Shown here one piece after another: positions 1 through 64,000 of a stretch of 64,000 nt of DNA. A program made the position numbers and the translations under genes. Within the stretch, counting starts at the first letter, position 1. Each line of letters starts with the position of its first letter. A model generated the notes under the pieces. It was not told where the DNA came from. It was given only the letters and a program-made list of their open reading frames with translations, and did no database searches. This DNA comes from a virus, in IMG/VR virus record IMGVR_UViG_3300013372_001471, positions 1 through 64,000 of that record. One strand, 5' to 3'.

Positions 1-59
1 AGAAGAAGTTTTCGGAATATATCTTGTAATTTTCTACCTTCGTTTACCAAATCTTTCAT
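1..59 (-). CDS. 5' end of an unidentified gene, cut by the window edge
   Basis: An ATG at 59-57 opens a frame that runs off the left edge. It starts MKDLVNEGRKLQDIFRKLL and is preceded by a good ribosome binding site (AAGAG, six bases before the ATG). It follows the terminator at 112-145 and the promoter-like motif at 91-100, so it probably begins a new transcription unit. Only 19 residues are visible, so no function can be assigned. Confidence 0.5.
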   Translation of the reverse strand, partial: MKDLVNEGRKLQDIFRKLL

Positions 60-90
60 ACCATTCTCTTAATGAATATAAAAATACCAC

Positions 91-100
91 ATATAAATAT
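91..100 (-). promoter_or_regulatory. ATATTTAT-class promoter-like motif
   Basis: The coding strand reads GATATTTATATG, about 32 bases upstream of the start at 59 and just past the hairpin at 125-145. It is one of nine similar sites, all in the same orientation upstream of genes. The promoter role is inferred from recurrence and position. Confidence 0.45.
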
Positions 101-111
101 CACCGAAATTG

Positions 112-145
112 AAATAAACAGAAATCGCCAGACATAATCTGGCGA
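112..145 (-). terminator. Hairpin terminator after the secreted-protein cassette
   Basis: TCGCCAGA and TCTGGCGA form a perfect 8-bp stem with a 5-base loop (125-145). On the minus strand it is followed by a T-rich run (TTTCTGTTTATTT). It lies directly downstream of the collar-domain gene ending at 179 and ends that unit. Confidence 0.75.
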
Positions 146-178
146 CTTCGTAACTCCATTAACACATGGTTATTGAGA

Positions 179-469
179 TTAGTTTCTTGATGGATAAATG
201 CCATTGAGACAAATAGAGTATTCCATATAAGGTTTCCCTTGATAGATGTCTCCAAACTCAATATGCAATGGATTACCATGTTCGTCCTTTGGTCTCAAAT
301 CTGGTAATCCAAAATTATGAATACCATCACCACCATACATTGTTCCAAGTAAAGAAAACAATGCTTCATTGTGTTGAATTTGTAAAAGTTGTCCATGACA
401 AAATGTCCAATCTTTTGGTGCGAAATTGTATGGAAACTGTATTATCATGCCTAAAAAAGGTTCATACAT
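179..469 (-). CDS. Short phage tail collar domain protein (Mdp-like)
   Basis: This 96-residue protein matches the Phage Tail Collar domain (Pfam 07484) shared by T4 gp12-type fibres and the microcystin-dependent-protein family. Visible signatures are an N-terminal PFLGMI, FAPKDWTFCHGQLL, ALFSLLGTMYGGDG, FGLPDLR and the typical ending LNGIYPSRN. Family members are usually near 170-190 residues; here the segment between PDLR and the C-terminus is very short, yet both ends are intact, so it looks compact rather than broken. The start has a strong binding site (AAGGAG). It is the last gene of a unit whose three upstream genes encode exported proteins. It could be a fibre tip or a small surface-exposed protein; the choice is open. 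Confidence 0.8.
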   Translation of the reverse strand: MYEPFLGMIIQFPYNFAPKDWTFCHGQLLQIQHNEALFSLLGTMYGGDGIHNFGLPDLRPKDEHGNPLHIEFGDIYQGKPYMEYSICLNGIYPSRN

Positions 470-486
470 TTTATTATCTCCTTGAA

Positions 487-1662
487 TTATTCAACTATAA
501 CCCATTTAGCACCATTGAACCAAAGTGTTCTTGATTGATTTGGCCAAATGGTATAATCAAGTGCAGTATCTGTTCCCCAATCTATATTTCTAATTGTAAC
601 AGTATTTGCAGTTGAGCCATTGAAAATTGTGACGAGCTGACCAACACCTGCACCCGTAGGGGAGACAATGTTGTAGTCCACTGCAACACGACTGACAACC
701 CATCTTGAATTTCCAGGAAGAGTTGCGGGTGCGACTGTGTGAACTGTGACACTACTTGTTTTGTGATGTGGATTAACTTCCCATGAAATACCATTTGTTC
801 CTCTCGTTGCATAGGAGCCGATTGGAGCGGTCTCACCACCTTCGAGAGCAAATACATTGATTGCCCCTCTTTGGACATTGCGTGATGTAACCGTTGAGTC
901 CACCAGAAATTTGGCTGTATCTGCAATGACTGAACGAGCAGAGTTGGTAGCAAACGCAGATGTTGATGCGAAACTAGCATGGTCTGCATCGAAAGCAAAT
1001 ACTGATGTATCTGCAAACTTAGCATGAGTTCCGTTTACGGAATAGAATGCCGTATCGGATTTAGCAGAATGAGCAGCAGTTGAAGCATAAGTTGCTAAAT
1101 CTGCAAGAGTTGCCTTACCGGCTGCACGAGCAGTATCTGCAAACTTCGATGTATTTGAATGATTACTTACTCTGGTTGAGTCTGCATAGTTTGATGTGAG
1201 TGAACTGTTTGCAGTTACAGAGTGAGCGGAAATCTTAGCACTATCTGCAAGTTTTGCCTTATCTGATGTTTCTGAATGTTTTGCCTCAGCAGCATCAAGT
1301 GCATAAGTTGAAAGTAATGCATACGGAACTGTTCTGATTTGTAGTCTTCCGAGTGACACACCGTTCACATAAGCATAAACAAAAAGTTTCTTACCGTAGT
1401 TATCAATCAAGATATTGTCTGCAACATTCTCAATAAGATAATTGATGATACCGTTGTTGATTTCAATATCAACATTCTCACGATACCAAAGAGCGGCAGT
1501 ATTCAATCTTGATACTTCATCGAAAGAACTGTCTGCGATGTAAACTGAAAACTTCGAGTTGATGTCTGTTCCAGCAGGTGCGTGTGCTTGATACTGAATG
1601 TTTGTTCCTGCAAATGCATTGACTGCAATCAAAGTAAAGATTGCCAAAATAACTTGTCTCAT
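487..1662 (-). CDS. Secreted A-x-x-A/D-S repeat protein with a fibre-like C-terminus
   Basis: This 391-residue protein begins with a clear Sec signal peptide (MRQVILAIFTLIAVNAFA, cleavage before GTN). The region after it follows the plan of a secreted family common in Bacteroidota/Kapabacteria-type genomes: a YQ start, a VYI... LWYRENVDIEINNG strand pattern, then LGRLQIRTVPYALLSTYA. From about residue 125 to 260 there is a degenerate repeat of A-x-x-A, ADSAK, ADTA and SNTSKFADTA units, likely a trimeric or helical stalk. The C-terminus (TVTIRNIDWGTD... WFNGAKWVIVE) resembles C-terminal domains of fibre proteins. The start follows GAGGAAAAA. It lies 14 bases after the sorting-domain gene. A signal peptide is unusual for a virion protein, so surface display on the infected cell is inferred. 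Confidence 0.6.
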   Translation of the reverse strand: MRQVILAIFTLIAVNAFAGTNIQYQAHAPAGTDINSKFSVYIADSSFDEVSRLNTAALWYRENVDIEINNGIINYLIENVADNILIDNYGKKLFVYAYVNGVSLGRLQIRTVPYALLSTYALDAAEAKHSETSDKAKLADSAKISAHSVTANSSLTSNYADSTRVSNHSNTSKFADTARAAGKATLADLATYASTAAHSAKSDTAFYSVNGTHAKFADTSVFAFDADHASFASTSAFATNSARSVIADTAKFLVDSTVTSRNVQRGAINVFALEGGETAPIGSYATRGTNGISWEVNPHHKTSSVTVHTVAPATLPGNSRWVVSRVAVDYNIVSPTGAGVGQLVTIFNGSTANTVTIRNIDWGTDTALDYTIWPNQSRTLWFNGAKWVIVE

Positions 1663-1676
1663 TTTTTCCTCATTGT

Positions 1677-2099
1677 TTAATTGAAAATAACTTTTGTTGA
1701 ATATCCTTGTCTATCCCATGTTGTAATTCTGATATAGAACACACCACGATTTGGCAATGTAATAGTATTTGAAGCACCGTTCATTGTTTCGGTTACTACT
1801 CTACCATATACATCTGTTACTTGCACCGATGCGATATTATCAATACCGAATGATACCACACCGTCTCTGGTTGGATTTGGATAAGCAACCATATCAACCA
1901 TGTTTGTTTCTTCTACGGATAACGCTACTCTTTTTGGAATACGAATACCCACATGAAACTTATTCTTATACCCAGCAACTACTTGACCGAGAGTTGCATT
2001 ACCGTTACCACCACTTACTATTGACTTAAGCAAGTGTGGTTTTGTGTCTCCTGCAATTACGGTTGTAACTGCAATAAGCATAGCAATGATATAATTCAT
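1677..2099 (-). CDS. Secreted protein with a type IX secretion C-terminal sorting domain
   Basis: The 140-residue product has a signal peptide (MNYIIAMLIAVTTVIAG) and a C-terminal domain of about 75 residues that matches the type A sorting domain of the type IX (Por) secretion system: AYPNPTRDGVVSF, then VTDVYGRVV, then LPNRGVFYIRI, then STKVIFN at the end. Between them lies a stretch of about 45 residues, GGNGNATLGQVVAG...FHVGI, which resembles the GQ-containing segment often found before such domains. There is almost no other cargo. I chose the ATG at 2099 because AAGGAG sits eight bases before it; the ATG at 2105 is only two bases from it. Known role of the family: export across the outer membrane and surface attachment in Bacteroidota-type bacteria. 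Confidence 0.8.
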   Translation of the reverse strand: MNYIIAMLIAVTTVIAGDTKPHLLKSIVSGGNGNATLGQVVAGYKNKFHVGIRIPKRVALSVEETNMVDMVAYPNPTRDGVVSFGIDNIASVQVTDVYGRVVTETMNGASNTITLPNRGVFYIRITTWDRQGYSTKVIFN

Positions 2100-2124
2100 T
2101 GACATAACTCCTTAAATAAAACTA

Positions 2125-2307
2125 TTAAAACTTTTGTATATGTTGTTCTATCAATGCTTTATTGATGTCAAGATATACTGTATCTTTCTTTGGTTTCTCT
2201 TTCTTGCAACAAGAATGGTCTTTCTTCATTTTCTTTGTTTTTACTTCGTCAGCAATAAATGTTTGTGTTACAAACATAAAGCCAACTATTAACATTAAAA
2301 TCTTCAT
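2125..2307 (-). CDS. Small exported Lys-rich protein with a Cys-Cys pair
   Basis: This 60-residue protein has a hydrophobic signal peptide (MKILMLIVGFMFVTQTFIA, likely cut before DE). The mature part of about 40 residues is rich in lysine and contains HSCCKKEK, a possible metal or disulfide site. No lipobox is seen, so it is probably periplasmic or secreted rather than a lipoprotein. It is the first gene of the secreted-protein cassette, with GGAGATT before the ATG and a strong CATATATTAG motif 24 bases upstream. No family was recognised. Confidence 0.6.
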   Translation of the reverse strand: MKILMLIVGFMFVTQTFIADEVKTKKMKKDHSCCKKEKPKKDTVYLDINKALIEQHIQKF

Positions 2308-2331
2308 AGCAATCTCCTATAAATTACACTA

Positions 2332-2341
2332 CTAATATATG
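2332..2341 (-). promoter_or_regulatory. CATATATTAG-class promoter-like motif
   Basis: The coding strand reads TTTCATATATTAGTAGTG, 24 bases upstream of the start at 2307. The 10-base core is identical to sites upstream of the sliding clamp, clamp loader and gp32 genes. The promoter function is inferred. Confidence 0.55.
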
Positions 2342-2369
2342 AAATTTATTGATATGATCAAAATAAAAT

Positions 2370-2702
2370 TTACCCCATTGGGTTGGCATCACGGATTTTT
2401 TCTTTAATCCACTCATACACTTTTTCATCGTGAGTATTTACTTTCCATTCTTTAACTGTTCTGGTGTCCATTTCGTGAAGGCCAAACGGTCTAACATCGG
2501 ATATTTTAGCAACATGACCTGTTTCAAATTCAATATGCCATGCAACTTTCTCTATACCATCAAAATCATCACCGGCTTCTGTTGAGAAAGTTGGTTGTCC
2601 AAATGCTTTAATTAGGTGTCTAAACTCACATTCCATAACGCCAACTTGTGGTGCCAATCTGACCACAATATCTTTTCCTAATCTGTGTTTAGGGTAATTC
2701 AT
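2370..2702 (-). CDS. Conserved phage-type protein of unknown function
   Basis: This 110-residue acidic protein has no signal peptide or membrane segment. It contains FGQPTFSTEAGDDFDGIEKVAWHIEF followed by a strand with GHVAKISDVRPFG and a final EWKVNTHDEKVYEWIKEKI helix. That order (FG-P, then W-x-x-EF, then a W motif and a terminal helix) resembles small hypothetical proteins of T4-like environmental phages, but I cannot name a function. It ends just before the promoter motif at 2332, so it closes the preceding unit. Confidence 0.55.
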   Translation of the reverse strand: MNYPKHRLGKDIVVRLAPQVGVMECEFRHLIKAFGQPTFSTEAGDDFDGIEKVAWHIEFETGHVAKISDVRPFGLHEMDTRTVKEWKVNTHDEKVYEWIKEKIRDANPMG

Positions 2703-2706
2703 AATC

Positions 2707-2901
2707 TCACCTTCTATTTTTGTAATCTGTTTCGTAGAAACCTTGAACTTTAAGAATTGGTTTACTACTTGAAAATGTTTCTAACTTATTCAACTTTGAT
2801 TTTTTTCCACAGGCACATTTTTCTGGAATAGAATTTGTGAGTGGAACAAAATACTCCTCTATCTTTCCACATTTATCACATTCAAAATCATAGGTTGGCA
2901 T
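2707..2901 (-). CDS. FmdB-type zinc ribbon protein
   Basis: The 64-residue product starts MPTYDFECDKCG and has a second pair in CACGKKSK, giving the C-x2-C ... C-x-C arrangement and YDFxC start typical of the FmdB / CxxC-CxxC-SSSS putative regulatory family. I chose the ATG at 2901 because GGGGGA lies seven bases upstream and family members begin with MPxYxxxC; a longer frame reaches 2931. It overlaps the end of the upstream membrane-protein gene by 14 bases. Such proteins are thought to bind zinc and perhaps nucleic acid or partner proteins; the phage role is unknown. Confidence 0.7.
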   Translation of the reverse strand: MPTYDFECDKCGKIEEYFVPLTNSIPEKCACGKKSKLNKLETFSSSKPILKVQGFYETDYKNRR

Positions 2902-3070
2902 AAGATATTCCCCCATGAAATAAAAAGTCAATAAACATCTGTATGAAATATATTCCGATTGCGAGTGGCAATCCTAAAAGAAATGTTAATGCAATTACAA
3001 CAACCGCATAAACTAAATAGGCAAATGGGGTAACTATCCCCATTGATAAAAACTCAAAGAATTTTTGCAT
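2888..3070 (-). CDS. Small two-segment membrane protein
   Basis: This 60-residue protein has two hydrophobic stretches, about residues 10-30 (GIVTPFAYLVYAVVVIALTF) and 33-52 (LPLAIGIYFIQMFIDFLF), separated by a short turn. This is the size and topology of small phage inner-membrane proteins; a holin or an anti-superinfection protein are options, with nothing to decide between them. It overlaps the zinc-ribbon gene downstream. Confidence 0.5.
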   Translation of the reverse strand: MQKFFEFLSMGIVTPFAYLVYAVVVIALTFLLGLPLAIGIYFIQMFIDFLFHGGISYANL

Positions 3071-3088
3071 AATAAAACCTTTTGTATA

Positions 3089-3370
3089 TTAAAACTTTGA
3101 AACTTCATTTACTATGTGTGTATAATCAACGTTATTGATATTTATGGTTCCTTTCAAAACAGATAAATTCATAGAAGTTAATCCTTTCTTAAAAAACTTT
3201 TTGAGGGTATCTTTTATTAAAGGTGCAATCAAAACAGAAAATTCATCAGCATTTAATCTGTGATTCTTTTCAAAAAATATCTGTTCTTGAAACACTATTT
3301 CAAATAGTTCATCTTTTAATTCATCATTTAATTCTATGATGTCCATAACCGTTCTTGTATCAAAATTCAT
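3089..3370 (-). CDS. Hypothetical protein
   Basis: The product of about 93 residues starts MNFDTRTVMDIIELNDELKDELFE, is rich in acidic helices in the first half and Lys/Phe in the middle (DTLKKFFKKGL). I placed the start at 3370, with GGGAAT upstream; an in-frame ATG at 3385 and a start at 3400 are also possible. It overlaps the end of the preceding gene by 11 bases, suggesting coupled translation. No family recognised. Confidence 0.4.
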   Translation of the reverse strand: MNFDTRTVMDIIELNDELKDELFEIVFQEQIFFEKNHRLNADEFSVLIAPLIKDTLKKFFKKGLTSMNLSVLKGTININNVDYTHIVNEVSKF

Positions 3371-3557
3371 AGTATGAACTATTCCCATTAGAAAAATCAA
3401 AAAAGTTATCCGATGTTAAATATGAATATGAAATTGATTTTATTTCATCCATAGTCAAACCATTTTCTTCATAGTTCTCTAAATCTTTTTCTGTAATGTA
3501 TAAGTAATTTCCTTTTGAAGAATAGAATCTCCAACCGTCTACGAAAATAAAATTCAT
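3360..3557 (-). CDS. Hypothetical protein
   Basis: A 65-residue protein (MNFIFVDGWRFYSSKGNYLYITEKDLENYEENG...) with many aromatic residues and no membrane segment. It sits between the acidic protein gene and the following small gene, with which it overlaps. Its reality rests on tight packing and orientation; no function is visible. Confidence 0.4.
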   Translation of the reverse strand: MNFIFVDGWRFYSSKGNYLYITEKDLENYEENGLTMDEIKSISYSYLTSDNFFDFSNGNSSYYEF

Positions 3558-3567
3558 TTAGTATACC

Positions 3568-4200
3568 TTATATCATTTCTATTTCATCTTCATCATCTTC
3601 TTCTCCACCTTCTTCATCAAATTCATCGAAGTCATCGAAGTCATCGAAGTCATCATATGATTCATCATCATAATAATCTTCATCATCTTCATCATCAAAT
3701 TCTTCTTCTTCTACATCATCCCATTCTTGATCATCCATTTGATCTTCTGTTTCATCTTCCATTTCATATTCCATGTTATCATCCATGTCTTGACCTCCGA
3801 TAAAGTATTTGATATAACCATGAACAGCATCAATATAATTTTCAGCAATAGATAATTTGTATTGAACCCAATCTTCAAGTTGCATTTCCCGATTCATCAT
3901 TTTATACAACTGATTTGACTTTTCCATAATAGCAAGTAATTGTGCTTTTGCCATTTCTGTTTCATCTTCAAATTGATTGTGTGATTCTTTTAATTTATTT
4001 CTATAATCGAATAACCGTGATTCTGCAATACGGACTAATTTTTTTGCAACCATTTTTTTCTTTGAGTTACTTTTTAACACGCCAGAAGTATTCACAGCTT
4101 CGTGTAAATCTTTTCTTAAATTGTTAATCTTTTTTTTCTGTTTTACTTCTCTCAAAGCGTTTACAGTTTCTTCAATTATCATTTTCTTTATAGGTTTCAT
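3568..4200 (-). CDS. Basic/helical protein with an extremely acidic C-terminal tail
   Basis: The 210-residue product has a basic, helical N-terminal part (residues 1-75, many KKK) and a tail from about residue 140 made almost only of Asp, Glu, Tyr, Phe and Met, ending DEDEIEMI. The tail includes a short tandem repeat DDFDDFDDFDEF, encoded by a 9-bp repeat at 3623-3649. I chose the ATG at 4200, five bases after GGAGAG; a GTG at 4215 is upstream in frame. The N-terminus (MKPIKKMIIE) fits the L/I-x-E pattern seen in several proteins here. The tail could be a DNA mimic or a scaffold-like segment; that is inference. Confidence 0.55.
   Translation of the reverse strand: MKPIKKMIIEETVNALREVKQKKKINNLRKDLHEAVNTSGVLKSNSKKKMVAKKLVRIAESRLFDYRNKLKESHNQFEDETEMAKAQLLAIMEKSNQLYKMMNREMQLEDWVQYKLSIAENYIDAVHGYIKYFIGGQDMDDNMEYEMEDETEDQMDDQEWDDVEEEEFDDEDDEDYYDDESYDDFDDFDDFDEFDEEGGEEDDEDEIEMI
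3623..3649. repeat. 9-bp tandem repeat inside the acidic-tail gene
   Basis: Three perfect copies of TCATCGAAG on the + strand encode repeated Asp-Asp-Phe/Asp-Phe-Asp units in the acidic tail. Slippage here would lengthen or shorten the tail without changing frame. Confidence 0.8.
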
Positions 4201-4229
4201 TATACTCTCCAACACCTTTTAGGCATATA

Positions 4230-4237
4230 CAAATATA
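4230..4237 (-). promoter_or_regulatory. TATATTTG promoter-like motif (variant class)
   Basis: The coding strand reads TTTTTGTATATTTGTATATG, 29 bases upstream of the start at 4200. It shares TATATT-W-G with the CATATATTAG sites. Weak on its own. Confidence 0.35.
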
Positions 4238-4265
4238 CAAAAATTATTTCAAATTAAAAAGCAAA

Positions 4266-4730
4266 TTATTCTTCATCCATAATATCTTCCATGCCACCAA
4301 AAAGATAATCCAATTCATCACCCTCTTCATCTTGGGAAACAAAATCGGCTTGGCCAACACGTGTATCTAAATCAACAAAAGAATCAAGAAATGCATCCTT
4401 GTCTGGAGATATGTATGATTTTCTTTTCATAAGAGGTTCAACCATAGCAACAAACATTTCTTTTTCCGCATCGGTTGTTGGCTGTGACAACTTATTTTTC
4501 AACTTAAATGTATCTTTTGGAGAATACTGTGTAACACGATGTCCGAATACATCTTCTTTCATCATGTTCATAATGTATTTTGCTTCTTCAATTTCTTTAT
4601 ACATCTTCCTTCTCTTTTTTCTTCCAGCACAATGAGCTTTCTGACTAAATCCCTTTGGTCTGGAGCAGTTTATTGATTTCTTATACTTGTTAGACCATTT
4701 TTCCAATATGTTTTCTATTTTGTTTTCCAT
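4266..4730 (-). CDS. Conserved phage protein with a KGFSQKAHCAG motif
   Basis: The 154-residue product carries INCSRPKGFSQKAHCAGRKKRR near residues 20-41, a Cys/His-containing basic segment I associate with hypothetical proteins of environmental T4-like phages, followed by helices and an acidic C-terminus (GDELDYLFGGMEDIMDEE). Two cysteines and a histidine might bind metal. The ATG at 4730 is assumed; an in-frame TTG at 4745 overlaps the upstream stop (TTGA) and may be used instead. Function unknown. Confidence 0.5.
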   Translation of the reverse strand: MENKIENILEKWSNKYKKSINCSRPKGFSQKAHCAGRKKRRKMYKEIEEAKYIMNMMKEDVFGHRVTQYSPKDTFKLKNKLSQPTTDAEKEMFVAMVEPLMKRKSYISPDKDAFLDSFVDLDTRVGQADFVSQDEEGDELDYLFGGMEDIMDEE

Positions 4731-4741
4731 ATAAATAAATA

Positions 4742-5173
4742 TCAAATTCTTTGTATTGCATCATAAATTTGATCAGATATTGGTTGTGGTATGGTATCTT
4801 TTGTAAACCAATTGACATCTTCGTGTTCCCAATCTATCTTAACAAAGAATCTCTTTTTTACTGTGTATAAGAAAAGAAAATACATCCTATCATCTGCAAA
4901 GTATCTATCTATACAAGTTAATTTTGCATCCGGTGGTATATGGTGTGTTGTTTCTTCAAAGAACTCTCTACGAGCACAATCTTCCATTGACTCTAATTTG
5001 TTTACATCTACTTCTCCAGATGGAACAGACCAGTGTCCACCTAAATAATGTGCCTTAGATGTTCTTTTTGTTAAAAGAAATTCACCGGAAGTGGTCATGG
5101 CAAGAATGCCAGCCGCTCCCGGTTTCATTATTTTACAAAGTTGTTCGGGTGATATGTGGTTTATATTAGGCAT
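4742..5173 (-). CDS. NUDIX hydrolase
   Basis: This 143-residue protein is the usual size for a NUDIX hydrolase. The NUDIX box is visible as GEVD (G53) through REFFEET (residues 69-75), with two extra residues between the glycine and the REFFEE helix. The preceding strand and loop AGILAMTTSGEFLLTKRTSKAHYLGGHWSVPSGE is typical. Such enzymes hydrolyse a nucleoside diphosphate linked to another group; in phages proposed targets include oxidised or alarmone nucleotides, NAD-type compounds, capped RNA and sugar nucleotides. The sequence does not show the substrate. It overlaps the gene upstream by 8 bases. Confidence 0.85.
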   Translation of the reverse strand: MPNINHISPEQLCKIMKPGAAGILAMTTSGEFLLTKRTSKAHYLGGHWSVPSGEVDVNKLESMEDCARREFFEETTHHIPPDAKLTCIDRYFADDRMYFLFLYTVKKRFFVKIDWEHEDVNWFTKDTIPQPISDQIYDAIQRI

Positions 5174-5360
5174 CTTTGTTCAATGTTTGAGGGTATTTAC
5201 CATTTTTTATTCTATTGTATATCATAATAAGTTCTACCTCTGACATATCATCAAGATGACGTTTACCAACAATTTGTTGGCACCATGACATGAAGCTCTT
5301 ATCTCCATCCCAAGACACCCCCATCTTATCTGCAATTTTATGTATGTCTTTTGGTATCAT
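5166..5360 (-). CDS. Hypothetical protein
   Basis: A 64-residue, helix-rich protein (MIPKDIHKIADKMGVSWDGDKSFMSWCQQIVG...) with no signal or membrane segment. It overlaps both neighbours (ATGA with the gene upstream), which supports translation within the same small-gene cluster. No family recognised. Confidence 0.5.
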   Translation of the reverse strand: MIPKDIHKIADKMGVSWDGDKSFMSWCQQIVGKRHLDDMSEVELIMIYNRIKNGKYPQTLNKDA

Positions 5361-5545
5361 CTATTATACGGGAACATATCATTTAGTTTCTGTTTTCTTT
5401 TATTGCAACCACAGTCTTCTTTACCAATAGTTTTAGCAACTGCTTCTGCAACTTTGTCCAAACCAACAGCATTAGTAATCTTTGCAATAGTATCACCAAG
5501 ACCTTTTGATTCTTGATTTTCATTCAATCGTGTCTGTTCACTCAT
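5357..5545 (-). CDS. Small conserved protein with a KEDCGCNKRKQKLN motif
   Basis: The 62-residue product has a helical first part (GLGDTIAKITNAVGLDKVAEAVAKTIG) and a C-terminal DCGCNKRKQKLNDMFPY motif. The CGC plus basic residues and an ending in FPY recur, to my recollection, in small proteins of environmental myoviruses, function unknown. AAAGGTGG lies before the ATG at 5545; the longer GTG start at 5554 would be inside the binding site. Confidence 0.5.
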   Translation of the reverse strand: MSEQTRLNENQESKGLGDTIAKITNAVGLDKVAEAVAKTIGKEDCGCNKRKQKLNDMFPYNR

Positions 5546-5566
5546 AGTAACCACCTTTAATTAGTT

Positions 5567-5923
5567 TTACTTTAATGTAATTAAATAACGAAGTTTATTA
5601 AATTCTGCTAACATTTCATCACGAATGTTAAGTAAGTCTGTATCCGTCTGTCCGTTCAGAACATTATCCAAGTTCAGAAGATACCCAACTGTTTCATCTA
5701 TAAATGCCATAATATCCTTTTCATTTCTGTTGTATAGTTTGAATGGCAATGCCGGAACCCTACCGTATTTACCCATAAGAACTTCAACAAAACTGTCAAT
5801 CAATCCATCCATTGCACTATACGTTCCCCCATACGCCTGATGGCGTGCGTATGATTTGGTCTGCCAATGAAAGAAACGAAGCTGTGTTTGAATAGCGACC
5901 AGTGTGCTTGCTATTTCATGCAT
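5567..5923 (-). CDS. Dps/ferritin-like helical-bundle phage protein (DUF5856-like)
   Basis: The 118-residue product starts MHEIASTLVAIQTQLRFFHWQTKSYARHQAYGGTYSAMDGLIDSF. The FHWQT...H...Y.AMD.L.D pattern is that of Dps-like four-helix proteins (FHWxxxG...H). The C-terminal half is two further helices. Phage versions are grouped as DUF5856 in my recollection. Whether it binds iron is not shown: His and Asp/Glu are present but the full ferroxidase set cannot be confirmed. GGAG lies six bases before the ATG at 5923. An ATATTTAT motif lies 34 bases upstream. Confidence 0.6.
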   Translation of the reverse strand: MHEIASTLVAIQTQLRFFHWQTKSYARHQAYGGTYSAMDGLIDSFVEVLMGKYGRVPALPFKLYNRNEKDIMAFIDETVGYLLNLDNVLNGQTDTDLLNIRDEMLAEFNKLRYLITLK

Positions 5924-5957
5924 ATTATTCTCCAAAAAATAAAATGTATATTCCGAA

Positions 5958-5966
5958 TATAAATAT
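5958..5966 (-). promoter_or_regulatory. ATATTTAT-class promoter-like motif
   Basis: The coding strand reads ACACATATTTATATTCGG between the epimerase stop and the Dps-like gene, 34 bases before its start. It separates the glycan operon from the small-gene cluster. Confidence 0.5.
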
Positions 5967-5970
5967 GTGT

Positions 5971-6987
5971 TTAATTCTGTTTATTATTATTTTTCCAAAA
6001 AGAATATATCCCCTTGTCTAACTCATAGTTTTCCCAAATAAATTGTTCTCTCATTGGTTGAGACTTTGCCCATTCCCACATAAGTTTCAATCCTTCATCA
6101 AGGAGAGTCTTATCTTCATAATCAAGTAATTTAACAGACTTGTCCCATGTTGGATGTGCATATTTTACCTCATGTCTTGGTTCAAGATAGACTGTTTGAC
6201 AATAGCCCGTTACTGAACATAATACATCATTGGCAAAGTTAATGGTCTGTTCATGCGTTCCACCGAGATTTATTATCTCCTTTGAAGCCCTTTTATCAAC
6301 AGCAGCTTTCCAAAGTGGTTCGAGACAATCATCTATGTAACTAAATGCACGAACTTGTTTACCATCACCATATATTGTCATAGGTTTATTATTAAGTATC
6401 TGATACATCCATATACCTAATACATTCCTATACTTATCCCAAATGTTTTGTTTAACACCATAAACATTATGTGGTCTTATTATACACCAATCTAATCCGT
6501 GTTGTTCTCCTGCAATCTGTATGTCTTGTTCGCATGCAAACTTAGCAACACCATACGGATCTATTGGTGTGGGTTGATGTGCTTCATCAAATGGTGGCGT
6601 TCCATGACCATATACTGCCATAGTTGATGTGAATACCAATCTTTTTATATCATGTTTAATACAGTTGTTTACAATGTTGGCGGTTGCCAATAGATTATTC
6701 TCATAATTGAAACAACGGATGAATGGTGATAATCCTTCAGCGGCATAAGCTGCCATGTGATATACATAAGTTGGTTTGTGTTTATCAAATATATCATCTA
6801 TACCTTTTCTATCAACACAATCAACCCCATAGAATATAGCATTAGGGTTTACATTATCAATGTAACCGCCGGATAAGTTATCCACAATAACAACATCGTA
6901 TTCTGGTTTGTTTTCTATTATCCAATCAGCCATTCGTGAGCCAATTAAACCTGCACCACCGGTAATCAATACAGTTTCTTTATTCAT
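5971..6987 (-). CDS. NAD-dependent nucleotide-sugar epimerase/dehydratase
   Basis: A 338-residue extended SDR enzyme. The Rossmann motif TGGAGLIGS is at residues 9-16 and the catalytic Tyr-x-x-x-Lys is YGVAK (145-149), with the upstream STMAVYG serine strand. It resembles UDP-glucose 4-epimerase/dTDP-glucose dehydratase-type proteins; the pattern does not allow the substrate to be fixed, and I see no reason to call it GDP-fucose synthase. It is the last gene of the glycan operon and overlaps the gene before it by 8 bases. AAGGA precedes the ATG. Confidence 0.8.
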   Translation of the reverse strand: MNKETVLITGGAGLIGSRMADWIIENKPEYDVVIVDNLSGGYIDNVNPNAIFYGVDCVDRKGIDDIFDKHKPTYVYHMAAYAAEGLSPFIRCFNYENNLLATANIVNNCIKHDIKRLVFTSTMAVYGHGTPPFDEAHQPTPIDPYGVAKFACEQDIQIAGEQHGLDWCIIRPHNVYGVKQNIWDKYRNVLGIWMYQILNNKPMTIYGDGKQVRAFSYIDDCLEPLWKAAVDKRASKEIINLGGTHEQTINFANDVLCSVTGYCQTVYLEPRHEVKYAHPTWDKSVKLLDYEDKTLLDEGLKLMWEWAKSQPMREQFIWENYELDKGIYSFWKNNNKQN

Positions 6988-7768
6988 ATCGTATTCCTTG
7001 AATTACATTTCCTTTTGGTGAATGAGAGTTTTCTTTTGTTCTGAATGGATTGAAGCCCCATTTGTATTTGAATGTTTCGGCGGCATCCCTTTCACTTTCT
7101 TTGAACCTATCTCCTTCAGATCCATTCTTTGTTGCCATGCTTCCGAAGTGATAGAAATTCAATTTTCTACTTCTTAAAAAGTTACATCCAATCAATTCTA
7201 ATTTCAAAAAGAAATCCCAATCACAAATGAAAGGTGAATTGTATATGGTATCGAACCCACCAACGGCCATATAGTATTTCTTCTGCATAATAAATGGAAA
7301 TATCTCACCGTCTTCTGTTAATAAATTTTCTCTATGATTTTGTTCTTCTTCTGTATATCGTTTGAAATCGAAATCATCTACACCGCCAAAGTTAAGTGTA
7401 ACGAAATTAAATATACTTGGCGTTCTTTCAATTTGATTTGGTGTTATTACTAACTTATCTTCAAAGTCTTTTTCGAGAATACTATCCCAATCTTTTGGAA
7501 AAACATTATCATCATTTACTATCAACATCCATTCATTTGTTGCATTGTATGTTCCAACATTAAGTGCATACTGCATACCAGAGTTTTGTTCCAATGGTAT
7601 GAAAGAAACTCGGTTACTATATTCTTCAATGATGTGTTGCGTTTCTTCAACGAAGCCATCTATGACAACTATTATTTCATTGTTATACTTTTGATTTTCC
7701 AATGCAGACTTCAAACAAATATCTAAACACTTTGGATTTCTGTATGAGGGTATTATTACTGAAATCAT
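6980..7768 (-). CDS. GT2-family glycosyltransferase
   Basis: The 262-residue product starts MISVIIPSYRNPKCLDICLKSALE, the typical GT-A family 2 entrance, with IVVIDGF and a metal-binding DDN (VNDDNVFPKDWD) at about residue 85. A later GGFD...FICDWDFFLKLE is the usual acceptor-side GGFDE-like and ED/WDF region. I chose the ATG at 7768, which forms ATGA with the upstream stop and has GGAGC before it; a longer frame reaches 7801. It transfers a sugar from a nucleotide donor; donor and acceptor are unknown. Confidence 0.85.
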   Translation of the reverse strand: MISVIIPSYRNPKCLDICLKSALENQKYNNEIIVVIDGFVEETQHIIEEYSNRVSFIPLEQNSGMQYALNVGTYNATNEWMLIVNDDNVFPKDWDSILEKDFEDKLVITPNQIERTPSIFNFVTLNFGGVDDFDFKRYTEEEQNHRENLLTEDGEIFPFIMQKKYYMAVGGFDTIYNSPFICDWDFFLKLELIGCNFLRSRKLNFYHFGSMATKNGSEGDRFKESERDAAETFKYKWGFNPFRTKENSHSPKGNVIQGIRYE

Positions 7769-8463
7769 ATTTTGCTCCAATCTGTTAGGGGTGATAACCA
7801 AGCAGTTTCACCGTGAGTTGAATAACCAGGCATGGGTGTCATCAGAGCAACACCATTATCTCTTAATTCTAAAAACATATCAAAGTCTCTTGGGTAGTGC
7901 CCCATGTTTGTCCATTTCCTTAAAATACTTTCATCGCGTTTCAACGATTTAACTTTACCAGCAAATGTCATGGTAGTGCTGTTTGCCAATTTCCAATGAC
8001 AACTTTTTGAAAGATATACCTTTGTAACTTCACCACCATCTTCATCAACAAATTTATTTCCACCACGAACTGCCGGTATGTATTTATCAGGATGGTCATA
8101 AAGACTTACATAATCTGCACCGAGTTCTATTCCTTCGTTAATTATATCAATTGAATTTGATTTATGAAGATAATCATTTTCCAAGAAATATACAAGCAAA
8201 TTTTCATCTTGTTCTAATGCCCAATCTAGTGCAAGATTGAATGTTCCCGCACCATGACCAACAGAAACTATTTTAACACCATCAACATATTTCAATATCA
8301 TTTCTTTTGTAGTATCTGAAACATTGTCTGCAATAACATGAAAATTATCTTTACCAAATACTTCAACTGCATTTCTTAAACAGTTTTCGTTTGTTATGTA
8401 ATCTGGTTTAACTTTACTATAACCAGCATCTGATATTCTGTAAACTACTTTTGTATTACTCAT
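7765..8463 (-). CDS. Putative GT-A-fold glycosyltransferase
   Basis: The 232-residue product begins MSNTKVVYRISDAGYSKVKPDYITNENCL. It has a GHGAGTFNLALDWALEQDENLLVYFLENDYLHK stretch in which a GT-A-like helix is followed by an acidic END that could serve as the DxD metal site. Later parts (VYLSKSCHWKLANSTTMTF) are not diagnostic. It lies between GT2 and GT10 genes and overlaps both, so a transferase role is likely from context. AGGA precedes the ATG at 8463. Confidence 0.55.
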   Translation of the reverse strand: MSNTKVVYRISDAGYSKVKPDYITNENCLRNAVEVFGKDNFHVIADNVSDTTKEMILKYVDGVKIVSVGHGAGTFNLALDWALEQDENLLVYFLENDYLHKSNSIDIINEGIELGADYVSLYDHPDKYIPAVRGGNKFVDEDGGEVTKVYLSKSCHWKLANSTTMTFAGKVKSLKRDESILRKWTNMGHYPRDFDMFLELRDNGVALMTPMPGYSTHGETAWLSPLTDWSKI

Positions 8464-9326
8464 TTTGTTCCTATTAAATCTTTGATACCATTTTCCCAAA
8501 GCATATCACCAAGTGATATGTATTTCTTTGCTTCTTCAAAGTTGTGTCTTATTGCATCGATTCTGCTGTTGTAAAACTCCTCTGTGAACATACCACTTAA
8601 AAATTTCTCAAATAAATCATCACAGTCTTTGAAGAAAATGATACCATCTTTATCGAACATATCAAGATAGGATGTATCTTTATTTGTCCAGTAAATTGGA
8701 ATACAACCACATAACATAGAATCTAATATCTTTTCAGAAAAGAATACGTCATCTTCATTTTCTATCACCAATTCAAATCTATAATCTTTTAATCCCAAAA
8801 ACTTACTATTGAAATCGGGATTAACATATTCAATTATTGGTTCTAAAAGAGAGGACTGTCTATTTCGTATTTCATGCCTAAGATTATGACCAGGCATATA
8901 ATTTTTATGAGACATTATACAAGTTATATTACCTGTCTTTGGATAAATGTTCCATTCTTCTGGACGAATAAGTGTTCTCGCACCACCTGGAAAATACTTA
9001 AACTTTTCAGGATTTGGTGAATCCAATCCAAAGTCTTTATAGGTGCTGAATATCAAATCAAAATGTTCTTGGTTGTCTAATACGAACTGGTAATGCCATT
9101 GTGCAAGAACTCTCGGTTCTACCAAAACTGCAATCTTATATTTTATATCATCGCGTTTTATATCCTGCATACATGGAGAATCCCAACAATCTATCCATAT
9201 AGCAATATCTTGCATTTCATATGGTGTCCAATGTAAATACTTACTTGGAAAACACGGCCATTGTTCTGCAATCTCTTTATCGCCATAGTTTCCAGGATTG
9301 CACATAAATGCCTTTAATCTGTCCAT
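8460..9326 (-). CDS. GT10-family (fucosyltransferase-like) glycosyltransferase
   Basis: A 288-residue GT-B protein. The C-terminal half carries the GT10 signature YRFELVIENEDD...FFSEKILDSMLCGCIPIYW at about residues 182-213, corresponding to the F-x-x-x-FENS...EK...G-x-IP-x-x-x motif of alpha-1,3/4-fucosyltransferases. These use GDP-fucose, and the gene directly upstream encodes GDP-mannose 4,6-dehydratase, which makes the GDP-fucose precursor. The donor could also be another GDP-6-deoxyhexose. The start at 9326 (spacing six from GGAGG) overlaps the upstream stop; ATG 9329 is an alternative. Confidence 0.8.
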   Translation of the reverse strand: MDRLKAFMCNPGNYGDKEIAEQWPCFPSKYLHWTPYEMQDIAIWIDCWDSPCMQDIKRDDIKYKIAVLVEPRVLAQWHYQFVLDNQEHFDLIFSTYKDFGLDSPNPEKFKYFPGGARTLIRPEEWNIYPKTGNITCIMSHKNYMPGHNLRHEIRNRQSSLLEPIIEYVNPDFNSKFLGLKDYRFELVIENEDDVFFSEKILDSMLCGCIPIYWTNKDTSYLDMFDKDGIIFFKDCDDLFEKFLSGMFTEEFYNSRIDAIRHNFEEAKKYISLGDMLWENGIKDLIGTK

Positions 9327-10306
9327 CATCTGCCTCCCAAAAAAGACATCCAATGATGTATCATTTCATCCATAGTTCCGTTAAAGGTGTATTCGGGCTT
9401 CCACCCTAATATCTTTCTTATGCGGGATGAATCACCTTTTAGATAAGGCAATTCTTCAGGTCTTAAAAACTTTTCATCTTGAATAACATAATCGCGATAA
9501 TCCAATTCCAATTTACCAAAAACGTATTCACACATCTCTCTAACGGAACGAGTTTCACCTGTTGCAACTACCCAATCATCTGGAGTATCTTGTTGTAATA
9601 TCATATGCATAGCCCTAACATAATCTTTTGAATGACCCCAATCTCTATATGAATCCAGATTACCTAATACCAATTTATCTTCTAATCCTAATTTTATTTT
9701 AACAGCAGTCTTTACAACTTTATTAGTTACAAAATTAGATCCACGTCTTGGTGATTCGTGATTAAAAAGAATACCGTTACTTGCATGTAAATTATATGCA
9801 TTTCTATAATTACGAACAATGTTGAATCCAAAAACCTTTGAACACCCATAAGGAGAAACTGGCTTCATTGGCGTTGTTTCTCTTTGAAATCCATCGTCAT
9901 CAACCGAACTACCAAACATTTCAGATGAAGATGCTTGATAAAATTTTGCATTAGGACATATTCTCCGGTAAGCATCCAGTATATTTAAGACACCAACTGC
10001 ATTAGTTTGAACAGTAAATTGTGGAATGTCATAACTTACTCTGACATGAGATTGGGCAGCAAGGTTGTATATTTCATCCGGCATAATATCCGCCAATAAT
10101 CTTTCCATACTAGATTGATCCAACAAGTCCCCATAGAATACTTTTATATCTTCATTTCCACCAGATAGACGGCTCTGTTGATGTTCCGGAACAGAGTTTC
10201 TTCTAATCATCCCATATACATCATAATCAAGTCCAACAAGATATTCTGCAAGATATGAACCGTCTTGTCCACCTATTCCAGTTATGAACGCCTTTTTCTT
10301 ACTCAT
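9326..10306 (-). CDS. gmd: GDP-mannose 4,6-dehydratase
   Basis: A 326-residue extended SDR enzyme. TGIGGQDGSYLAEYL (residues 9-23), RRNSVP, HVRVSYDIPQFT, the SSSEMFG strand and YGCSK (153-157) are close to the Gmd family. The enzyme converts GDP-mannose to GDP-4-keto-6-deoxymannose, the common precursor of GDP-fucose, GDP-rhamnose and GDP-perosamine. It is a little shorter than typical bacterial Gmd (about 340-370). It precedes a GT10 transferase and follows a DegT-like aminotransferase. No GDP-fucose synthase is recognisable, so the later steps would be supplied by the host or by a less obvious gene here. Confidence 0.9.
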   Translation of the reverse strand: MSKKKAFITGIGGQDGSYLAEYLVGLDYDVYGMIRRNSVPEHQQSRLSGGNEDIKVFYGDLLDQSSMERLLADIMPDEIYNLAAQSHVRVSYDIPQFTVQTNAVGVLNILDAYRRICPNAKFYQASSSEMFGSSVDDDGFQRETTPMKPVSPYGCSKVFGFNIVRNYRNAYNLHASNGILFNHESPRRGSNFVTNKVVKTAVKIKLGLEDKLVLGNLDSYRDWGHSKDYVRAMHMILQQDTPDDWVVATGETRSVREMCEYVFGKLELDYRDYVIQDEKFLRPEELPYLKGDSSRIRKILGWKPEYTFNGTMDEMIHHWMSFLGGR

Positions 10307-10320
10307 ATTATTTTCCTATG

Positions 10321-10908
10321 TTATTTTTTGAATACTTCCATTTCAGTTAAATCTGGCCAATCCGATACAACCCATTGTCTCGGTTGTGTTTCTATTGCAG
10401 TTGGTAACTTATCCAATCCAAGTTTTGCAGTTTCGGGTGTCATATAATAATGATAACCAATCGTTGATATATTTTGTTCTCGCCAAGGAATAACGGGTAA
10501 TCTACCATCATAAGACATTTTCTTTATTTCAATAGCAGCATCTTCATCATCAAGTAAAATAATACCACCCCTACCCAATGATAAATGTTTTTGATATTGA
10601 AAACTAATACCCATCATTGTATTTGGTATGTAACTATTTTGTTTCCATAATACAGCAGCATCTACAATTCTATCTGTTACATAATAATAGTCTAACCAAT
10701 CTTCATCACGCCATTCCAATTCTATATTCAATTTACTAGCAAGGAATGGAATTGAAATATATGTGTGTTTCGGAACTGAAATTTTATTTACATCAGTATA
10801 ACGAAGAGCGAGTTCAATACCATGTGTGCAACTATCAACTGCGATTGCAAATGGTGCACCAAAAAACTTTGCAACTTCTTTTTCAAACTCTTGAACTATC
10901 TGAAACAT
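10321..10908 (-). CDS. Miniature DegT/DnrJ/EryC1-type sugar aminotransferase
   Basis: Only 195 residues, about half of the usual 370. It retains the beginning of the PLP-binding large domain (FEKEVAKFFGAPFAIAVDSCTHGIELALR) and the lysine region SFQYQKHLSLGRGGIILLDD, in which Lys107 occupies the position of the PLP Schiff-base lysine before the conserved G-x-GG. The small C-terminal domain is nearly missing and replaced by a short tail. It could be a reduced but active enzyme, a partner subunit, or inactive. With Gmd next door, GDP-perosamine formation is one possibility. The gene is open and tightly packed, so it is unlikely to be simple decay. Confidence 0.65.
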   Translation of the reverse strand: MFQIVQEFEKEVAKFFGAPFAIAVDSCTHGIELALRYTDVNKISVPKHTYISIPFLASKLNIELEWRDEDWLDYYYVTDRIVDAAVLWKQNSYIPNTMMGISFQYQKHLSLGRGGIILLDDEDAAIEIKKMSYDGRLPVIPWREQNISTIGYHYYMTPETAKLGLDKLPTAIETQPRQWVVSDWPDLTEMEVFKK

Positions 10909-10916
10909 ATTACACC

Positions 10917-11825
10917 TTATTTTAATTTTTCTTTTAGATATGTTTTTATATTGTTATTATCATTACACCATTTGGTTGCATACTTTGCCTTTGTTTTCTC
11001 ACTAAACATTGGATGGTAGTATTGTTCACATCCACCAAAGAAATAATGAATGGCTTGTGTTAATCTTGTTTTATTCAAATCGGTAACACCTTCAATGTTT
11101 GAACCACCATGTAACATATTTGCAGCCCATATAAGAGCTTGACCTTTTTTTAGTTTTACAATATATGGATCAACACCACTATTTTCAATCAATGATTGTA
11201 TAAATGTTTCATATTCTCTATATGTAACTGCCTCACCATTTTCTATTGTATCTGGATGTGGTAATTTCAAATTATGATACTCATATGTTGGCCACTTATG
11301 ACTACCCGGAACTATCTTTAATGAACCGTTTGTTTCATCCACATCTTCAAACGCGACCCAAACACCACACATCCACAGACTAGGAACCGTATGAAAATGT
11401 ATAACATCACTATGCATAGGTTGGTTGCTTCCCTTAATAAAGTTTATTGTTGAAAACGGAAACGGCTCTTTACAATATAGAGTTGTCAATGCTTCAATTA
11501 TTTTAGGATGTAATGTAAGTTTAGCAATTTCATCACTTCTTTTCCATTGTTCAAAAATTCTTTTTGTATCGGTATATGTGAAATGATCTGCATGAAAAAC
11601 CGTTGAGTCACTATTCAGAGCATCATACATATCATGTAATATCGGTGTTATATCATCGTCTGTTAAATTTAGGTCAATGATAGCATATCCCTTCTCATAA
11701 AAATGTTTGCACATATCTTTTTGTTCTGGTGTTAAATCACAATTATCCAAAAGACTATAAAAGAATGGCGACTCTATCCAAGGAATGTCAAGTGCATCCT
11801 TATCTTTGAAATACTTTTCACTCAT
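10917..11825 (-). CDS. Phytanoyl-CoA dioxygenase-like Fe(II)/2-oxoglutarate oxygenase
   Basis: A 302-residue protein with the facial triad of this family: His138-x-Asp140 in MHSDVIHFH, and His239 in NMLHGGSN, plus Arg254 positioned for 2-oxoglutarate. The core GVWVAFEDVDETNGSLKIVPGSHKWP is diagnostic of the PhyH family. Members hydroxylate lipids, small molecules or sugar-linked groups. In this operon, between an acyltransferase and an aminotransferase, it probably modifies the glycan or its acyl decoration (inference). It overlaps the acyltransferase gene upstream by 8 bases. Confidence 0.85.
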   Translation of the reverse strand: MSEKYFKDKDALDIPWIESPFFYSLLDNCDLTPEQKDMCKHFYEKGYAIIDLNLTDDDITPILHDMYDALNSDSTVFHADHFTYTDTKRIFEQWKRSDEIAKLTLHPKIIEALTTLYCKEPFPFSTINFIKGSNQPMHSDVIHFHTVPSLWMCGVWVAFEDVDETNGSLKIVPGSHKWPTYEYHNLKLPHPDTIENGEAVTYREYETFIQSLIENSGVDPYIVKLKKGQALIWAANMLHGGSNIEGVTDLNKTRLTQAIHYFFGGCEQYYHPMFSEKTKAKYATKWCNDNNNIKTYLKEKLK

Positions 11826-12357
11826 AATTTTCTCCTAATAACTCTTTAGCACTTTCTAAAATTCTATTCTTATCTCTAATTTTTATTGGTCTAGCAGGAC
11901 TACCAGCATATATCATCCAAGGTTCTGTATCCTTTGTTACAACAGAATTTGCACCAACAATACTACCTTCACCAAGAGTAACGCCTGGTAGAACACTACA
12001 ATTCACCCCAAGAGTTGAAAACCTTTTGAATGTTACTGGTAAGTTTACAACAGTTCTATGTTCAATCGGAACAACGGGAGAAATAAGACCTTGACTGAAA
12101 TCATCGGTTGCACAAACTATTCTTCCACCGGAACCTATATTTGTAAAATCTTCCATTATTAGTTTAGCAGATGCACCACCAATGATTGAAACACTTGGAG
12201 CAATGTGTATGTAGTTTCCCAAAATTGCCTGTGTTGAAATATATGTCCACATATCTATTGCAATGTGATTTCCAATCTCAACTAATTCCGGTCTAGTTAT
12301 TATACATTGTTCGTGTATACGAACATCTGTTCCATATTTTTTTAATCTATCTAACAT
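11818..12357 (-). CDS. Hexapeptide-repeat (left-handed beta helix) acyltransferase
   Basis: A 179-residue protein composed of hexapeptide turns (NHIAIDMWTYIS..., LGNYIHIAPSVSIIGGASA, FSTLGVNCSVLPGVTLGEGSIVGANSVVTKD) ending with the typical YAGSPARPIKIR. This is the WbbJ/PerB/NeuD-like O- or N-acetyltransferase class that uses acetyl-CoA on nucleotide sugars or glycans. No other domain is present. Together with Gmd and the aminotransferase it could make an N-acetylated amino-6-deoxy sugar, but the acceptor is not shown. It is followed by a four-base gap to the ketoacyl synthase gene stop. Confidence 0.85.
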   Translation of the reverse strand: MLDRLKKYGTDVRIHEQCIITRPELVEIGNHIAIDMWTYISTQAILGNYIHIAPSVSIIGGASAKLIMEDFTNIGSGGRIVCATDDFSQGLISPVVPIEHRTVVNLPVTFKRFSTLGVNCSVLPGVTLGEGSIVGANSVVTKDTEPWMIYAGSPARPIKIRDKNRILESAKELLGENYE

Positions 12358-12360
12358 AAA

Positions 12361-13305
12361 TCAATCCGCATTGTTTATCAATATAGAACCCCATGCCCAT
12401 CCAGAACCTATTGCAGTTAAAATTATTTTATCACCTTTGTCTATTTCTCCACCCTTAATTGCCTCGTCAAGTGCAATAGGAATTGATGCACCTGCAATGT
12501 TTGCATATTTGTGCATAACAGTTTTAACTTTTTCCATAGGTAGTCCAACTTCTTTAGCAACAATTTTTAATATGTTTATACTTGGTTGATGTGGGACTAA
12601 CATTTTAATTTCAGAAACATCCGTATTTGTTTTTTCCAAAACACTTTTGATTGATGGGGGTAATACTTCTATTGCCTGATCCCAAACTTGTTTACCAATC
12701 ATGTTGAACGTTTCACCTGGATTAAGATTAAATCCTGTCATTCCTGTTCCTGATCCATTTGCTAGTATTTCAGAATACAGCCAACCATTTTCGGATTTAC
12801 CCAACAAAACTGCTCCTGCACCATCACCAAAGAATACAGAGTGTTTGTGATCCCAATCTGTTATTTTAGAATAAGCTTCGGTTGCAATAACGAGAACATT
12901 ATTATACACACCACTACTGATAAATGTAGCACCGATAGTTAATGCATAAACAAATCCAGAACAAACCGCATTTATATCAAATGCTGGCACATTCTTTTTT
13001 ATACCGAGTTTGTTATGTATTATACAGGCAGTTGATGGTGATATTTTTTCAGGACTTGAAGTTGCAACTATTATCAAATCTAAATCTTCTTTATCCACAC
13101 CGGAACTCTCCAATACAGACAATGCAACTTTCAATCCCATATCAGACGGTAATTCATTTTCAACAACACGTCTTTCATCTATCCCAAGTTTTTCTTTTAC
13201 CCATTCGTGAGTAGTATCTACTCTCGATTCAATTTCATAATTGGTAACAATCTTTTCAGGAAGATAAGAACTTGTGCCCTTTATTTTAACATTTTCAAAT
13301 TTCAT
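12361..13305 (-). CDS. 3-oxoacyl-ACP synthase III-like ketosynthase (FabH family)
   Basis: A 314-residue thiolase-fold enzyme the same length as FabH. The catalytic triad is intact: Cys115 (INAVCSGF), His239 (VPHQPSIN) and Asn269 (KYANIAGAS). GDGAGAVLLG and the final GSGWAWGSILI are typical. FabH-like enzymes condense an acyl-CoA with malonyl-ACP, but members in sugar operons can act as acyl-transfer enzymes. Its place beside a hexapeptide acyltransferase, a 2-oxoglutarate oxygenase and a cupin suggests an acylated sugar. It overlaps the cupin gene (ATGA). A complete KAS III in a phage is uncommon. Confidence 0.85.
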   Translation of the reverse strand: MKFENVKIKGTSSYLPEKIVTNYEIESRVDTTHEWVKEKLGIDERRVVENELPSDMGLKVALSVLESSGVDKEDLDLIIVATSSPEKISPSTACIIHNKLGIKKNVPAFDINAVCSGFVYALTIGATFISSGVYNNVLVIATEAYSKITDWDHKHSVFFGDGAGAVLLGKSENGWLYSEILANGSGTGMTGFNLNPGETFNMIGKQVWDQAIEVLPPSIKSVLEKTNTDVSEIKMLVPHQPSINILKIVAKEVGLPMEKVKTVMHKYANIAGASIPIALDEAIKGGEIDKGDKIILTAIGSGWAWGSILINNAD

Positions 13306-13721
13306 TCTTTCTCCAAGAAAACTTTATCAAGTTTCTGCCCCTCATATGGTCCAGTTTTGTATTCATATACAAATGTATCATCTTCAAGAATATAATAGTT
13401 GTGTCCACCTTCAAGTGTAAAACTTGCATCACCAGGATAAAGAATTGGCTCAGCTATAACTACATCATCAATATCATATAAAATACATTTCACACTACCA
13501 CGAACAACTATCCAACTTTCTTGTGCAATAACATTGCGTGTTCTTTCTTTCCAAATATGTTTATGTGGTTTGAAAGTTTTACCTTCTTCCATTTGTAGTA
13601 TAGAACATTGTATGAATTGATTTTCCTCAACAATGTCTTGTCTACCTGGTTTGAAATCTTCTTTACGAACAATAATGTGAAGCAGTTTTTCTGGCTCAAC
13701 CTTTGAGTATATTTTCTCCAT
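13302..13721 (-). CDS. Cupin-fold protein (WbuC-like)
   Basis: A 139-residue beta-rich protein. PHKHIWKERTRNVIAQESWIVVRGSVKCILYDIDD fits the cupin motif 1 region with two His (KPHKH) and a Glu further on; YPGDASFTLEGGHNYYILED resembles motif 2 with a His. WbuC-type cupins occur in O-antigen operons, with unknown activity. The operon context (KAS III, oxygenase, acyltransferase) agrees. Metal binding is plausible; the reaction is unknown. Confidence 0.6.
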   Translation of the reverse strand: MEKIYSKVEPEKLLHIIVRKEDFKPGRQDIVEENQFIQCSILQMEEGKTFKPHKHIWKERTRNVIAQESWIVVRGSVKCILYDIDDVVIAEPILYPGDASFTLEGGHNYYILEDDTFVYEYKTGPYEGQKLDKVFLEKE

Positions 13722-13722
13722 T

Positions 13723-14352
13723 TCAATTATCCTCTAATCTTTTCAAAATAGTCATTCTATATTCGGTATCATATCCTTTAACAATGGACCAATTGTGGTT
13801 ACTTTGTAAGAAATCAATGATTGTGTCTTCAACATAATTTAAGTTGCCGGAAGTATTCTGTAATAAATCCTCTCTCATATTCGAGACAAACTTATTATCA
13901 TTTATTACAATATATTTTTTAACCATACTCTGGATTGATGATATGGTTTCTGATAAATTATTAACGGTATTATCGGTATGTATGAAAACCATATCTACTA
14001 TTTCACCAATATCTAAAAACGGTGGTCTTACTATTACTTCAAAAGAAATACCACAGTATTTTGAAATATCATTTAGGTAATATATTTTCTTATTCATTTT
14101 ATCCAACCAAATGGATCTAAATGATTTTTCTAAACCGTTTTTATTTGATAACAAACCATTTATCATGCACCATGAGAATGTTATTTTATCATCGGGATGT
14201 ATAGTTATTAACTCAACAATGTTATTACATTCTTCTGACAAAGAACTCAATGTATTACAATAAGGAAATGTATCTATGTCAGACATGCAAACATTAAAAA
14301 ACTTTTCAGTAATTATTTTATTCGATATGATTTCTTTGTTATCCATTATCAC
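13723..14352 (-). CDS. Putative SAM-methyltransferase-like protein
   Basis: A 209-residue protein lacking a clear glycine-rich SAM motif. The order of a VDMVFIHTDNTVNN strand-turn (possible motif IV), a SSIQSMVKKYIVINDN helix-strand and a final YRMTILKR strand recalls class I methyltransferases of the Methyltransf_24/CmcI-like type, but this is weak. It is inside the glycan operon and its GTG start forms GTGA with the upstream stop; an ATG at 14346 is an alternative. Treat it as an unknown glycan-operon gene. Confidence 0.4.
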   Translation of the reverse strand: MIMDNKEIISNKIITEKFFNVCMSDIDTFPYCNTLSSLSEECNNIVELITIHPDDKITFSWCMINGLLSNKNGLEKSFRSIWLDKMNKKIYYLNDISKYCGISFEVIVRPPFLDIGEIVDMVFIHTDNTVNNLSETISSIQSMVKKYIVINDNKFVSNMREDLLQNTSGNLNYVEDTIIDFLQSNHNWSIVKGYDTEYRMTILKRLEDN

Positions 14353-15209
14353 AGTATAAGTTTTTTTATTTCTTCAATAACTTCATCATCACTAATATAA
14401 GGATTTAGAGTGACATGGCCAAATTCTGGAAAATAAAATTTTGGTCCCAATTTAGGTTCTTCATTTTTTTCTATTACACCGTTCCATCCATACAGTTGAT
14501 GAACAAAATCTCCCGTTATTATAGTTTTAATACCAAGACCTGCAGCGATATTAGACAAACCACCTTCAGCGCCTATAAAGTAATCACAATTTTTAATAAC
14601 GGATGCGGTCAATGTTAATTCACTAACTGCTGTTATTTCCGATGTTTTTTGATCAAAACCATTTGGTTTACCCACTGGTATCAATAATACATTATCATTT
14701 TTATTTAAGGTTTCCAATATATGATTTATGTTTCTTCTCTTTCCACCATAGCCCAAATTAGGGACATCAATTCCGGTGTTATATTCTTCTTCTGTAAATA
14801 AGAAACTTTTTTCTTCCCAATTTGTTTGAACAGCAACTAGTATATTTTTTTCGTTTTTGTATGAAGAAAATGCATCTTTAACTAACTTATCGGTTGATTT
14901 ATTAGTATAAACATTATAGTCAGTATCAACATTTTCAATCCCACATTGAATTTGGAACTGTTCTATTGGAGTTGATTTTCTATTTATAGGTTTGAGTTGA
15001 TGTATTACATTGTAAACGGATTCATCACATTCTGAATAATAAACATCATCTATGTATGGGTTGTTAAACATCAATTCAAATGGTGCAAGAATAGATATTT
15101 GAAAATCTACTTGACAATCATTACCATGTTTTTCCTTTAACTTTTTTGCAATTGATGATGCAAATATATTATCACCAATAAATCCAATAGTCTTTACTAA
15201 AATTTTCAT
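14349..15209 (-). CDS. GT9-family (heptosyltransferase-like) glycosyltransferase
   Basis: A 286-residue GT-B protein. It begins MKILVKTIGFIGDNIFASSIAKKLKEKHG, the usual GT9 start with GD near residue 12, and contains NCDYFIGAEGGLSNIAAGLGIKTIITG at about 205-230, matching the D-x-x-x-G-x-x-x-G-x-x-H/N-x-A-x-A-x-G donor site of ADP-heptose:LPS heptosyltransferases. The family's usual histidine is Asn here. It is shorter than typical GT9 (about 330-350). Donor and acceptor unknown; overlaps the GT7-like gene. Confidence 0.7.
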   Translation of the reverse strand: MKILVKTIGFIGDNIFASSIAKKLKEKHGNDCQVDFQISILAPFELMFNNPYIDDVYYSECDESVYNVIHQLKPINRKSTPIEQFQIQCGIENVDTDYNVYTNKSTDKLVKDAFSSYKNEKNILVAVQTNWEEKSFLFTEEEYNTGIDVPNLGYGGKRRNINHILETLNKNDNVLLIPVGKPNGFDQKTSEITAVSELTLTASVIKNCDYFIGAEGGLSNIAAGLGIKTIITGDFVHQLYGWNGVIEKNEEPKLGPKFYFPEFGHVTLNPYISDDEVIEEIKKLIL

Positions 15210-15919
15210 AACTCATTCTCACTATAAACAAAATTATTTACTTTCAACCAACGAACATCGCTACCTGCATCAAACTCTATACAATCTGCCGATACATTTT
15301 CATACCCAAAAGATATATTTTCTTTTATCTGATAGAGTAGTTTATGATTGTTTATGAAATCAACATCATCGTCTGCAGGTTTACTGTCTTCGTGATAAAG
15401 TGCATAAAATAGCCCATCATTTCTTTTCCATTCATAACCGTGTAGTCTTAATCTTTCCCGCGTATCATCATCTTCTTTACCCCAACCGCGATAGTATGGA
15501 TTCAAACCATTTACTTTTTGAAATAAGTTTCTATGTAAAACAAAAACACCACCAGAGTGATCACCAACATCCACATGAAAGTTTCTATAACCAGCGGGTA
15601 TATCTTCATATTTTCTCTCTACATCATTTGCATCCAGAAATTTTACTCTACCAACTGGATATAAAGGAGTATCTTCATCTGTATCATAGGAAACTCCAGA
15701 CGCAGGATAGTAATCTACATCGTGAAAAATAAACAACTCGCCATTTGCCCTTTTAGCTGCTATATTATACAAAGAGTTTTTCTGAAACTTATCGTTGTCA
15801 TCCTGTTCAACAATAATTATTTCATAATCACCTTTACGAAAAATATCATGCAGTCTTGGCAAAAGTTTTATTAAATGAGGTTCTCTGTCTCTGTAAGATA
15901 TTATTATAGAGTATTTCAT
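15206..15919 (-). CDS. GT7-like (beta-1,4-galactosyltransferase-type) glycosyltransferase
   Basis: A 237-residue GT-A protein. The DxD metal site is DVD (67-69) in FIFHDVDYYP, and GWGKEDDDTRERL at 145-157 closely matches the GWGGEDDD motif of animal beta-1,4-galactosyltransferases, preceded by SGGVFVLHRNLFQKVNGLNPYYRGW. These features define the Glyco_transf_7 N- and C-terminal regions. Animal enzymes transfer galactose from UDP-Gal to GlcNAc; here the sugars are unknown. It overlaps its neighbours by 4 bases at both ends. Confidence 0.8.
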   Translation of the reverse strand: MKYSIIISYRDREPHLIKLLPRLHDIFRKGDYEIIIVEQDDNDKFQKNSLYNIAAKRANGELFIFHDVDYYPASGVSYDTDEDTPLYPVGRVKFLDANDVERKYEDIPAGYRNFHVDVGDHSGGVFVLHRNLFQKVNGLNPYYRGWGKEDDDTRERLRLHGYEWKRNDGLFYALYHEDSKPADDDVDFINNHKLLYQIKENISFGYENVSADCIEFDAGSDVRWLKVNNFVYSENEL

Positions 15920-16677
15920 AATCTATCATATTGGTGAACAATAAAATATCTATCTAACGTATTCATGTCAAAGGTAACAAACCCTTTAGCAATAACATCA
16001 AGATGCACTGCAAAGTTATTACTTAAATCTGTGAACATAACATCATCTTTGTATGTGGTCTGTATTAAATAATTAAATGATGTTTGATCAGCAACAAGTT
16101 TTTTACCAATAGACATAAGATATATGTCTCTACATATGTTACGAACATAATGTCCACATCCACCGAAAACACCAACATTGTAAACTTCTTTATCAATCAA
16201 TGTATCAGTTCCAATTCCACCTAAATTAACAAACAAGTGCCTTTTATTCCAATCTTCGTTTTCATACTTAACAACTTCACTTGAAGCAATTATCAAGTTA
16301 TGAGGAACATACTCGAATGGATCTCTATTAAAATAAACATCCCTAACATCAGTAATCAAAACTTTATCATATTCGGTATCGTTTAGTATTTGCCATATAT
16401 GAAAAAATCTAACATTATGAACCAAATTATATGATGACTCTAAATCATTATTTGCAGTATTTGTTTCAAACTTTGTTGTATATTGCCCATACATATCAAA
16501 CTCCGGGACAATAACATCTATATTCTTTGATAATAGATACTCGGATAACTCACTATTTGTATTGTTATAGAGTAATAGTATTCGTTCACACCCAAATATA
16601 TTTGATGATTCTACCCATCTATCAACATCCTTTATGCCATAGTTTCCACTAATCGCACCTATCAATAAATTTCTCAT
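15916..16677 (-). CDS. Putative GT-A glycosyltransferase (DUF616-like)
   Basis: A 253-residue protein. The sequence YDKVLITDVRDVYFNRDPFEY at about residues 103-123 contains a DVRD metal-binding motif typical of nucleotide-diphospho-sugar transferases that include the DUF616 and GT8-related proteins; NLGGIGTDTLIDKEVYNVGVFGG and VADQTSFNYLI follow, in which D-Q-xx-xN recalls the GT8 'DQD' region. The donor sugar is not evident. It overlaps the GT7-like gene and the GT2 gene. Confidence 0.6.
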   Translation of the reverse strand: MRNLLIGAISGNYGIKDVDRWVESSNIFGCERILLLYNNTNSELSEYLLSKNIDVIVPEFDMYGQYTTKFETNTANNDLESSYNLVHNVRFFHIWQILNDTEYDKVLITDVRDVYFNRDPFEYVPHNLIIASSEVVKYENEDWNKRHLFVNLGGIGTDTLIDKEVYNVGVFGGCGHYVRNICRDIYLMSIGKKLVADQTSFNYLIQTTYKDDVMFTDLSNNFAVHLDVIAKGFVTFDMNTLDRYFIVHQYDRL

Positions 16678-17309
16678 AAATCATTTCCCATGTTTGCATA
16701 AAAACTATTCTGTGCTTCTTGTTTGTGAATAGACTTCATATGATATAGACAATATGCCTCATCTTCTGGTAAATTTGTATAACTATTGTATCCAGATATT
16801 CTCTCATGCACTTTATTTTTCCATGATATTGTATCTATATTTTTGTATATTCTAGTTTGATAATCTGGCCAATTAACTCTTTCTTCATCATCAAATCTCC
16901 ATCCCCATTTTTCAATATGGTTGGGTGTGATGTCAAAAACAGTATTCCATCTTGGAACTAAAAACATATCTACTTCATCATTACTTTCAAGTATAGACTT
17001 CAAATTAGCAAGAAGAAATTGTGAAGGAACTTCATCGGCATCTATATTGAATATCCATTTTTTTGAACAGTATTTTTTCAAATTGTTTTTGAATCTTGAA
17101 AAATCATTATCCAAAGGAAATTCTATGACAACCATGTTTTTTATGGTTTCAAGATATTGATCAACAACATCTTTTATTTCAGTTGTTAGTTTTTCGCTAT
17201 CAAGTTGTATTACCAATTCATCATCGTCAGTAATATAATTTGAAAGTGTATCTAACAAAATCAATAACTCTTTTTCTTCATTGCATGCGGTTACTGTATA
17301 TGAAATCAT
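16674..17309 (-). CDS. GT2-family glycosyltransferase (WaaE/KdtX-like)
   Basis: A 211-residue protein starting MISYTVTACNEEKELLILLDTLSNY, with the metal site NIDADEVPSQFL at about residue 92, followed by PRWNTVFDITPNHIEKWGWRFDDEERVNWPDYQTRIYK. The N-E-E start, DADE and W-x-D-x-Q-x-R-I-Y-K are typical of the WaaE-like subgroup of GT2 that adds glucose or other sugars to LPS core. Overlap with both neighbours indicates coupled translation. Confidence 0.8.
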   Translation of the reverse strand: MISYTVTACNEEKELLILLDTLSNYITDDDELVIQLDSEKLTTEIKDVVDQYLETIKNMVVIEFPLDNDFSRFKNNLKKYCSKKWIFNIDADEVPSQFLLANLKSILESNDEVDMFLVPRWNTVFDITPNHIEKWGWRFDDEERVNWPDYQTRIYKNIDTISWKNKVHERISGYNSYTNLPEDEAYCLYHMKSIHKQEAQNSFYANMGNDL

Positions 17310-18625
17310 TTTGTTTCCTCTTTTTTAAGTTTTGTTAATTTCGGAAGTTCTTTTAATTGAGGAAGATTTATTTTCATTCTTTCTGCAAATTTAGGAACAC
17401 GGTTCTCTAATAATGTATTGAACTTTTCATGCATTGCATCGTATGACCATTTCGATTTCATTTGTTGTATATTCTTTTTTGAAGACATTACCATTGTAGA
17501 ATAATTCCGATACACCTTATCTAGCATTTTGGCTGCAAATTGGTAATCAACTGTAAACCATTTTGAACCTGCATTTATTACACTTTCCCAAACAGAAGAA
17601 TGATGAACATTCCGTAAATCGCCTTTTAATAAAGTATTAAATTTTTCATCAACAAAATCTAGTTGACCGCTCCATCCAGAAACAAGCACAGGTTTTCCGG
17701 TTGTCATAAACTCTGCAATGGGTCTACCATAACCTTCACCTTTTGTGAATGAAACAAATGCCTTTATCTTTGGATGATTGTATAATGAGTTCATTTCTTT
17801 TTCATTCAAGTCACCGTGTAGAACATAAACATTAGGCAAATGTTTCTTTTTACTCATGTGTCTTATTAAATTAACCTTTTCAATAATTCTACTTCTGTCA
17901 GTAACAGAAAATGTTCCTGATGATGTTTTCAAAACAAGTGCAGGTGGATTAGGCGAATCACCAAATGTTTCAAAGAAAGTATGCACTAATCCAGATACAT
18001 CTTTTCTATCTTCACCGAAATCACCTTTCATCCAATGACCAACAAATAGAAATGCAAAATTTTCTTTAATTGCATCAAGTTCTTCTTTTACCGATGGTTC
18101 TATTTCAATATCTTTATCATATATTTCAGTTCTAACACCTTCGTGTAAAACTTCTATTGGAACATTGACTGTTAGTTTACCAACAACCTGATTTGTTTGT
18201 TTATCTCTTTTTTCATATTGAGTGTTTTCAAATACCCACTTTGCATGATTGGATGGAACAATAACCATGTTCATTCTATTACAACCTTCTATAAATTCAG
18301 GCGAACAAACATCTGTTTCTATTCCGGCAGTTATACCTATATTATATTTACCAACTGGATTAAATTCATTTGGTATAGTGCATTGCATCCAAATATCCGG
18401 TTGAGACTGCAACTGCCCTTTCTCTATCAAATCTAAAATCTGTTTATGTTCTGCATTGTTTTCATCCAATGCATTCATTGGAGTGTTTCCCCAATTTATA
18501 GATATAATTTTTATTCTAAACTTATTCATTTTAATTAGCGATAATACTAAATCTCTAGCATGAGATCCATATCCACTAACAGTAGTAACTGGTCCACAAA
18601 AAACTAATTCTGGTTTGTAACTCAT
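17306..18625 (-). CDS. GT4-family glycosyltransferase
   Basis: A 439-residue GT-B protein. The N-terminal FCGPVTTVSGYGSHARDLVLSLI contains the S-G-x-G acceptor-domain loop; the donor domain carries FTKGEGYGRPIAEFMTTGKPVLVSGWSGQLDFV, the E-x7-E (EGYGRPIAEFM) motif of GT4 retaining transferases. Typical length. It ends four bases into the next gene and follows the second GT4 gene by 10 bases. It uses a nucleotide sugar; the linkage is unknown. Confidence 0.85.
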   Translation of the reverse strand: MSYKPELVFCGPVTTVSGYGSHARDLVLSLIKMNKFRIKIISINWGNTPMNALDENNAEHKQILDLIEKGQLQSQPDIWMQCTIPNEFNPVGKYNIGITAGIETDVCSPEFIEGCNRMNMVIVPSNHAKWVFENTQYEKRDKQTNQVVGKLTVNVPIEVLHEGVRTEIYDKDIEIEPSVKEELDAIKENFAFLFVGHWMKGDFGEDRKDVSGLVHTFFETFGDSPNPPALVLKTSSGTFSVTDRSRIIEKVNLIRHMSKKKHLPNVYVLHGDLNEKEMNSLYNHPKIKAFVSFTKGEGYGRPIAEFMTTGKPVLVSGWSGQLDFVDEKFNTLLKGDLRNVHHSSVWESVINAGSKWFTVDYQFAAKMLDKVYRNYSTMVMSSKKNIQQMKSKWSYDAMHEKFNTLLENRVPKFAERMKINLPQLKELPKLTKLKKEETK

Positions 18626-18635
18626 TTTTATATCC

Positions 18636-20060
18636 TCACGCTAAATGTAATCCAAATCTTTTTCTTTTATTGAAGTTAGCAAATGTATTATTTACATCAT
18701 TGATAATTCTATTTCCCATGTGTTCAATACTCATACCAACCTTTTCTTCCATAATAAACTCACGACCTTTTTTACCGGCCTCTTTTCTTTCTTCTTTTGG
18801 TGTTGTATACCATTCATAAATCGCCTGACCAATATCTCTGAAATCTGCACGGTCATCAAAAATGTATGGCGTTGGAACGGAACCTTGTAATGATATATTT
18901 GAAGGCCAAACTGGCTTCACCCAATCACCATGTTTCAAATTACCCCAAACGTCTTTTCTGTGTAATGTATGTATTTTAATATAATCATCTTCTGTAAAAT
19001 AATCATTTGTGTCTGGATTGATAAACCCACATTGGTCTTGCATACCGCCGGTAACATTCACAACAATAGGTGTCCCAGCAGCAAGTGCCTCTGCAGTTCC
19101 TAATCCAAATCCCTCATTTGATGCCATATTGATAACAACATCAGCACAGTTATACATTACATTTAATTTGTCTGACGGGATTACTTTATCATCAAATAAA
19201 ACTTTGTATTCGTTACATAGCTCACCAATCAAAGCAATTAAATCTGTTCCGTTTGGATCGATTGGTTGTGTGTGCATTAACAATAAACAATCGTCACTTG
19301 CATTACCACCATTCTTATCAACCAATTGACAAAAGTGTTTGTAAGCAAGAACAACGTCACCCGGATGTTTACGGTGAATGTTTCTATTGTTCCACATTAC
19401 AATAAACTTATTTTTATTGTCACCACGCAATCTTAAATTTTCAAATTTAAGTGCCTCGTAAAAATTATGCTTTTCATCAATAGGTGTGAATATATTTGTG
19501 TTTATACCGTGTGGAACATATGTTATTCTACGGTTTGAAACATCATCACCTACCCTATTGAATATCCTATTGTTTATACCGTATGTTTGTTTTGAAATTG
19601 CCATCAACAAATCACAACTTGTATATGCATCTTTATTCCACATTGGATCGGTGGCGGTATCACCAACTAAACCAGCTCCATCCCATATGTTCAAATACAT
19701 TAGCGGAATCTTCTGACGTATTTCATGTTCCATATCATATAACCATCCCCAAAATCTTGGATCAGTAAAGTGGAGAATTGCATCCGGCTTTTCATCTTCA
19801 ATCAATCTACGAATTAAAAATGGATCACCGTAACCATCATTACAATATATTCTTACATACGCATCTTCTATTCCATGATTTGTTCTCAAATCTTCTGATA
19901 GGTCTAGGATTTTGCCTTTATCTGGATGATTTATAGCGGCACCAACTTGAATCCAATCAAATTCTTTTGCAGTCCCAATAACTATATCTCGCGATACAGT
20001 TGCGATACCTGATGTTAGTCGCATATCATCTGACAACAATAATATCTTTTTCTTTGCCAT
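18636..20060 (-). CDS. GT4-family glycosyltransferase
   Basis: A 474-residue GT-B protein beginning MAKKKILLLSDDMRLTSGIATVSRDIVIG, with the acceptor-site SGIA loop. The donor domain has IVMWNNRNIHRKHPGDVVLAYKHF and ASNEGFGLGTAEALAAGTPIVVNVTGG (E-G-F-G-L-G-x-A-E-A). PTPYIFDDRADFRDIGQAIYEWY follows. This is a well-conserved GT4-type enzyme, paralogous in plan to the gene downstream at 17306-18625. GTTTCAC precedes the start; ten bases separate it from the preceding gene. Confidence 0.85.
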   Translation of the reverse strand: MAKKKILLLSDDMRLTSGIATVSRDIVIGTAKEFDWIQVGAAINHPDKGKILDLSEDLRTNHGIEDAYVRIYCNDGYGDPFLIRRLIEDEKPDAILHFTDPRFWGWLYDMEHEIRQKIPLMYLNIWDGAGLVGDTATDPMWNKDAYTSCDLLMAISKQTYGINNRIFNRVGDDVSNRRITYVPHGINTNIFTPIDEKHNFYEALKFENLRLRGDNKNKFIVMWNNRNIHRKHPGDVVLAYKHFCQLVDKNGGNASDDCLLLMHTQPIDPNGTDLIALIGELCNEYKVLFDDKVIPSDKLNVMYNCADVVINMASNEGFGLGTAEALAAGTPIVVNVTGGMQDQCGFINPDTNDYFTEDDYIKIHTLHRKDVWGNLKHGDWVKPVWPSNISLQGSVPTPYIFDDRADFRDIGQAIYEWYTTPKEERKEAGKKGREFIMEEKVGMSIEHMGNRIINDVNNTFANFNKRKRFGLHLA

Positions 20061-20069
20061 GTGAAACCT

Positions 20070-21455
20070 TTATATGTTAAAAAACTTGTGTGTTGTGTTT
20101 GTGGAAACGGTTTGCATATTCAATAACATCTTTCTATACGGTTTGAATTTGTAACCCATTTCTTCGAGAGAAGAATTAAACCAATCTTCCGAATAATCAT
20201 CTTTATTTCTTTTACCATTTGAAATTATTTCATTCATATCACGAACAAAGTTATCAAGTTTATTCATATCTCTGGTTAATCTTATCAATCTTAATCTTCT
20301 TCTATTATATTCTTCTTCGTCTTGTTCTAATTTTTGCATATCTAATATAAGACTTTTCAACGAATTTTCCAAATCATTTATATCATAAGATAAAACTAAT
20401 TCTGCAAATTCAGTTCCTTTGAATAAGTCAATATATGTTTTATCATATATTGGAATAGTCATTAAGTTCTTTTCTATTTGTGCATATTCAAATCTTGGTG
20501 TAATGAACATTCCGAAGAACGGGACTTTTGTATTTGTTGTTGATATACTAAATCTACAACCAGATAAAAAGTCCATCATACTTTCCATCGTATATGTTCC
20601 TGCAAGCACCATGGGTTTATCGTTATCGAACACTTTGAATACAGTTGGATCCAAATCAAAGTCTGGAAGAAATGTATCACTAAAAGTTTTACGAGAAACA
20701 TTTGCGTGTTCTGCCAATATCTTTACATGATTGAAATAATTTTCAGGTGAGTATGTGTTTCCTATATGAACCAATTTCTTACCAGATAAATCTTTCAATC
20801 CTAACTTACCCATTGTTTCTACTATTGGTTTGAAGTTCCCATGACCTTTGAATTTAGCATAGTAAGCACATTCTGAAATGTATGGTAATTCTTTTTTATC
20901 TACCCATGATTTTTCAATCCACTTATCGTAGATACTCATGTCAATATAACCACCGACTTGAAAAGTATATTCAGAAGTTCCTCTCATTCCAATATACTCT
21001 TTGAGTGCATCCACAAAGAACGGTGTGTATGTCAAGTAATAATCACTATACTTTATGAAAGCGGGAACACAAATTGTATTAAAGTGCATACCCTCATACG
21101 GGTATATCTCATGGTCAAAGAATGCAGTTATAGTATTCAACTGACAATACATCTTTGCCAAGTCAATCAATCTTTCTTTATGTTCTGGTTTTCTTTTTTC
21201 GATACCATCAACATCGTAGATAAATTTGTTGAGGTTCAAAACAACAATATCATAACCTTCCAATCTATTTTTCAGTTCATTCATTTCCATTTCGGAAATA
21301 TCTATACAGTTCTGATATTCAGATTTGAAATTATTTGTTTCGCTAGGATTAAAGTAAAATGTATCAACACTATCAAGTGATGATATGTTTTTTGTAAAGG
21401 TATGTATTCCCCTATAAACCGAGAGGTCAATGATTGCTAATTGAGCTATTTTCAC
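20070..21455 (-). CDS. Putative GT-B-like protein of the glycan operon
   Basis: A 461-residue protein. It shows a two-domain plan: an N-terminal part (VVLNLNKF, AFFDHEIYPYEGMHF) and a second part starting KLVHIGNTYSPENYFNHVKILAEHA, then DNDKPMVLAGTYTMESMMDFLSGCRFSISTTNTK...FITPRFEYAQIEKNLMTIPIYDKTY, which resembles a GT-B donor domain but without a clear E-x7-E. The C-terminus is helical (EEEYNRRRLRLIRLTRDMNKLD). The start is GTG at 21455, overlapping the stop of the small ribbon-helix-helix gene as GTGA. The glycosyltransferase assignment is from context and weak fold resemblance. Confidence 0.5.
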   Translation of the reverse strand: MKIAQLAIIDLSVYRGIHTFTKNISSLDSVDTFYFNPSETNNFKSEYQNCIDISEMEMNELKNRLEGYDIVVLNLNKFIYDVDGIEKRKPEHKERLIDLAKMYCQLNTITAFFDHEIYPYEGMHFNTICVPAFIKYSDYYLTYTPFFVDALKEYIGMRGTSEYTFQVGGYIDMSIYDKWIEKSWVDKKELPYISECAYYAKFKGHGNFKPIVETMGKLGLKDLSGKKLVHIGNTYSPENYFNHVKILAEHANVSRKTFSDTFLPDFDLDPTVFKVFDNDKPMVLAGTYTMESMMDFLSGCRFSISTTNTKVPFFGMFITPRFEYAQIEKNLMTIPIYDKTYIDLFKGTEFAELVLSYDINDLENSLKSLILDMQKLEQDEEEYNRRRLRLIRLTRDMNKLDNFVRDMNEIISNGKRNKDDYSEDWFNSSLEEMGYKFKPYRKMLLNMQTVSTNTTHKFFNI

Positions 21456-21604
21456 GAAACACCTAAACTTCCAGTTAAATGATTTAATATAAGTTTTTCT
21501 ATCAATCCACTTAATTTATATCCGTTGTCTTGACAATAGTTTGCCAATTCTTCTTTTATAGAATTGCGAATTTGTATGCTCGAGTATTTTGATTTTGCAT
21601 CCAC
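21452..21604 (-). CDS. Small ribbon-helix-helix protein, first gene of the glycan operon
   Basis: A 50-residue product read from a GTG at 21604 (AGAG six bases upstream; the frame is closed by a TAA at 21620). The sequence is VDAKSKYSSIQIRNSIKEEL followed by ANYCQDNGYKLSGLIEKLIL and NHLTGSLGVS. A short strand (YSSIQIR), then a helix (NSIKEELANYCQDNG) and a second helix (LSGLIEKLILNHL) is the ribbon-helix-helix pattern of Arc/CopG/ParG-type DNA-binding proteins. Its stop overlaps the next start (GTGA). It is a good candidate for a regulator of the operon it heads, alternatively a small protein-interaction module. Confidence 0.65.
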   Translation of the reverse strand: MDAKSKYSSIQIRNSIKEELANYCQDNGYKLSGLIEKLILNHLTGSLGVS

Positions 21605-21630
21605 AACATTCTCTATCAGTTAAACATACA

Positions 21631-21639
21631 TATAAATAT
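21631..21639 (-). promoter_or_regulatory. ATATTTAT-class promoter-like motif of the glycan operon
   Basis: The coding strand reads ACATATTTATATGTATG, 26 bases upstream of the ribbon-helix-helix start. The surrounding CATACATATxxATATGTATG is nearly palindromic and could also be an operator for that protein. No other motif of either class was seen between here and 5966, so this may drive the whole operon. Confidence 0.5.
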
Positions 21640-21679
21640 GTATGAATTTTAGAAAACAATAGAAAATAGTAGATTTATT

Positions 21680-22591
21680 TTAGAAGGGCGTTATGTTTCT
21701 TTTTTCTTTCGGACAAAGTTCGTAATTGGAATTGAAATCACAATACTTACAATTTGAATAATTGTTACCGCCTTCAGCAGGTTGTATTACCTCCAATTTA
21801 TATTCACCTTCTTCGGTAAAGTTTGTTGTAATAAATTCTGCAATTTCTTTCTTGATATTGTTTTGAGAAACTTTGCCATTGGATGGTTCAAATCTTTGAA
21901 CTCTCTGTTTCATCGCTTCATATTCTGCATCTTCAATAATCTTTCTACGAAGAATTAAATACTCAACATTTATTTCTTCGGGACTAACACCGTATTGTTT
22001 TGCATAATATGTTTTGTAAAGAACAAGTTGCGATGTCTTTACTTTATCAGCTTTGGTATATTTGTTCCAACCATTTGTGCTAGTCTTGAAATCATATATG
22101 TATATCTCGCCGGTCTTTGTATTCTTAATAACTAAATCCAAGAAGCCAACGAGTTTAACTGTGGGATGTGTTTCAAGTGGAACTATGTTTATAGGCAATT
22201 CAATACCAACCAATTCATAATCTTTCTTTTGAAAATAATCGGCTCTATGTGCCTTGAACCAATTAAGAATTTGAACACCGTCTGAATAGTATTCTTTCAA
22301 TTCTTTATCGGTAGAGAAGTGAACATCTTTGTTTTCGGTAAGTAATTTTTTGTATTCATTCCGAATACCTGTTTGTAACATTTCATTGAGGTCCAGTTTA
22401 TTTGCCTCAACAATTGATTTCTCATAGATGGTCTTAACATATTCTTGCAATACTTCGTGCATCGCTGTTCCAAAAAGAGCAGCAGTTGATGGTTGATATG
22501 TTGCAAGTTTATCAATGTATGTTAGTTTCCATCTATGAGGACAATCCTTCCACATTTGATATTGTGAAAAAGATACTTTTCTGTTAGGCAT
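21680..22591 (-). CDS. Cas4/RecB-like PD-(D/E)xK nuclease with four iron-sulfur cysteines
   Basis: A 303-residue nuclease of the PDDEXK_1 type. Catalytic residues visible are His45 (FGTAMHEV), Glu131 (IELPI), Asp152 (GFLDLVI) and Asp167-Phe-Lys169 (YDFKTS), followed by the Q-x-x-x-Y helix (SQLVLYKTYY). Cys17 (WKDCPHRW) and Cys281, Cys284, Cys293 near the C-terminus match the 4Fe-4S cage of AddB/Cas4 nucleases. Such enzymes act as 5'-3' or structure-specific DNA exonucleases in recombination and end processing. It is the last gene of the clamp-loader unit, overlapping the DUF1599 gene by one base. Confidence 0.85.
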   Translation of the reverse strand: MPNRKVSFSQYQMWKDCPHRWKLTYIDKLATYQPSTAALFGTAMHEVLQEYVKTIYEKSIVEANKLDLNEMLQTGIRNEYKKLLTENKDVHFSTDKELKEYYSDGVQILNWFKAHRADYFQKKDYELVGIELPINIVPLETHPTVKLVGFLDLVIKNTKTGEIYIYDFKTSTNGWNKYTKADKVKTSQLVLYKTYYAKQYGVSPEEINVEYLILRRKIIEDAEYEAMKQRVQRFEPSNGKVSQNNIKKEIAEFITTNFTEEGEYKLEVIQPAEGGNNYSNCKYCDFNSNYELCPKEKRNITPF

Positions 22592-22962
22592 TATTTACCC
22601 CACTTGCCAGACTGAACAAGTTGTGCAATGATACCATACACAGAAATATCTTTGAATGTATCATCAAGACTTTCACCGACTGCATCTTTTGAACCAAACA
22701 TAATCATTTGTTTATATCTGTTTATTTTATCGTTCAATCTGAAAAACAATCCTTGTAAAGATAACTTTCTATCTTCTTCTCTTTCCAATGATGAACCCAT
22801 GGATATATTATCCGGACCATAATTTTTCTGCTTACGGCAAAACAATTCATATTGTTCGGCTTGTATTCTCTTAAATTCTGCCGTCATAACAGGAAACTTT
22901 TCTTCTATTTCCAAAACAGCTTCGTGTTTTTTTATACCCAAATCTCTTTCTGTTATTGCCAT
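22591..22962 (-). CDS. DUF1599 / Nmad1-type nucleotide-modification-associated protein
   Basis: The 123-residue product has the family plan: CRKQKNYGPDNISMG (a lysine-tyrosine-G loop), then LQGLFFRLNDKINRYKQMI and ESLDDTFKDISVYGIIAQLVQSGKWG, giving R-x-x-DK-x-x-R and D-x-x-x-D helix motifs like those in MazG-related all-alpha proteins. DUF1599 (Nmad1) was described from contexts of phage DNA base modification. I chose the ATG at 22962, eight bases after GAGGA; ATG 22977 overlaps the previous stop. Here it sits near three SPPY methyltransferases, which is consistent with base or nucleotide modification but does not prove it. Confidence 0.7.
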   Translation of the reverse strand: MAITERDLGIKKHEAVLEIEEKFPVMTAEFKRIQAEQYELFCRKQKNYGPDNISMGSSLEREEDRKLSLQGLFFRLNDKINRYKQMIMFGSKDAVGESLDDTFKDISVYGIIAQLVQSGKWGK

Positions 22963-22973
22963 TTTAGTGTTCC

Positions 22974-23426
22974 TCATTTTATATTCTTTAATTGTTTTTC
23001 AAATTTAGTAATATCCGCTTCGGGTGTTCCATACAGTTTCAATATATCGGTCAATTCATCTGGATTGTTTTCTTTAATAAAACGAATATACTCATACACT
23101 TCATTTCTTCCCAACTCAAAGTGGTTACAAAATGTAGATAGAATTTGTGGTTCTATTTCCATTTTGTGTTTGGACTTTATGTATTTCAGAAAGATTGATT
23201 TCTTTGGTAGAATATCTAGCAAAAGTTTATAGTAATCTCTTGAAGATAGTATTCCATTTGAATATGTTTGAAATTCATTTATGACTTCAACAAATTCTGG
23301 TTCCATTGAAAAGAAACGAGCAATCATATAATTGCTCCATGACTTTGTATCTTCTTCTGAAAGTTCTTCCCATTTTGTTTTACGGAAAGTAACACCTTTA
23401 ATATGATCAAATAAACTTTTTGCCAT
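22974..23426 (-). CDS. Clamp loader small subunit (gp62-like)
   Basis: A 150-residue helical protein beginning MAKSLFDHIKGVTFRKTKWEELSEEDTKSWSNYMIARFFSMEPEFVEVINEFQTY, then DYYKLLLDILPKKSIFLKYIKSKHK. The pattern of W-x-x-L then a run of helices with D-Y-x-x-L-x-x-x-LP-K-K-x-F-x-K-Y matches T4 gp62-type small subunits, which are shorter in environmental phages than T4 gp62 (187). In T4 it forms one subunit of the gp44/62 pentamer that loads gp45. Its location two genes after the gp44-like gene supports the call. Confidence 0.7.
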   Translation of the reverse strand: MAKSLFDHIKGVTFRKTKWEELSEEDTKSWSNYMIARFFSMEPEFVEVINEFQTYSNGILSSRDYYKLLLDILPKKSIFLKYIKSKHKMEIEPQILSTFCNHFELGRNEVYEYIRFIKENNPDELTDILKLYGTPEADITKFEKQLKNIK

Positions 23427-23434
23427 GATAATCC

Positions 23435-23704
23435 TTAATCGTTTAGTTGTTGTCTTTTTGTTGGCATAAATTCGTCATTGATATTACCACATTCTAAACA
23501 AGCATAAGTTGGAATTGGAATGATACCTTCTTGTCCTGTTGGTGAAAGTAGTGCAGAAATCTTTTTGAAGAATGTTACTTCGTGAAAGAATTTATTACCA
23601 CATTTTGAACATTCAATATCTGATGCCTGATTGATGTCCACTGTAACTTGTTGTGGTTCTTGTTGTGGTTGTCCACCACCGTTAATGTCATAAATACCCA
23701 TCAT
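23435..23704 (-). CDS. Zinc-ribbon protein between the clamp loader subunits
   Basis: An 89-residue protein. CSKCG at about 33-37 and CLECG at about 69-73 make a two-knuckle zinc ribbon; the N-terminus is Gln/Pro/Gly-rich (GGGQPQQEPQQ). Phage proteins of this kind often bind nucleic acid or replisome components, but the function here is unknown. It overlaps the gp44-like gene (ATGA) and has AAGGAG upstream, so it is made together with the clamp loader. Confidence 0.7.
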   Translation of the reverse strand: MMGIYDINGGGQPQQEPQQVTVDINQASDIECSKCGNKFFHEVTFFKKISALLSPTGQEGIIPIPTYACLECGNINDEFMPTKRQQLND

Positions 23705-24642
23705 TTTCTCCTTTGGTCAATTTCCATAATAATTTGAATAAACATAGCCATGGCATTTATTTCATGGTCTACAACAAAACTGTCTTTGTATTGTGCTTCA
23801 GCAATAATCAAAATGATAGTTGATACGAAACCATTTGCGTATGTATCAACGGTATCGTAAAGATGTCTGAACATTTGATTGAAGTCACGAACATGATTGT
23901 CAGCAAGTAACTGACGAATACCATCGAACTTTTCTTTTTTGTTTTTACTTGATTTTAGAATATCAACAATCGAAGAAAGATAATTGTGTTCTACCAAAGT
24001 TGTTTCATCCAATTTCAAAACACCACCAATAACACATCGTTGAGTTGTGTTAATTACACGGCGAATATCTGGATAAGATTGATTGATAATTGTTGCAAGA
24101 TTATCTTTCTCATATTTTACATTCTCACCATCAAGAATTTTTACAAGATGTTGTGCAACTTCTTTCTTCGATGGTGGAACTATGTTAAAGATTTGACAAC
24201 GAGATTGAATTGGATCAATAATCTTATCTACATAATTACAAGTTAAAATAAAACGAGTTGTCTTACTAAATGTTTCAATAACATTACGAAGTGCTGCCTG
24301 GGCATTCGGTGTCATGTAATCACATTCATCCAATATAATTAGCTTCAATCCACCAAATCCAATTGAAGAAGCAAACTGTTTGATTTTATCACGAACAGTA
24401 TCTACTGAATTTTCGTCTGAAGCATTGATGTAAATGTAGTTATCTTTTGCGATAGTATTTGCAACAATCTTAGCAAGTGTGGTTTTACCACTACCAGCAT
24501 CACCATAAAGAAGTAAATGTGGAACATCGTTTGTCTCAATATATTGTTGAAAGGTTGATTTTACAGTATCGTTGCCAACATAAGTGTCAAGTGTTTGTGG
24601 GCGATACTTTTCATTCCAAATTGTGTGTGAAGTGTTAAACAT
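23701..24642 (-). CDS. Clamp loader large subunit, AAA+ ATPase (gp44-like)
   Basis: A 313-residue AAA+ protein of the size of T4 gp44 (319). EKYRPQTLDTYVG is the usual start; Walker A GDAGSGKT is at residues 47-54, Walker B LDECD at 104-108, a sensor-1 TCNY at about 134-137 and the SRC motif at 147-149, which senses primer DNA and provides the trans arginine. The protein opens and loads the sliding clamp on primer-template DNA using ATP. A CATATATTAG promoter-like motif lies 31 bases upstream. It heads the unit clamp loader, zinc ribbon, gp62-like, DUF1599, Cas4-like. Confidence 0.95.
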   Translation of the reverse strand: MFNTSHTIWNEKYRPQTLDTYVGNDTVKSTFQQYIETNDVPHLLLYGDAGSGKTTLAKIVANTIAKDNYIYINASDENSVDTVRDKIKQFASSIGFGGLKLIILDECDYMTPNAQAALRNVIETFSKTTRFILTCNYVDKIIDPIQSRCQIFNIVPPSKKEVAQHLVKILDGENVKYEKDNLATIINQSYPDIRRVINTTQRCVIGGVLKLDETTLVEHNYLSSIVDILKSSKNKKEKFDGIRQLLADNHVRDFNQMFRHLYDTVDTYANGFVSTIILIIAEAQYKDSFVVDHEINAMAMFIQIIMEIDQRRK

Positions 24643-24673
24643 AACATACCTTATAGATTGATAAATTCATATG

Positions 24674-24683
24674 CTAATATATG
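24674..24683 (-). promoter_or_regulatory. CATATATTAG-class promoter-like motif (clamp loader)
   Basis: The coding strand reads AATACATATATTAGCATATG, 31 bases upstream of the gp44-like start. Core identical to the sites at 2332, 28151 and 47816. Confidence 0.6.
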
Positions 24684-24701
24684 TATTTTTCGCCTAATAT
24701 C

Positions 24702-25772
24702 CTAGCGATTTTTTTGAAATACGAAGATTGGCTCTCTTTTATAGCCAGCTCCCATGACTGCGGACAGTATCAGTTGTAGAGTATCGGTGTGATCGAAACC
24801 AACTAGGTTGGCATATTTTATAGTCATTTCTTCCAAATCTTTATACTTTGGTGTGTTGGCTATGTTTATTAACATATAGCCACCCATTTTTAGACCGTGA
24901 TAACAATTACGGAATGTTGATTGAAGAAATCCAGATCCCCATTCTTCTCTTGTTGGGAATTTGTTATACGATTGAGTTTCTTCGTCTGCATATTTTTCAG
25001 TATCGAAATATGGTGGCGAAGTAAAACACAAATCCAAACTATCTTTTTGTGGGATATAATCTTCTGAACCCATCATGTTCAATTGAATATCTTTGCCAAG
25101 ATATGCAAAGTCATCACGAAGTTTACAAAGTCCTTCAAATGTTTTGGTTGATGGTTCTGTTCCGATATAAGTTTTAATATATGGTGAAGCAAGAGCACCA
25201 ACCAATCTGCCACCCCAACCACAAGACATATCCCACATCACACCATCACCGCCATATTTTTTATAGATAACACCGGCAGCAGTTGGTCTGAAATTGGAAA
25301 CACCTTGAACACCAGAATATATTTTAAGTGATTGACGAAGACGGTTCTCTTGGAAAGAAGTGCCCCAATGTTTTGACAACCACTTCAAACATTTGCGTAT
25401 TGTCATTTTGAATGTTTGGTCATTCAAAAAGTTATCCATTGGAGACATCTTTGAGTTCCCGCATTTAACTTCCATTGCATGCGGAAAGTATGACCACGCC
25501 AATCGAAGTCCGTTCATGGTTTGAATTATATCACCGTCTTTGAAAATACTATCATAATCGAATTGTTGTAGTTTTCTCATGTGTTCATGTTTTTCTTGTT
25601 CGGTGATTTTCATATATGGATAACCGTGTTTGCGGTAATACTGAAAGATACAATCTATCGTATCATCCAATTCTCTTTTACCTGCAAAAAATTCACCGGT
25701 CTCTTTCCACAAACGAACTTCTAGCGGATCAACATCAAAAAATTTACTTAAACTATCGCTGTTTGGTTTCAT
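24702..25772 (-). CDS. SPPY-type DNA methyltransferase-like protein (third paralogue)
   Basis: A 356-residue protein. Motif I (MWDMSCGWGGRLVGAL) lies at about 179-193 and the catalytic motif SPPY at 252-255 in FTSPPYFDTEKYADEETQSY; a carboxy-end KREPIFVF strand is shared with its two paralogues. The order motif I then IV, about 60 residues apart, is that of gamma-type N4-cytosine or N6-adenine methyltransferases, but the long N-terminal helical domain with an NFRPTAA segment is distinctive. It follows the second paralogue by one base. Base and sequence specificity cannot be read from the sequence. Confidence 0.75.
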   Translation of the reverse strand: MKPNSDSLSKFFDVDPLEVRLWKETGEFFAGKRELDDTIDCIFQYYRKHGYPYMKITEQEKHEHMRKLQQFDYDSIFKDGDIIQTMNGLRLAWSYFPHAMEVKCGNSKMSPMDNFLNDQTFKMTIRKCLKWLSKHWGTSFQENRLRQSLKIYSGVQGVSNFRPTAAGVIYKKYGGDGVMWDMSCGWGGRLVGALASPYIKTYIGTEPSTKTFEGLCKLRDDFAYLGKDIQLNMMGSEDYIPQKDSLDLCFTSPPYFDTEKYADEETQSYNKFPTREEWGSGFLQSTFRNCYHGLKMGGYMLINIANTPKYKDLEEMTIKYANLVGFDHTDTLQLILSAVMGAGYKREPIFVFQKNR

Positions 25773-25773
25773 G

Positions 25774-27396
25774 TTATGGTTTATAGAAAACGAATACTGG
25801 TTCGTATTTGAACCATTCGCCGTTGTATAATACTTTATTTGCTAATCTCTCTGGATCGGAATTACCAATCATCTTTGTCATAAGCATTCCCATCTTACCT
25901 TTGTATTCCATACCCAAAGATTTCAAAATGTTTATTGAGTCTTCTTCAAGATGTATTGTTTTATTTGCAGATACTTTGATATTTGCAATGTTCCAACAAA
26001 GATACCGGTCATTTTTCAAATACTCTACGGCAGTTTCCAATGTTGGTTTCAAAAAGTTATCACGCCAGTCTGCATATTCTCCATGTGCCTTATATGATTG
26101 TGTGTCATCATCGGAATACATTTCGCGATTGAAATACGGTGGTGATGTGAAAACAAAATCTAATTTACCTTTATACTTTTGGAAATCAGGATTGAATTGT
26201 ATTGTTTCAGAACCGTCTTGGAAAACTTCGTATGTGTGATTTTCTTTTACATCAAAGAATTTTGATGATAGTGAACTACCCTTCTCACCAATTGACTTCA
26301 AGTAAAAGTCTGCAAGATATTCATAACGAGTTATTCCTAAATCAGGAATTGAATTGTCCGTATTAGGATCTGTTCCAACATAATGTATCGGTCTACTCAC
26401 CGACATTGCTCCCAAAATTCTTCCACCCCAACCTGCACTTGGATCATAAACTGTAACGGTTTCACTTGCAGGAACGTGTTTTGTAAAATGTTCATACAAA
26501 AACTTTGCAGTCATTGGTGGAAAGTTTACAGCAGGTTGTGAGAAAGAAATACGGAATATCTGAAATGCTTGTGGAAATAATCTTGCACTCTTTTCATACA
26601 CTCTAACCAAGAAAACATTTACTCTTGGTTCTTCACCGTCTTTCTTTATCATAAAGTTATCGGACAGTTCATCTATATCACCCAAATAAAATATCATACT
26701 AGCATCAAGTATACCATCCTTAACAAACTCACGGATTTGATCCGCCTTAATAGTTAGATACTTTGTATATTTTTTATTATAGGTTTCAAGTGTGCAAGAT
26801 ATTTTTGATATGCGTAAACCTTGTCCGTCAAATCTACCATCACCATTTTTGAAAGCAACGAAGAAGTCTCTTAATGTTTCACCTTCTCTGAAATATGGGT
26901 TCTTAATTTGATTTGAGGAAATAGATTTACTATAAAGATACATTGAGTCATTGTAAAGAGTTCTACGCATAACATGATGAAAAGTATCTTTCATTTCATC
27001 GGTGAAGAAATCATAAATAGATCTAGATGTTTCACCGTTTGTTCCACTTGCAATCTTCGTCTTTAACATAGTTGGAAAGAATTGATTAGCAGCAGAACCA
27101 TTTTTAGAGAAGTTAGCAATGACGCCGATTATATCTTCGTCATTGCCTTTCTCTGGACTATGAAAGATTTTTGAGGTATTGAACTGACGTAGTTTTGAAA
27201 ATGATTGAACAATCTCTTCTTCGCTTCTGCCAACAAGAGGCGGTTTACCACTTTCATCCCAATCTTTCAAAAACCTCATTCGTAATTCTTCTATCCATTC
27301 TGAAAACTTATTATCATCATAAGTTACCAATTCGCCGTATGTAATGTTTGACGACCAGGATAGAACATCACTCTTTTCATAAAAATACTTTTTCAT
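25774..27396 (-). CDS. SPPY-type DNA methyltransferase-like protein (second paralogue, long)
   Basis: A 540-residue protein with motif I VYDPSAGWGGRILGA at about 318-331, SPPY at 419-422 (FTSPPYFNREMYSDDDTQSY) and the ending YEPVFVFYKP. It shares the methyltransferase half with the genes at 24702 and 30695 but has about 150 extra N-terminal residues rich in charged helices. The ATG at 27396 overlaps the clamp stop (ATGA), so it is translated together with the sliding clamp. Likely a DNA methylase or a modification enzyme acting at the replication fork; specificity unknown. Confidence 0.75.
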   Translation of the reverse strand: MKKYFYEKSDVLSWSSNITYGELVTYDDNKFSEWIEELRMRFLKDWDESGKPPLVGRSEEEIVQSFSKLRQFNTSKIFHSPEKGNDEDIIGVIANFSKNGSAANQFFPTMLKTKIASGTNGETSRSIYDFFTDEMKDTFHHVMRRTLYNDSMYLYSKSISSNQIKNPYFREGETLRDFFVAFKNGDGRFDGQGLRISKISCTLETYNKKYTKYLTIKADQIREFVKDGILDASMIFYLGDIDELSDNFMIKKDGEEPRVNVFLVRVYEKSARLFPQAFQIFRISFSQPAVNFPPMTAKFLYEHFTKHVPASETVTVYDPSAGWGGRILGAMSVSRPIHYVGTDPNTDNSIPDLGITRYEYLADFYLKSIGEKGSSLSSKFFDVKENHTYEVFQDGSETIQFNPDFQKYKGKLDFVFTSPPYFNREMYSDDDTQSYKAHGEYADWRDNFLKPTLETAVEYLKNDRYLCWNIANIKVSANKTIHLEEDSINILKSLGMEYKGKMGMLMTKMIGNSDPERLANKVLYNGEWFKYEPVFVFYKP

Positions 27397-28115
27397 CAAT
27401 TGTTATCCAATTTTACTAAATAATACTTTGCATCAAAGTCATCAATATCAAATTCAACTTTCGCCAAACCTTCGGATGAAACTTTGAGTGTTCCACCATT
27501 CAAGTCTTTGTTAGCGGCAAGAATACCATTGAAGTATTTTGCAGAGAAACTGATTGGTTCAATATCACCACTTGCATTGCAATCAATATCAATAGAGATA
27601 CGGTTTGAATTTGTATTTGAATAACCAAGAACAATTTGATACTTATTTAATTTTTCATTCTTTAATACTGTAAACTTTTCAATATCCGAAAGAGCAGATT
27701 TTGCCTTGATGAATTTATCAATAAATTCTTTTGTAATTGTAATATCCAATTCAAAATTGGGCAATTCTTTTAGGTCTGGTGCAGGTGGAATAACTGCAAG
27801 GTCAGCCAACATATAATTTACAGTAGTTGATTTGTCATCAATTGTCAATGAGAATGCCTTATCACCGGCACCGTTCACTTGAAAGTTTACTGTGTTACCA
27901 AGAACACCCAATAGACTTACAAGCAAGTCTGTGTTATACACACCGAATTTCCAATCATCACCTTGAAAACTTTTCAACTTAACTTCGCCAACCACACATT
28001 TATCATCGGAAATAAAACGAGTGGAAAGCCCACCATTTACATTCCAAGCAACAGACTGTATCAATTTACCCAAATGATACTTACTGATAAAGTTCAACAA
28101 CTTTGATTTTTCCAT
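27396..28115 (-). CDS. DNA polymerase sliding clamp (gp45-like)
   Basis: A 239-residue protein, close to T4 gp45 (228). The sequence shows the two-domain clamp pattern: MEKSKLLNFISKYHLGKLIQSVAWNVNGG..., the FGVYNTDLLVSLLGVLG strand-helix, and a second half with FSAKYFNGILAANKDLNGGTLKVSSEGLAKVEFD, the typical final sheet of clamps. It forms the ring that holds the polymerase on DNA and, in T4, also activates late transcription. The gene is preceded by a CATATATTAG motif and overlaps the methyltransferase gene. Confidence 0.9.
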   Translation of the reverse strand: MEKSKLLNFISKYHLGKLIQSVAWNVNGGLSTRFISDDKCVVGEVKLKSFQGDDWKFGVYNTDLLVSLLGVLGNTVNFQVNGAGDKAFSLTIDDKSTTVNYMLADLAVIPPAPDLKELPNFELDITITKEFIDKFIKAKSALSDIEKFTVLKNEKLNKYQIVLGYSNTNSNRISIDIDCNASGDIEPISFSAKYFNGILAANKDLNGGTLKVSSEGLAKVEFDIDDFDAKYYLVKLDNN

Positions 28116-28150
28116 AACAACAATCCTTAATGATTAGTAAATAATTTATG

Positions 28151-28160
28151 CTAATATATG
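28151..28160 (-). promoter_or_regulatory. CATATATTAG-class promoter-like motif (sliding clamp)
   Basis: The coding strand reads AATTTCATATATTAGCATAA, 35 bases upstream of the clamp start. It lies in the 61-base gap after the polymerase gene. Confidence 0.6.
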
Positions 28161-28176
28161 AAATTTTTGCGTAATT

Positions 28177-30693
28177 TCAAAACGAAAAAAACTTTTGTGC
28201 AACTTTTTTATTCTCCGTTGGGAAATCCCACTTCATTGCCTCATAGAAGTTCTTTAACTTGCCATCCAATTCCGAAACAAATAATTCATTGGCATCAAAA
28301 TAATCCTTGACAAATTGTATAATTTCTTCTGGATCCGAATCACCACGAAATGCCAACTCCTCCAACCCATACTTGTTTGATTTCAAATAAGCAATCTTAA
28401 CCTTGTCACCATTTTTAATTGGCGGATATTTCGGAGGACAACCAAATGTTTTCAATAACTTATTATAGTTTATGGCAGCTTTGATATGTGATGGAGTTCC
28501 CTTTGCATACTTACCGAGAACATCATCCTTTACCAAAGTTTCATACTTTTTAATATCTTTGATTGAAGAATTTTTAGCAACCTCTGCATACAATACCGTG
28601 TTCAAATTCTTTTTGAAAGACAATATGTATTCATCAATTTCATTCTTATCTTTACCTTTGAGAATATCAATCATCACATCCTTCATACACTTCTGAAATG
28701 ATTTGGGGAATGATGAACGAACAATATCCAAACCCTTAACTTCCAACTTATCCATTGGAACACCGTTATCCGAAATAATCCAAAGAGCATATCTTTTTTT
28801 CTTTTGCCAGAAACCTGTTCTACCAATCATTTCTTGTTTGATTTCCAAACGATGTTTGTCAGTATTGAATATCTTTTTGGCAAATACATCATAGAATTGA
28901 TTAACATAATCTTGAACTTCCGTTGCAATCTCATAAATCTTTGGTGTCATTGTTTCAATATCATTTGTATCAATGTCCGGAAATCTATTCTTCACCAAAG
29001 GTAAACAAGAAACAAACACAGAGTCCGTATCAACATACTGAACATAATCAAGGTTATCAGTTTTCAATTCTTTATTGTATTTCATATTGATAGCAGCTTC
29101 TGTTTTCTTAATAACCGTTTGACCGGAAAGTGTAACTGCCTCTGCATTATCAATATCATAGAAACGAAATGCAGGTAAACCAAGAATACCATACATACTA
29201 TTCAAAAGAATTTTCTGAACAAGCTGTCTTTTCTTGTAGAACTCATACTTGTCTGTGTCACCGGCTTTACCCCACTTCTTCATTTCATTTTTATACTCAA
29301 CCCTTTTATCAAACCAATCAGAAAGAATTGCTGGAATGAGTCCGGTTTTGTCTGAACTATACATAACACCGTTTGATGCAACTGTGTATTTGTATTTGTC
29401 CAAGAATGCCTTTAACTTTTCTTTCGATACCTTTTCACCACCAACAATGTATTCATCCTTTCTTCCACGGTTAAAATCTTCAGCATTCCAATCTTCAATT
29501 TTGGCAATCTTTGTTTCAGGAGAAATGTTTAGTGTCATAATGATTGACGGATATAGTGATGTCAAATCCAAGTCATACATCCAATCATATCTACCAGGAA
29601 CAGGATCCTTAACGAATGCACCGATAAAACCTTTCTCACCACTCTCACGCAATTCTTGCATCTTCTCTTGTCTATCTGCTGGTTTGTTCGGAGCAACAAC
29701 ACCACCAATATGTTTAAGATAAGTAAGCATAGCTCCTTCCAAATACTTTGATGAATATACAAAGTCTTCATAAGGAACATGACCAACATGAGCGATACCA
29801 CGAACTAAATCAATATACTGTAACTTCTTGTCTAATTCGATAACTAACTCAACGTCAGTAATGTTGTATTCGATAAATGTATCAATATCATTTTCCATCA
29901 AGTCATCAAGGTTGCCCTCATATTCAATCTTACCACGACCAAGTTCTGTCATACAAACTGCATTTAGGGCATAAGATGGCAATTCTTTATATGAGAACTT
30001 TTTATACACAGTCATATAATCCAATACGGATGTTCCACCGATTGTGTAACGATTACGATACGGCGAATAAAACATTTCACCAATCACAGAAAGATTGTTT
30101 GCGTGCTTCTTACCAAGAACTCTTTTTATACGATTGTGTAAATATGGAATATCGAATGCATCACAATTCCAACCAGTCATAACATGGGGTTGAATTTCTT
30201 GAATTGCATCTATGAATTTAAGTAGTAAAGTTTTTTCATCATAACAAGGTATGACCGTTTTGTTATCCGTAGTTTTCCCATCTAATTTTCTTTTCTTATC
30301 CAATACAAGAATTGTATAATGGTTTGATGCAGAGTCATGGTAAGCAATTGATGTTACTTCATTATTACCTTGTGTTGGATCCGGAATACCGGTAATCATT
30401 TCAACCTCAATATCGAATGTCATTGTTACAATTCCCTTCGAGGGCATATCGGAATCGCCATACATATCTACAAGAATACGAGTTGTCTCTGCAATATCGG
30501 ATTCAAATAGGTCAGGATCGTTTTTAATAAAGTTTGTAACCTTTGAAAGTTTATCACCGTATAGAGAAATATATTTACCATTGGGATCTTTCTTGTAAGC
30601 ATACGGCGTATACTCAAAGTGCATCAAACCTTTTGCATCATCCCATACCCACGCTTCTTTTGTATTTGTTTTAACGAAAATGTTTTGATACAT
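28177..30693 (-). CDS. Replicative DNA polymerase, family B (gp43-like)
   Basis: The 838-residue product starts MYQNIFVKTN at the ATG at 30693; the open frame extends further upstream but into the preceding gene. Exonuclease motifs are FDIEVE (D94, E96), NCDAFD (176-181) and YNITD (276-280). Polymerase motif A DLTSLYPS is at 376-383, motif B KILLNSMYG at 494-502 and motif C YVDTDS at 553-558. All catalytic residues are present, so proofreading and synthesis are both expected. The last residues (QKFFSF) resemble the clamp-binding tail of T4 gp43. Slightly shorter than gp43 (898). It lies next to the sliding clamp gene. Confidence 0.95.
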   Translation of the reverse strand: MYQNIFVKTNTKEAWVWDDAKGLMHFEYTPYAYKKDPNGKYISLYGDKLSKVTNFIKNDPDLFESDIAETTRILVDMYGDSDMPSKGIVTMTFDIEVEMITGIPDPTQGNNEVTSIAYHDSASNHYTILVLDKKRKLDGKTTDNKTVIPCYDEKTLLLKFIDAIQEIQPHVMTGWNCDAFDIPYLHNRIKRVLGKKHANNLSVIGEMFYSPYRNRYTIGGTSVLDYMTVYKKFSYKELPSYALNAVCMTELGRGKIEYEGNLDDLMENDIDTFIEYNITDVELVIELDKKLQYIDLVRGIAHVGHVPYEDFVYSSKYLEGAMLTYLKHIGGVVAPNKPADRQEKMQELRESGEKGFIGAFVKDPVPGRYDWMYDLDLTSLYPSIIMTLNISPETKIAKIEDWNAEDFNRGRKDEYIVGGEKVSKEKLKAFLDKYKYTVASNGVMYSSDKTGLIPAILSDWFDKRVEYKNEMKKWGKAGDTDKYEFYKKRQLVQKILLNSMYGILGLPAFRFYDIDNAEAVTLSGQTVIKKTEAAINMKYNKELKTDNLDYVQYVDTDSVFVSCLPLVKNRFPDIDTNDIETMTPKIYEIATEVQDYVNQFYDVFAKKIFNTDKHRLEIKQEMIGRTGFWQKKKRYALWIISDNGVPMDKLEVKGLDIVRSSFPKSFQKCMKDVMIDILKGKDKNEIDEYILSFKKNLNTVLYAEVAKNSSIKDIKKYETLVKDDVLGKYAKGTPSHIKAAINYNKLLKTFGCPPKYPPIKNGDKVKIAYLKSNKYGLEELAFRGDSDPEEIIQFVKDYFDANELFVSELDGKLKNFYEAMKWDFPTENKKVAQKFFSF

Positions 30694-30694
30694 A

Positions 30695-31921
30695 TTATAC
30701 CTTCTTAAACATCCATATTGGTTCACAAAACTTTTTATCTTTATTTTCTTCAGCGAACTGAACACTATCATTGAGAAAGTGTCCGTCTCTTGTAGCAGTT
30801 CCTGCACCAGCAGAATTAGGTCTCTTTGACATTTCCATTCCAATACAACCCAAGTATTCCATTCCACTCTCTACCAGAAAATCATTCATTGGATTTGTTA
30901 TCTCCAACCATTGTCTACCGGTAGACCATGCAGAATTTGTGTAAACATCTGCAATGTTTATCGCCATTACACCACCAACTCTCAATGATGGTATAATGTT
31001 CCCAAGCGTCTTATGTAGAAAATCTTTATTCCACATATCAATTCCTTTATATCGAACCCAACTTTGTGTATCGGATTGAGAATACTTCTCAACATTAAAA
31101 TATGGTGGTGATGTAAATACCAAATCAAAATGTTCTGGATATTGTGAGAAATCAAAATCTTCTGCGGGTGATTTGTAGAAATTTGTTTTCTTCTTACCTT
31201 CAAAGAAACCTAAATTCTTTTCATAGAACTGGACTTGTTCATCATATATCGGATGATTTTCTACTCTTGGATCCAATCCAACATAATGTTCGGTGCAAGA
31301 TGCTGCGTAAAATCCAGCAAGTCTATCACCCCATCCCATAGAAAAGTCTAATACATTTTTTGCACCTAACATTTCATACATACACTTTGCAACATTCGGT
31401 TTGAATTGAGAACAAATGTATTTACGCAATCCTAACATTGTTCTTAATTCTGATTTACCAAGTGTTTCCATTTTAAGAGAATACATAGAACCCATAAGTG
31501 ACTTCATAAACTTATGGTTTTGCCATGTTCTAGCAGGACCTGGTGATACAGATGCATCAACTTCCCAACGGTTCTTTTGTTGGAAATAGTTTGATGCATC
31601 GTTACCAGTATTAAGACGACTGAAATATAACTGTTTTCCACCATAATTCAAAGCATATTTTGGTTCGGATGCTTTTCTTGGAAACCACTCACCTTCTTTT
31701 AGGATTTCATTCCAACGAATACCTTTCAATTTTAGAAACTCACTTTGAGCGCTTTCAATTGTAATATCCGCATAAGGTAGTGAATATGTCATTGCTATTT
31801 CAGCCAGACGGTCTTTGACATATTCTTTATCAAAGTTTTCTTTTATGTATGTTATTTGTTCGGCAGTTATTGATAAATACGGATCCATTCCGTAAAATTG
31901 TTGGAAATAATCTTCTTCCAC
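30695..31921 (-). CDS. SPPY-type DNA methyltransferase-like protein (first paralogue)
   Basis: A 408-residue protein with motif I VLDFSMGWGDRLAGF at 190-204, motif IV SPPY at 271-274 (FTSPPYFNVEKYSQSDTQSW) and the shared terminal strand CEPIWMFKK. The N-terminal 180 residues form a separate helical domain. It immediately precedes the polymerase gene, one base apart. The annotated start is a GTG without a good binding site; an internal ATG at 31888 is an alternative. Three such paralogues within 7.2 kb around the polymerase and clamp are unusual. Confidence 0.75.
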   Translation of the reverse strand: MEEDYFQQFYGMDPYLSITAEQITYIKENFDKEYVKDRLAEIAMTYSLPYADITIESAQSEFLKLKGIRWNEILKEGEWFPRKASEPKYALNYGGKQLYFSRLNTGNDASNYFQQKNRWEVDASVSPGPARTWQNHKFMKSLMGSMYSLKMETLGKSELRTMLGLRKYICSQFKPNVAKCMYEMLGAKNVLDFSMGWGDRLAGFYAASCTEHYVGLDPRVENHPIYDEQVQFYEKNLGFFEGKKKTNFYKSPAEDFDFSQYPEHFDLVFTSPPYFNVEKYSQSDTQSWVRYKGIDMWNKDFLHKTLGNIIPSLRVGGVMAINIADVYTNSAWSTGRQWLEITNPMNDFLVESGMEYLGCIGMEMSKRPNSAGAGTATRDGHFLNDSVQFAEENKDKKFCEPIWMFKKV

Positions 31922-31934
31922 AAAACACCATTTG

Positions 31935-32231
31935 TTAATCTATTGAATAAAAACTTCCTATGCGGTCACGAAGGTCATACACTATTTGGTATTTTCCATT
32001 AAATTCCTCTTGTGTATAAACAACAGGTTTACCGTGTTCAACTACTATGTATGAATTTGGGAAACATTTTTGTCCGTCACCGAATGTTATTACATATTTG
32101 TTTTCAAAGTTTTCATTTCTTCCAATAATACATTGCCATTTTTCAGATGCAACTTTTGCAGATTCTTCACTACCGTTAAAATGATAAGCGGTGAATTTAC
32201 TTTTTCTGGGTTCAACCATAACAAAATCCAT
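31935..32231 (-). CDS. Hypothetical protein
   Basis: A 98-residue protein (MDFVMVEPRKSKFTAYHFNG...) with alternating strand-like segments (YVITFGDGQKCFPNSYIVVEHGKPVVYTQEEFNGKY), suggesting a small all-beta or alpha/beta fold. No membrane segment or motif I recognise. Five bases separate it from the upstream gene. Confidence 0.5.
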   Translation of the reverse strand: MDFVMVEPRKSKFTAYHFNGSEESAKVASEKWQCIIGRNENFENKYVITFGDGQKCFPNSYIVVEHGKPVVYTQEEFNGKYQIVYDLRDRIGSFYSID

Positions 32232-32236
32232 AACAA

Positions 32237-32521
32237 TTACTTCCTCATAATTTTTGTTTTAACTTCTTGCATAAATTCTGTATCATCATCACGTATTATT
32301 GGATCAATGTATCTTTTACCATCTTTTGCCATAGTCCAATCGTCAGAAATTTCTTCTTCCTTTGGCATCATTATTTCTTCCAACAATTCTAAATCACCAT
32401 GAGTAGAAGTAATATGATCACGAATTTGTTTTCTATTCTTACGGTGTGCGTGAACTTTATCATACTTTTCAGAAGTCCCTGCATTGCCTATTATAGGATT
32501 TTTTCTATATGAGCGGCTCAT
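32237..32521 (-). CDS. Hypothetical basic protein
   Basis: A 94-residue protein starting MSRSYRKNPIIGNAGTSEKYDKVHAHRKNRKQIRDHI, a strongly basic first 40 residues followed by an acidic stretch (LELLEEIMMPKEEEISDDW). It might bind nucleic acid through the N-terminus. No known family recognised. Confidence 0.5.
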   Translation of the reverse strand: MSRSYRKNPIIGNAGTSEKYDKVHAHRKNRKQIRDHITSTHGDLELLEEIMMPKEEEISDDWTMAKDGKRYIDPIIRDDDTEFMQEVKTKIMRK

Positions 32522-32542
32522 AATAATACCTTTAATAAAAAA

Positions 32543-33190
32543 TTAAATGTCAATATCTTTCCAATCTCCACTTGCAATAGTCTTTGTTGCCCACTTACCC
32601 ATTATATTTGCATTTTTGTAGTAGTTATCTTCAACAACCGTTTCGAGTAATGTGTTTTCAAACATAAAAGGTCTACCACTAACCTTTGTCATAAATTCTC
32701 CACCTTGTCCCATCTTTCTATCTTTGAATTTCACCTCTTTACCAAAACCTGGAAATCCATTTGGACAATCATTTGTTCCAATCAATACAGAACCATCGCC
32801 ATCTTTTGGTATGTATAATATAGAATCTTGTTGGTATTTTCCACCAAGATTTATTAAATCTTCTCGAAGTTTGCCTTTATCATTCAAATCAACAACAAAG
32901 TAAACATTTTCTTTTACCTCTTTAGCATCAGCCGTTCCAAAGTTTTCAATATATGCACCTTGAACATCAGTCACGCCATAGCCCATCATTTGAAGATTTG
33001 CATACAATTGTCTGTTTCTTTTTTGATTATCAGCTTTTGAATACTCTTTATCTTCTGGACCGGCACAACCTTCTTTGGAACGAAACGCAGTTATTGTTCC
33101 ACAATCATGTTCTTCCATATGTTTTGCCAAACGAGCAAGTCCACTTTCGTTCAATTGTTTATCTGGTAATAAATGTTTTAACTTTGCCAT
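32543..33190 (-). CDS. DUF3293-like protein with a capsid-targeting-like N-terminus
   Basis: A 215-residue protein. The region TITAFRSKEGCAGPEDKEYSKADNQKRNRQLYANLQMMGYGVTDVQG...EVKENVYFVVDLNDKGKLREDLINLGGKYQQDSILYIP follows the DUF3293 pattern (ITA-N/S..., N-R...L, then W/Y-E-x-S/V and F/L-x-Q-D/A-x-x-x-x-P). The N-terminus MAKLKHLLPDKQLNE-SG ends with an L-x-E site like those described for several genes in this window. Function unknown. An ATATTTAT motif lies 31 bases upstream. Confidence 0.5.
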   Translation of the reverse strand: MAKLKHLLPDKQLNESGLARLAKHMEEHDCGTITAFRSKEGCAGPEDKEYSKADNQKRNRQLYANLQMMGYGVTDVQGAYIENFGTADAKEVKENVYFVVDLNDKGKLREDLINLGGKYQQDSILYIPKDGDGSVLIGTNDCPNGFPGFGKEVKFKDRKMGQGGEFMTKVSGRPFMFENTLLETVVEDNYYKNANIMGKWATKTIASGDWKDIDI

Positions 33191-33221
33191 TGTTTCTCTC
33201 TGTTATGTAAAATGTTTTACA

Positions 33222-33229
33222 ATAAATAT
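33222..33229 (-). promoter_or_regulatory. ATATTTAT-class promoter-like motif
   Basis: The coding strand reads TTTTGATATTTATTGTAAAA, 31 bases upstream of the DUF3293-like start. Confidence 0.45.
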
Positions 33230-33234
33230 CAAAA

Positions 33235-33732
33235 TTATTTCTTATCTGTTGAACCAAAACCGCCATCGCCTCTATTACTATCAGACAACTCTTGCACTTC
33301 TTCCAAATGAACTTTTGGATATGGAATGATTATCAATTGAGCAACTTTGTCACCAACAACTGGAATAATACCATCGGGTATTATACCGGGATAAGGCAAT
33401 TCAAATCTCACAAGAATTTCACCACGATAATTTGAATCAATAACACCAACTGAATTTTTTAGTGATACTCCTTGTGGTGCCTTTGTTATTGAACTTCTTG
33501 GAAAAAGTAATCCAACATGACCATTTGGAATTTCTACTGCGATGCCTGTTCCGTATTCCATGAAAGTTTCGGTTACTCTAAACGATGTTGCAACCAAGTC
33601 CATCCCAGCATCACCGGCTTGAGCATATCGTGGTGTTACTGCTTCGGGAACTAATTTACGAAATTTTACGGTTAGATCCAAATCATTTTTATATTCTACC
33701 GTAACATTAGGATGCGATATATGCCAACCCAT
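33235..33732 (-). CDS. dut: dUTPase (trimeric type)
   Basis: A 165-residue protein with the five motifs of trimeric dUTPases: I AGDAGMDL, II PRSSI, III GVIDSNYRGEI, IV GDKVAQLII and V RGDGGFGST near the C-terminus. The catalytic Asp of motif III and the Tyr are present. It hydrolyses dUTP to dUMP, lowering uracil incorporation and supplying dUMP for thymidylate synthesis. It sits among nucleotide-metabolism genes (thioredoxin, ribonucleotide reductase downstream in the genome order). Typical length. Confidence 0.95.
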   Translation of the reverse strand: MGWHISHPNVTVEYKNDLDLTVKFRKLVPEAVTPRYAQAGDAGMDLVATSFRVTETFMEYGTGIAVEIPNGHVGLLFPRSSITKAPQGVSLKNSVGVIDSNYRGEILVRFELPYPGIIPDGIIPVVGDKVAQLIIIPYPKVHLEEVQELSDSNRGDGGFGSTDKK

Positions 33733-33733
33733 T

Positions 33734-34483
33734 TTAACCTCCTACATTCCAAAATAATGCATCTTCCGATGCGTGTTCTTTAATAAATGACCAAACTTTT
33801 GAGTCATAGTAATCCGAAGAAGGAAACGGTGGTTTCTCTAACGGTTTACATTTTTGTTCAAATTTATACTTCGATATGAATAATTCTGCCCTACCCCGCT
33901 CTCTGTCTGTTGTATTATGGCCAACCCTAACTCCATACACTTTAGCATCTGGCCATGCCTTCTGTAATCCTCTTGAAAGAACTCCGGAACTTATGCAAGA
34001 CCAAACTTCTTTTGGTTTGATTGGCAATTGGCTAGCAATTCTAGCAGCTTCATCAATGATAACGGGATGGTCAAGACCAAAAGGTAGTAATTGTGCACCG
34101 GGTGTTTCTACTGCATATTTTTTAGCAACATGCTGAATATGGGTTAGGAATCCCATAGGAACTTCTATAATGTTTGCACCAATAGATAGTGCCTCTACGG
34201 TTAGTGGTAAATGTTTTCCCTTTGGAATAACTACGGTTGCCTTCAATCCTAAATCTTTACAAGCATAAGCAAGTGCAACTTGAGCATAGCCAACTCTTGG
34301 AGAAGCATATACCCATTCACTCACATGGGACTGTGATTGAAGATACCGATAAAGGAAACGTCTTTTTGTTCCACCAGGAAGTAAATCATCACGGACTACC
34401 CAAATGTTTTCGTGTTTTTCGATAACAATTTCGGGTAAAGTTACGGTGACATCTTTCGTTGGATATTGAAAGAAGTCTGACAT
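33734..34483 (-). CDS. Truncated ACC-deaminase/D-cysteine-desulfhydrase-like PLP protein
   Basis: A 249-residue protein related to fold-type II PLP enzymes. The DDLLPGGTKRRFLYRYL start contains the PLP lysine (GG-x-K-x-R) of the ACC deaminase/D-cysteine desulfhydrase family, and the end ALFWNVGG corresponds to the family's FWHTGG. The family is usually about 330 residues; the middle is shortened. The S-N-H loop that normally binds the substrate is replaced by SPRVGY, so its activity may differ. It lies between dUTPase and thioredoxin genes. A role in sulfur or amino-acid metabolism is only inferred. Confidence 0.6.
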   Translation of the reverse strand: MSDFFQYPTKDVTVTLPEIVIEKHENIWVVRDDLLPGGTKRRFLYRYLQSQSHVSEWVYASPRVGYAQVALAYACKDLGLKATVVIPKGKHLPLTVEALSIGANIIEVPMGFLTHIQHVAKKYAVETPGAQLLPFGLDHPVIIDEAARIASQLPIKPKEVWSCISSGVLSRGLQKAWPDAKVYGVRVGHNTTDRERGRAELFISKYKFEQKCKPLEKPPFPSSDYYDSKVWSFIKEHASEDALFWNVGG

Positions 34484-34491
34484 ATTTCACC

Positions 34492-34755
34492 TTATAGATT
34501 GTTAATAAGTTCTTTGAAATATGATTTTGGTTTTAATCCAATAACTCTTTGGACTTCTGTTCCATTCTTTTCAAATATAACAGTTGGTAAACTTCTAATA
34601 CCGAGTTTTGATGCGGCATCTGGATTTTGATCAACATCAATTATTTGATAACCAATACCTTCGGTTTCATTTACTAAATCTCGCATAATAGGGGAAAGTT
34701 GTTTGCATGGATTACACCATGTTGCTGTGAAGTGTTTTATTGTAATCATGTTCAT
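34492..34755 (-). CDS. Thioredoxin
   Basis: An 87-residue thioredoxin-fold protein with the active site WCNPC at residues 13-17 and cis-Pro motif LPTV near residue 57. It is short, as in T4 NrdC (87 residues). Its likely job is to reduce the C-terminal cysteines of the phage ribonucleotide reductase, which lies at 40830-42683. The active site differs from the bacterial WCGPC by Asn in place of Gly. Confidence 0.9.
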   Translation of the reverse strand: MNMITIKHFTATWCNPCKQLSPIMRDLVNETEGIGYQIIDVDQNPDAASKLGIRSLPTVIFEKNGTEVQRVIGLKPKSYFKELINNL

Positions 34756-34756
34756 A

Positions 34757-35224
34757 TTACCACGGTGAATTAAAATTTATTATAGTGTTTTCAACATTAC
34801 CATTACTACCATTTTTTAATTGGTCATCTTCTTTCCAAGAATCAAGCTCTCTATATTGATCAAAAATAGTTTCGTCTGTGAATCTTTTGGCAATAACTTT
34901 ACCCTTATATTTTATCACATCCTCTTCGACTTCAATATCACTCTTTTTTTCAAATTCATCATCACCAACCAATTTTGTTTCAATTCTAATTGGTTCTTTC
35001 ATAGACCTTTCAATATCAGAATATATGCCAGTCAAGTCTGTTGTGAATACATTTGCTTCTTCTTCTGGATTTAGGATTAAATTATGCTGAGTTGCAATAA
35101 CTTGATATACTGTATCATTGACCTGTATAAGATAACCTATGTATGTATTTTCAAAATCGTATTCATCCATATAGTTAAATGTTTCTATGATTCTACCCCT
35201 ATCAAATACTTCCATATTTGTCAT
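34757..35224 (-). CDS. Hypothetical protein
   Basis: A 155-residue acidic protein (MTNMEVFDRGRIIETFNYMDEYDFENTYIGYLIQVNDTVYQVIATQHNL...). The first half looks like a small beta-rich domain; the second is polar. No motif recognised. GGAG lies eight bases before the ATG at 35224 and a TATATTTG motif lies 31 bases upstream. Confidence 0.5.
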   Translation of the reverse strand: MTNMEVFDRGRIIETFNYMDEYDFENTYIGYLIQVNDTVYQVIATQHNLILNPEEEANVFTTDLTGIYSDIERSMKEPIRIETKLVGDDEFEKKSDIEVEEDVIKYKGKVIAKRFTDETIFDQYRELDSWKEDDQLKNGSNGNVENTIINFNSPW

Positions 35225-35255
35225 AATAAAAACTCCAAAACATTAAACAATTAAC

Positions 35256-35263
35256 CAAATATA
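35256..35263 (-). promoter_or_regulatory. TATATTTG promoter-like motif
   Basis: The coding strand reads TTTTTCTTATATTTGGTTAA, 31 bases upstream of the start at 35224. It shares TATATT-W-G with the CATATATTAG class and is nearly identical in core to the site at 50761. Confidence 0.4.
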
Positions 35264-35294
35264 AGAAAAATTCGTGTAACTAGCAAATCTTTTT

Positions 35295-37511
35295 TTACAG
35301 ACCCAATCTTATTTTTATATCGATGGTGTCATCCTTTGTTTTTTTAATTGGCTTACTTAATTTTGCAATAGCAACCAACTCTCTTGAACTATTGTATAAA
35401 CCAACAGTTGTTATGTAAATAACAGGATTATCTATGAAACAGGCGTGTTTTATTCTACCATATTCTTTTAGGTAAGTTGGGTTATTGGAATAGTTACATT
35501 CTACTGGAGCAATTCTAACGGAATAATTACGGATGTTTCTTTGTCTAGAATTTCTGAATTTGGTGGGCATACCCAATGCGGTAGAGCCACTTAACGATGT
35601 GAATAATTTATATGAGTTGTCACCATTTATATTACTACCGGTCACAGTATTAAAATTCAATTCATTATTCAATAACTCACCACTTAAAACAACTACACCC
35701 AGATTAGGATAAACCTTACCATAAGTTTTGAAGTTGTTGTTACTGGTTGATGTTCCTACTCCGTTTGAGTATATTCCGTTGGAAAGTGAACCACTAACAA
35801 TATCAAATGAATACATAGAACTCTTATCACTGCAAGATTCTATTTCTGTTAAGTCACCTGAATTATCTATCAATGATAATACCTTATTCGATGAACTAAC
35901 TGCAACATTACTTCCCGTATAGAAATTGTTAGCATAAGATGTTCCATTTAATTCCGATAGATTTATTTGGAAATTTCCAGCATCTATTCTATCTTTTATA
36001 CTATCTCTGGTGAATGTCATAACATAAACCATAGATGATGTATATTCTGTTGCATTATTGTAGTAAACAAATTCATCGGAAAAACTATCTAATGTCTTCA
36101 ATTTGTATTGACTGTAAATAGATTTTGATGGGGAATCGTTATCTTCAAACTCTTCAAAATTTGATCCAGAACCTTGACTATGACCAAATGAAACTGAAAA
36201 ATAAGATTTGCTAACATCACATATTGCACAATCAGTGACATCATAGTAGTATGGTTTTGATGCCGCTGTTTGTATTGAACTTGTGGAAAGACAACTCATG
36301 GATTCTTGTCCGTCAAACAAACCATCTATTTCATTTTTAACTACCTCACGAATATCTCTACGGGCAAATCTTTGCCACACTCTTGTAGATGCATCACCGA
36401 AGTCACACGGATCAGCAGTTATTATTCTTCTATATGTTGGTAATAATAAATCTTCATCAATTTCACCCGCAATAATATCAACTAACTCTGGCGGAGTTTG
36501 TCTTCCTGCGAGATATTCAGCATATGCCTTTTCTGTAAATTTATCGGGACATATAATATAGATTTCTTCACTAACGGTTACTGTGCAATCACAATCGGGT
36601 GTTAAAAATCTATTGACTGTTGGTGGAGTTATTATATTTAATTCAACGCATTCACAATCTAGCAAATCAGAAAATCTAGTTTGTTCTCTATATTCTTTTA
36701 CCTGTGTTGTAACAGTTTCAAGACTACTTGAAACAAAGAATGTATCGGGTGAAAGATTGAAGTCCACCAAACTAACATTACTGATGTCTCTTATTTTTCC
36801 TTGTTGATATATCAATGTTCCCGGCTTAAAAACATTTACATAGGGATCGGCAACTTCGTTAAAGTCTCCTGGTCCAGAAAATATACCAGGTGAACAAAAC
36901 TTTCTGTAAAAAGTAACAACATAGCTATAAACATTGTATATTGCCTCAAAACCTTGATAACAAGGTCTGTATGGGACTCTAACTTTTTTGTCAGATACGG
37001 AAACAAACTCACCATTTATTATGAAATCATCTGGTTCAATATCCACTCTTGTGCTACTTTCCTGACCAAGATCGCTTTTCCAATTAACAGTTATGGACAG
37101 ATTCAAATATGGTCTTGATCCCTTAATCCAAACTTCACCATTTGATCTAATATAATAGTGATCGTTTTCTCTGAATCCACCCTTTGATTTATCTTCAATT
37201 TTTATAGATTGAACATTTGGAAATGTTATATTTGGAGCAGTTAATTTTTTTAATGTTTTATCATAAGTGACTGGCAACCGATATTTCCATTTACCAGTTT
37301 TTGGTAAATCCAATGGTGTATCATCAAAATATAATTTATTTCCTGCAAACTCTTTCCATTCAACCATAGTGCACGGATCCGGTAATTTGAAAACTCCAGG
37401 TAAATCCGTTGCTTCTGTTGTGTCTAAGCTATCCCAATCTGCAGATCTATTTACTACTTCTTCTAAAATTTTTTCATTAGACCATACATCGTTAATCTTA
37501 AATTTGCTCAT
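35295..37511 (-). CDS. Large virion structural protein (baseplate/fibre type)
   Basis: A 738-residue protein with many short beta-strand-like stretches, numerous Cys (LDCECVELN, PDCDCTVTV) and repeated polar loops. The C-terminal segment NPVIYITTVGLYNSSRELVAIAKLSKPIKK...TIDIKIRLGL is characteristic of large structural proteins of T4-like environmental phages (TIGLYN-type ending followed by an LSKP-KK and strand). No enzymatic motif was seen. It stands alone among metabolic genes. Exact location in the virion is unknown. Confidence 0.6.
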   Translation of the reverse strand: MSKFKINDVWSNEKILEEVVNRSADWDSLDTTEATDLPGVFKLPDPCTMVEWKEFAGNKLYFDDTPLDLPKTGKWKYRLPVTYDKTLKKLTAPNITFPNVQSIKIEDKSKGGFRENDHYYIRSNGEVWIKGSRPYLNLSITVNWKSDLGQESSTRVDIEPDDFIINGEFVSVSDKKVRVPYRPCYQGFEAIYNVYSYVVTFYRKFCSPGIFSGPGDFNEVADPYVNVFKPGTLIYQQGKIRDISNVSLVDFNLSPDTFFVSSSLETVTTQVKEYREQTRFSDLLDCECVELNIITPPTVNRFLTPDCDCTVTVSEEIYIICPDKFTEKAYAEYLAGRQTPPELVDIIAGEIDEDLLLPTYRRIITADPCDFGDASTRVWQRFARRDIREVVKNEIDGLFDGQESMSCLSTSSIQTAASKPYYYDVTDCAICDVSKSYFSVSFGHSQGSGSNFEEFEDNDSPSKSIYSQYKLKTLDSFSDEFVYYNNATEYTSSMVYVMTFTRDSIKDRIDAGNFQINLSELNGTSYANNFYTGSNVAVSSSNKVLSLIDNSGDLTEIESCSDKSSMYSFDIVSGSLSNGIYSNGVGTSTSNNNFKTYGKVYPNLGVVVLSGELLNNELNFNTVTGSNINGDNSYKLFTSLSGSTALGMPTKFRNSRQRNIRNYSVRIAPVECNYSNNPTYLKEYGRIKHACFIDNPVIYITTVGLYNSSRELVAIAKLSKPIKKTKDDTIDIKIRLGL

Positions 37512-37542
37512 GTTAATTTATATCCACATAACAATAATGAAA

Positions 37543-37866
37543 TTACATAGAACTGATTACTGCACCATATTCTTTTGCATCAAATTTTTCTTTTACCATA
37601 TCCATCAAACCCTTTTCCACTTCTTTTTTATATTGTTCAATAAAATATGGTGTTCCTTCTTCTGCCTTTTCTATTTCTTTAATTGCTTCCAATTTAGTAA
37701 CACATTTCTTCTCACCAACCAATTTAGCAAGTTCAATAAGTGCCTGTGTATCATCTCCCTTTTCTTCAACTGCCTTTTCAATTTTCTTGATAGCAGTTTT
37801 TACTTTTTGTCCAAGTCCTTCATCGTCTTCTTTCAATAAGAGACTTTTTAATTTCAAAGATTTCAT
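37543..37866 (-). CDS. Helical protein with a capsid-targeting-like N-terminus
   Basis: A 107-residue, almost entirely helical, Lys/Glu-rich protein. It starts MKSLKLKSLLLKE-DDEGLGQ, a basic amphipathic peptide ending in L-x-E like the T4 capsid-targeting peptide. The rest (VKTAIKKIEKAVEEKGDDTQALIELAKLVGEKK) looks like a coiled or helical-bundle protein. If the analogy holds, it may be an internal head protein. Function otherwise unknown. Confidence 0.5.
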   Translation of the reverse strand: MKSLKLKSLLLKEDDEGLGQKVKTAIKKIEKAVEEKGDDTQALIELAKLVGEKKCVTKLEAIKEIEKAEEGTPYFIEQYKKEVEKGLMDMVKEKFDAKEYGAVISSM

Positions 37867-37881
37867 TACAAACTCCGATGG

Positions 37882-38085
37882 TTATTTACGAGATAATAAA
37901 AAATAAAGTCCAAAAAATAACAGCGCTACTGAATAGAATATAATATCGGTAACGATGTAACTCCCGGTAAGTTTTGTTACTAAAGCAAAGGCCGCATCGA
38001 ATCCAAGAGGATTGAAAAATGTCCCAAGAACTAAACATACTTTTGCCAACACATCTTTTAATTGTTTTGAGTTTCGTTTTGACAT
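37882..38085 (-). CDS. Small two-segment membrane protein
   Basis: A 67-residue protein with hydrophobic helices at about 14-38 (KVCLVLGTFFNPLGFDAAFALV) and 44-64 (IVTDIIFYSVALLFFGLYFLL), a short basic N-terminus (MSKRNSKQLKD) and a final SRK. The size and topology suit a holin or similar membrane protein, but no lysin gene is visible beside it. A second frame covers the same DNA from 38098; I preferred this one because its composition is clearly membrane-like. An ATATTTAT motif lies 47 bases upstream. Confidence 0.5.
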   Translation of the reverse strand: MSKRNSKQLKDVLAKVCLVLGTFFNPLGFDAAFALVTKLTGSYIVTDIIFYSVALLFFGLYFLLSRK

Positions 38086-38132
38086 TATGCCATCCCATGT
38101 AGTTGCCTTTGTGTGAAAAATACTTCTGTAAC

Positions 38133-38141
38133 TATAAATAT
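38133..38141 (-). promoter_or_regulatory. ATATTTAT-class promoter-like motif
   Basis: The coding strand reads TTCCATATTTATAGTTAC, 47 bases upstream of 38085 and directly after the terminator at 38150-38177. Confidence 0.45.
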
Positions 38142-38149
38142 GGAATAAA

Positions 38150-38177
38150 TAAAAAAGGGTGATGTTTCCATCACCCT
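38150..38177 (-). terminator. Hairpin terminator after Hsp20
   Basis: AGGGTGATG and CATCACCCT form a perfect 9-bp stem with a GAAA tetraloop on the minus strand, followed by TTTTTT. It lies 18 bases after the Hsp20 stop and is the strongest intrinsic terminator in the window. Confidence 0.9.
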
Positions 38178-38194
38178 AAACTTAACATCTAATC

Positions 38195-38590
38195 TTATTT
38201 TACTTTGATTGTTATTTCTTCTGGTTCCGTTGGTTTTTCATACGGAACTGAAATATGAAGAATACCATTCTCAACACTAGCAGTAATTCCTTTCAAATCA
38301 TATTTGATTTTACCGTTTGGTAATTCAAATCTCAATTCAATTGTTTTTTCACCGAAGATGTTTGTAACCTTTCTGTGACCTTTTACATTAAGGATATTAT
38401 TTTTTACCGTAATGTTAATATCCTCTTTTGCACAACCAGGAACTTCCGCATAAATGTTACGAACTCCATCTACGTCTTTAACTAATGTTTGAGTATTAAA
38501 ACGAGGCAAATCAAAATGTGTCTTTGACAACTGATTTACAACGTCATCCCATAAATTGTCTCTACGAAGAATAGAATTTAGCGTTACCAT
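38195..38590 (-). CDS. Small heat-shock protein, Hsp20/alpha-crystallin family
   Basis: A 131-residue protein. The alpha-crystallin domain is visible from DVDGVRNIYAEVPGCAKEDINITVKNNILNVKGH to the end of VENGILHISVPYEKP, containing the G-x-L-x-I/V-x-V-P strand; the C-terminal ITIKV is the I-x-I/V anchor. Small heat-shock proteins hold unfolded proteins and are frequently found in T4-like cyanophages and relatives. I chose the ATG at 38590 (GGAGGTTATT before it). Terminator directly downstream. Confidence 0.9.
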   Translation of the reverse strand: MVTLNSILRRDNLWDDVVNQLSKTHFDLPRFNTQTLVKDVDGVRNIYAEVPGCAKEDINITVKNNILNVKGHRKVTNIFGEKTIELRFELPNGKIKYDLKGITASVENGILHISVPYEKPTEPEEITIKVK

Positions 38591-38620
38591 AATAACCTCC
38601 AAATAATTAAAATAAAAAAG

Positions 38621-38806
38621 TTAATTAGATGATTTAGCTGCTTTTGCTTCAGCAACAGATGCTTGATTATACGGTGTAATCAACTTCTTGATTGCACTTG
38701 CTGCTTTACGAGCAATAGCCGCATCTTTCTTTTTTGTTGAATTATGTGCAACTGTAAACTCATTGAATAAGTTTGTTAGTTGGGCATAGATTTCTTGCTT
38801 TGACAT
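38621..38806 (-). CDS. Histone H1/Hc1-like small basic protein
   Basis: A 61-residue protein: an acidic helix (QEIYAQLTNLFNEFTVAHNSTKKKD) followed by AAIARKAASAIKKLITPYNQASVAEAKAAK. The A-x-x-ARKA-x-x-x-I-KKL pattern corresponds to the Hc1-like (histone H1-like) proteins seen in Bacteroidota, Chlamydia and some phages. It probably binds DNA nonspecifically or helps compact the phage genome. The next gene downstream is Hsp20, 30 bases away. Confidence 0.55.
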   Translation of the reverse strand: MSKQEIYAQLTNLFNEFTVAHNSTKKKDAAIARKAASAIKKLITPYNQASVAEAKAAKSSN

Positions 38807-38829
38807 AAAAACCTCCTGTGTGATATAAC

Positions 38830-39705
38830 CTACATTATTTCCGGTATGGGTAATTTTGCATCGGTTATACTTTGTATAAAAAACTTGCGAATTGTATCTC
38901 GCATTCCTGAAACTTTACTTTGTTTATTAAATACAACATCATATAATTTTTCAAATGTTGCTGCATCCGCAGTAGTGTATTTGTCTCCTAAAAAGAATTT
39001 TATCATTTCTTCCGGTGTTTGTGTAACAAAACTCTCACTACCTGCAATAGTTTTACCCGCTTTAACAATACTTCCACCCTTTCCTGCATAACTTTTTGTC
39101 AATCTATAAATACCCCTATCATGTCTCATAACATACTTTTCAACTTCAATAGGAACATCTTTATCTGTTTTCTTTAACACTTTGTAATCAACCGCAGTAA
39201 CAACAGCGGCCATTAAAAAGTTTCTATATGCTTGTTTATATTTTGATTCACCCTTTGAATAATCTGGTGACGAATAAACAAATTGTGTCCAATTAACATT
39301 GTTGGATAACATGAAATCAACTTGCACAGGTTCTTCGGTAACTCTGCCGACTATTGGAAACGGAATAGAAACTTGTGAGAACCCACGAAGTGGCTTTGCA
39401 TCATACCCCATCTTTTCTAATTCCTTTATCAACCAATCCAATACATCACTCAATTTCAAACCATTAGCAGATGCCAATTGATCCAATGAAACACCAATGT
39501 CCAAGTCTCCTGATAATTGGTCAGCAGGTTTCTTTCCTGCACTACCGAGTATGAAACAATCTGTTCCAAAACCAATAAGACCGAGTGGTTTCAAAACGGT
39601 TGTCTCAATTTTTGAGACAGTTGCCGGTATCTCATTTTGTTTAATCCCCACGGCATCGGGAAACATATTCCCGCCCTCTGTCAATAATTTCTTTAATTTA
39701 ATCAT
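38830..39705 (-). CDS. Pol-beta-type nucleotidyltransferase with a capsid-targeting-like N-terminus
   Basis: A 291-residue protein. The nucleotidyltransferase motif is G54-S55-x11-D67-L-D69 (FILGSAGKKPADQLSGDLDIGVSL), matching the superfamily pattern, and a third acidic strand QVDFMLSN (about 129-136) can supply the third Asp. The N-terminus MIKLKKLLTE-GG fits the L-x-E pattern of capsid-targeting peptides. A substrate cannot be read. It overlaps the ADP-ribosyltransferase gene (ATGA). These features fit an enzyme that nucleotidylates a protein, RNA or small molecule, possibly delivered with the DNA; that last part is inference. Confidence 0.65.
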   Translation of the reverse strand: MIKLKKLLTEGGNMFPDAVGIKQNEIPATVSKIETTVLKPLGLIGFGTDCFILGSAGKKPADQLSGDLDIGVSLDQLASANGLKLSDVLDWLIKELEKMGYDAKPLRGFSQVSIPFPIVGRVTEEPVQVDFMLSNNVNWTQFVYSSPDYSKGESKYKQAYRNFLMAAVVTAVDYKVLKKTDKDVPIEVEKYVMRHDRGIYRLTKSYAGKGGSIVKAGKTIAGSESFVTQTPEEMIKFFLGDKYTTADAATFEKLYDVVFNKQSKVSGMRDTIRKFFIQSITDAKLPIPEIM

Positions 39706-40364
39706 ATATTATTTTCACTTTTTAATTCAGAATACCATTTTTTACTAATAAGCAATTCAACATCATTTTTATATGATTGACCTATGTGTAAAACTTCACT
39801 TTCGTATCTACTGGAGTAAATAATTTCGATAAATTTTTGATTGAAAAAAAATTCATCCGATTGTTTAGTCATAAGTATACCACCACCCATTCTAGAAGTA
39901 TTGGAAAACTTATAGGCAACTTTGAAGTCATCGCTCCAACTTTGAACTAATTTGTGTGGAGTATATTTTATAGGTTTTTTGAAATTATACCATCCAGTTA
40001 TTACCGATTCTGTCCAGTCTTCTGATTTTGTTTTTAATACGGAATCGCGTAAACTATTTGAGGATGCAAACCCACTAAGGCCTCTATACAAATATGTGCC
40101 GTTACTCGTATATGGTTTGAATATCTCTGGAAATTTTTTTGATGCTTTTTTAATTATGTTTCTATTATCATAGATAGATTCGTCTGATTGTAATTCTGCA
40201 TTTACCCATAACTTAATTTTTTTCAAAATCTCTTTTTCAAATTCCGTATCTTTCTCTCTATCCTTATTTTGTAATGCGGCAATTTTAGCACTACCACCAA
40301 AAGCAACATTACCGAACTTATCCGATATTTCGTCTTCCATCAATATATTCTTTAATTTAATCAT
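39702..40364 (-). CDS. ADP-ribosyltransferase (Alt/ModA-like) with a capsid-targeting-like N-terminus
   Basis: A 220-residue protein with the three signatures of R-S-E ADP-ribosyltransferases: Arg94 in TYLYRGLSG, Ser142-Trp-Ser144 followed by an aromatic DDFKVAYKF, and the E-x-E Glu188-Ser-Glu190 before VLHIG. Such enzymes transfer ADP-ribose from NAD to arginine or other residues; T4 Alt and ModA act on host RNA polymerase. The N-terminus MIKLKNILME-DE ends in L-x-E. Overlap with the nucleotidyltransferase gene suggests co-expression. No known T4 target can be assumed for this host. Confidence 0.75.
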   Translation of the reverse strand: MIKLKNILMEDEISDKFGNVAFGGSAKIAALQNKDREKDTEFEKEILKKIKLWVNAELQSDESIYDNRNIIKKASKKFPEIFKPYTSNGTYLYRGLSGFASSNSLRDSVLKTKSEDWTESVITGWYNFKKPIKYTPHKLVQSWSDDFKVAYKFSNTSRMGGGILMTKQSDEFFFNQKFIEIIYSSRYESEVLHIGQSYKNDVELLISKKWYSELKSENNI

Positions 40365-40429
40365 GTTATATCAAAAATATGTGTTATAGTTCTTTGGATA
40401 ATGTGTTTAATAATAATTATACTTTATTT

Positions 40430-40789
40430 TTATTTTACTTTATCCAAACCAGTAATTTTAGCACTTACCCCATCAATTCTTTCATGCACGAATTTTATTT
40501 CATCAGCAAGTTCTCTCTTTGATGCATCAATTCTTTCATGTATGAACTGATGTTCTTTTTCAATAACTGAACGAGCACTATCAACTCTTGAATCAATCAT
40601 TCGTCTCCAATAATCATCTGTTGATGTAATTCTTCTATCCAAATTATCGAAAACAGTATTAACTACGCCCTCTAAATTATTTAGTTCTTTGTTTAATCTA
40701 CTAATTTTGAACATACCCACAACTACAACCGTAACTAACGCCACGACTATAACTGCACATATACCCAGTGTGAATGATAAAATTTCCAT
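40430..40789 (-). CDS. Membrane-anchored coiled-coil protein
   Basis: A 119-residue protein with one N-terminal transmembrane segment (LGICAVIVVALVTVVVVGMF, about residues 8-27) and a long coiled coil with heptad-like repeats (LNNLEGVVNTVFDNLDRRI, EHQFIHERIDASKRELADEIKFVHERIDG). I chose the ATG at 40789 because GGAGAAAAG precedes it; the open frame starts earlier. It could be an inner-membrane protein whose coiled coil sits in the cytoplasm or periplasm. Function unknown; near ribonucleotide reductase only by position. Confidence 0.55.
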   Translation of the reverse strand: MEILSFTLGICAVIVVALVTVVVVGMFKISRLNKELNNLEGVVNTVFDNLDRRITSTDDYWRRMIDSRVDSARSVIEKEHQFIHERIDASKRELADEIKFVHERIDGVSAKITGLDKVK

Positions 40790-40829
40790 AACTTTTCTCC
40801 TTATTCCCAAAGAACTATAACACTCTTAC

Positions 40830-42683
40830 TTACTTAATTTCACAGGCGCCACCGGCACAAGCCAATTCACCTGACAAATCTGTATTGTCTTCCAACTCAA
40901 CAACATTACTCAAATCAACATCGTGTAATGTTTCCATCAATCTTTCATATTCTTCTTTTGTAATATCCTGGAAAGGTGCCTGAATATATGAGCCACCATC
41001 GTAGTTTAGAACAGAAAGACCATTAAAGTGTTCTTTGTTTTCCCACATCCAATTACCAACAGCATCCCATTCATGTTCACGGATGGAAACTGTTGCAGAT
41101 ATGTTGTGAGTATTCATACCTGTTCTGTGACCAGGTTTAATCCAATTCTGATTGAACCACTTTACTCTTTCCAACAACTGCAAAGGACTTTCACTACGAA
41201 GTATTGAACCTTCTGGCGCCTTTTGTGGAACACCAATAACAGCCGTATCGTGTGGACGGAAGTATTCATCTTCTACCAATTCAGGATGATTGATTGCAAG
41301 ATAAGAATAAATTGCCTCATTCTTACCAACACGAACACGGCGTAAATAGAAATCATTGTGCCATGCATGAATGCCGGATGAACAACCCAAAGTCAATGAT
41401 GATGTTCCAGCAGGTTTAATAGTTGTTGTTCTTGCAGATTTATTGATACCAATAAGTTCAGCAACTCTTTCATTTTCTTCTCTTGATGCCTTAGCGGCGG
41501 CTTTCAAATCCAACTTCTGAACTTTACCTGATCCTATACCTGTCATACCAACACCAAGAAGTGCATCCTTTTCAGTTGTTCTTTGCCAGATTGGGCGAAG
41601 ATAATGAAAATCCGTGTAACCAGCTTGTAATGTTCCAATGAAAGTGGCAGCACGAACTCTGTCTTCCAAATCTTCTTGGCTTTCAACATCGGAAACATTT
41701 ACCTCACACAAGTTACAGAATTGGAATGGGCGAAGTGCAATCTCACAACAAGGATTTGTTCCCCAATCTTTATCGTTAGAAAGATAAATACCCGGCTCAC
41801 CTGCATTTGATAATTCTATTTTCTTCCAAAGTGATTTGAAAAATTCTTCCGTTACCTTACTACGAAGAAGAACTGCCGAATTATTAGCTCTGCCTCTTTG
41901 TGGATTGAGTTCCCACCAATTTCCAAACTTACAGGAAATCATATCATCATCGTCAGCAGAGAAAAGAGAAATAAGAGCAGCACGGCGAATACCACCGGCA
42001 AGAACTGCATCTGCAATATGACAAACAATATCGTGAACTTCAATAGATGATAACTGTTCACCATCTGTTTTAAGGTCAAGGATTGCCCTAATCTTTTCAA
42101 TACAAATGCGTAGTGGCTCTGGACCTGGTGCCTTACCACCACTTGTGATGAGTCTTGCACCTTTGTGACGAATATCCGAATAATCAAAACGAATAGATGA
42201 ACCACCTGTGAAATAAGACTTCATAACGGCTTTAATGGCATCTGCCCAACCTTCTATTGAATCACCAATAAGAAATCTTCTTTCTTTTGATTTAGGTCTA
42301 TGTATTGGTGGTAAAGTCTCTACATGATGTTTCTGAACGGAATAACCTACACCGGTTCCACCGAGAAGAAGAAACATCACTTCACCGAAAGCACGCCAGT
42401 CATCTATTGGCAAATAAGCACAGTTGTAAATTCTGTTTGGAGAAATCTCAATTGGTTTACCACCAAACTGCAAAGAACGCATTGACGGTAAAACTTTTTT
42501 ATCATATACCATTTTATAGACATTTTCAATTTCATCTTTCAGTTGTGGGTATTTTCTTTGGTGCATTTCTTTATTTCTCGTCACCAATTCTTCCCAAGTT
42601 TCCCTACGATTTTTTTCGGGAATGAAACGAGCATACTTCATGTAAACTGTGATCTCAGACAAGATGCGATTACTAATGTCCAT
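40830..42683 (-). CDS. nrdJ: Class II (adenosylcobalamin-dependent) ribonucleotide reductase
   Basis: A 617-residue enzyme of the monomeric class II type. GGTGVGYSVQKHH, the NPCCEIALRPFQFC region and the C-terminal CAGGACEIK are diagnostic. Cys302 in N-P-C-x-E-I is the thiyl radical site, with Glu304; Cys88 (YNCAY) and Cys313 are the likely redox partners, and the C-terminal cysteines shuttle electrons from thioredoxin. No ATP-cone is present. It makes deoxyribonucleotides without oxygen or an iron partner but needs coenzyme B12 from the host. A CATATATTAG-like site may lie 37 bases upstream. Confidence 0.9.
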   Translation of the reverse strand: MDISNRILSEITVYMKYARFIPEKNRRETWEELVTRNKEMHQRKYPQLKDEIENVYKMVYDKKVLPSMRSLQFGGKPIEISPNRIYNCAYLPIDDWRAFGEVMFLLLGGTGVGYSVQKHHVETLPPIHRPKSKERRFLIGDSIEGWADAIKAVMKSYFTGGSSIRFDYSDIRHKGARLITSGGKAPGPEPLRICIEKIRAILDLKTDGEQLSSIEVHDIVCHIADAVLAGGIRRAALISLFSADDDDMISCKFGNWWELNPQRGRANNSAVLLRSKVTEEFFKSLWKKIELSNAGEPGIYLSNDKDWGTNPCCEIALRPFQFCNLCEVNVSDVESQEDLEDRVRAATFIGTLQAGYTDFHYLRPIWQRTTEKDALLGVGMTGIGSGKVQKLDLKAAAKASREENERVAELIGINKSARTTTIKPAGTSSLTLGCSSGIHAWHNDFYLRRVRVGKNEAIYSYLAINHPELVEDEYFRPHDTAVIGVPQKAPEGSILRSESPLQLLERVKWFNQNWIKPGHRTGMNTHNISATVSIREHEWDAVGNWMWENKEHFNGLSVLNYDGGSYIQAPFQDITKEEYERLMETLHDVDLSNVVELEDNTDLSGELACAGGACEIK

Positions 42684-42720
42684 TTATTTCTCCATTGATT
42701 TTTTATTGAAAACTTGATTT

Positions 42721-42730
42721 TGCTACTATA
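42721..42730 (-). promoter_or_regulatory. Possible CATATATTAG-class promoter (ribonucleotide reductase)
   Basis: The coding strand reads TTTTATAGTAGCAAAATC; TATAGTAGCA differs by one base from the TATATTAGCA core of the class. It lies 37 bases before the start at 42683, just after the second terminator. Weak alone. Confidence 0.3.
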
Positions 42731-42765
42731 AAACAAAACCATACACAGATAAGTATATGGTTTTG
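42728..42765 (-). terminator. Second hairpin terminator after the recombination unit
   Basis: CAAAACCATA and TATGGTTTTG form a 10-bp stem (42734-42743 with 42756-42765) and a 12-base loop, followed by TTTTATA on the minus strand. It is placed immediately after the first terminator at 42769-42805 and before the reductase gene. Confidence 0.65.
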
Positions 42766-42768
42766 GAT

Positions 42769-42805
42769 AAAAAAATTGGGTTTTGTTAAATTATTTTTTA
42801 ACCCA
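42769..42805 (-). terminator. First hairpin terminator after the recombination unit
   Basis: TGGGTT and AACCCA form a 6-bp stem with a 17-base loop, overlapping the last codons and stop of the gene ending at 42791, followed by a run of seven T residues on the minus strand. It ends the helicase-containing unit. Confidence 0.6.
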
Positions 42806-43366
42806 GTTTTCCCCATCCCACCATTCAAAATTTGGCAATTCTGATTTGTATTGGAATTGTTCATACCACTCCGAAACATATAGATATGGATAAGAATGTC
42901 CTACCAACTTATCTATAAAGTAATAATGAACTCTTGGGGTAACACCAGATTCATCCAGCCTACCACCAAGCAAAACAGGAACATAAGGTATATTATCATA
43001 CCAATTGAGTATAGAAAATACAACATCATTGAAATAATAAATTTCATGTTTAACCGATAATGCACTTTCCACTTCATCAATAATTACAGACGGATATAGA
43101 TGTTTAACATTTTCTAAAATCTGTTTGTAATCACCTTCTTTTGAAATCTTTACCTTCTTTACTTTTCTTCTTCTGTTACCAGAAATTGGAGCAAGTTTAA
43201 CACGAGCGGATCTACATTGATACCACTCACTGTTTTTTGTTGGCAACCAACCATTCTCAAAAAGATATTGATTGGTTTCGCCGTTTGGAACACAAAACAC
43301 TTCACATAAATCAGCAGCAGTTTCTAAATCATACTTACCGTTTACATGGCTAAACCGTGTTCTCAT
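42791..43366 (-). CDS. Aminoacyl-tRNA-protein transferase-like protein
   Basis: A 191-residue protein. The sequence pattern follows the leucyl/arginyl-tRNA-protein transferase family: YLFENGWLPTKNSEWYQCRSARVKL (family L-x-x-GW...Y-x-C/S-R), then SGNRRRKVKKV (family SR-QRR), and near the end YPYLYVSEWYEQFQYKSELPNFEWWDGENWV (family PYLYLGYWI-x-x-x-x-KM-x-YK-x-x-x-x-P-x-E). It is shorter than the typical 230-250 residues and the metal-free CxxC of the N-terminal part is reduced. If real, it would add an amino acid to protein N-termini and affect turnover by the N-degron path. The start is ATG at 43366. It is the last gene before two terminators. Confidence 0.45.
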   Translation of the reverse strand: MRTRFSHVNGKYDLETAADLCEVFCVPNGETNQYLFENGWLPTKNSEWYQCRSARVKLAPISGNRRRKVKKVKISKEGDYKQILENVKHLYPSVIIDEVESALSVKHEIYYFNDVVFSILNWYDNIPYVPVLLGGRLDESGVTPRVHYYFIDKLVGHSYPYLYVSEWYEQFQYKSELPNFEWWDGENWVKK

Positions 43367-43441
43367 TTCAAACCTCGTTTGTTGATAATCATGTTATCGA
43401 AACAACAAAACAAGATACGAAACGAAGTTCAGCTATAAGTA

Positions 43442-44794
43442 TTAGAATCCTTCCAATTCTTTGAATTTTTGTGAAAGAGCTTTCTTAACATTTACATCAC
43501 CTTTCATTGATGTCTGAACACTTTGTCCCATGTCAGAACTTGGTTCATATATCTCAATGTGACCGGTCATTGTATTTATTTTACTTGGGAATGTCATACC
43601 ATCAGGACCGAAACGATTTTTAATAATATGCCATCTGCCTGTTCCACCAACCTTATCATTTAGTTTTCTTGATAGTGACATGATAAAATCTGCAATCATA
43701 ATTTTATTATATGACTCTGAAACTTTACCGCCCTCAATAACATCATCTTCGAGTGCAGAACGATTTGCCTGTGATGCAGTCCAAATAGGTATTCCATAAG
43801 TTCCACCGATACCACGCAAGTCTTCATAAATATCATTCAGTTCCAATCTCTTATCACCGGCTTTCGATGGTCTTATCAAGTCCGCATAATCAACAATAAC
43901 CAAATCAGGTGTCTTACCTTGACTGATACACTTTTCGATATGCGATGTAATCGTTGTGATACTTGCAGTTTTAGTTGGATAATACTTTACAATCAAGTCA
44001 CCTTTAATTGTTTCCATAGCATCACGTATTTTTTCTTGTGCATGTTCTTCATTCAAATTTTGAAAAGCAATCTTTGTAAAGAATGCATCAAATCTTCTTG
44101 CAACATAAAACTGATTAAGTTCAAGTGTATAATAAACAACTCTCTTACCGGCTTTAACTGCTTGAGCGGCGATACTAACCAATCCCCAAGACTTACCGCC
44201 ACCGGCAGGTGCAATAACAACACCTAATTCACCAGCAGCCAATCCACCATTTGTAATATCGTCAATAACATTCCAACCCGTAGATACACAAGTTCTTGCA
44301 CCTTCTTCATAACGGGCTGCAATATCCAAAAGATATTCGTGTCCAATATCTTTGTCAGTTCCGGCTTTAAGTGCATTATCAACTTTCTTTTTAATAAGAT
44401 CATACTTACCACTTTTTAGCAAATCAACCGACTCAATAATTGCAACTTTCATCTTTTGATTTTTACAAAATTCAAGTGTAGTTAGTTTGACATATTCGGC
44501 ATCCGAACTATCTTTATACTTTGCACTTTCTTTCAGAGCATCTGCAATAGTGCTCTTCAAAACTTTATCTTCAACGGCAATCAATTCAGACTTGAAAACT
44601 TCAGCAGTTGGTGCAGTTTTATACTTCTCATAATAAGACATTATCTTTTCAACAACCCAACTATTTGCTTGAGACTCAAAATAATTTGGTTCAATAATAT
44701 CGGAAACTTGTTGTAAAAATGCTCTATCGTTTAATAATGAAGTGACTACTTTTGTCTGAAAGGTATGACCATACTGGGATAAATTATCCTGCAT
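43442..44794 (-). CDS. Replicative DNA helicase (DnaB/gp41-like)
   Basis: A 450-residue RecA-fold helicase, close to T4 gp41 (475). The N-terminal helical domain is followed by ISTGWNVIDDITNGGLAAGELGVV, Walker A APAGGGKS at 195-202, Walker B LVIVDYADLI with Asp302, a motif H4-like region and the final KNRFGPDGMTFPS. The protein is expected to form a hexamer that unwinds DNA 5' to 3' on the lagging strand and to pair with a primase (not in this window). It overlaps the exonuclease gene by 11 bases. Confidence 0.9.
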   Translation of the reverse strand: MQDNLSQYGHTFQTKVVTSLLNDRAFLQQVSDIIEPNYFESQANSWVVEKIMSYYEKYKTAPTAEVFKSELIAVEDKVLKSTIADALKESAKYKDSSDAEYVKLTTLEFCKNQKMKVAIIESVDLLKSGKYDLIKKKVDNALKAGTDKDIGHEYLLDIAARYEEGARTCVSTGWNVIDDITNGGLAAGELGVVIAPAGGGKSWGLVSIAAQAVKAGKRVVYYTLELNQFYVARRFDAFFTKIAFQNLNEEHAQEKIRDAMETIKGDLIVKYYPTKTASITTITSHIEKCISQGKTPDLVIVDYADLIRPSKAGDKRLELNDIYEDLRGIGGTYGIPIWTASQANRSALEDDVIEGGKVSESYNKIMIADFIMSLSRKLNDKVGGTGRWHIIKNRFGPDGMTFPSKINTMTGHIEIYEPSSDMGQSVQTSMKGDVNVKKALSQKFKELEGF

Positions 44795-45830
44795 ATTTGT
44801 TCCTAATGCAATTTATTGTTGTAAAATTCTTCTGAACCCAAACATCCCAATTCAACATAACATTTTGCATCTTATCTTCTACAAATAGTTTATCGAGTTC
44901 AACCTTATTTAGTGCATCAATTTCACCATCAACAAGATTTCTTATTGTTGATTTAGTGCTCTGTGAAATATCAACATCACTTAACTGCATAATTCTATGA
45001 TTGGTTTGCAATACATTTAGGTTGTTCTTTAATTCTTGAATTGCTTTGGATTTATTATCATGTAATTTACAAATTTCTACGAACATTTCCAAATCTATTT
45101 TTCTTTTTTCTGATAATTCTGGAAAGAATTTTAATATAGTCTTGTCACCGAGACCACGAATGCCAACTACATTATCACTTTTATCGCCAAGTAACGATTT
45201 GTATATGATATAATTTTCACACCATATACCAGTTTCTTCCAAAAGGTTTTCAGGCGTATACATCTTCTTTTTAGTTGGCAAATAAACATTAACCCTATCC
45301 GAAACTAATTGTAGAAAGTCTCGGTCATTGGAAAGGATTACACATTTATCTTTGAAATAAGAAGAAAGGTAGGCAATCACATCATCTGCCTCGATTTTAT
45401 CAATGGAGATTATTGTAAGTGGCAGATTTTGTAGGTATGAAAAAACACGAAACAGTTGATACTTCATTGAGGATTGTTCATCATCAATATCTTCAAACCC
45501 AACTACACGGTTTAACCGTGACTTGATTGCCCTACCTTCTTTATAGTTTGAATAGATTTCTTTACGGCGTTGTGAACCACCTTTACCATCAAAGACCACA
45601 ACAACCCGCGTGGGATTAACCATACGGATTGTTGCTCCAAGAGACTTCAAGAAACCAGAAAGTCCACCAACATGAACACCATCTTCGTTTAATGTTGGGA
45701 TGGCAGAAAATGTGCGTATAAAAAGGTTCATCCCATCTACAATCAAAACCTTACTATCACGATGTAGGTTTTCTTGTTCTTGTCTTTCTGTTTCTATTTC
45801 TTGTAAAAGTCTTTGATATTTGTTGTTCAT
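44784..45830 (-). CDS. 5'-3' exonuclease / flap nuclease (T4 RNase H-like)
   Basis: A 348-residue PIN/FEN-type nuclease. Metal-binding motifs are VLIVDGMNLF (Asp near 31), VVVFDGKGGSQRRKEIYSNYKEGR, IEADDVIAYL, VILSNDRDFLQLV and LLGDKSDNVVGIRGLGDKTILKFF, the last containing the helix-hairpin-helix for DNA binding. In T4 the equivalent removes RNA primers and flaps. It overlaps the helicase gene and the recombinase gene. The first ~25 residues (QEIETERQEQENLHRDSK) are an extra charged helix. Confidence 0.9.
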   Translation of the reverse strand: MNNKYQRLLQEIETERQEQENLHRDSKVLIVDGMNLFIRTFSAIPTLNEDGVHVGGLSGFLKSLGATIRMVNPTRVVVVFDGKGGSQRRKEIYSNYKEGRAIKSRLNRVVGFEDIDDEQSSMKYQLFRVFSYLQNLPLTIISIDKIEADDVIAYLSSYFKDKCVILSNDRDFLQLVSDRVNVYLPTKKKMYTPENLLEETGIWCENYIIYKSLLGDKSDNVVGIRGLGDKTILKFFPELSEKRKIDLEMFVEICKLHDNKSKAIQELKNNLNVLQTNHRIMQLSDVDISQSTKSTIRNLVDGEIDALNKVELDKLFVEDKMQNVMLNWDVWVQKNFTTINCIRNKYAG

Positions 45831-46975
45831 ACTTCATCTTGTAATAATGGTTCATTTGAAAGTGTTACATCGTCTATACGAGCTTCATCAAGTTTCTTAT
45901 ATTTCATAATTACTTTCTCTGCGATTTCATCATAAACTATATCATACAATTCAGGATTACTCATAATCTTTTCAACAAATTCTTTGGATTGAAATTTTAT
46001 TATCTCTCCAGTTCTTTTGTCTGTCCATGAATACCATGCACCTGATTGTGAAACAAGATTGTGTTCCTTCATAACAGTTAGCCATGAAGAATAGTCATCT
46101 ATACCACTATCAAAATAAACTTCATATTCACACTCACGAAGCGGTGGACCTACTCTGTTCTTTACCAATTTCGCCTTAACTCTTGAACCAACAATTTCAT
46201 CACGACCTTCTCTCTTTGCTTTGATAGCACCGATTGAAGAAAGACGAAGACGAACAGAAGCATGGAAAGGAATACCTTTACCACCTGGTGTTGTCCAAGG
46301 ATCAGAGAATGCTGGGGCATTTAGTTTCTGACGAAGTTGGTTTGTAATAATCAAACAAATACGCTCTCTACCGATAAGGTTTGTAATTTTCCTCATTGCC
46401 TTTGAAATGATAAGTGCCTTTGCCGTAGCATAGCCATCCTTATCAAAGTCCGCAGCCATTTCTGTTTTAGTGGATGCACCGGCGATTGAATCAACTACTA
46501 TCGTTACCAACCTATCTTTATCGGATGAACGAACTTTGTCAATGATAACATCAACAGTTTCAAAAATATCTTCTACTGTTTCCAATGGAATGTATAACAT
46601 ATCTTTTAAGTTCAAACCGATTGCAGATAGATATTCAGTTGCGATTGCATTTTCGGTATCAATATAAACTGCAAGACCACCTTTCTTTTGTGTGTTGAGA
46701 AGGGCATGGGCTGCCAACAATGATTTACCAGATTGTTCGAGACCTGTTATTTCAGATACACGACCAACAGGAAAACCACCATACTTGCGATTGGAAATGG
46801 CCAAATCTAACATAGTTGAGCCAGTTCCAACCCATTCTTTTACTATTGTAGGTGCATCACTATCACCTTCAAGAAAGTAAGCGGTCTTAACATTTTGAGC
46901 TTTGAATTGTTTGTTTATAGTTTCGGCAATGAGCCCACCGAGTTCATCGGAAAGATCACTCTTTGATTTTGCCAT
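45827..46975 (-). CDS. RecA/UvsX-like recombinase
   Basis: A 382-residue recombinase. Walker A GLEQSGKS is at residues 78-85 after GGFPVGRVSEIT, a DTEN/acid strand AVYIDTENAI follows, Walker B is LVTIVVDSIAGA, and loop L1/L2 candidates include DKDGYATAKALIISKAMRKITNL and FSDPWTTPGGKGIPFHA. It forms filaments on ssDNA for strand invasion and recombination-dependent replication. Similar in length to T4 UvsX (391). It lies directly after the gp32-like gene. Confidence 0.9.
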   Translation of the reverse strand: MAKSKSDLSDELGGLIAETINKQFKAQNVKTAYFLEGDSDAPTIVKEWVGTGSTMLDLAISNRKYGGFPVGRVSEITGLEQSGKSLLAAHALLNTQKKGGLAVYIDTENAIATEYLSAIGLNLKDMLYIPLETVEDIFETVDVIIDKVRSSDKDRLVTIVVDSIAGASTKTEMAADFDKDGYATAKALIISKAMRKITNLIGRERICLIITNQLRQKLNAPAFSDPWTTPGGKGIPFHASVRLRLSSIGAIKAKREGRDEIVGSRVKAKLVKNRVGPPLRECEYEVYFDSGIDDYSSWLTVMKEHNLVSQSGAWYSWTDKRTGEIIKFQSKEFVEKIMSNPELYDIVYDEIAEKVIMKYKKLDEARIDDVTLSNEPLLQDEV

Positions 46976-46987
46976 AACTCACCCTTA

Positions 46988-47743
46988 TTAAAATAAATCA
47001 TCAAATGTAACACCAACATCTTCAGCAGATGTAGATGGCTTCTCACTCTTTTCTTGTTTGTAGTTTAGGTCTGCTGCAGGTTCTTCTTGTGATGACGCAC
47101 CCATCCAAGTTTGCAATTGAATCTTCAAATCATCATAAGATGGTTCTGGATACAATTCTGTAATTTGGGGTTGAGACTTAATCTTTTCAAGAACATCTGC
47201 ACTTTCTGTAATAGGTGTTTCTTTTGGTTTAACACGAATACTTGTTTCTGCATAAGTCTTACCGGCTTCTTCTGGTGACTTAACGGTAACAACAATGTCA
47301 CGACCAGATTTTGGATCAGACAAATCACCGTAATCGGGATCAACAAAGAAAGCAAGCAGTTCTTCATAGATTTGTTTACCAAATCCCCAAAACTTTACAC
47401 CTTCATTTTCTTGACCACGAACAATAACAGGAACATAGATACGCATTTTGGGTTCCAATTTTCTACCCATTACCCAATCTTCTTTATCACCAGTCTGTTT
47501 AAGTTTTTCTGCAAACTCAACCACAGGATCAGGACGACCAAATGATGCAGGTGAAAGAATAGACCTCTTACCCAAATTGTAATGGAAATACAATTCGATG
47601 AATGGATTTTCTCTGTTGTGGATGTAGGGAACAATTCTGATTTGGGTTTCACCCGGATCGGGTTTCCAAATGTTAGATGTGCGATTGTTTGTGTTTTTTA
47701 GAGAGTTCAAACGACTCTTGATTGCATCGAGGTTGATACCCAT
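46988..47743 (-). CDS. Single-stranded DNA-binding protein (gp32-like)
   Basis: A 251-residue protein. A basic N-terminus (MGINLDAIKSRLNSLKNTNNRTSNIWKPDPGETQIRIVPY) precedes an OB-fold-like core (PFIELYFHYNLGKRSILSPASFG...RIYVPVIVRGQENEGVKFWGFGKQIYEELLAFFVDPDYGDLSDP), and the C-terminus ends acidic (EDVGVTFDDLF), as in T4 gp32, where the tail binds replication partners. The gp32 zinc knuckle Cys/His set is absent. It binds ssDNA at forks and in recombination. It has a 72-base leader and heads the unit running to 42791. Confidence 0.8.
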   Translation of the reverse strand: MGINLDAIKSRLNSLKNTNNRTSNIWKPDPGETQIRIVPYIHNRENPFIELYFHYNLGKRSILSPASFGRPDPVVEFAEKLKQTGDKEDWVMGRKLEPKMRIYVPVIVRGQENEGVKFWGFGKQIYEELLAFFVDPDYGDLSDPKSGRDIVVTVKSPEEAGKTYAETSIRVKPKETPITESADVLEKIKSQPQITELYPEPSYDDLKIQLQTWMGASSQEEPAADLNYKQEKSEKPSTSAEDVGVTFDDLF

Positions 47744-47815
47744 GATGTTTCTCCAAATGTGTAATAAATAATGTTTAATCGTTACTAAAAGAATGTTATG
47801 TCTAATAGAACAATA
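47744..47815 (-). promoter_or_regulatory. Long AT-rich leader of the gp32-like gene, possible autogenous operator
   Basis: The leader between the promoter-like motif and the ATG is 72 bases, about twice that of other genes here, and is very AT-rich with little pairing potential near the start (TTAAACATTATTTATTACAC). In T4, gp32 represses its own mRNA by binding such an unstructured leader next to a pseudoknot. Analogy only; I did not find a convincing pseudoknot. Confidence 0.3.
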
Positions 47816-47825
47816 CTAATATATG
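47816..47825 (-). promoter_or_regulatory. CATATATTAG-class promoter-like motif (gp32 unit)
   Basis: The coding strand reads AATTCATATATTAGTATTG, 72 bases upstream of the gp32-like start. Core identical to the clamp and clamp loader sites. It could drive gp32, recombinase, nuclease, helicase and the tRNA-protein transferase-like gene, up to the terminators at 42728-42805. Confidence 0.55.
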
Positions 47826-47856
47826 AATTTAATGTTTAATAAGCAAGCAATTTTTT

Positions 47857-48501
47857 TTATTTTTTTGTCATAAGATGCGTTCTAACAATTTCTTTGATCT
47901 TCTTACGAAATTTATTACGCAATCTTTCATTGACTTTTATTTCAGTTTTTGGTTCTTCTTTATCTTTCTTTTCTTTTTTAGTTGGTTCCTTTTCATCTGA
48001 CTTTGATTCGGTTGGCTCTGCTAATGCTGAAATTTCATCATCTATTTTTTTAGATACATCTTCCACAATAGAATTTATATCTTCAACTAATGTTTCAAGA
48101 ACTTTAATATCAGCTTCTGTTAATTTACGTTTGACATAAATACTTATTCTTTTAACAATAAGTTCAATATCATTTTCGTGTGATTCTTTATCTTCTTCAG
48201 CATAAGCGGATGATTTTAATTTTGCAAGAGAATTGAACAATGCCTTCAATGATGGGTTATTTGAAAATCTAGATCCTATTGCCTGTAACTTATCCCTCAC
48301 ATCACCATAAGATTTTGAATTTACAAGTGGTGAAAACCAATTTTTTATTACATCTGGCGTATCAGACGGAAACATCATTTTCAAATAACTACTACGACTA
48401 CCATCAATAGCAGATGAAGCGTCTATGAAAATAATATAACCCAACGGACTAATTGCTGATTCTGTTATAGATTCGTTTATTTTATTTTTAATCTTCTTCA
48501 T
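47857..48501 (-). CDS. Hypothetical helical protein with a capsid-targeting-like N-terminus
   Basis: A 214-residue protein starting MKKIKNKINE-SITES, basic and ending in I-x-E. The middle is helical and the C-terminal part alternates acidic and lysine runs (EPTESKSDEKEPTKKEKKDKEEPKTEIKVNERLRNKFRKKIKEI), suggesting a flexible nucleic-acid-binding tail. No known family. It may be an internal head protein if the N-terminal motif is genuine. Confidence 0.5.
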   Translation of the reverse strand: MKKIKNKINESITESAISPLGYIIFIDASSAIDGSRSSYLKMMFPSDTPDVIKNWFSPLVNSKSYGDVRDKLQAIGSRFSNNPSLKALFNSLAKLKSSAYAEEDKESHENDIELIVKRISIYVKRKLTEADIKVLETLVEDINSIVEDVSKKIDDEISALAEPTESKSDEKEPTKKEKKDKEEPKTEIKVNERLRNKFRKKIKEIVRTHLMTKK

Positions 48502-48508
48502 TTGTTTC

Positions 48509-48838
48509 TCACGGTAGTAATGTTAGTTTACCCGAACTCTGTATTAAATAAACACTTATGCTAGTTTCTTTATTAAAAAAATGTAGTTTGCCACCCATAG
48601 GTTTTTTATAGGTATACCCAATTTCTTTTAGAGCATCAACTATCTCATGTTCTTTATACATACTAGCATCTATGACATTATCAGGAAGCATAGATACATC
48701 TGATAACTTCTTTTTTAGTTCCTCAAATATACTATCAAATCCGGTTCCTTCTTTGATTGTTTTCTTATATTCGAGTATTTTTTTAACAACTCTATGTGTT
48801 ATTTCATCAATAATTGATTTAGTCATATGGCTTTTCAT
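48509..48838 (-). CDS. Hypothetical protein
   Basis: A 109-residue protein. The first half is helical (MKSHMTKSIIDEITHRVVKKILEYKKTIKEG), the second looks alpha/beta (EIVDALKEIGYTYKKPMGGKLHFFNKETSISVYLIQSSGKLTLLP). I-I-D-E at residues 9-12 could be another L/I-x-E site. An ATATTTAT motif lies 23 bases upstream, overlapping the stop of the gene before. No family recognised. Confidence 0.5.
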   Translation of the reverse strand: MKSHMTKSIIDEITHRVVKKILEYKKTIKEGTGFDSIFEELKKKLSDVSMLPDNVIDASMYKEHEIVDALKEIGYTYKKPMGGKLHFFNKETSISVYLIQSSGKLTLLP

Positions 48839-48861
48839 TTAGTTATACCTAATACTATTAA

Positions 48862-48869
48862 ATAAATAT
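48862..48869 (-). promoter_or_regulatory. ATATTTAT-class promoter-like motif
   Basis: The coding strand reads TTTTTGATATTTATTTAATAG, 23 bases upstream of the start at 48838; it overlaps the TGA stop of the gene at 48869-49258. Confidence 0.4.
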
Positions 48870-49258
48870 CAAAAAGTTTGAACTTTAACAAGAAATATCT
48901 TCACTACACGAAATCCGTCTTTATTCTTTAATAGTGCGCAGTTTCGGTATCTCTCCCATTCAATTGGATATTTTTTATCAAGCACACCGTTATTCAAATT
49001 CATTATCAATTCATTCAAAGCATTTATGGTGTATATTGTATTTGTTTCACGTTTTTGATGAACCATTATTGAATTTGGTAAAAACTTCTTGTAGCTATCC
49101 ATGATTATATTGTATGATAATATACAATCGTCTTTTATCTCAAACGATTTGAAAATGAAGATTTTATTATTTAATACTGAAAAATTTAGTTTTATTTCTT
49201 CTATTACTTTGTCTAACTCATACTTTTTAGCAAAAGTGCAAACAAGTTGTGTTTTCAA
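48869..49258 (-). CDS. Conserved phage-type hypothetical protein
   Basis: A 129-residue protein with a TTG start at 49258 (GAGAG upstream). The C-terminal half, QKRETNTIYTINALNELIMNLNNGVLDKKYPIEWERYRNCALLKNKDGFRVVKIFLVKVQTF, carries a TxYTINALNxLI motif that I associate with small proteins of T4-like phages, function unknown. No signal or membrane segment. Confidence 0.5.
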   Translation of the reverse strand: MKTQLVCTFAKKYELDKVIEEIKLNFSVLNNKIFIFKSFEIKDDCILSYNIIMDSYKKFLPNSIMVHQKRETNTIYTINALNELIMNLNNGVLDKKYPIEWERYRNCALLKNKDGFRVVKIFLVKVQTF

Positions 49259-49275
49259 TATGTCTCTCTCATTAG

Positions 49276-49461
49276 TTAAGATTTTGTGTCAGTATCATCT
49301 GGAAATTTCAATGAAAGCATTACACGAAATAATAAATCCTCGTCATCTATGTATCTTGATAATATCTCTTTTGCTGCATTCATATGTGCCTCATTGTAGA
49401 CATTGAATCTATCGGTGTTTATTTTTTCAATCAATTCTTTTGCAATCTCATTAAAATCCAT
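49276..49461 (-). CDS. Hypothetical small helical protein
   Basis: A 61-residue, mainly helical acidic protein (MDFNEIAKELIEKINTDRFNVYNEAHMNAAKEILSRYIDDEDLLFRVMLSLKF...). It precedes the gene at 48869 and is preceded by an ATATTTAT motif. No family recognised. Confidence 0.45.
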   Translation of the reverse strand: MDFNEIAKELIEKINTDRFNVYNEAHMNAAKEILSRYIDDEDLLFRVMLSLKFPDDTDTKS

Positions 49462-49503
49462 ACAAAACCATATTTGTTAATTTTACAATACATACATACT
49501 TCA

Positions 49504-49512
49504 TATAAATAT
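49504..49512 (-). promoter_or_regulatory. ATATTTAT-class promoter-like motif
   Basis: The coding strand reads GAACATATTTATATGAAG, 42 bases upstream of the start at 49461, within the gap after the polymerase-like gene. Confidence 0.45.
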
Positions 49513-49516
49513 GTTC

Positions 49517-50731
49517 TTAAATTTGTTTAATGTGTCCAAAATCTTCTCCCGAGTAAATTTTTATGGTCATATTATCAGTTTCAAATGCAGTCTTTAACAC
49601 ATCAATTAAATGTTTTTCATCTGGATGAATATCGAAAATAAATGCATCATAAAGATACATCATAAAAACTGATTTCTTATCTACTAAATGTGGTAAGATA
49701 CTTTTTATTTTACGGACATTGTATTCCGTTTCCAACGATTGTAGAACATAATTAAATACTTTATTCGGTGTTGCATCTTGAATATCTCTGAAAAGTTTTT
49801 CGTAAAACCAAGACTTCACCACACCATCAATTTGATACCGATAATACAATTCATCTATGAGTGCTTGAACGGAACGAAAGAAGGTATGATTCATAAACTC
49901 TGGAGTTATCATCCCATATATGTTCTGGAATACTTTACCTTTGAATTGGTCATAGTCCATATCTATTCCCAAATCATTTTGTATTTGTTCGTAAGGATGA
50001 TATTCAAATCTATAATCTAATATCTTTGCCAATAATTTTATATGGAAAGCATCGTAGTCAAACTGAACAATCTTTCCTCCATCAAACCGTGAACGAATTT
50101 TATCTCTACTACCGTCTTTCTTATTCATTGCAGAGAAGTTAAATCCACCCCAAGCATTACTTGGTCTGCCTGTTGCCGTATACCACATATAATTTTGTTT
50201 CTTCCATTCGTCACCAACAAGAATATCATTTTTTTCAATCTCATGGAATACATTTATGAAATCATTACAATAGTCTATGCAATTTTGAGTAATTGGATTA
50301 TCTTCATAAATCTTCATAACATATCTTGCAATTCTTCTTGCCCATTCCAATTGTTTTGAAAGTGGTATGACTTGACCTAAATCTTCTATCTTGTAAAATT
50401 TGTTTGCAAGTATTTCCATTCCTTTCGGGTAAAATTCATGTGGGTTTATGCTGTCTGATATGTAGTAATGAAGATATGAATTTATATCAATACCATCGGT
50501 TATATTGTTATACACTAACGTCTTTTTATTGAACACAAGGGTTTTGGGATGCAAACGAATATCATGTAAACTAATATCACTATCAATTTCATCTGGATGT
50601 GTAAAGTTTAGGTATTGTTCTTCGCCATCCGTAAAAAGAAAATACATACCAACGATACTAACAATAGATTGATGTTTGTTTGGATTGCTTGTGATTGGAA
50701 TGCAAACCGAAGGTTTTTCTTGAAATATCAT
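49517..50731 (-). CDS. Small family-A DNA-polymerase-like protein
   Basis: A 404-residue protein whose last 220 residues follow the polymerase-I palm and fingers: TATGRPSNAWGGFNFSAMN (185-203, family TGR-x-S-S...N-x-Q-N/S), IRSRF (212-216), motif A VQFDYDAFHIKLLA with Asp225, motif B K264-x5-Y-G (FKGKVFQNIYGM, 263-274), NYVLQSLETE and motif C YLYDAF with Asp362. The usual motif C His-Asp-Glu is Tyr-Asp-Ala, so the second acidic residue is missing. The N-terminal 180 residues lack exonuclease motifs. With a family-B polymerase already present, it may act in repair, or be a catalytically altered DNA-binding protein. Confidence 0.7.
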   Translation of the reverse strand: MIFQEKPSVCIPITSNPNKHQSIVSIVGMYFLFTDGEEQYLNFTHPDEIDSDISLHDIRLHPKTLVFNKKTLVYNNITDGIDINSYLHYYISDSINPHEFYPKGMEILANKFYKIEDLGQVIPLSKQLEWARRIARYVMKIYEDNPITQNCIDYCNDFINVFHEIEKNDILVGDEWKKQNYMWYTATGRPSNAWGGFNFSAMNKKDGSRDKIRSRFDGGKIVQFDYDAFHIKLLAKILDYRFEYHPYEQIQNDLGIDMDYDQFKGKVFQNIYGMITPEFMNHTFFRSVQALIDELYYRYQIDGVVKSWFYEKLFRDIQDATPNKVFNYVLQSLETEYNVRKIKSILPHLVDKKSVFMMYLYDAFIFDIHPDEKHLIDVLKTAFETDNMTIKIYSGEDFGHIKQI

Positions 50732-50760
50732 ATACTAATTTGGATTGATTGTAACATAAC

Positions 50761-50769
50761 CCAAATATA
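50761..50769 (-). promoter_or_regulatory. TATATTTG promoter-like motif
   Basis: The coding strand reads ATGATTATATTTGGGTTATG, 30 bases upstream of the polymerase-like start, in the 69-base gap after the structural block. Confidence 0.4.
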
Positions 50770-50800
50770 ATCATTTTTTTTGTAAATTCAAAATAAAAAT

Positions 50801-51622
50801 TTATAGATTATTCAATCCAAATCCGGGAATTTTATCCTCTGCTGTATCTGAAACGTTTTCTCGACTTACATTCGGTATAGATGTTTCGATAGAGATTGGC
50901 GTATTAGATATAGGTTCTTTTGTTTCAACTCTTGGTTTTACAGCTGGAACATTCTCATACACAGTCAATTCTCTTGGATTGCGAACTAGTTGTTTAATCA
51001 AACGAAACTTTTTTGAATATCTATCTATAATTCTTAAATTAGTATCTATAACACCTGGCATTTTTAATAAGTATCCATCGTGAATATCATATTCAGGACC
51101 GTCAACTTTCCAAGGCATTGAAATCATTTCATATAGATATTGGTTTATACCAATGGTGCTATCACCATACTCCTGTGATTGTTCTGGAGATATTTCAAAA
51201 AATACCCGTTCTCTCTCATTTCTTTTTGTAACAAAATATCTATATGTTGATCCCGCGTCAATCTCTTTTTGTGTCAGTTGTCTTTTTACAGGTCTAGGTG
51301 ATGTGAATTTATAGTATTCATCTGTATTGTTTCTTTTCTTTCTACGAATGCCTGGATTATTTGTTCCTGTTTTGTAAAAATGTTTTAGGTCATAATACTT
51401 CTTTTTTGGCTCTGATAAATTTCTAAACCTTATTAGTCTTTCTGATTTCAATGGGTTCCATTCATGTTCGGTAAAGACTTCACCAGTTGTATATCTGTGA
51501 TAAAAACCAACATAATCTGTAAAGTCTCTAAGCAACATAAATTCGCGGCCATTAGTAAATAGATTTTTTACTATTTGACTTTCAGGATAATAAATTTTTT
51601 GTCTATAATCTTTTATATTCAT
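50801..51622 (-). CDS. Virion-block protein of unknown function
   Basis: A 273-residue protein starting MNIKDYRQKIYYPESQIVKNLFTNGREFMLLRDFTDYVGFYHRYTTGEVFTEHEWNP. This G-x-EF-x-L...YVGFYHxY-TGEV-TE pattern is shared, to my recollection, by hypothetical proteins near baseplate genes of environmental myoviruses. The C-terminus is polar and disordered. Its ATG at 51622 overlaps the stop of the preceding virion gene (TAATG), so it is co-expressed with tail genes. Probably structural or assembly-related. Confidence 0.5.
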   Translation of the reverse strand: MNIKDYRQKIYYPESQIVKNLFTNGREFMLLRDFTDYVGFYHRYTTGEVFTEHEWNPLKSERLIRFRNLSEPKKKYYDLKHFYKTGTNNPGIRRKKRNNTDEYYKFTSPRPVKRQLTQKEIDAGSTYRYFVTKRNERERVFFEISPEQSQEYGDSTIGINQYLYEMISMPWKVDGPEYDIHDGYLLKMPGVIDTNLRIIDRYSKKFRLIKQLVRNPRELTVYENVPAVKPRVETKEPISNTPISIETSIPNVSRENVSDTAEDKIPGFGLNNL

Positions 51623-53643
51623 TATCCTAACCTCATAATTCCTTTCAAACTTGTTTCCCAAGTATTAACATCTATTTTATTATTGATACCATTGATTGCA
51701 AATACAGAACCGCCATATCCTGGTGGTTTAAGATTTGTATTTATTGCCTCATTGAAGCCCCATCCGGAACACCCATCTATCGTTACACCAAAATCTATTG
51801 GAAACAATACCCTCTTTTTTGAATGATGTCCACCCATAGCTTTTTTCTTCAACTTCAAACAACCTTTCATCGAATCGCCCCATGTAGTATTTATTCCATT
51901 TTGATCGGCTTGATTTAATAAATCTTGAATTGCTGATCCTGGATTTGAACCATGTGTTGCACCTGGTTTAGCAGGTGTATCAACATTACCGCCACCCATT
52001 ATTGCAGCACCCATTGTTGAACTTGTTTTACATGATATACTAACATTTTTAAGCATGGGTTTACCGAAACTTGCATTGAAACCGAACCCACTTTGGGGAT
52101 CACAATAACTCATATCTTCTACTGAAAGGACTGATAGTGATTTACCAACACCGCCACAACTTGGAAATTTCTCAATAACTTGTGTTGCTAACTGCCACCA
52201 ATCACCAGATGCTTCATTGGCTCTCTTACATAGTTCATTCAAAAAACTTGTTAAATTCTTTTGATTAGCATTACCATCGTTATTATCATTAAAAAATTGT
52301 CTCCAAGTTTCTTTAACATAATCACAATTAAACCATATACTACCTATTGGACTTCGGTTTGTTGGCATAGCAGGACTTCCACCCTTATATGTGCATTGTG
52401 GCCATAAAACTTCCATAGGATATGAACTCATAAACCCATCTGATCCAGGACCACCTGCCTTTGTTTTATTCGCAATATCAACCCCCTTAACTGCTCCCTT
52501 TGTTGCTGAAACAATTAGTGGTTTTAGGTAATCCTCCATACTTCCAAAATTAACATACCAAAACTTTTTAACAATTGGTTTTGTTATTTGGCCGGCACTA
52601 CCTGCACTGCCACCAGAAGGCGGTGGTGTTCCAGACGAACCTTGACTTCCCTGACTACCGGCAGCACCAACAGCAGCTTCATCAAATTTATTAACTTCAT
52701 CTGTTTCTGGTGGATCGGGTTGCCATGGTATACCAACTGCAATATATCTTAAACTGCCAATTGTTGTTGCTCCTTGTACCTCCCATGCTTTAATACCATA
52801 TATTTGTTCTGGAGCACCAGTGCCAGGTGTCAATGCTCCCATTACTGAACCTGCTGCTCCACCGCTTCCGGCAGATGGCAATGGATTTAATTGAGCCATT
52901 GCTTGATCTATAGAAGTTCCCAAATCTGCACCAACAGCTTTAAGTTGCTTAGCATCAAGTGGAGCAAACGGAGGATCATTTGGGGTAGCAGTTGTTGATG
53001 CTCCTGCTGCACCAGATGGACCGGTTGAAGTGCTGGAAGGTGTAGTTTCTGCGTTTGGCTTTGAAAGATTACCAGTTACTCCGGTTGCAATAACACCTTG
53101 AGCAAGAAGTGATGTGGATGCATTGATAGAAACATCGGTATTTACAGACCAACTAAAATCCATAACCATACCACTAAAACCAAATTTCGAAGCACACTGC
53201 GAACTTGCCCACGTTGTCCATCCAAAAGAAACACCTATGTTTGCACCTGGTTTGAAAAATGAACCACCAAATCCTATATCAAGACCACTAGCAGTTAGTG
53301 CAGGATAAATTGTAAAACTGATTGATGCCTTTATTACCGATCCCATTGCACCTTCATTTGATGTATCAACACCGGTTAAAATTGGTAGAGTTGGTGTGTG
53401 TGACTTGGGTTTATACAATGAAATATCACCACCCTTTGTTATATGTTCTTTCCCTTTTGGAAAAGTTAAACCACCAGCATTTGCCCAAGTTTTTCTACCG
53501 TATGCCCAATAAATACCAGCAGCAGATGGATCTGCACCACCACGAATTTTTTTACCGTAAACAATACCACGAGCATTAACTTCACCAGCGCCTGGACCTG
53601 GCGGCCGAAGAAACGGGTTTGTTACACCTATACTCCATGCCAT
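51622..53643 (-). CDS. Putative baseplate/tail hub protein
   Basis: A 673-residue protein. The N-terminal 200 residues show strand-rich SVIKASISFTIYPALTASGLDIGFGGSFFKPGANIGVSFGWTTWA...FSGMVMDFSWSVNTDVSINASTSLLAQG, resembling tail hub/baseplate proteins that assemble as trimers. A Gly/Ser/Ala-rich linker (about 200-345) precedes a C-terminal domain with conserved cysteines. Its position between the LysM-like baseplate gene and the other structural genes supports the call; the exact role is inferred. Confidence 0.5.
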   Translation of the reverse strand: MAWSIGVTNPFLRPPGPGAGEVNARGIVYGKKIRGGADPSAAGIYWAYGRKTWANAGGLTFPKGKEHITKGGDISLYKPKSHTPTLPILTGVDTSNEGAMGSVIKASISFTIYPALTASGLDIGFGGSFFKPGANIGVSFGWTTWASSQCASKFGFSGMVMDFSWSVNTDVSINASTSLLAQGVIATGVTGNLSKPNAETTPSSTSTGPSGAAGASTTATPNDPPFAPLDAKQLKAVGADLGTSIDQAMAQLNPLPSAGSGGAAGSVMGALTPGTGAPEQIYGIKAWEVQGATTIGSLRYIAVGIPWQPDPPETDEVNKFDEAAVGAAGSQGSQGSSGTPPPSGGSAGSAGQITKPIVKKFWYVNFGSMEDYLKPLIVSATKGAVKGVDIANKTKAGGPGSDGFMSSYPMEVLWPQCTYKGGSPAMPTNRSPIGSIWFNCDYVKETWRQFFNDNNDGNANQKNLTSFLNELCKRANEASGDWWQLATQVIEKFPSCGGVGKSLSVLSVEDMSYCDPQSGFGFNASFGKPMLKNVSISCKTSSTMGAAIMGGGNVDTPAKPGATHGSNPGSAIQDLLNQADQNGINTTWGDSMKGCLKLKKKAMGGHHSKKRVLFPIDFGVTIDGCSGWGFNEAINTNLKPPGYGGSVFAINGINNKIDVNTWETSLKGIMRLG

Positions 53644-53645
53644 AA

Positions 53646-53981
53646 TTACCTCATAAAATTATACTGTTGAAACAGAGCACCTATACCTGTTATTTTATCA
53701 TAGTATGGTATTCGTATTACTAATCCAGGAGGTATTACTAAACTTCCTCTACCTAAATTATTAACGGAAGCAAGAACAAACCAATAAGATGCATCCCCAT
53801 AATAATCAAACGCGAGATTATCTAATCTATCCCCTAAATGTGAAACTATGAAAATATCTTCATTATTAGAAAAACCGGGATAAAAAATGCTAGATAATCT
53901 ACTAACTCTTTTTTGTGTGCCATCTGGGTTAGTTTTATTTATTCCAGTTATAGTATTACATTCTTCATATCTATTGGGCAT
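53646..53981 (-). CDS. LysM/gp53-like baseplate protein
   Basis: A 111-residue protein whose second half (GDRLDNLAFDYYGDASYWFVLASVNNLGRGSLVIPPGLVIRIPY) is a LysM-like fold with D-x-L...YYGD-x-x-YW...N-x-L...I-x-P-G-x-x-I-x-IP, as in T4 gp53 and related baseplate wedge or tail-tube-terminal proteins. It lies between the giant repeat protein and the hub-like protein. An ATATTTAT motif lies 34 bases upstream. Confidence 0.8.
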   Translation of the reverse strand: MPNRYEECNTITGINKTNPDGTQKRVSRLSSIFYPGFSNNEDIFIVSHLGDRLDNLAFDYYGDASYWFVLASVNNLGRGSLVIPPGLVIRIPYYDKITGIGALFQQYNFMR

Positions 53982-54015
53982 AGTATCCTTTTGCTATAAA
54001 ATATACAACATACTA

Positions 54016-54023
54016 ATAAATAT
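54016..54023 (-). promoter_or_regulatory. ATATTTAT-class promoter-like motif
   Basis: The coding strand reads GGTATATTTATTAGTATG, 34 bases upstream of the baseplate protein start. It contains parts of both motif classes (ATATTTAT and TTAGTAT). Confidence 0.5.
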
Positions 54024-54047
54024 ACCGTAAAATAAAATTACAATATA

Positions 54048-57000
54048 TTAAGGGGGATTTTTATTTGATGCTTGTTTAGCAGCATCTTGAGCAGCTTTCT
54101 TAGCAGTTTCATCTGCGATTCTCTTTGCTTCAGCTTCTTCATAAGCTTTGGTATCTGCTGCATATTTCTTCTGTTCTTCCGCGTCCGCAGCGTCTAACGC
54201 CTCGTCTCTAGCTCTATTCTTTTCAAATGATTCTTGCTGACTTGCAGGCAGCCAGGTGTACACAGTTTCTTCCTTTTCTTCAAATTCATCGTCTTTACCA
54301 CCTGGTTTTTCTATTCTAACTTTTTGTTTAACAGGAACTTTAACATATCCCATTTTCTTATAGTCTTCATCTGATAATCCATCGCCGTCTTTAATGTCCT
54401 CAAATGGTTTTAAGTCTGCTTCTCTTGTTGGATCTTCATCTGCTGGTGGTTTAGCATCACCATCATTTGTTCGGAAGAAGTTTATTCTTTCATCATTTGA
54501 CGATATTGCTGGCATTAAACCATCACCGTTAATATCATCATACAATGAATACATGACACCACCCCATTCAGGACGATAATTACCTATGACAGTAAATCCA
54601 ACTGCAACCTGTATTGTTTTTGGTAGTTGTAATACGCCTGGTTTTGCTTCTTCATTATTATAGTTCTTATCTTCTTTCAAGTGTCCAGTTTCCCAAGTTC
54701 CACCAACATTATCAAATGTATATGATAACGAATTTATGAATCCAGGCGTCTTTCTGAATAGATGCCCTATGTTCAAACGGCATATTGGGGATCTAAATTT
54801 TCCACTACTATAATCTGGAGCAGTCCATGATGCAAGATAATTCAATTTACGCCACGTTGCCGCCTGTTCATCGCGAGATCCAATGTGAACAGTAAATCCA
54901 AAACTAACATCTCTTTCATAAGAACCGTATAAGTAAATTGGATCCCCTCTACCCATATACATTTGAGGACTCCAACTTGGTTTGTGATTGTCAGTTATGC
55001 TATCAAATGCTGCTCTAAAAACTATTGCTTCAGCCGCTTTGCCGGTTGCTCCTTTACCCGATAATTGTGTGCTTGTAAAATAAAATGTTATTAAATCTTT
55101 TTTACCTGGAATTTCTGTATCATTAAGTTCATATACGTCTGCATCATTCATTAGTTTGACAGGATCTCTCCATTTTTTGAAATCTATTATGTTTATACGG
55201 TCTCCTCTAAACTCATACCCATCACCTTGTTTTTTTACAACTTTACCACCATTGTATTTTATATTACTTCTGAATGGTTTACTTCTATCTGCACCAACTT
55301 TACCAGGATTACCAAAACCAAACTTATCTTCCAAATTATTTGTCTTGTAATCTATTACAGCAGGATCAGTAGAAAATGTTTTCTTTTTGTCACCCCATTC
55401 AATATCATGTCTAAAATCATTATAGTCATGTGAACGGTTTGCATCTCCACGTGGAATCTTTTTAAGTTTTCCGTAAGCAACCGCAGCATACTGTTTAATC
55501 GGTGCATCTGCTTGTGTTTGTCCAGTTGGTATTTGTTTTAATACATCTGGTAATTGTATTGGCATTGTTGATTGAATATCGGTATCACCTGCAATGTTTG
55601 CACGGGTTCTATCAATATAAGCAATAGGTCTTGGTGTAAACGGATCTTTTTGTTGAATTAACTTATATGCACTTGGTTGAATAAAAGCAGAATTATCAGG
55701 ATTAGTTTTACCACCAGGATATTCTTGACTTTCTTTTCCAGACAAAGTTGAACCACTAACCAAATATGATAGAGCAGTCATTAAACCATCAAAGGTATTT
55801 GATGATTCTCTATATTGTTTTTCTAATCGTCCCGAATAGGTATTATTTGTTCCGGCTTCGTCTTCTGCAGAATCACCGGTTTTTGTTTTAGGACCAAACC
55901 AAGTTTCTCTTTTTGCTGTTGATGGATATGATTCTGGTAAAATTCCAGACGTATCATAATGAATCATAAATGGATGACTGGCTCTATTTATTATGGTTTC
56001 ACCATTTGGATCAGTTCCAGAATTAGGTCCACCTAAACCACTCAATCTATAAATTTTAGAGCCCCTTTCTTTTTGTGCACTTGATATTGCAGCCGGAAGT
56101 TTTGAATTTATAGGAACAAATGCAGATGGTATCAATTCGGATAAAAGAGCAATCAATCTATTATATTTGTAAACAGAATATACATTACTTGTCTTTTGTA
56201 TTGCAGATGATAATATAGTTCCACCATTTGATGACTCTCTTGGGAATTTCATAACATCTATTTTATTACCAAATTGATTATCTGCAGAAGGATTCATTTT
56301 CTTAACAACTCTTTCATAATAATCGAAGTCATCAAGATTATTAGAACTTGGTTTATCGCCATGACGAATACGAATAGCACGACCCCTTAATGTATTATCA
56401 CGTATTGCATTAAGTAATGAGTCTGAATTATACATTCTTGTCTTTGCCGTTGGAGAAGACAAAGTGCCAGGATTATCCCAATCATTGAGTGTATCAACGA
56501 ATGGATTATTGTCATATAATTGTGTTTGTAATGTTTCCCATTTTTGACCGCGAGGACTTTTCAACCACAAATCAATTCGTTTTACATCTAACGCATTTAT
56601 ATCACTAAATTGATCCGAATACCCACCTTTTGAAACAAAATCTACAGATCCGCTAGGAAATCTTGAATTACCCCATCTTTCGTTCTTAACAACATCTTTT
56701 ATTTGAATACCACGAAGAACATAAGGATCCTGTCTAAACCCACTTGAATTATATGAATCCGTATCTAATTGAAACTTTCTGTATTGTAAATTTAATTGCC
56801 CACCATTTTCAGAATATCCATACAAATAACTTCCGTTAATTTGTCTATTATCTCGCATGGTTCTTTCATACTTCTTATTGTAAGCACCTGCAGTTTTTGG
56901 TAATACTGTTCTACTTGATACATAATACGGATGTGTTGAATCATTTATTGTTATATTTGGAACTTGATTCTCCAAAGAAGCAAGAGTTCCTGGTTGTGTC

Positions 57001-60000
57001 CAAGGACGTTTACCCAAAGATAACGGTGCAAATTCTTCACCTTTAACAGTTGTTACTCCTCCGGAAGCACGAGCATTAGAAACCGCAAGTCTTCCACCAT
57101 CATCTAAATTATATGTTAATGTTGGATTGATTATTGGATAAAGAGTTCCATCATTTGTTGACATCTTCGGTAAGAAACCGTCTCGTTTTACCGGAGAAAA
57201 ACCAAAGAAGTTTGTAACTGGAGTATCTAACCCACCAAATTTAATTTTGTTAGGTCCGCTTTCGGTTGAGTGTATTGAATATCCAGATTGATAATTTGTT
57301 TTTGTTTTATCCGTGTAGAATGTTTGGAAACCTCTACCGGCTTGTGTTGTATTGTTTTTTTGCTGAACATCAATATATTGTTTACCAGTTGGTGTTCTGT
57401 ATAACCCAAAGTAATTATTACTTGGTGCACCGGTCCTGGATCCTTTCCAAGCAAATTCAGATGATTCAGTTGAGTATTCTGTTAGTGGTCTTCCACTACC
57501 TTTTCGCATTATATCTATTGAGAAACCACTTTGGTTATTATCTGGAAAATAATTTATACCAGTCGGTCTTAAACCTGCAAAACCAAATCTTGAAGATTCA
57601 TTTATGTATTCCGTATCTGGATTACCTGCGCCCTTTGGCATAATATCAATAGTGAAACCACCTTGGTTATCATCTGGAAAGAAACTTTGTTTAGCAGGCC
57701 TACCACCGTCAAAATCAAATATAGAAGATTCTGTCTTGTATTCTGTTCCAGGTCTACTACTACCTTTTGCCATAATATCAAGAGTAAATCCAGTTTGGTT
57801 ACTATCTGGAAAGAAACTTTGTGGTTTTGGTCTACTACCGTCAAAATCAAACCTTGAAGAATCAGCAACATATTCTGTTGGAGGTAAACCTTCGTTTCTC
57901 TTAATATCCATAGTGAAACCGGATTGATTTGTATTGGCAAAGAAATCAATTACCGATTCTAATGGATTACCTGGTCTTCCACCCTTAAATGTATAGAATG
58001 AACTCTCATGGAAATACTCTGTTCCAGTTGGTTTACTTTTCCCCTTTGGTTGTATGTTTAGAGTAAATCCTGTTTGATTTATTTTCTCTTTATCAAAGTA
58101 ATCTGTGCCAGCTTTTGGAAACTTTCCAGTAAATGTAAATTCAGAAGAATCTTTTACATACTTACTATCGTATAATTCGGGAAGTCTATGAAAACCTATG
58201 GTTGTAAACTTACCTTTCAAATCAAAATAATTTACTTGTGGAGCTTCATCACGACTACCGTTCCAATCAAATATAGATATTTCTGGAACATATTTCGTGT
58301 CATATATTTCCGCAAGTCTATGAAAACCGGCAGTAGTAACTCTTTTGCGAATATCAAAAAAGTTTACTTCTGGAGAATCACTACGACTTCCATCCCAATC
58401 AAATTCAGAAGATTCTTTAATATACTTTGAATCATACTTTTGTGCAAGTATATGAAAACCTGTTTTTGTAAATTTATCAGGCAAGTCAAAATAATTAACT
58501 GCGGGTGCGGCAGACCTATTTCCATCCCAATCAAACCGTGATGATTCTTTTATGTATTTGGATTCATATTCTTTGGCAAATGTATAAAATCCTGCATTTG
58601 TATGAGTTGATTGTAAATCAAAATAGTTTATTGCAGGTGCATCATTTCTTAAACCATTCCAATCAAATTCAGAAGAATCCTTAATATATTTTGATTCCTT
58701 GAATGAAGGGAATGTATGAAATCCAACACTTGTAAATCTACCCAACAAATCAAAATAATTAACTGCGGGAGCATTTTGTTTCGTTCCATCAAAATCAAAC
58801 TGTGAAGAATCTTTTACATATCGTGTATCATACAGTCCATGAAATTTATCAAATCCACTATTAGCATATTGGTTCTGTATATCAAAATAATTAACAACAG
58901 GTGCATCTTGTCTATTTGCATTCCATGTATGTATTGAAGATTCATTTATGTATTTTGTTTCTAAAAATGGAATAAATATATCAAATCCAGAAGTTGCATT
59001 TTTTACTGGTATATCCAAGTAGTTTACAAAAGGAGCATCATCTCTTGTTCCAACCCAAGTAAATCTTGATGAATCTGGAACATACAAAGATTCGTATGGT
59101 TGAGCAAATGTTGTGAACCCATCAGTAGTTTTTCCCGCCGTTAAATCAAAATAATTTACTGCTGGTGCATCTTGTCTGTTTCCATCCCAAATAAATTCTG
59201 ATATGTTTTTTAGATATTTGGAATCATACTTTTGAGCAAATACGTGAAAACCAGTTGATGTAAATTGTTTGAATTGATCCAAATAATTAACTGCAGGTGC
59301 ATTTTGTGTGGAATTTCCTACCCACACAAATGTGGAAGAATCTTGAACATATTTTGAATCCATAAACCCCGCAAAGTTATGGAATCCCATATTAGAATTT
59401 ACACCAGCTTGATCGAAATAGTTTACAGTTGGCGATTGTTGTTTGTTTCCATCCCAATCAAATATAGATGAATCTGGAATATAATCAGATTGACCTTGTA
59501 AAGCAAATTTTGTAAATCCATCTGATGTATTCAAGAATATATTATCAAAGTAGTTTACAGTTGGAGCACCTAACCTATTTCCTTGCCATCCTAAAAATGA
59601 TGTTTCAGTTTTATATTCTGTTATTTGCGGTTGTGCAAATATAGTAAATCCACCAAGAGTATTGTTATTATTACCATCAAAGTAATTTACACCAGTTATT
59701 TTTGTAAAATCATATTGAGAAGAATTTGGTTGGTAAAGAGATTCTGCTGGATTAACAAATGTTTGAAATCCTCTACCATTTGTATCAGCAAATGCATTTG
59801 TAAACGGACCATCATCTGATCCACCTGTCCATACAAATTGTGAAAAACCAATATACTTACTATCACCAATTTGTTGTCTTTGATTAAATCCTATTGCAAA
59901 CTGATTTGAGAAAAAGTTTACTTCTTGTAATCCTAAAATAGAATACAATGAATTTATCGATTTCTCATATCTTCCGCCTGGAAATGTTGGTGTTATTCCA

Positions 60001-61217
60001 TCTAAATTTAATTGACTTCTATCGGTATCATGGATTGTTGTTCCTGAATATCTAATTGGACTCTTATCATCGGTCTCTATCATTTTTTCAAGTTCCGATG
60101 TTCCAATAAATTTTATTGGTGTGCCGTCTATATTAAATTCACTACCATCGTTAGTGTGGATAGTTCCTTGATTAAGTCTTAACACAGTAACATCTGGATT
60201 TACAACAAGACCTTCCTTTATAGTATCTGTTATTATATTTGGCGATTGTTCTTGTCTACTAAAACTCAACGGAGGAATTATAGGTTCTATTTCTGGTATT
60301 ATTATATTATCAACCGCATCATTTACATTCTTTGTTATTTCAACTGTATTTTCTGTTCTATCAAAAAACTGTGGTGGTCTTGTTATTTGAATCAATGGGT
60401 TTATTATATTACCAATAGGTGATAATATATCAGTATTGATTACAACTGCCTGGTCCGTTCTATCAAATGATTGTTGCGGAACGTTTATTACTGTTCCTGG
60501 ATTTGTTATATTATTGGATGCATCATTTATATTTCTTGATATATTTGGGGAACTATCTTCTCTCTCAAATGTTTGTGCAGGTCTATTGAGTTCAATATCA
60601 GATCTATTATTGTTTTGACCCGGTGTTGTTCTACTTACTTCAACTTCCGATTCACTTAATCTACTTTGAAATCTTGTTTGTGATATTTTTGAAAATTTAG
60701 ACTCTATTTGATCCAAACCAATTCCGGATGCAAGAGGTAGTCTTGAATCACTAACTGATGGCGATAATGCAGATACACTGTTTATCAATAAATTTTCAAC
60801 AGGAGTTTGAACTATATCGTCTAGTTTTGTAGATGAAAGTCTATCTTGAAGTTCGACTCTTTTATCTGATGGTATAACTATATCATCAAATTTTGATGAT
60901 TCCAATTTACCAACCAAATCAACTTTGTTTGGTTTTTTTGTATTATCTAATTCTGTTGTGCCTAATTTTTTAGTAACATCACTTGGTTTTGGTTTTTTTA
61001 TTTCATCGAGTTTTGTTTTTCCCAATTGACTTGTTAAGTTTACAACTTTTGGTTTTTTTATATTAGGAACTTCTTTGTATAAACTATCTGTAATTGGTTG
61101 GTTAGTTGCAAAATTTTTGTCACTAGTAGCAGATGATGCTTCTGGAGAACTCTTGCCCTCTTTTGAAACCTCTGACCTGTATTTAGCCAAATCCGATTTT
61201 AAGTCTACTAATGCCAT
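54048..61217 (-). CDS. Giant tail/baseplate protein with three tandem-repeat arrays
   Basis: A 2389-residue protein, one of the largest in such a genome. It has (1) N-terminal 25-residue repeats ending in TKLDDIK-type units (about 55-136); (2) about four 32-34-residue repeats around FDRT...N-I-x-P (208-345); (3) about 18 repeats of 42-48 residues with SS-x-F-x-W-x-G...VNYFD...GFH...Y-x-SKY (454-1260). The C-terminal 600 residues include GDPIYLYGSYERDVSFGFTVHIGSR, PICRLNIGHLFRKTPGFINSLSYTF and LPKTIQVAVGFTVIGNYRPEWGG, typical of a tail/baseplate protein. It ends with a Lys/Glu/Ala helix. It lies between tape measure and LysM-like baseplate genes. Confidence 0.7.
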   Translation of the reverse strand: MALVDLKSDLAKYRSEVSKEGKSSPEASSATSDKNFATNQPITDSLYKEVPNIKKPKVVNLTSQLGKTKLDEIKKPKPSDVTKKLGTTELDNTKKPNKVDLVGKLESSKFDDIVIPSDKRVELQDRLSSTKLDDIVQTPVENLLINSVSALSPSVSDSRLPLASGIGLDQIESKFSKISQTRFQSRLSESEVEVSRTTPGQNNNRSDIELNRPAQTFEREDSSPNISRNINDASNNITNPGTVINVPQQSFDRTDQAVVINTDILSPIGNIINPLIQITRPPQFFDRTENTVEITKNVNDAVDNIIIPEIEPIIPPLSFSRQEQSPNIITDTIKEGLVVNPDVTVLRLNQGTIHTNDGSEFNIDGTPIKFIGTSELEKMIETDDKSPIRYSGTTIHDTDRSQLNLDGITPTFPGGRYEKSINSLYSILGLQEVNFFSNQFAIGFNQRQQIGDSKYIGFSQFVWTGGSDDGPFTNAFADTNGRGFQTFVNPAESLYQPNSSQYDFTKITGVNYFDGNNNNTLGGFTIFAQPQITEYKTETSFLGWQGNRLGAPTVNYFDNIFLNTSDGFTKFALQGQSDYIPDSSIFDWDGNKQQSPTVNYFDQAGVNSNMGFHNFAGFMDSKYVQDSSTFVWVGNSTQNAPAVNYLDQFKQFTSTGFHVFAQKYDSKYLKNISEFIWDGNRQDAPAVNYFDLTAGKTTDGFTTFAQPYESLYVPDSSRFTWVGTRDDAPFVNYLDIPVKNATSGFDIFIPFLETKYINESSIHTWNANRQDAPVVNYFDIQNQYANSGFDKFHGLYDTRYVKDSSQFDFDGTKQNAPAVNYFDLLGRFTSVGFHTFPSFKESKYIKDSSEFDWNGLRNDAPAINYFDLQSTHTNAGFYTFAKEYESKYIKESSRFDWDGNRSAAPAVNYFDLPDKFTKTGFHILAQKYDSKYIKESSEFDWDGSRSDSPEVNFFDIRKRVTTAGFHRLAEIYDTKYVPEISIFDWNGSRDEAPQVNYFDLKGKFTTIGFHRLPELYDSKYVKDSSEFTFTGKFPKAGTDYFDKEKINQTGFTLNIQPKGKSKPTGTEYFHESSFYTFKGGRPGNPLESVIDFFANTNQSGFTMDIKRNEGLPPTEYVADSSRFDFDGSRPKPQSFFPDSNQTGFTLDIMAKGSSRPGTEYKTESSIFDFDGGRPAKQSFFPDDNQGGFTIDIMPKGAGNPDTEYINESSRFGFAGLRPTGINYFPDNNQSGFSIDIMRKGSGRPLTEYSTESSEFAWKGSRTGAPSNNYFGLYRTPTGKQYIDVQQKNNTTQAGRGFQTFYTDKTKTNYQSGYSIHSTESGPNKIKFGGLDTPVTNFFGFSPVKRDGFLPKMSTNDGTLYPIINPTLTYNLDDGGRLAVSNARASGGVTTVKGEEFAPLSLGKRPWTQPGTLASLENQVPNITINDSTHPYYVSSRTVLPKTAGAYNKKYERTMRDNRQINGSYLYGYSENGGQLNLQYRKFQLDTDSYNSSGFRQDPYVLRGIQIKDVVKNERWGNSRFPSGSVDFVSKGGYSDQFSDINALDVKRIDLWLKSPRGQKWETLQTQLYDNNPFVDTLNDWDNPGTLSSPTAKTRMYNSDSLLNAIRDNTLRGRAIRIRHGDKPSSNNLDDFDYYERVVKKMNPSADNQFGNKIDVMKFPRESSNGGTILSSAIQKTSNVYSVYKYNRLIALLSELIPSAFVPINSKLPAAISSAQKERGSKIYRLSGLGGPNSGTDPNGETIINRASHPFMIHYDTSGILPESYPSTAKRETWFGPKTKTGDSAEDEAGTNNTYSGRLEKQYRESSNTFDGLMTALSYLVSGSTLSGKESQEYPGGKTNPDNSAFIQPSAYKLIQQKDPFTPRPIAYIDRTRANIAGDTDIQSTMPIQLPDVLKQIPTGQTQADAPIKQYAAVAYGKLKKIPRGDANRSHDYNDFRHDIEWGDKKKTFSTDPAVIDYKTNNLEDKFGFGNPGKVGADRSKPFRSNIKYNGGKVVKKQGDGYEFRGDRINIIDFKKWRDPVKLMNDADVYELNDTEIPGKKDLITFYFTSTQLSGKGATGKAAEAIVFRAAFDSITDNHKPSWSPQMYMGRGDPIYLYGSYERDVSFGFTVHIGSRDEQAATWRKLNYLASWTAPDYSSGKFRSPICRLNIGHLFRKTPGFINSLSYTFDNVGGTWETGHLKEDKNYNNEEAKPGVLQLPKTIQVAVGFTVIGNYRPEWGGVMYSLYDDINGDGLMPAISSNDERINFFRTNDGDAKPPADEDPTREADLKPFEDIKDGDGLSDEDYKKMGYVKVPVKQKVRIEKPGGKDDEFEEKEETVYTWLPASQQESFEKNRARDEALDAADAEEQKKYAADTKAYEEAEAKRIADETAKKAAQDAAKQASNKNPP
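57420..59858 (-). repeat. Array of about 18 tandem 42-48-residue protein repeats
   Basis: The units read [VI]-x-[DE]-SS-x-F-[DT]-W-x-G-x-R-x-x-AP-x-VNYFD-x-(5)-T-x-x-GFH-x-(5)-Y-[DE]-[ST]-KY in the first 13 copies (subtype A). The last five copies (subtype B) read SS-x-F-D-F-D-G-x-RP...SFFPD-NQ-x-GFT-x-DI-x-KG...P-x-TEY. Unit length is about 130 bases. The DNA copies have diverged but the spacing is regular, which implies old duplication and purifying selection on structure. Confidence 0.9.
60183..60596 (-). repeat. Array of about four 32-34-residue repeats
   Basis: Residues 208-345 of the giant protein. Units start with F-[DES]-R-[TEQ] (residues 218, 251, 285, 319) and contain ...I-T/N-x-x-I-x-x-A/G-x-x-N-I-I-x-P... 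The period is 32-34 residues. No family recognised. Confidence 0.8.
60810..61055 (-). repeat. Array of about four 20-28-residue N-terminal repeats
   Basis: Residues 55-136 of the giant protein. Units resemble K-x-x-D/N-L-x-x-KLG-x-T-K/E-LD-[DEN]-I/T-x-KPK, e.g. LTSQLGKTKLDEIKKPK and VTKKLGTTELDNTKKPN. They are Lys/Pro-rich and probably extended. Confidence 0.8.
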
Positions 61218-61244
61218 TATTTACATATCCTGTTTAATTCAGTA

Positions 61245-61252
61245 ATAAATAT
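61245..61252 (-). promoter_or_regulatory. ATATTTAT-class promoter-like motif
   Basis: The coding strand reads TTTCATATTTATTACTGAA, 27 bases upstream of the giant protein start at 61217, in the 49-base gap after the tape measure gene. Confidence 0.5.
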
Positions 61253-61266
61253 GAAAGTGTGTTGTT

Positions 61267-64000
61267 TTATTGTGCCTGACGACCAAATGTGTTTTGAACA
61301 TTATATGATTTCTTAATGTCTAATGTTGAACGTATTTCTTCAACAAACCTATCACCAAATTTAATAATTGTTGGTTGACCTGCAATACTACTGAACAACC
61401 CAATAAGTTGATCCAACTTACCTTCAACTCCACTCATGTTTACTCCACCAGCAGCAGGACCGGCTACACCACCACCAGCAGCGGCTCCCATAGCACTTGG
61501 TGATGCAGAAACAGATTGCATTCCAATCGGAGATACTGCAGTTGCTGCGGGGGTTGATATATTTGATTCTGCACCCTTCTTTCCTTCTTCTTCTTTTTCA
61601 CCACCACCAAAAATTGATGATATTCCGCCAACTATTGAATCCATTACTTTCGATGCCTTAGATTCAGTAGAAGTTTGATTTATTTTTTCAAAAACTTGTC
61701 CAAGTTTTTCAACATCCATACCAGCAATAGTATCTGCAAGAGTTTTAAGTGATGTTGAAATTTCCAACAAACTTTTAGCAACAGCAGAAAGTTTTTCAGG
61801 TTCTAATGATGCAATCAATTTTTGCATTGTTGATAGTGGACTTTCGCCTCCAAGAAGACTTCCAATCCCTTCCATGATTGCACCACCACCTAAACTTTGC
61901 ATTAAGTTACCTAGTGATTCTTTGAATTGATCAAGTTTTGTTGTATCTATTGTTTGTAGACTTGTTCCAATCATTGCCAGACCGGCAGATAACATAGTTA
62001 CACCCGCGGCAATTCCTAATAATCCTGATGGATCAACTTCTCTAACAAGTGTCATCAACATATCAAATGGACTATCACCACCAAATAAACTTCCCAAACC
62101 TTCTAATGCGGCACCTATACCACTACCACCACCAAATGCAGCGAGAGCACCAGCAAGTGCGGTTATACCACCTGCGATTCCAAATAATTGTCCTGGATCC
62201 ATTTCACCAAGAGCAAGTAATCTATCTATAAATCCATATATTGCCCCAGCAATCGCATTTATGACATCAACGATTGCACCACCAACTGTGCTAATTACTG
62301 TATTTAGTCCTTCAAAGAATGTTTGTAATAATGGTCCAACAGAACCAGCGGCGGCACCTATTACATAAAGTGCGGCGCCAAATATAAGAAGAGCACCGGA
62401 TAATACAGCCAATACTGCTGCACCAGCAAGGAATAACGGAGCAGCTGCACCTAATAATGCAGCAACTGCAACCAAACCAAGTAGTGCAACACCTGCTTTT
62501 GCCATATCTTCCCATTTTATTCCAACAAAGAATTGTAATGCAAGACCTATTACATAAAGAGCTGCACCTAATATCAACATAGCAGCTGCACCTATAATCA
62601 TTTCTTTACTTGCCTTACCCATCAAATACGCAATACCTGCAAGTCCGAGAAGAGCAACACCAGCTTTTGCCATTGCAGCCCAATCAACTTTCATAAATTC
62701 TTGAACTGCTTTAGCAGTTACATAAAGAGCTGCAGCAAGAATTAGTATAGCAGCTGCACCTTGCATCATTTTTTTAGTGTCCATTTTATTTACAGCATCA
62801 ACTATACCATCCATGAATCCACCACCCTTCTTTCCAGCCTTTGGCATTTTTGCCTTTTTTGAACCACCCATTCCACCTGCTTTATCTGCAACCATATCTT
62901 TCATTTTTGAACCAAACGCACCCGCCTTTTCAGTAACTTTTCCGAATGCTCCACCCAATTTACCAGTAACTCCACCCGCTAAACCTTTAATACCATCCAT
63001 TAGTGGACCCTTCACCATATCGAACAGACCCATTGCTCCTTTACCGGCTAATTTGAAACCAGCCGCTACACCACCTGGTCCAGCAACTTTAAGTGCCATT
63101 GCACCTATACCTGCAACTGATGGGTTTATGAATCCCATTAGTCCACCGACTGCTCCACCTGCATCCGCGAAACCACCAACTAATTTACTAACAAATTCTA
63201 TTATTTGTGGTAATCTTTTCATTAAAGTTTGAACCGCTTCCATCAATTTTGGAAGTGCCTCCTTTACACCAGCAGCAATAGCATCCATATCAATTTCATC
63301 TATCATTTTTTGGAAAACTGAAACACCTTCACCTCCATCTTCCAATCCACCAACTATTTCGAGAACTGCATCAATAACAGGAGCAAACTTTTGTTTCAAT
63401 TTTTCAACAGCATCAGCCATCGCTTCTTGTAAACTGGCGGAACGTTTTTCAGCTGCAAGTTTTTCTATGTATGCCTTTTGTTGATCATTTGCCGCACTCT
63501 TTGATGCCTCCGCAAGTTCTTTTGCATTCATCTTTGAAAGATTTTCAGCCATAGTGGCATCTATTTTTGCTTCTTTGAGTTTTTCAGCGTTAGTAAGCAT
63601 ATCTGTCATTTCTTCAACAGACATACCCATTGCCTTTGCCATTGCCTCCTGTTGAATAGCATTCATTCCTTGAAATTCCTCCAAAGAACCGGCTTGATTT
63701 AATAATTCTTCTTGAAGATTGTATATGTCACCTTCCATTGCATATCTTCTAGCGGCATCTAATTGTAAGTTTTTACCAGTCAATGCTTGTGCTTCCATTT
63801 CTGCAGTAAGAGATGATTCCAAATCAAGCATACCACGACCAATATCTTTAACTTTCTTAAGATCCATACCCAACATTTTTGCCTTCATAGCGGCAGCAGC
63901 AAGTTCTTTGGTTGAACCCTTAAATGCAACTGCAACTTCTTTTGGAACACTTGCAAGTGTTTTCATTGCTTCTTTAGCATTCATTACCCCTTTACCAACA
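61267..64000 (-). CDS. Tail tape measure protein, 5' end outside the window
   Basis: At least 910 residues; the frame is open to the right edge, so the start is missing. The visible N-terminal part (DLESSLTAEMEAQALTGKNLQLDAARRYAMEGDIYNLQEELLNQAGSLEEFQGMNAIQQEAMAKAMGMSVEEMTDML) is typical of tape measure proteins of environmental T4-like phages. From about residue 395 of the visible part there are repeated hydrophobic helices (AAAILILAAALYVTAKAVQEFM, AAAMLILGAALYVIGLALQFFVG), as expected for the segment that crosses the host membrane. A Gly/Ala/Ser-rich linker and a short C-terminal coiled domain (GKLDQLIGLFSSIAG) follow. It sets the tail length. Confidence 0.85.
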   Translation of the reverse strand, partial: VGKGVMNAKEAMKTLASVPKEVAVAFKGSTKELAAAAMKAKMLGMDLKKVKDIGRGMLDLESSLTAEMEAQALTGKNLQLDAARRYAMEGDIYNLQEELLNQAGSLEEFQGMNAIQQEAMAKAMGMSVEEMTDMLTNAEKLKEAKIDATMAENLSKMNAKELAEASKSAANDQQKAYIEKLAAEKRSASLQEAMADAVEKLKQKFAPVIDAVLEIVGGLEDGGEGVSVFQKMIDEIDMDAIAAGVKEALPKLMEAVQTLMKRLPQIIEFVSKLVGGFADAGGAVGGLMGFINPSVAGIGAMALKVAGPGGVAAGFKLAGKGAMGLFDMVKGPLMDGIKGLAGGVTGKLGGAFGKVTEKAGAFGSKMKDMVADKAGGMGGSKKAKMPKAGKKGGGFMDGIVDAVNKMDTKKMMQGAAAILILAAALYVTAKAVQEFMKVDWAAMAKAGVALLGLAGIAYLMGKASKEMIIGAAAMLILGAALYVIGLALQFFVGIKWEDMAKAGVALLGLVAVAALLGAAAPLFLAGAAVLAVLSGALLIFGAALYVIGAAAGSVGPLLQTFFEGLNTVISTVGGAIVDVINAIAGAIYGFIDRLLALGEMDPGQLFGIAGGITALAGALAAFGGGSGIGAALEGLGSLFGGDSPFDMLMTLVREVDPSGLLGIAAGVTMLSAGLAMIGTSLQTIDTTKLDQFKESLGNLMQSLGGGAIMEGIGSLLGGESPLSTMQKLIASLEPEKLSAVAKSLLEISTSLKTLADTIAGMDVEKLGQVFEKINQTSTESKASKVMDSIVGGISSIFGGGEKEEEGKKGAESNISTPAATAVSPIGMQSVSASPSAMGAAAGGGVAGPAAGGVNMSGVEGKLDQLIGLFSSIAGQPTIIKFGDRFVEEIRSTLDIKKSYNVQNTFGRQAQ

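Follow-up and report, generated by a model that had tools for sequence, protein, structure and literature searches.

The locus described here raises the question of why a phage genome would carry a small gene whose product looks like a cargo of a Bacteroidota-type type IX secretion system (T9SS), and what that product could do for the phage. The window analysed, the first 64,000 bases of a virus record of 73,102 bases, contains genes for a T4-type DNA polymerase, a DnaB-like helicase, a UvsX-like recombinase, a ribonucleotide reductase and a tape measure protein. The longest open reading frame of the gene of interest, P0001, spans 1677-2105 on the minus strand (142 aa), and a start at 2099 gives 140 aa. 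The start at 2099 is the better one, since AAGGAG lies 8 nt before it, against 2 nt before the ATG at 2105, and since the alignment of the P0001 relatives begins at the methionine at 2099. The first-pass annotation had described the product as a Sec signal peptide and a type A C-terminal sorting domain (CTD) with some 45 residues of passenger between them, and this architecture was borne out, the signal by inspection of the aligned N-termini and the CTD by profile and fold (Table 1). A conserved, hydrophobic, signal-like segment, with small residues ahead of the mature part, could be found at the N-terminus of all members.

Table 1. Features of the P0001-P0002 locus in the window (all on the minus strand).
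Feature	Position	Strand	Evidence or remark
P0001, putative minimal T9SS type A cargo	1677..2099	-	140 aa; TIGR04183 35-37 bits, cut-off 23; 20 viral contigs
P0001 signal-peptide-like segment, about residues 1-17	2049..2099	-	N-terminus conserved and hydrophobic across the 17 aligned members; by inspection
P0001 conserved passenger (VSGGNGNATLGQVVAGY...HVGIR)	1905..2048	-	most conserved part of P0001; pLDDT <50
P0001 predicted type A C-terminal sorting domain	1680..1886	-	TIGR04183; Foldseek to 8glk_D, 8gl6_D, 8gl8_D
P0002, secreted fibre-like partner, 391 aa (signal, beta N-domain, repeat-rich middle, phage-type tip)	487..1662	-	adjoins P0001 downstream in 18/18 contigs reaching that far; Phage_depo_C sub-threshold in 13/16 members
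P0002 C-terminal tip region	490..900	-	conserved block; Phage_depo_C-like at residues 328-387
Small tail-collar-domain protein, possible third member	179..469	-	PF07484 83.5 bits; in six relatives; like the domain fused to a fibre in bacterial L160
60-aa exported-looking protein heading the window operon	2125..2307	-	relatives in four other loci only; unit membership uncertain
Promoter-like TTTG-N19-TATATTAG	2332..2362	-	24 nt ahead of the 60-aa gene; in eight relatives it precedes P0001 by 33-34 nt

The sorting-domain profile check that had been proposed earlier placed P0001 above the curated cut-off of NCBIfam TIGR04183, and the Pfam profile PF18962 scored below its threshold in the window's member (22.9 versus 27). 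At E <= 0.01, TIGR04183 matched 17/17 and PF18962 15/17 of the aligned relatives, and two relatives lie under the TIGR04183 cut-off at 19.9 bits. An AlphaFold2 model built from 17 sequences was confident over the last ~70 residues (pLDDT blocks 79-87), and the modelled CTD has the form of an Ig-like beta-sandwich. When this CTD model was compared with the PDB by Foldseek, the first three neighbours were all T9SS cargo domains, namely NucA (8glk_D; TM 0.78 over target, rmsd 1.9), RemA (8gl6_D) and RemZ (8gl8_D), which are CTDs bound to the SprA/PorV translocon of F. johnsoniae; 8glk_D was also listed, together with 8glj_D, by a sequence-profile search of PDB chains. G99 in the VYGR/LKG/LYG motif is invariant (17/17) and corresponds to the glycine after strand 3 (motif L-beta3-beta4), whose role in type A CTDs has been described (PMC11285876). 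The last strand reads STKVIFN in the window and its closest relatives, and in the others the near-invariant lysine column holds T, I or R, as assigned by alignment only. The curated profile, the predicted fold and the full-length bacterial relatives described below support the assignment of P0001 as a putative phage-encoded type A T9SS cargo.

A search for homologues, also proposed earlier, found relatives of P0001 in 18 other IMG/VR contigs, and one more (L177) was reached via the partner gene P0002, so that the family occupies 20 viral contigs including the window, the longest of 177 kb. TIGR04183 matched once per record in these contigs, except for one contig that ends inside the gene. The full-gene dN/dS of about 0.11-0.32 indicates purifying selection, which together with the 20 viral contigs makes a chance origin implausible; a chance ORF or a misassembly was ruled out, as the gene lies among phage genes in these contigs. 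In 9/12 comparisons the passenger had a lower dN than the CTD. The two parts could also differ sharply between two contigs, for instance L004 and L011, where the N-terminal half is 94% identical and the CTD 45%, and from this contrast the CTDs were apparently swapped between lineages. Given that CTDs can be incompatible between species (PMC11285876), the exchange may follow the T9SS preferences of the hosts. Neither P0001 nor P0002 had a match in 50,697 phage records, and a peptide-pattern scan of genome contigs gave no relative.

The first-pass annotation also knew of no described phage that uses this secretion route, a statement that is outdated, since phage T9SS cargos as a kind are already known from Cryophage, Flavobacterium phage immuto, LR745206 and entries of BFVD. 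In Cryophage, Bellas et al. (2020) described three genes for T9SS type A cargos, with superinfection exclusion among the roles they proposed (PMC7468147). Cryophage resembles the present phages in its type A sorting-domain proteins and in the proposed use of the host T9SS (PMC7468147), but it carries three variable cargos (enzymes and a PA14 protein) per phage, whereas the present genomes each carry one conserved minimal cargo with a fixed fibre partner. The cultured phage immuto encodes gp015 (NC_055915.1, YP_010114427.1; L178 3509-4240; TIGR04183 44.8 bits), which shares with P0001 a signal-like N-terminus and a type A CTD; however, its passenger is annotated as a cohesin domain and is not of the P0001 type, and both the phage and the gene context are unrelated. 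Furthermore, two TIGR04183 matches in the 635-kb uncultured phage LR745206.1 (L179 2168-2767) exceed the cut-off, and viral proteins under the name 'Secretion system C-terminal sorting domain' are present in BFVD. While phage T9SS cargo itself is known, the present family of large uncultured phages carries a conserved minimal cargo fixed with a fibre partner. This combination, one per genome and mirrored in bacteria, was absent from the literature searched, which took in few subscription papers. With it, the use of type IX secretion by phages, known so far from scattered annotations, becomes a conserved, testable module, for which immuto, a cultured Flavobacterium phage with a T9SS cargo of its own, offers a laboratory entry point.

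The partner gene P0002, overlooked in the first-pass annotation, starts 4-21 nt after the P0001 stop where the gap was measured. Like P0001, its product has its own signal-like N-terminus, conserved in all relatives. The N-domain is predicted to contain strands from residue 19 to 109 (pLDDT about 66-87), the repeat-rich middle has no confident structure in the model and no clear period, and the tip resembles Phage_depo_C at sub-threshold scores. No sorting domain could be found in P0002 with the NCBIfam profiles, and its fold search against the PDB returned nothing at E <= 0.001. At the other end of the window's operon, the 60-aa protein is Lys-rich and contains a Cys-Cys motif.

Counterparts of the pair could be found in bacteria. 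A search of 296 Bacteroidota genomes (the phylum of a Marinilabiliales genome) with the full-length P0001 profile gave a best match of E 2.2e-12 over model positions 4-140. This match and four further near-full-length ones are minimal T9SS cargos, with a signal, a 'SGGDAxGxGGxxSYSVGQIVYT...QGVQQPYE' passenger and a type A CTD, and all of them (5/5) are followed directly downstream on the same strand by a gene for a secreted fibre, which starts '...FAQAPNKMSYQAVIRN...LLSVPYALYA' and has a diverse C-terminus. Comparison of the phage and bacterial cargo families by hhalign gave 97.1% (E 7e-11, phage residues 29-138), and the comparison restricted to the passenger was weak (11%, E 0.0026). A passenger-only profile gave three weak matches in 395 genomes, of which one lies in a lytic-transglycosylase-like (MltG-like) gene and another is antisense to an aminotransferase-like gene.

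The search from the fibre side pointed the same way. With the N-domain of the bacterial fibres, 30 loci were found, and in 22 of them a cargo-like gene immediately precedes the fibre gene on the same strand; with the three loci used to build the profile set aside, the count is 19/27. Half of the 22 upstream genes (11) are strong matches with passenger support, and the other 11 are weak (17-32 bits) and uncertain as P0001-type cargos, because the CTD alone could explain such scores. The P0002 N-domain profile matched the bacterial fibre gene G311 (E 1.2e-5), directly upstream of which lies a minimal cargo with 'VSGG...FGQ...GFWVPEGLVTSVDEP...YPNP'; in a weaker match, G220 (E 0.005), the domain is fused to a tail-collar domain closely like that of the phage third gene. 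By hhalign, P0002 and the bacterial fibres gave 26%, a link that is moderate by sequence. When IMG/VR was scanned with two short patterns each from A5 and A6, two of the bacterial versions, no further phages were found. Given that the full-length bacterial relatives are minimal T9SS cargos with a fibre gene downstream, the phage P0001-P0002 pair looks like one taken over from Bacteroidota. The bacterial pairs at L112-L116 and L158 share with the phage pair a signal, a SGG...GQ...G passenger and a type A CTD, followed by a same-strand secreted fibre, but they are chromosomal, with a longer passenger and differing fibre C-termini, and P0002 is distantly alike. This ties a phage lineage to an apparently common, unnamed Bacteroidota pair of a minimal cargo and a secreted fibre; our searches gave neither a name nor a function for it.

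Two other explanations bear on these observations. P0001 alone could be the effector, as a T9SS cargo that is either released or kept on the surface, and P0002 would then be a separate protein, secreted or periplasmic, linked to it by no more than a common transcript; type A cargos are able to work by themselves, P0002 lacks a sorting domain, and no binding surface is visible in the passenger of the AlphaFold2 model (pLDDT <50). We regard this as unlikely in view of the strict pairing in phages and the repeated pairing in bacteria, and of a passenger whose length would not suffice for an enzyme and which in most comparisons is better conserved than the CTD. It is very improbable that both are virion modules, P0002 a tail fibre and the P0001 domain a mere Ig-like fold in the particle. 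Although several contigs have tail-collar and endolysin-type genes beside the pair and the tip of P0002 is of phage type, signal-like N-termini, needless for virion proteins assembled in the cytoplasm, are kept in all relatives, the P0001 CTD matches T9SS cargo specifically, and the bacterial counterparts are chromosomal secreted proteins.

The mosaic adhesive trimer (MAT; NF053851) proteins of Bdellovibrio provide a comparison for the fibre. They are surface-displayed fibres with phage-like tips, and they share with P0002 a signal peptide, a beta-rich N-domain and a variable phage-like tip (PMC10769870). In the predicted model of P0002, the strands from residue 19 to 109 agree with the beta-rich domain of about 130 aa that follows right after the signal peptide in MAT proteins. 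Since P0002 had no match at E <= 1 among NCBIfam profiles including NF053851, and the N-domains of the bacterial partner fibres scored 37-42 bits against a cut-off of 60, P0002 is not filed as a member of NF053851; by analogy it may nevertheless work like a mosaic adhesive trimer fibre. The available part of the Bdellovibrio description mentions no T9SS cargo partner (PMC10769870), in contrast to the pairs described here. Among the Bacteroidota loci, including L114, L115, L116 and L158, a minimal T9SS cargo with a secreted MAT-like fibre of variable C-terminus appears to be widespread.

According to the above results, we consider it probable that P0001 and P0002 form a phage-carried pair of Bacteroidota ancestry, in which the T9SS cargo escorts or anchors the fibre so that it is displayed on the infected cell. 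Export through Sec, capture of the type A CTD by SprA/PorV, and subsequent anchoring or release are established for the T9SS (PMC10994853, PMC12618676), and type A CTDs are sufficient for secretion (PMC12618676). By analogy, P0001 would enter the periplasm through Sec, SprA/PorV would take its CTD across the outer membrane, and P0001 would end up either anchored to the surface of that cell or released. Judging from its conservation, the passenger would most likely bind the N-domain of P0002 and thereby escort or anchor it. P0002 has no sorting domain and its exit route is a guess; the pair suggests how a protein lacking such a tag could be exported through the T9SS. Surface display of the fibre is the best reading: the infected cell would display P0002, and the likely benefit would be an altered surface that hinders further adsorption or changes adhesion.

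A stricter form of receptor masking, in which the P0002 tip copies the receptor-binding tip of the phage, occupies the receptor and excludes other phages, would agree with the depolymerase-like tip and with the similar role proposed for the Cryophage cargos (PMC7468147). Yet in ten phage records, several of them >110 kb, the tip profile found nothing but P0002 itself, and it had no match in Microcystis phage Mel-JY01; with no second copy of the tip in the ten records, although incomplete contigs leave some room for one, strict mimicry is not supported, and we hold it to be improbable. Escort and display of the fibre by the cargo could also be placed in a wider, more tentative frame, which we regard as possible but rather doubtful: a two-gene system for surface fibres, so far undescribed, may be widespread in Bacteroidota, with a minimal T9SS cargo as the dedicated carrier or anchor of a tagless MAT-like fibre, and this phage lineage may have captured it to recoat infected cells.

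The position of the pair can be read from Mel-JY01 (L028, PP395634.1), the closest cultured relative by DNA polymerase (62% identity). It is collinear with the window on both flanks of the module, and at the module site, between a relative of the window gene 2370-2702 and a chitinase-like gene, it has a peptide deformylase (L028 38967-39662); a P0001-P0002 pair and a TIGR04183 match are both absent from it. In L177, a deformylase-like gene (2560-3339) adjoins the module. As Mel-JY01 has the deformylase at that place and L177 has both, P0001-P0002 is an accessory unit with a fixed location.

The sorting domain had been taken earlier to identify the host group, a claim that stands in so far as the domain, the bacterial counterparts and the promoter-like motif, all read from sequence, point to Bacteroidota as the putative host of the pair-carrying phages; a DNA polymerase search of 395 Bacteroidota genomes gave no direct host link. 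Besides the positions in Table 1, the promoter-like motif lies 56 nt before P0001 in two more relatives, although the relatives are not independent. It resembles the Bacteroidota TTTG / TAnnTTTG promoter. Motifs of this type are marginally enriched in the window (13 versus 7.7 expected). Mel-JY01 is labelled a Microcystis phage though its sister phages carry a Bacteroidota-type T9SS cargo, and one of the two hosts should be re-examined; the label speaks neither for nor against Bacteroidota as hosts of the present phages.

Elsewhere in the window, a long run of sugar genes (an epimerase and several glycosyltransferase-like ORFs) occupies 5971-20060 on the minus strand and is partly common to Mel-JY01; a role in DNA or virion glycosylation is possible. 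An ORF of 2,389 aa extends over 54048-61217, also on the minus strand.
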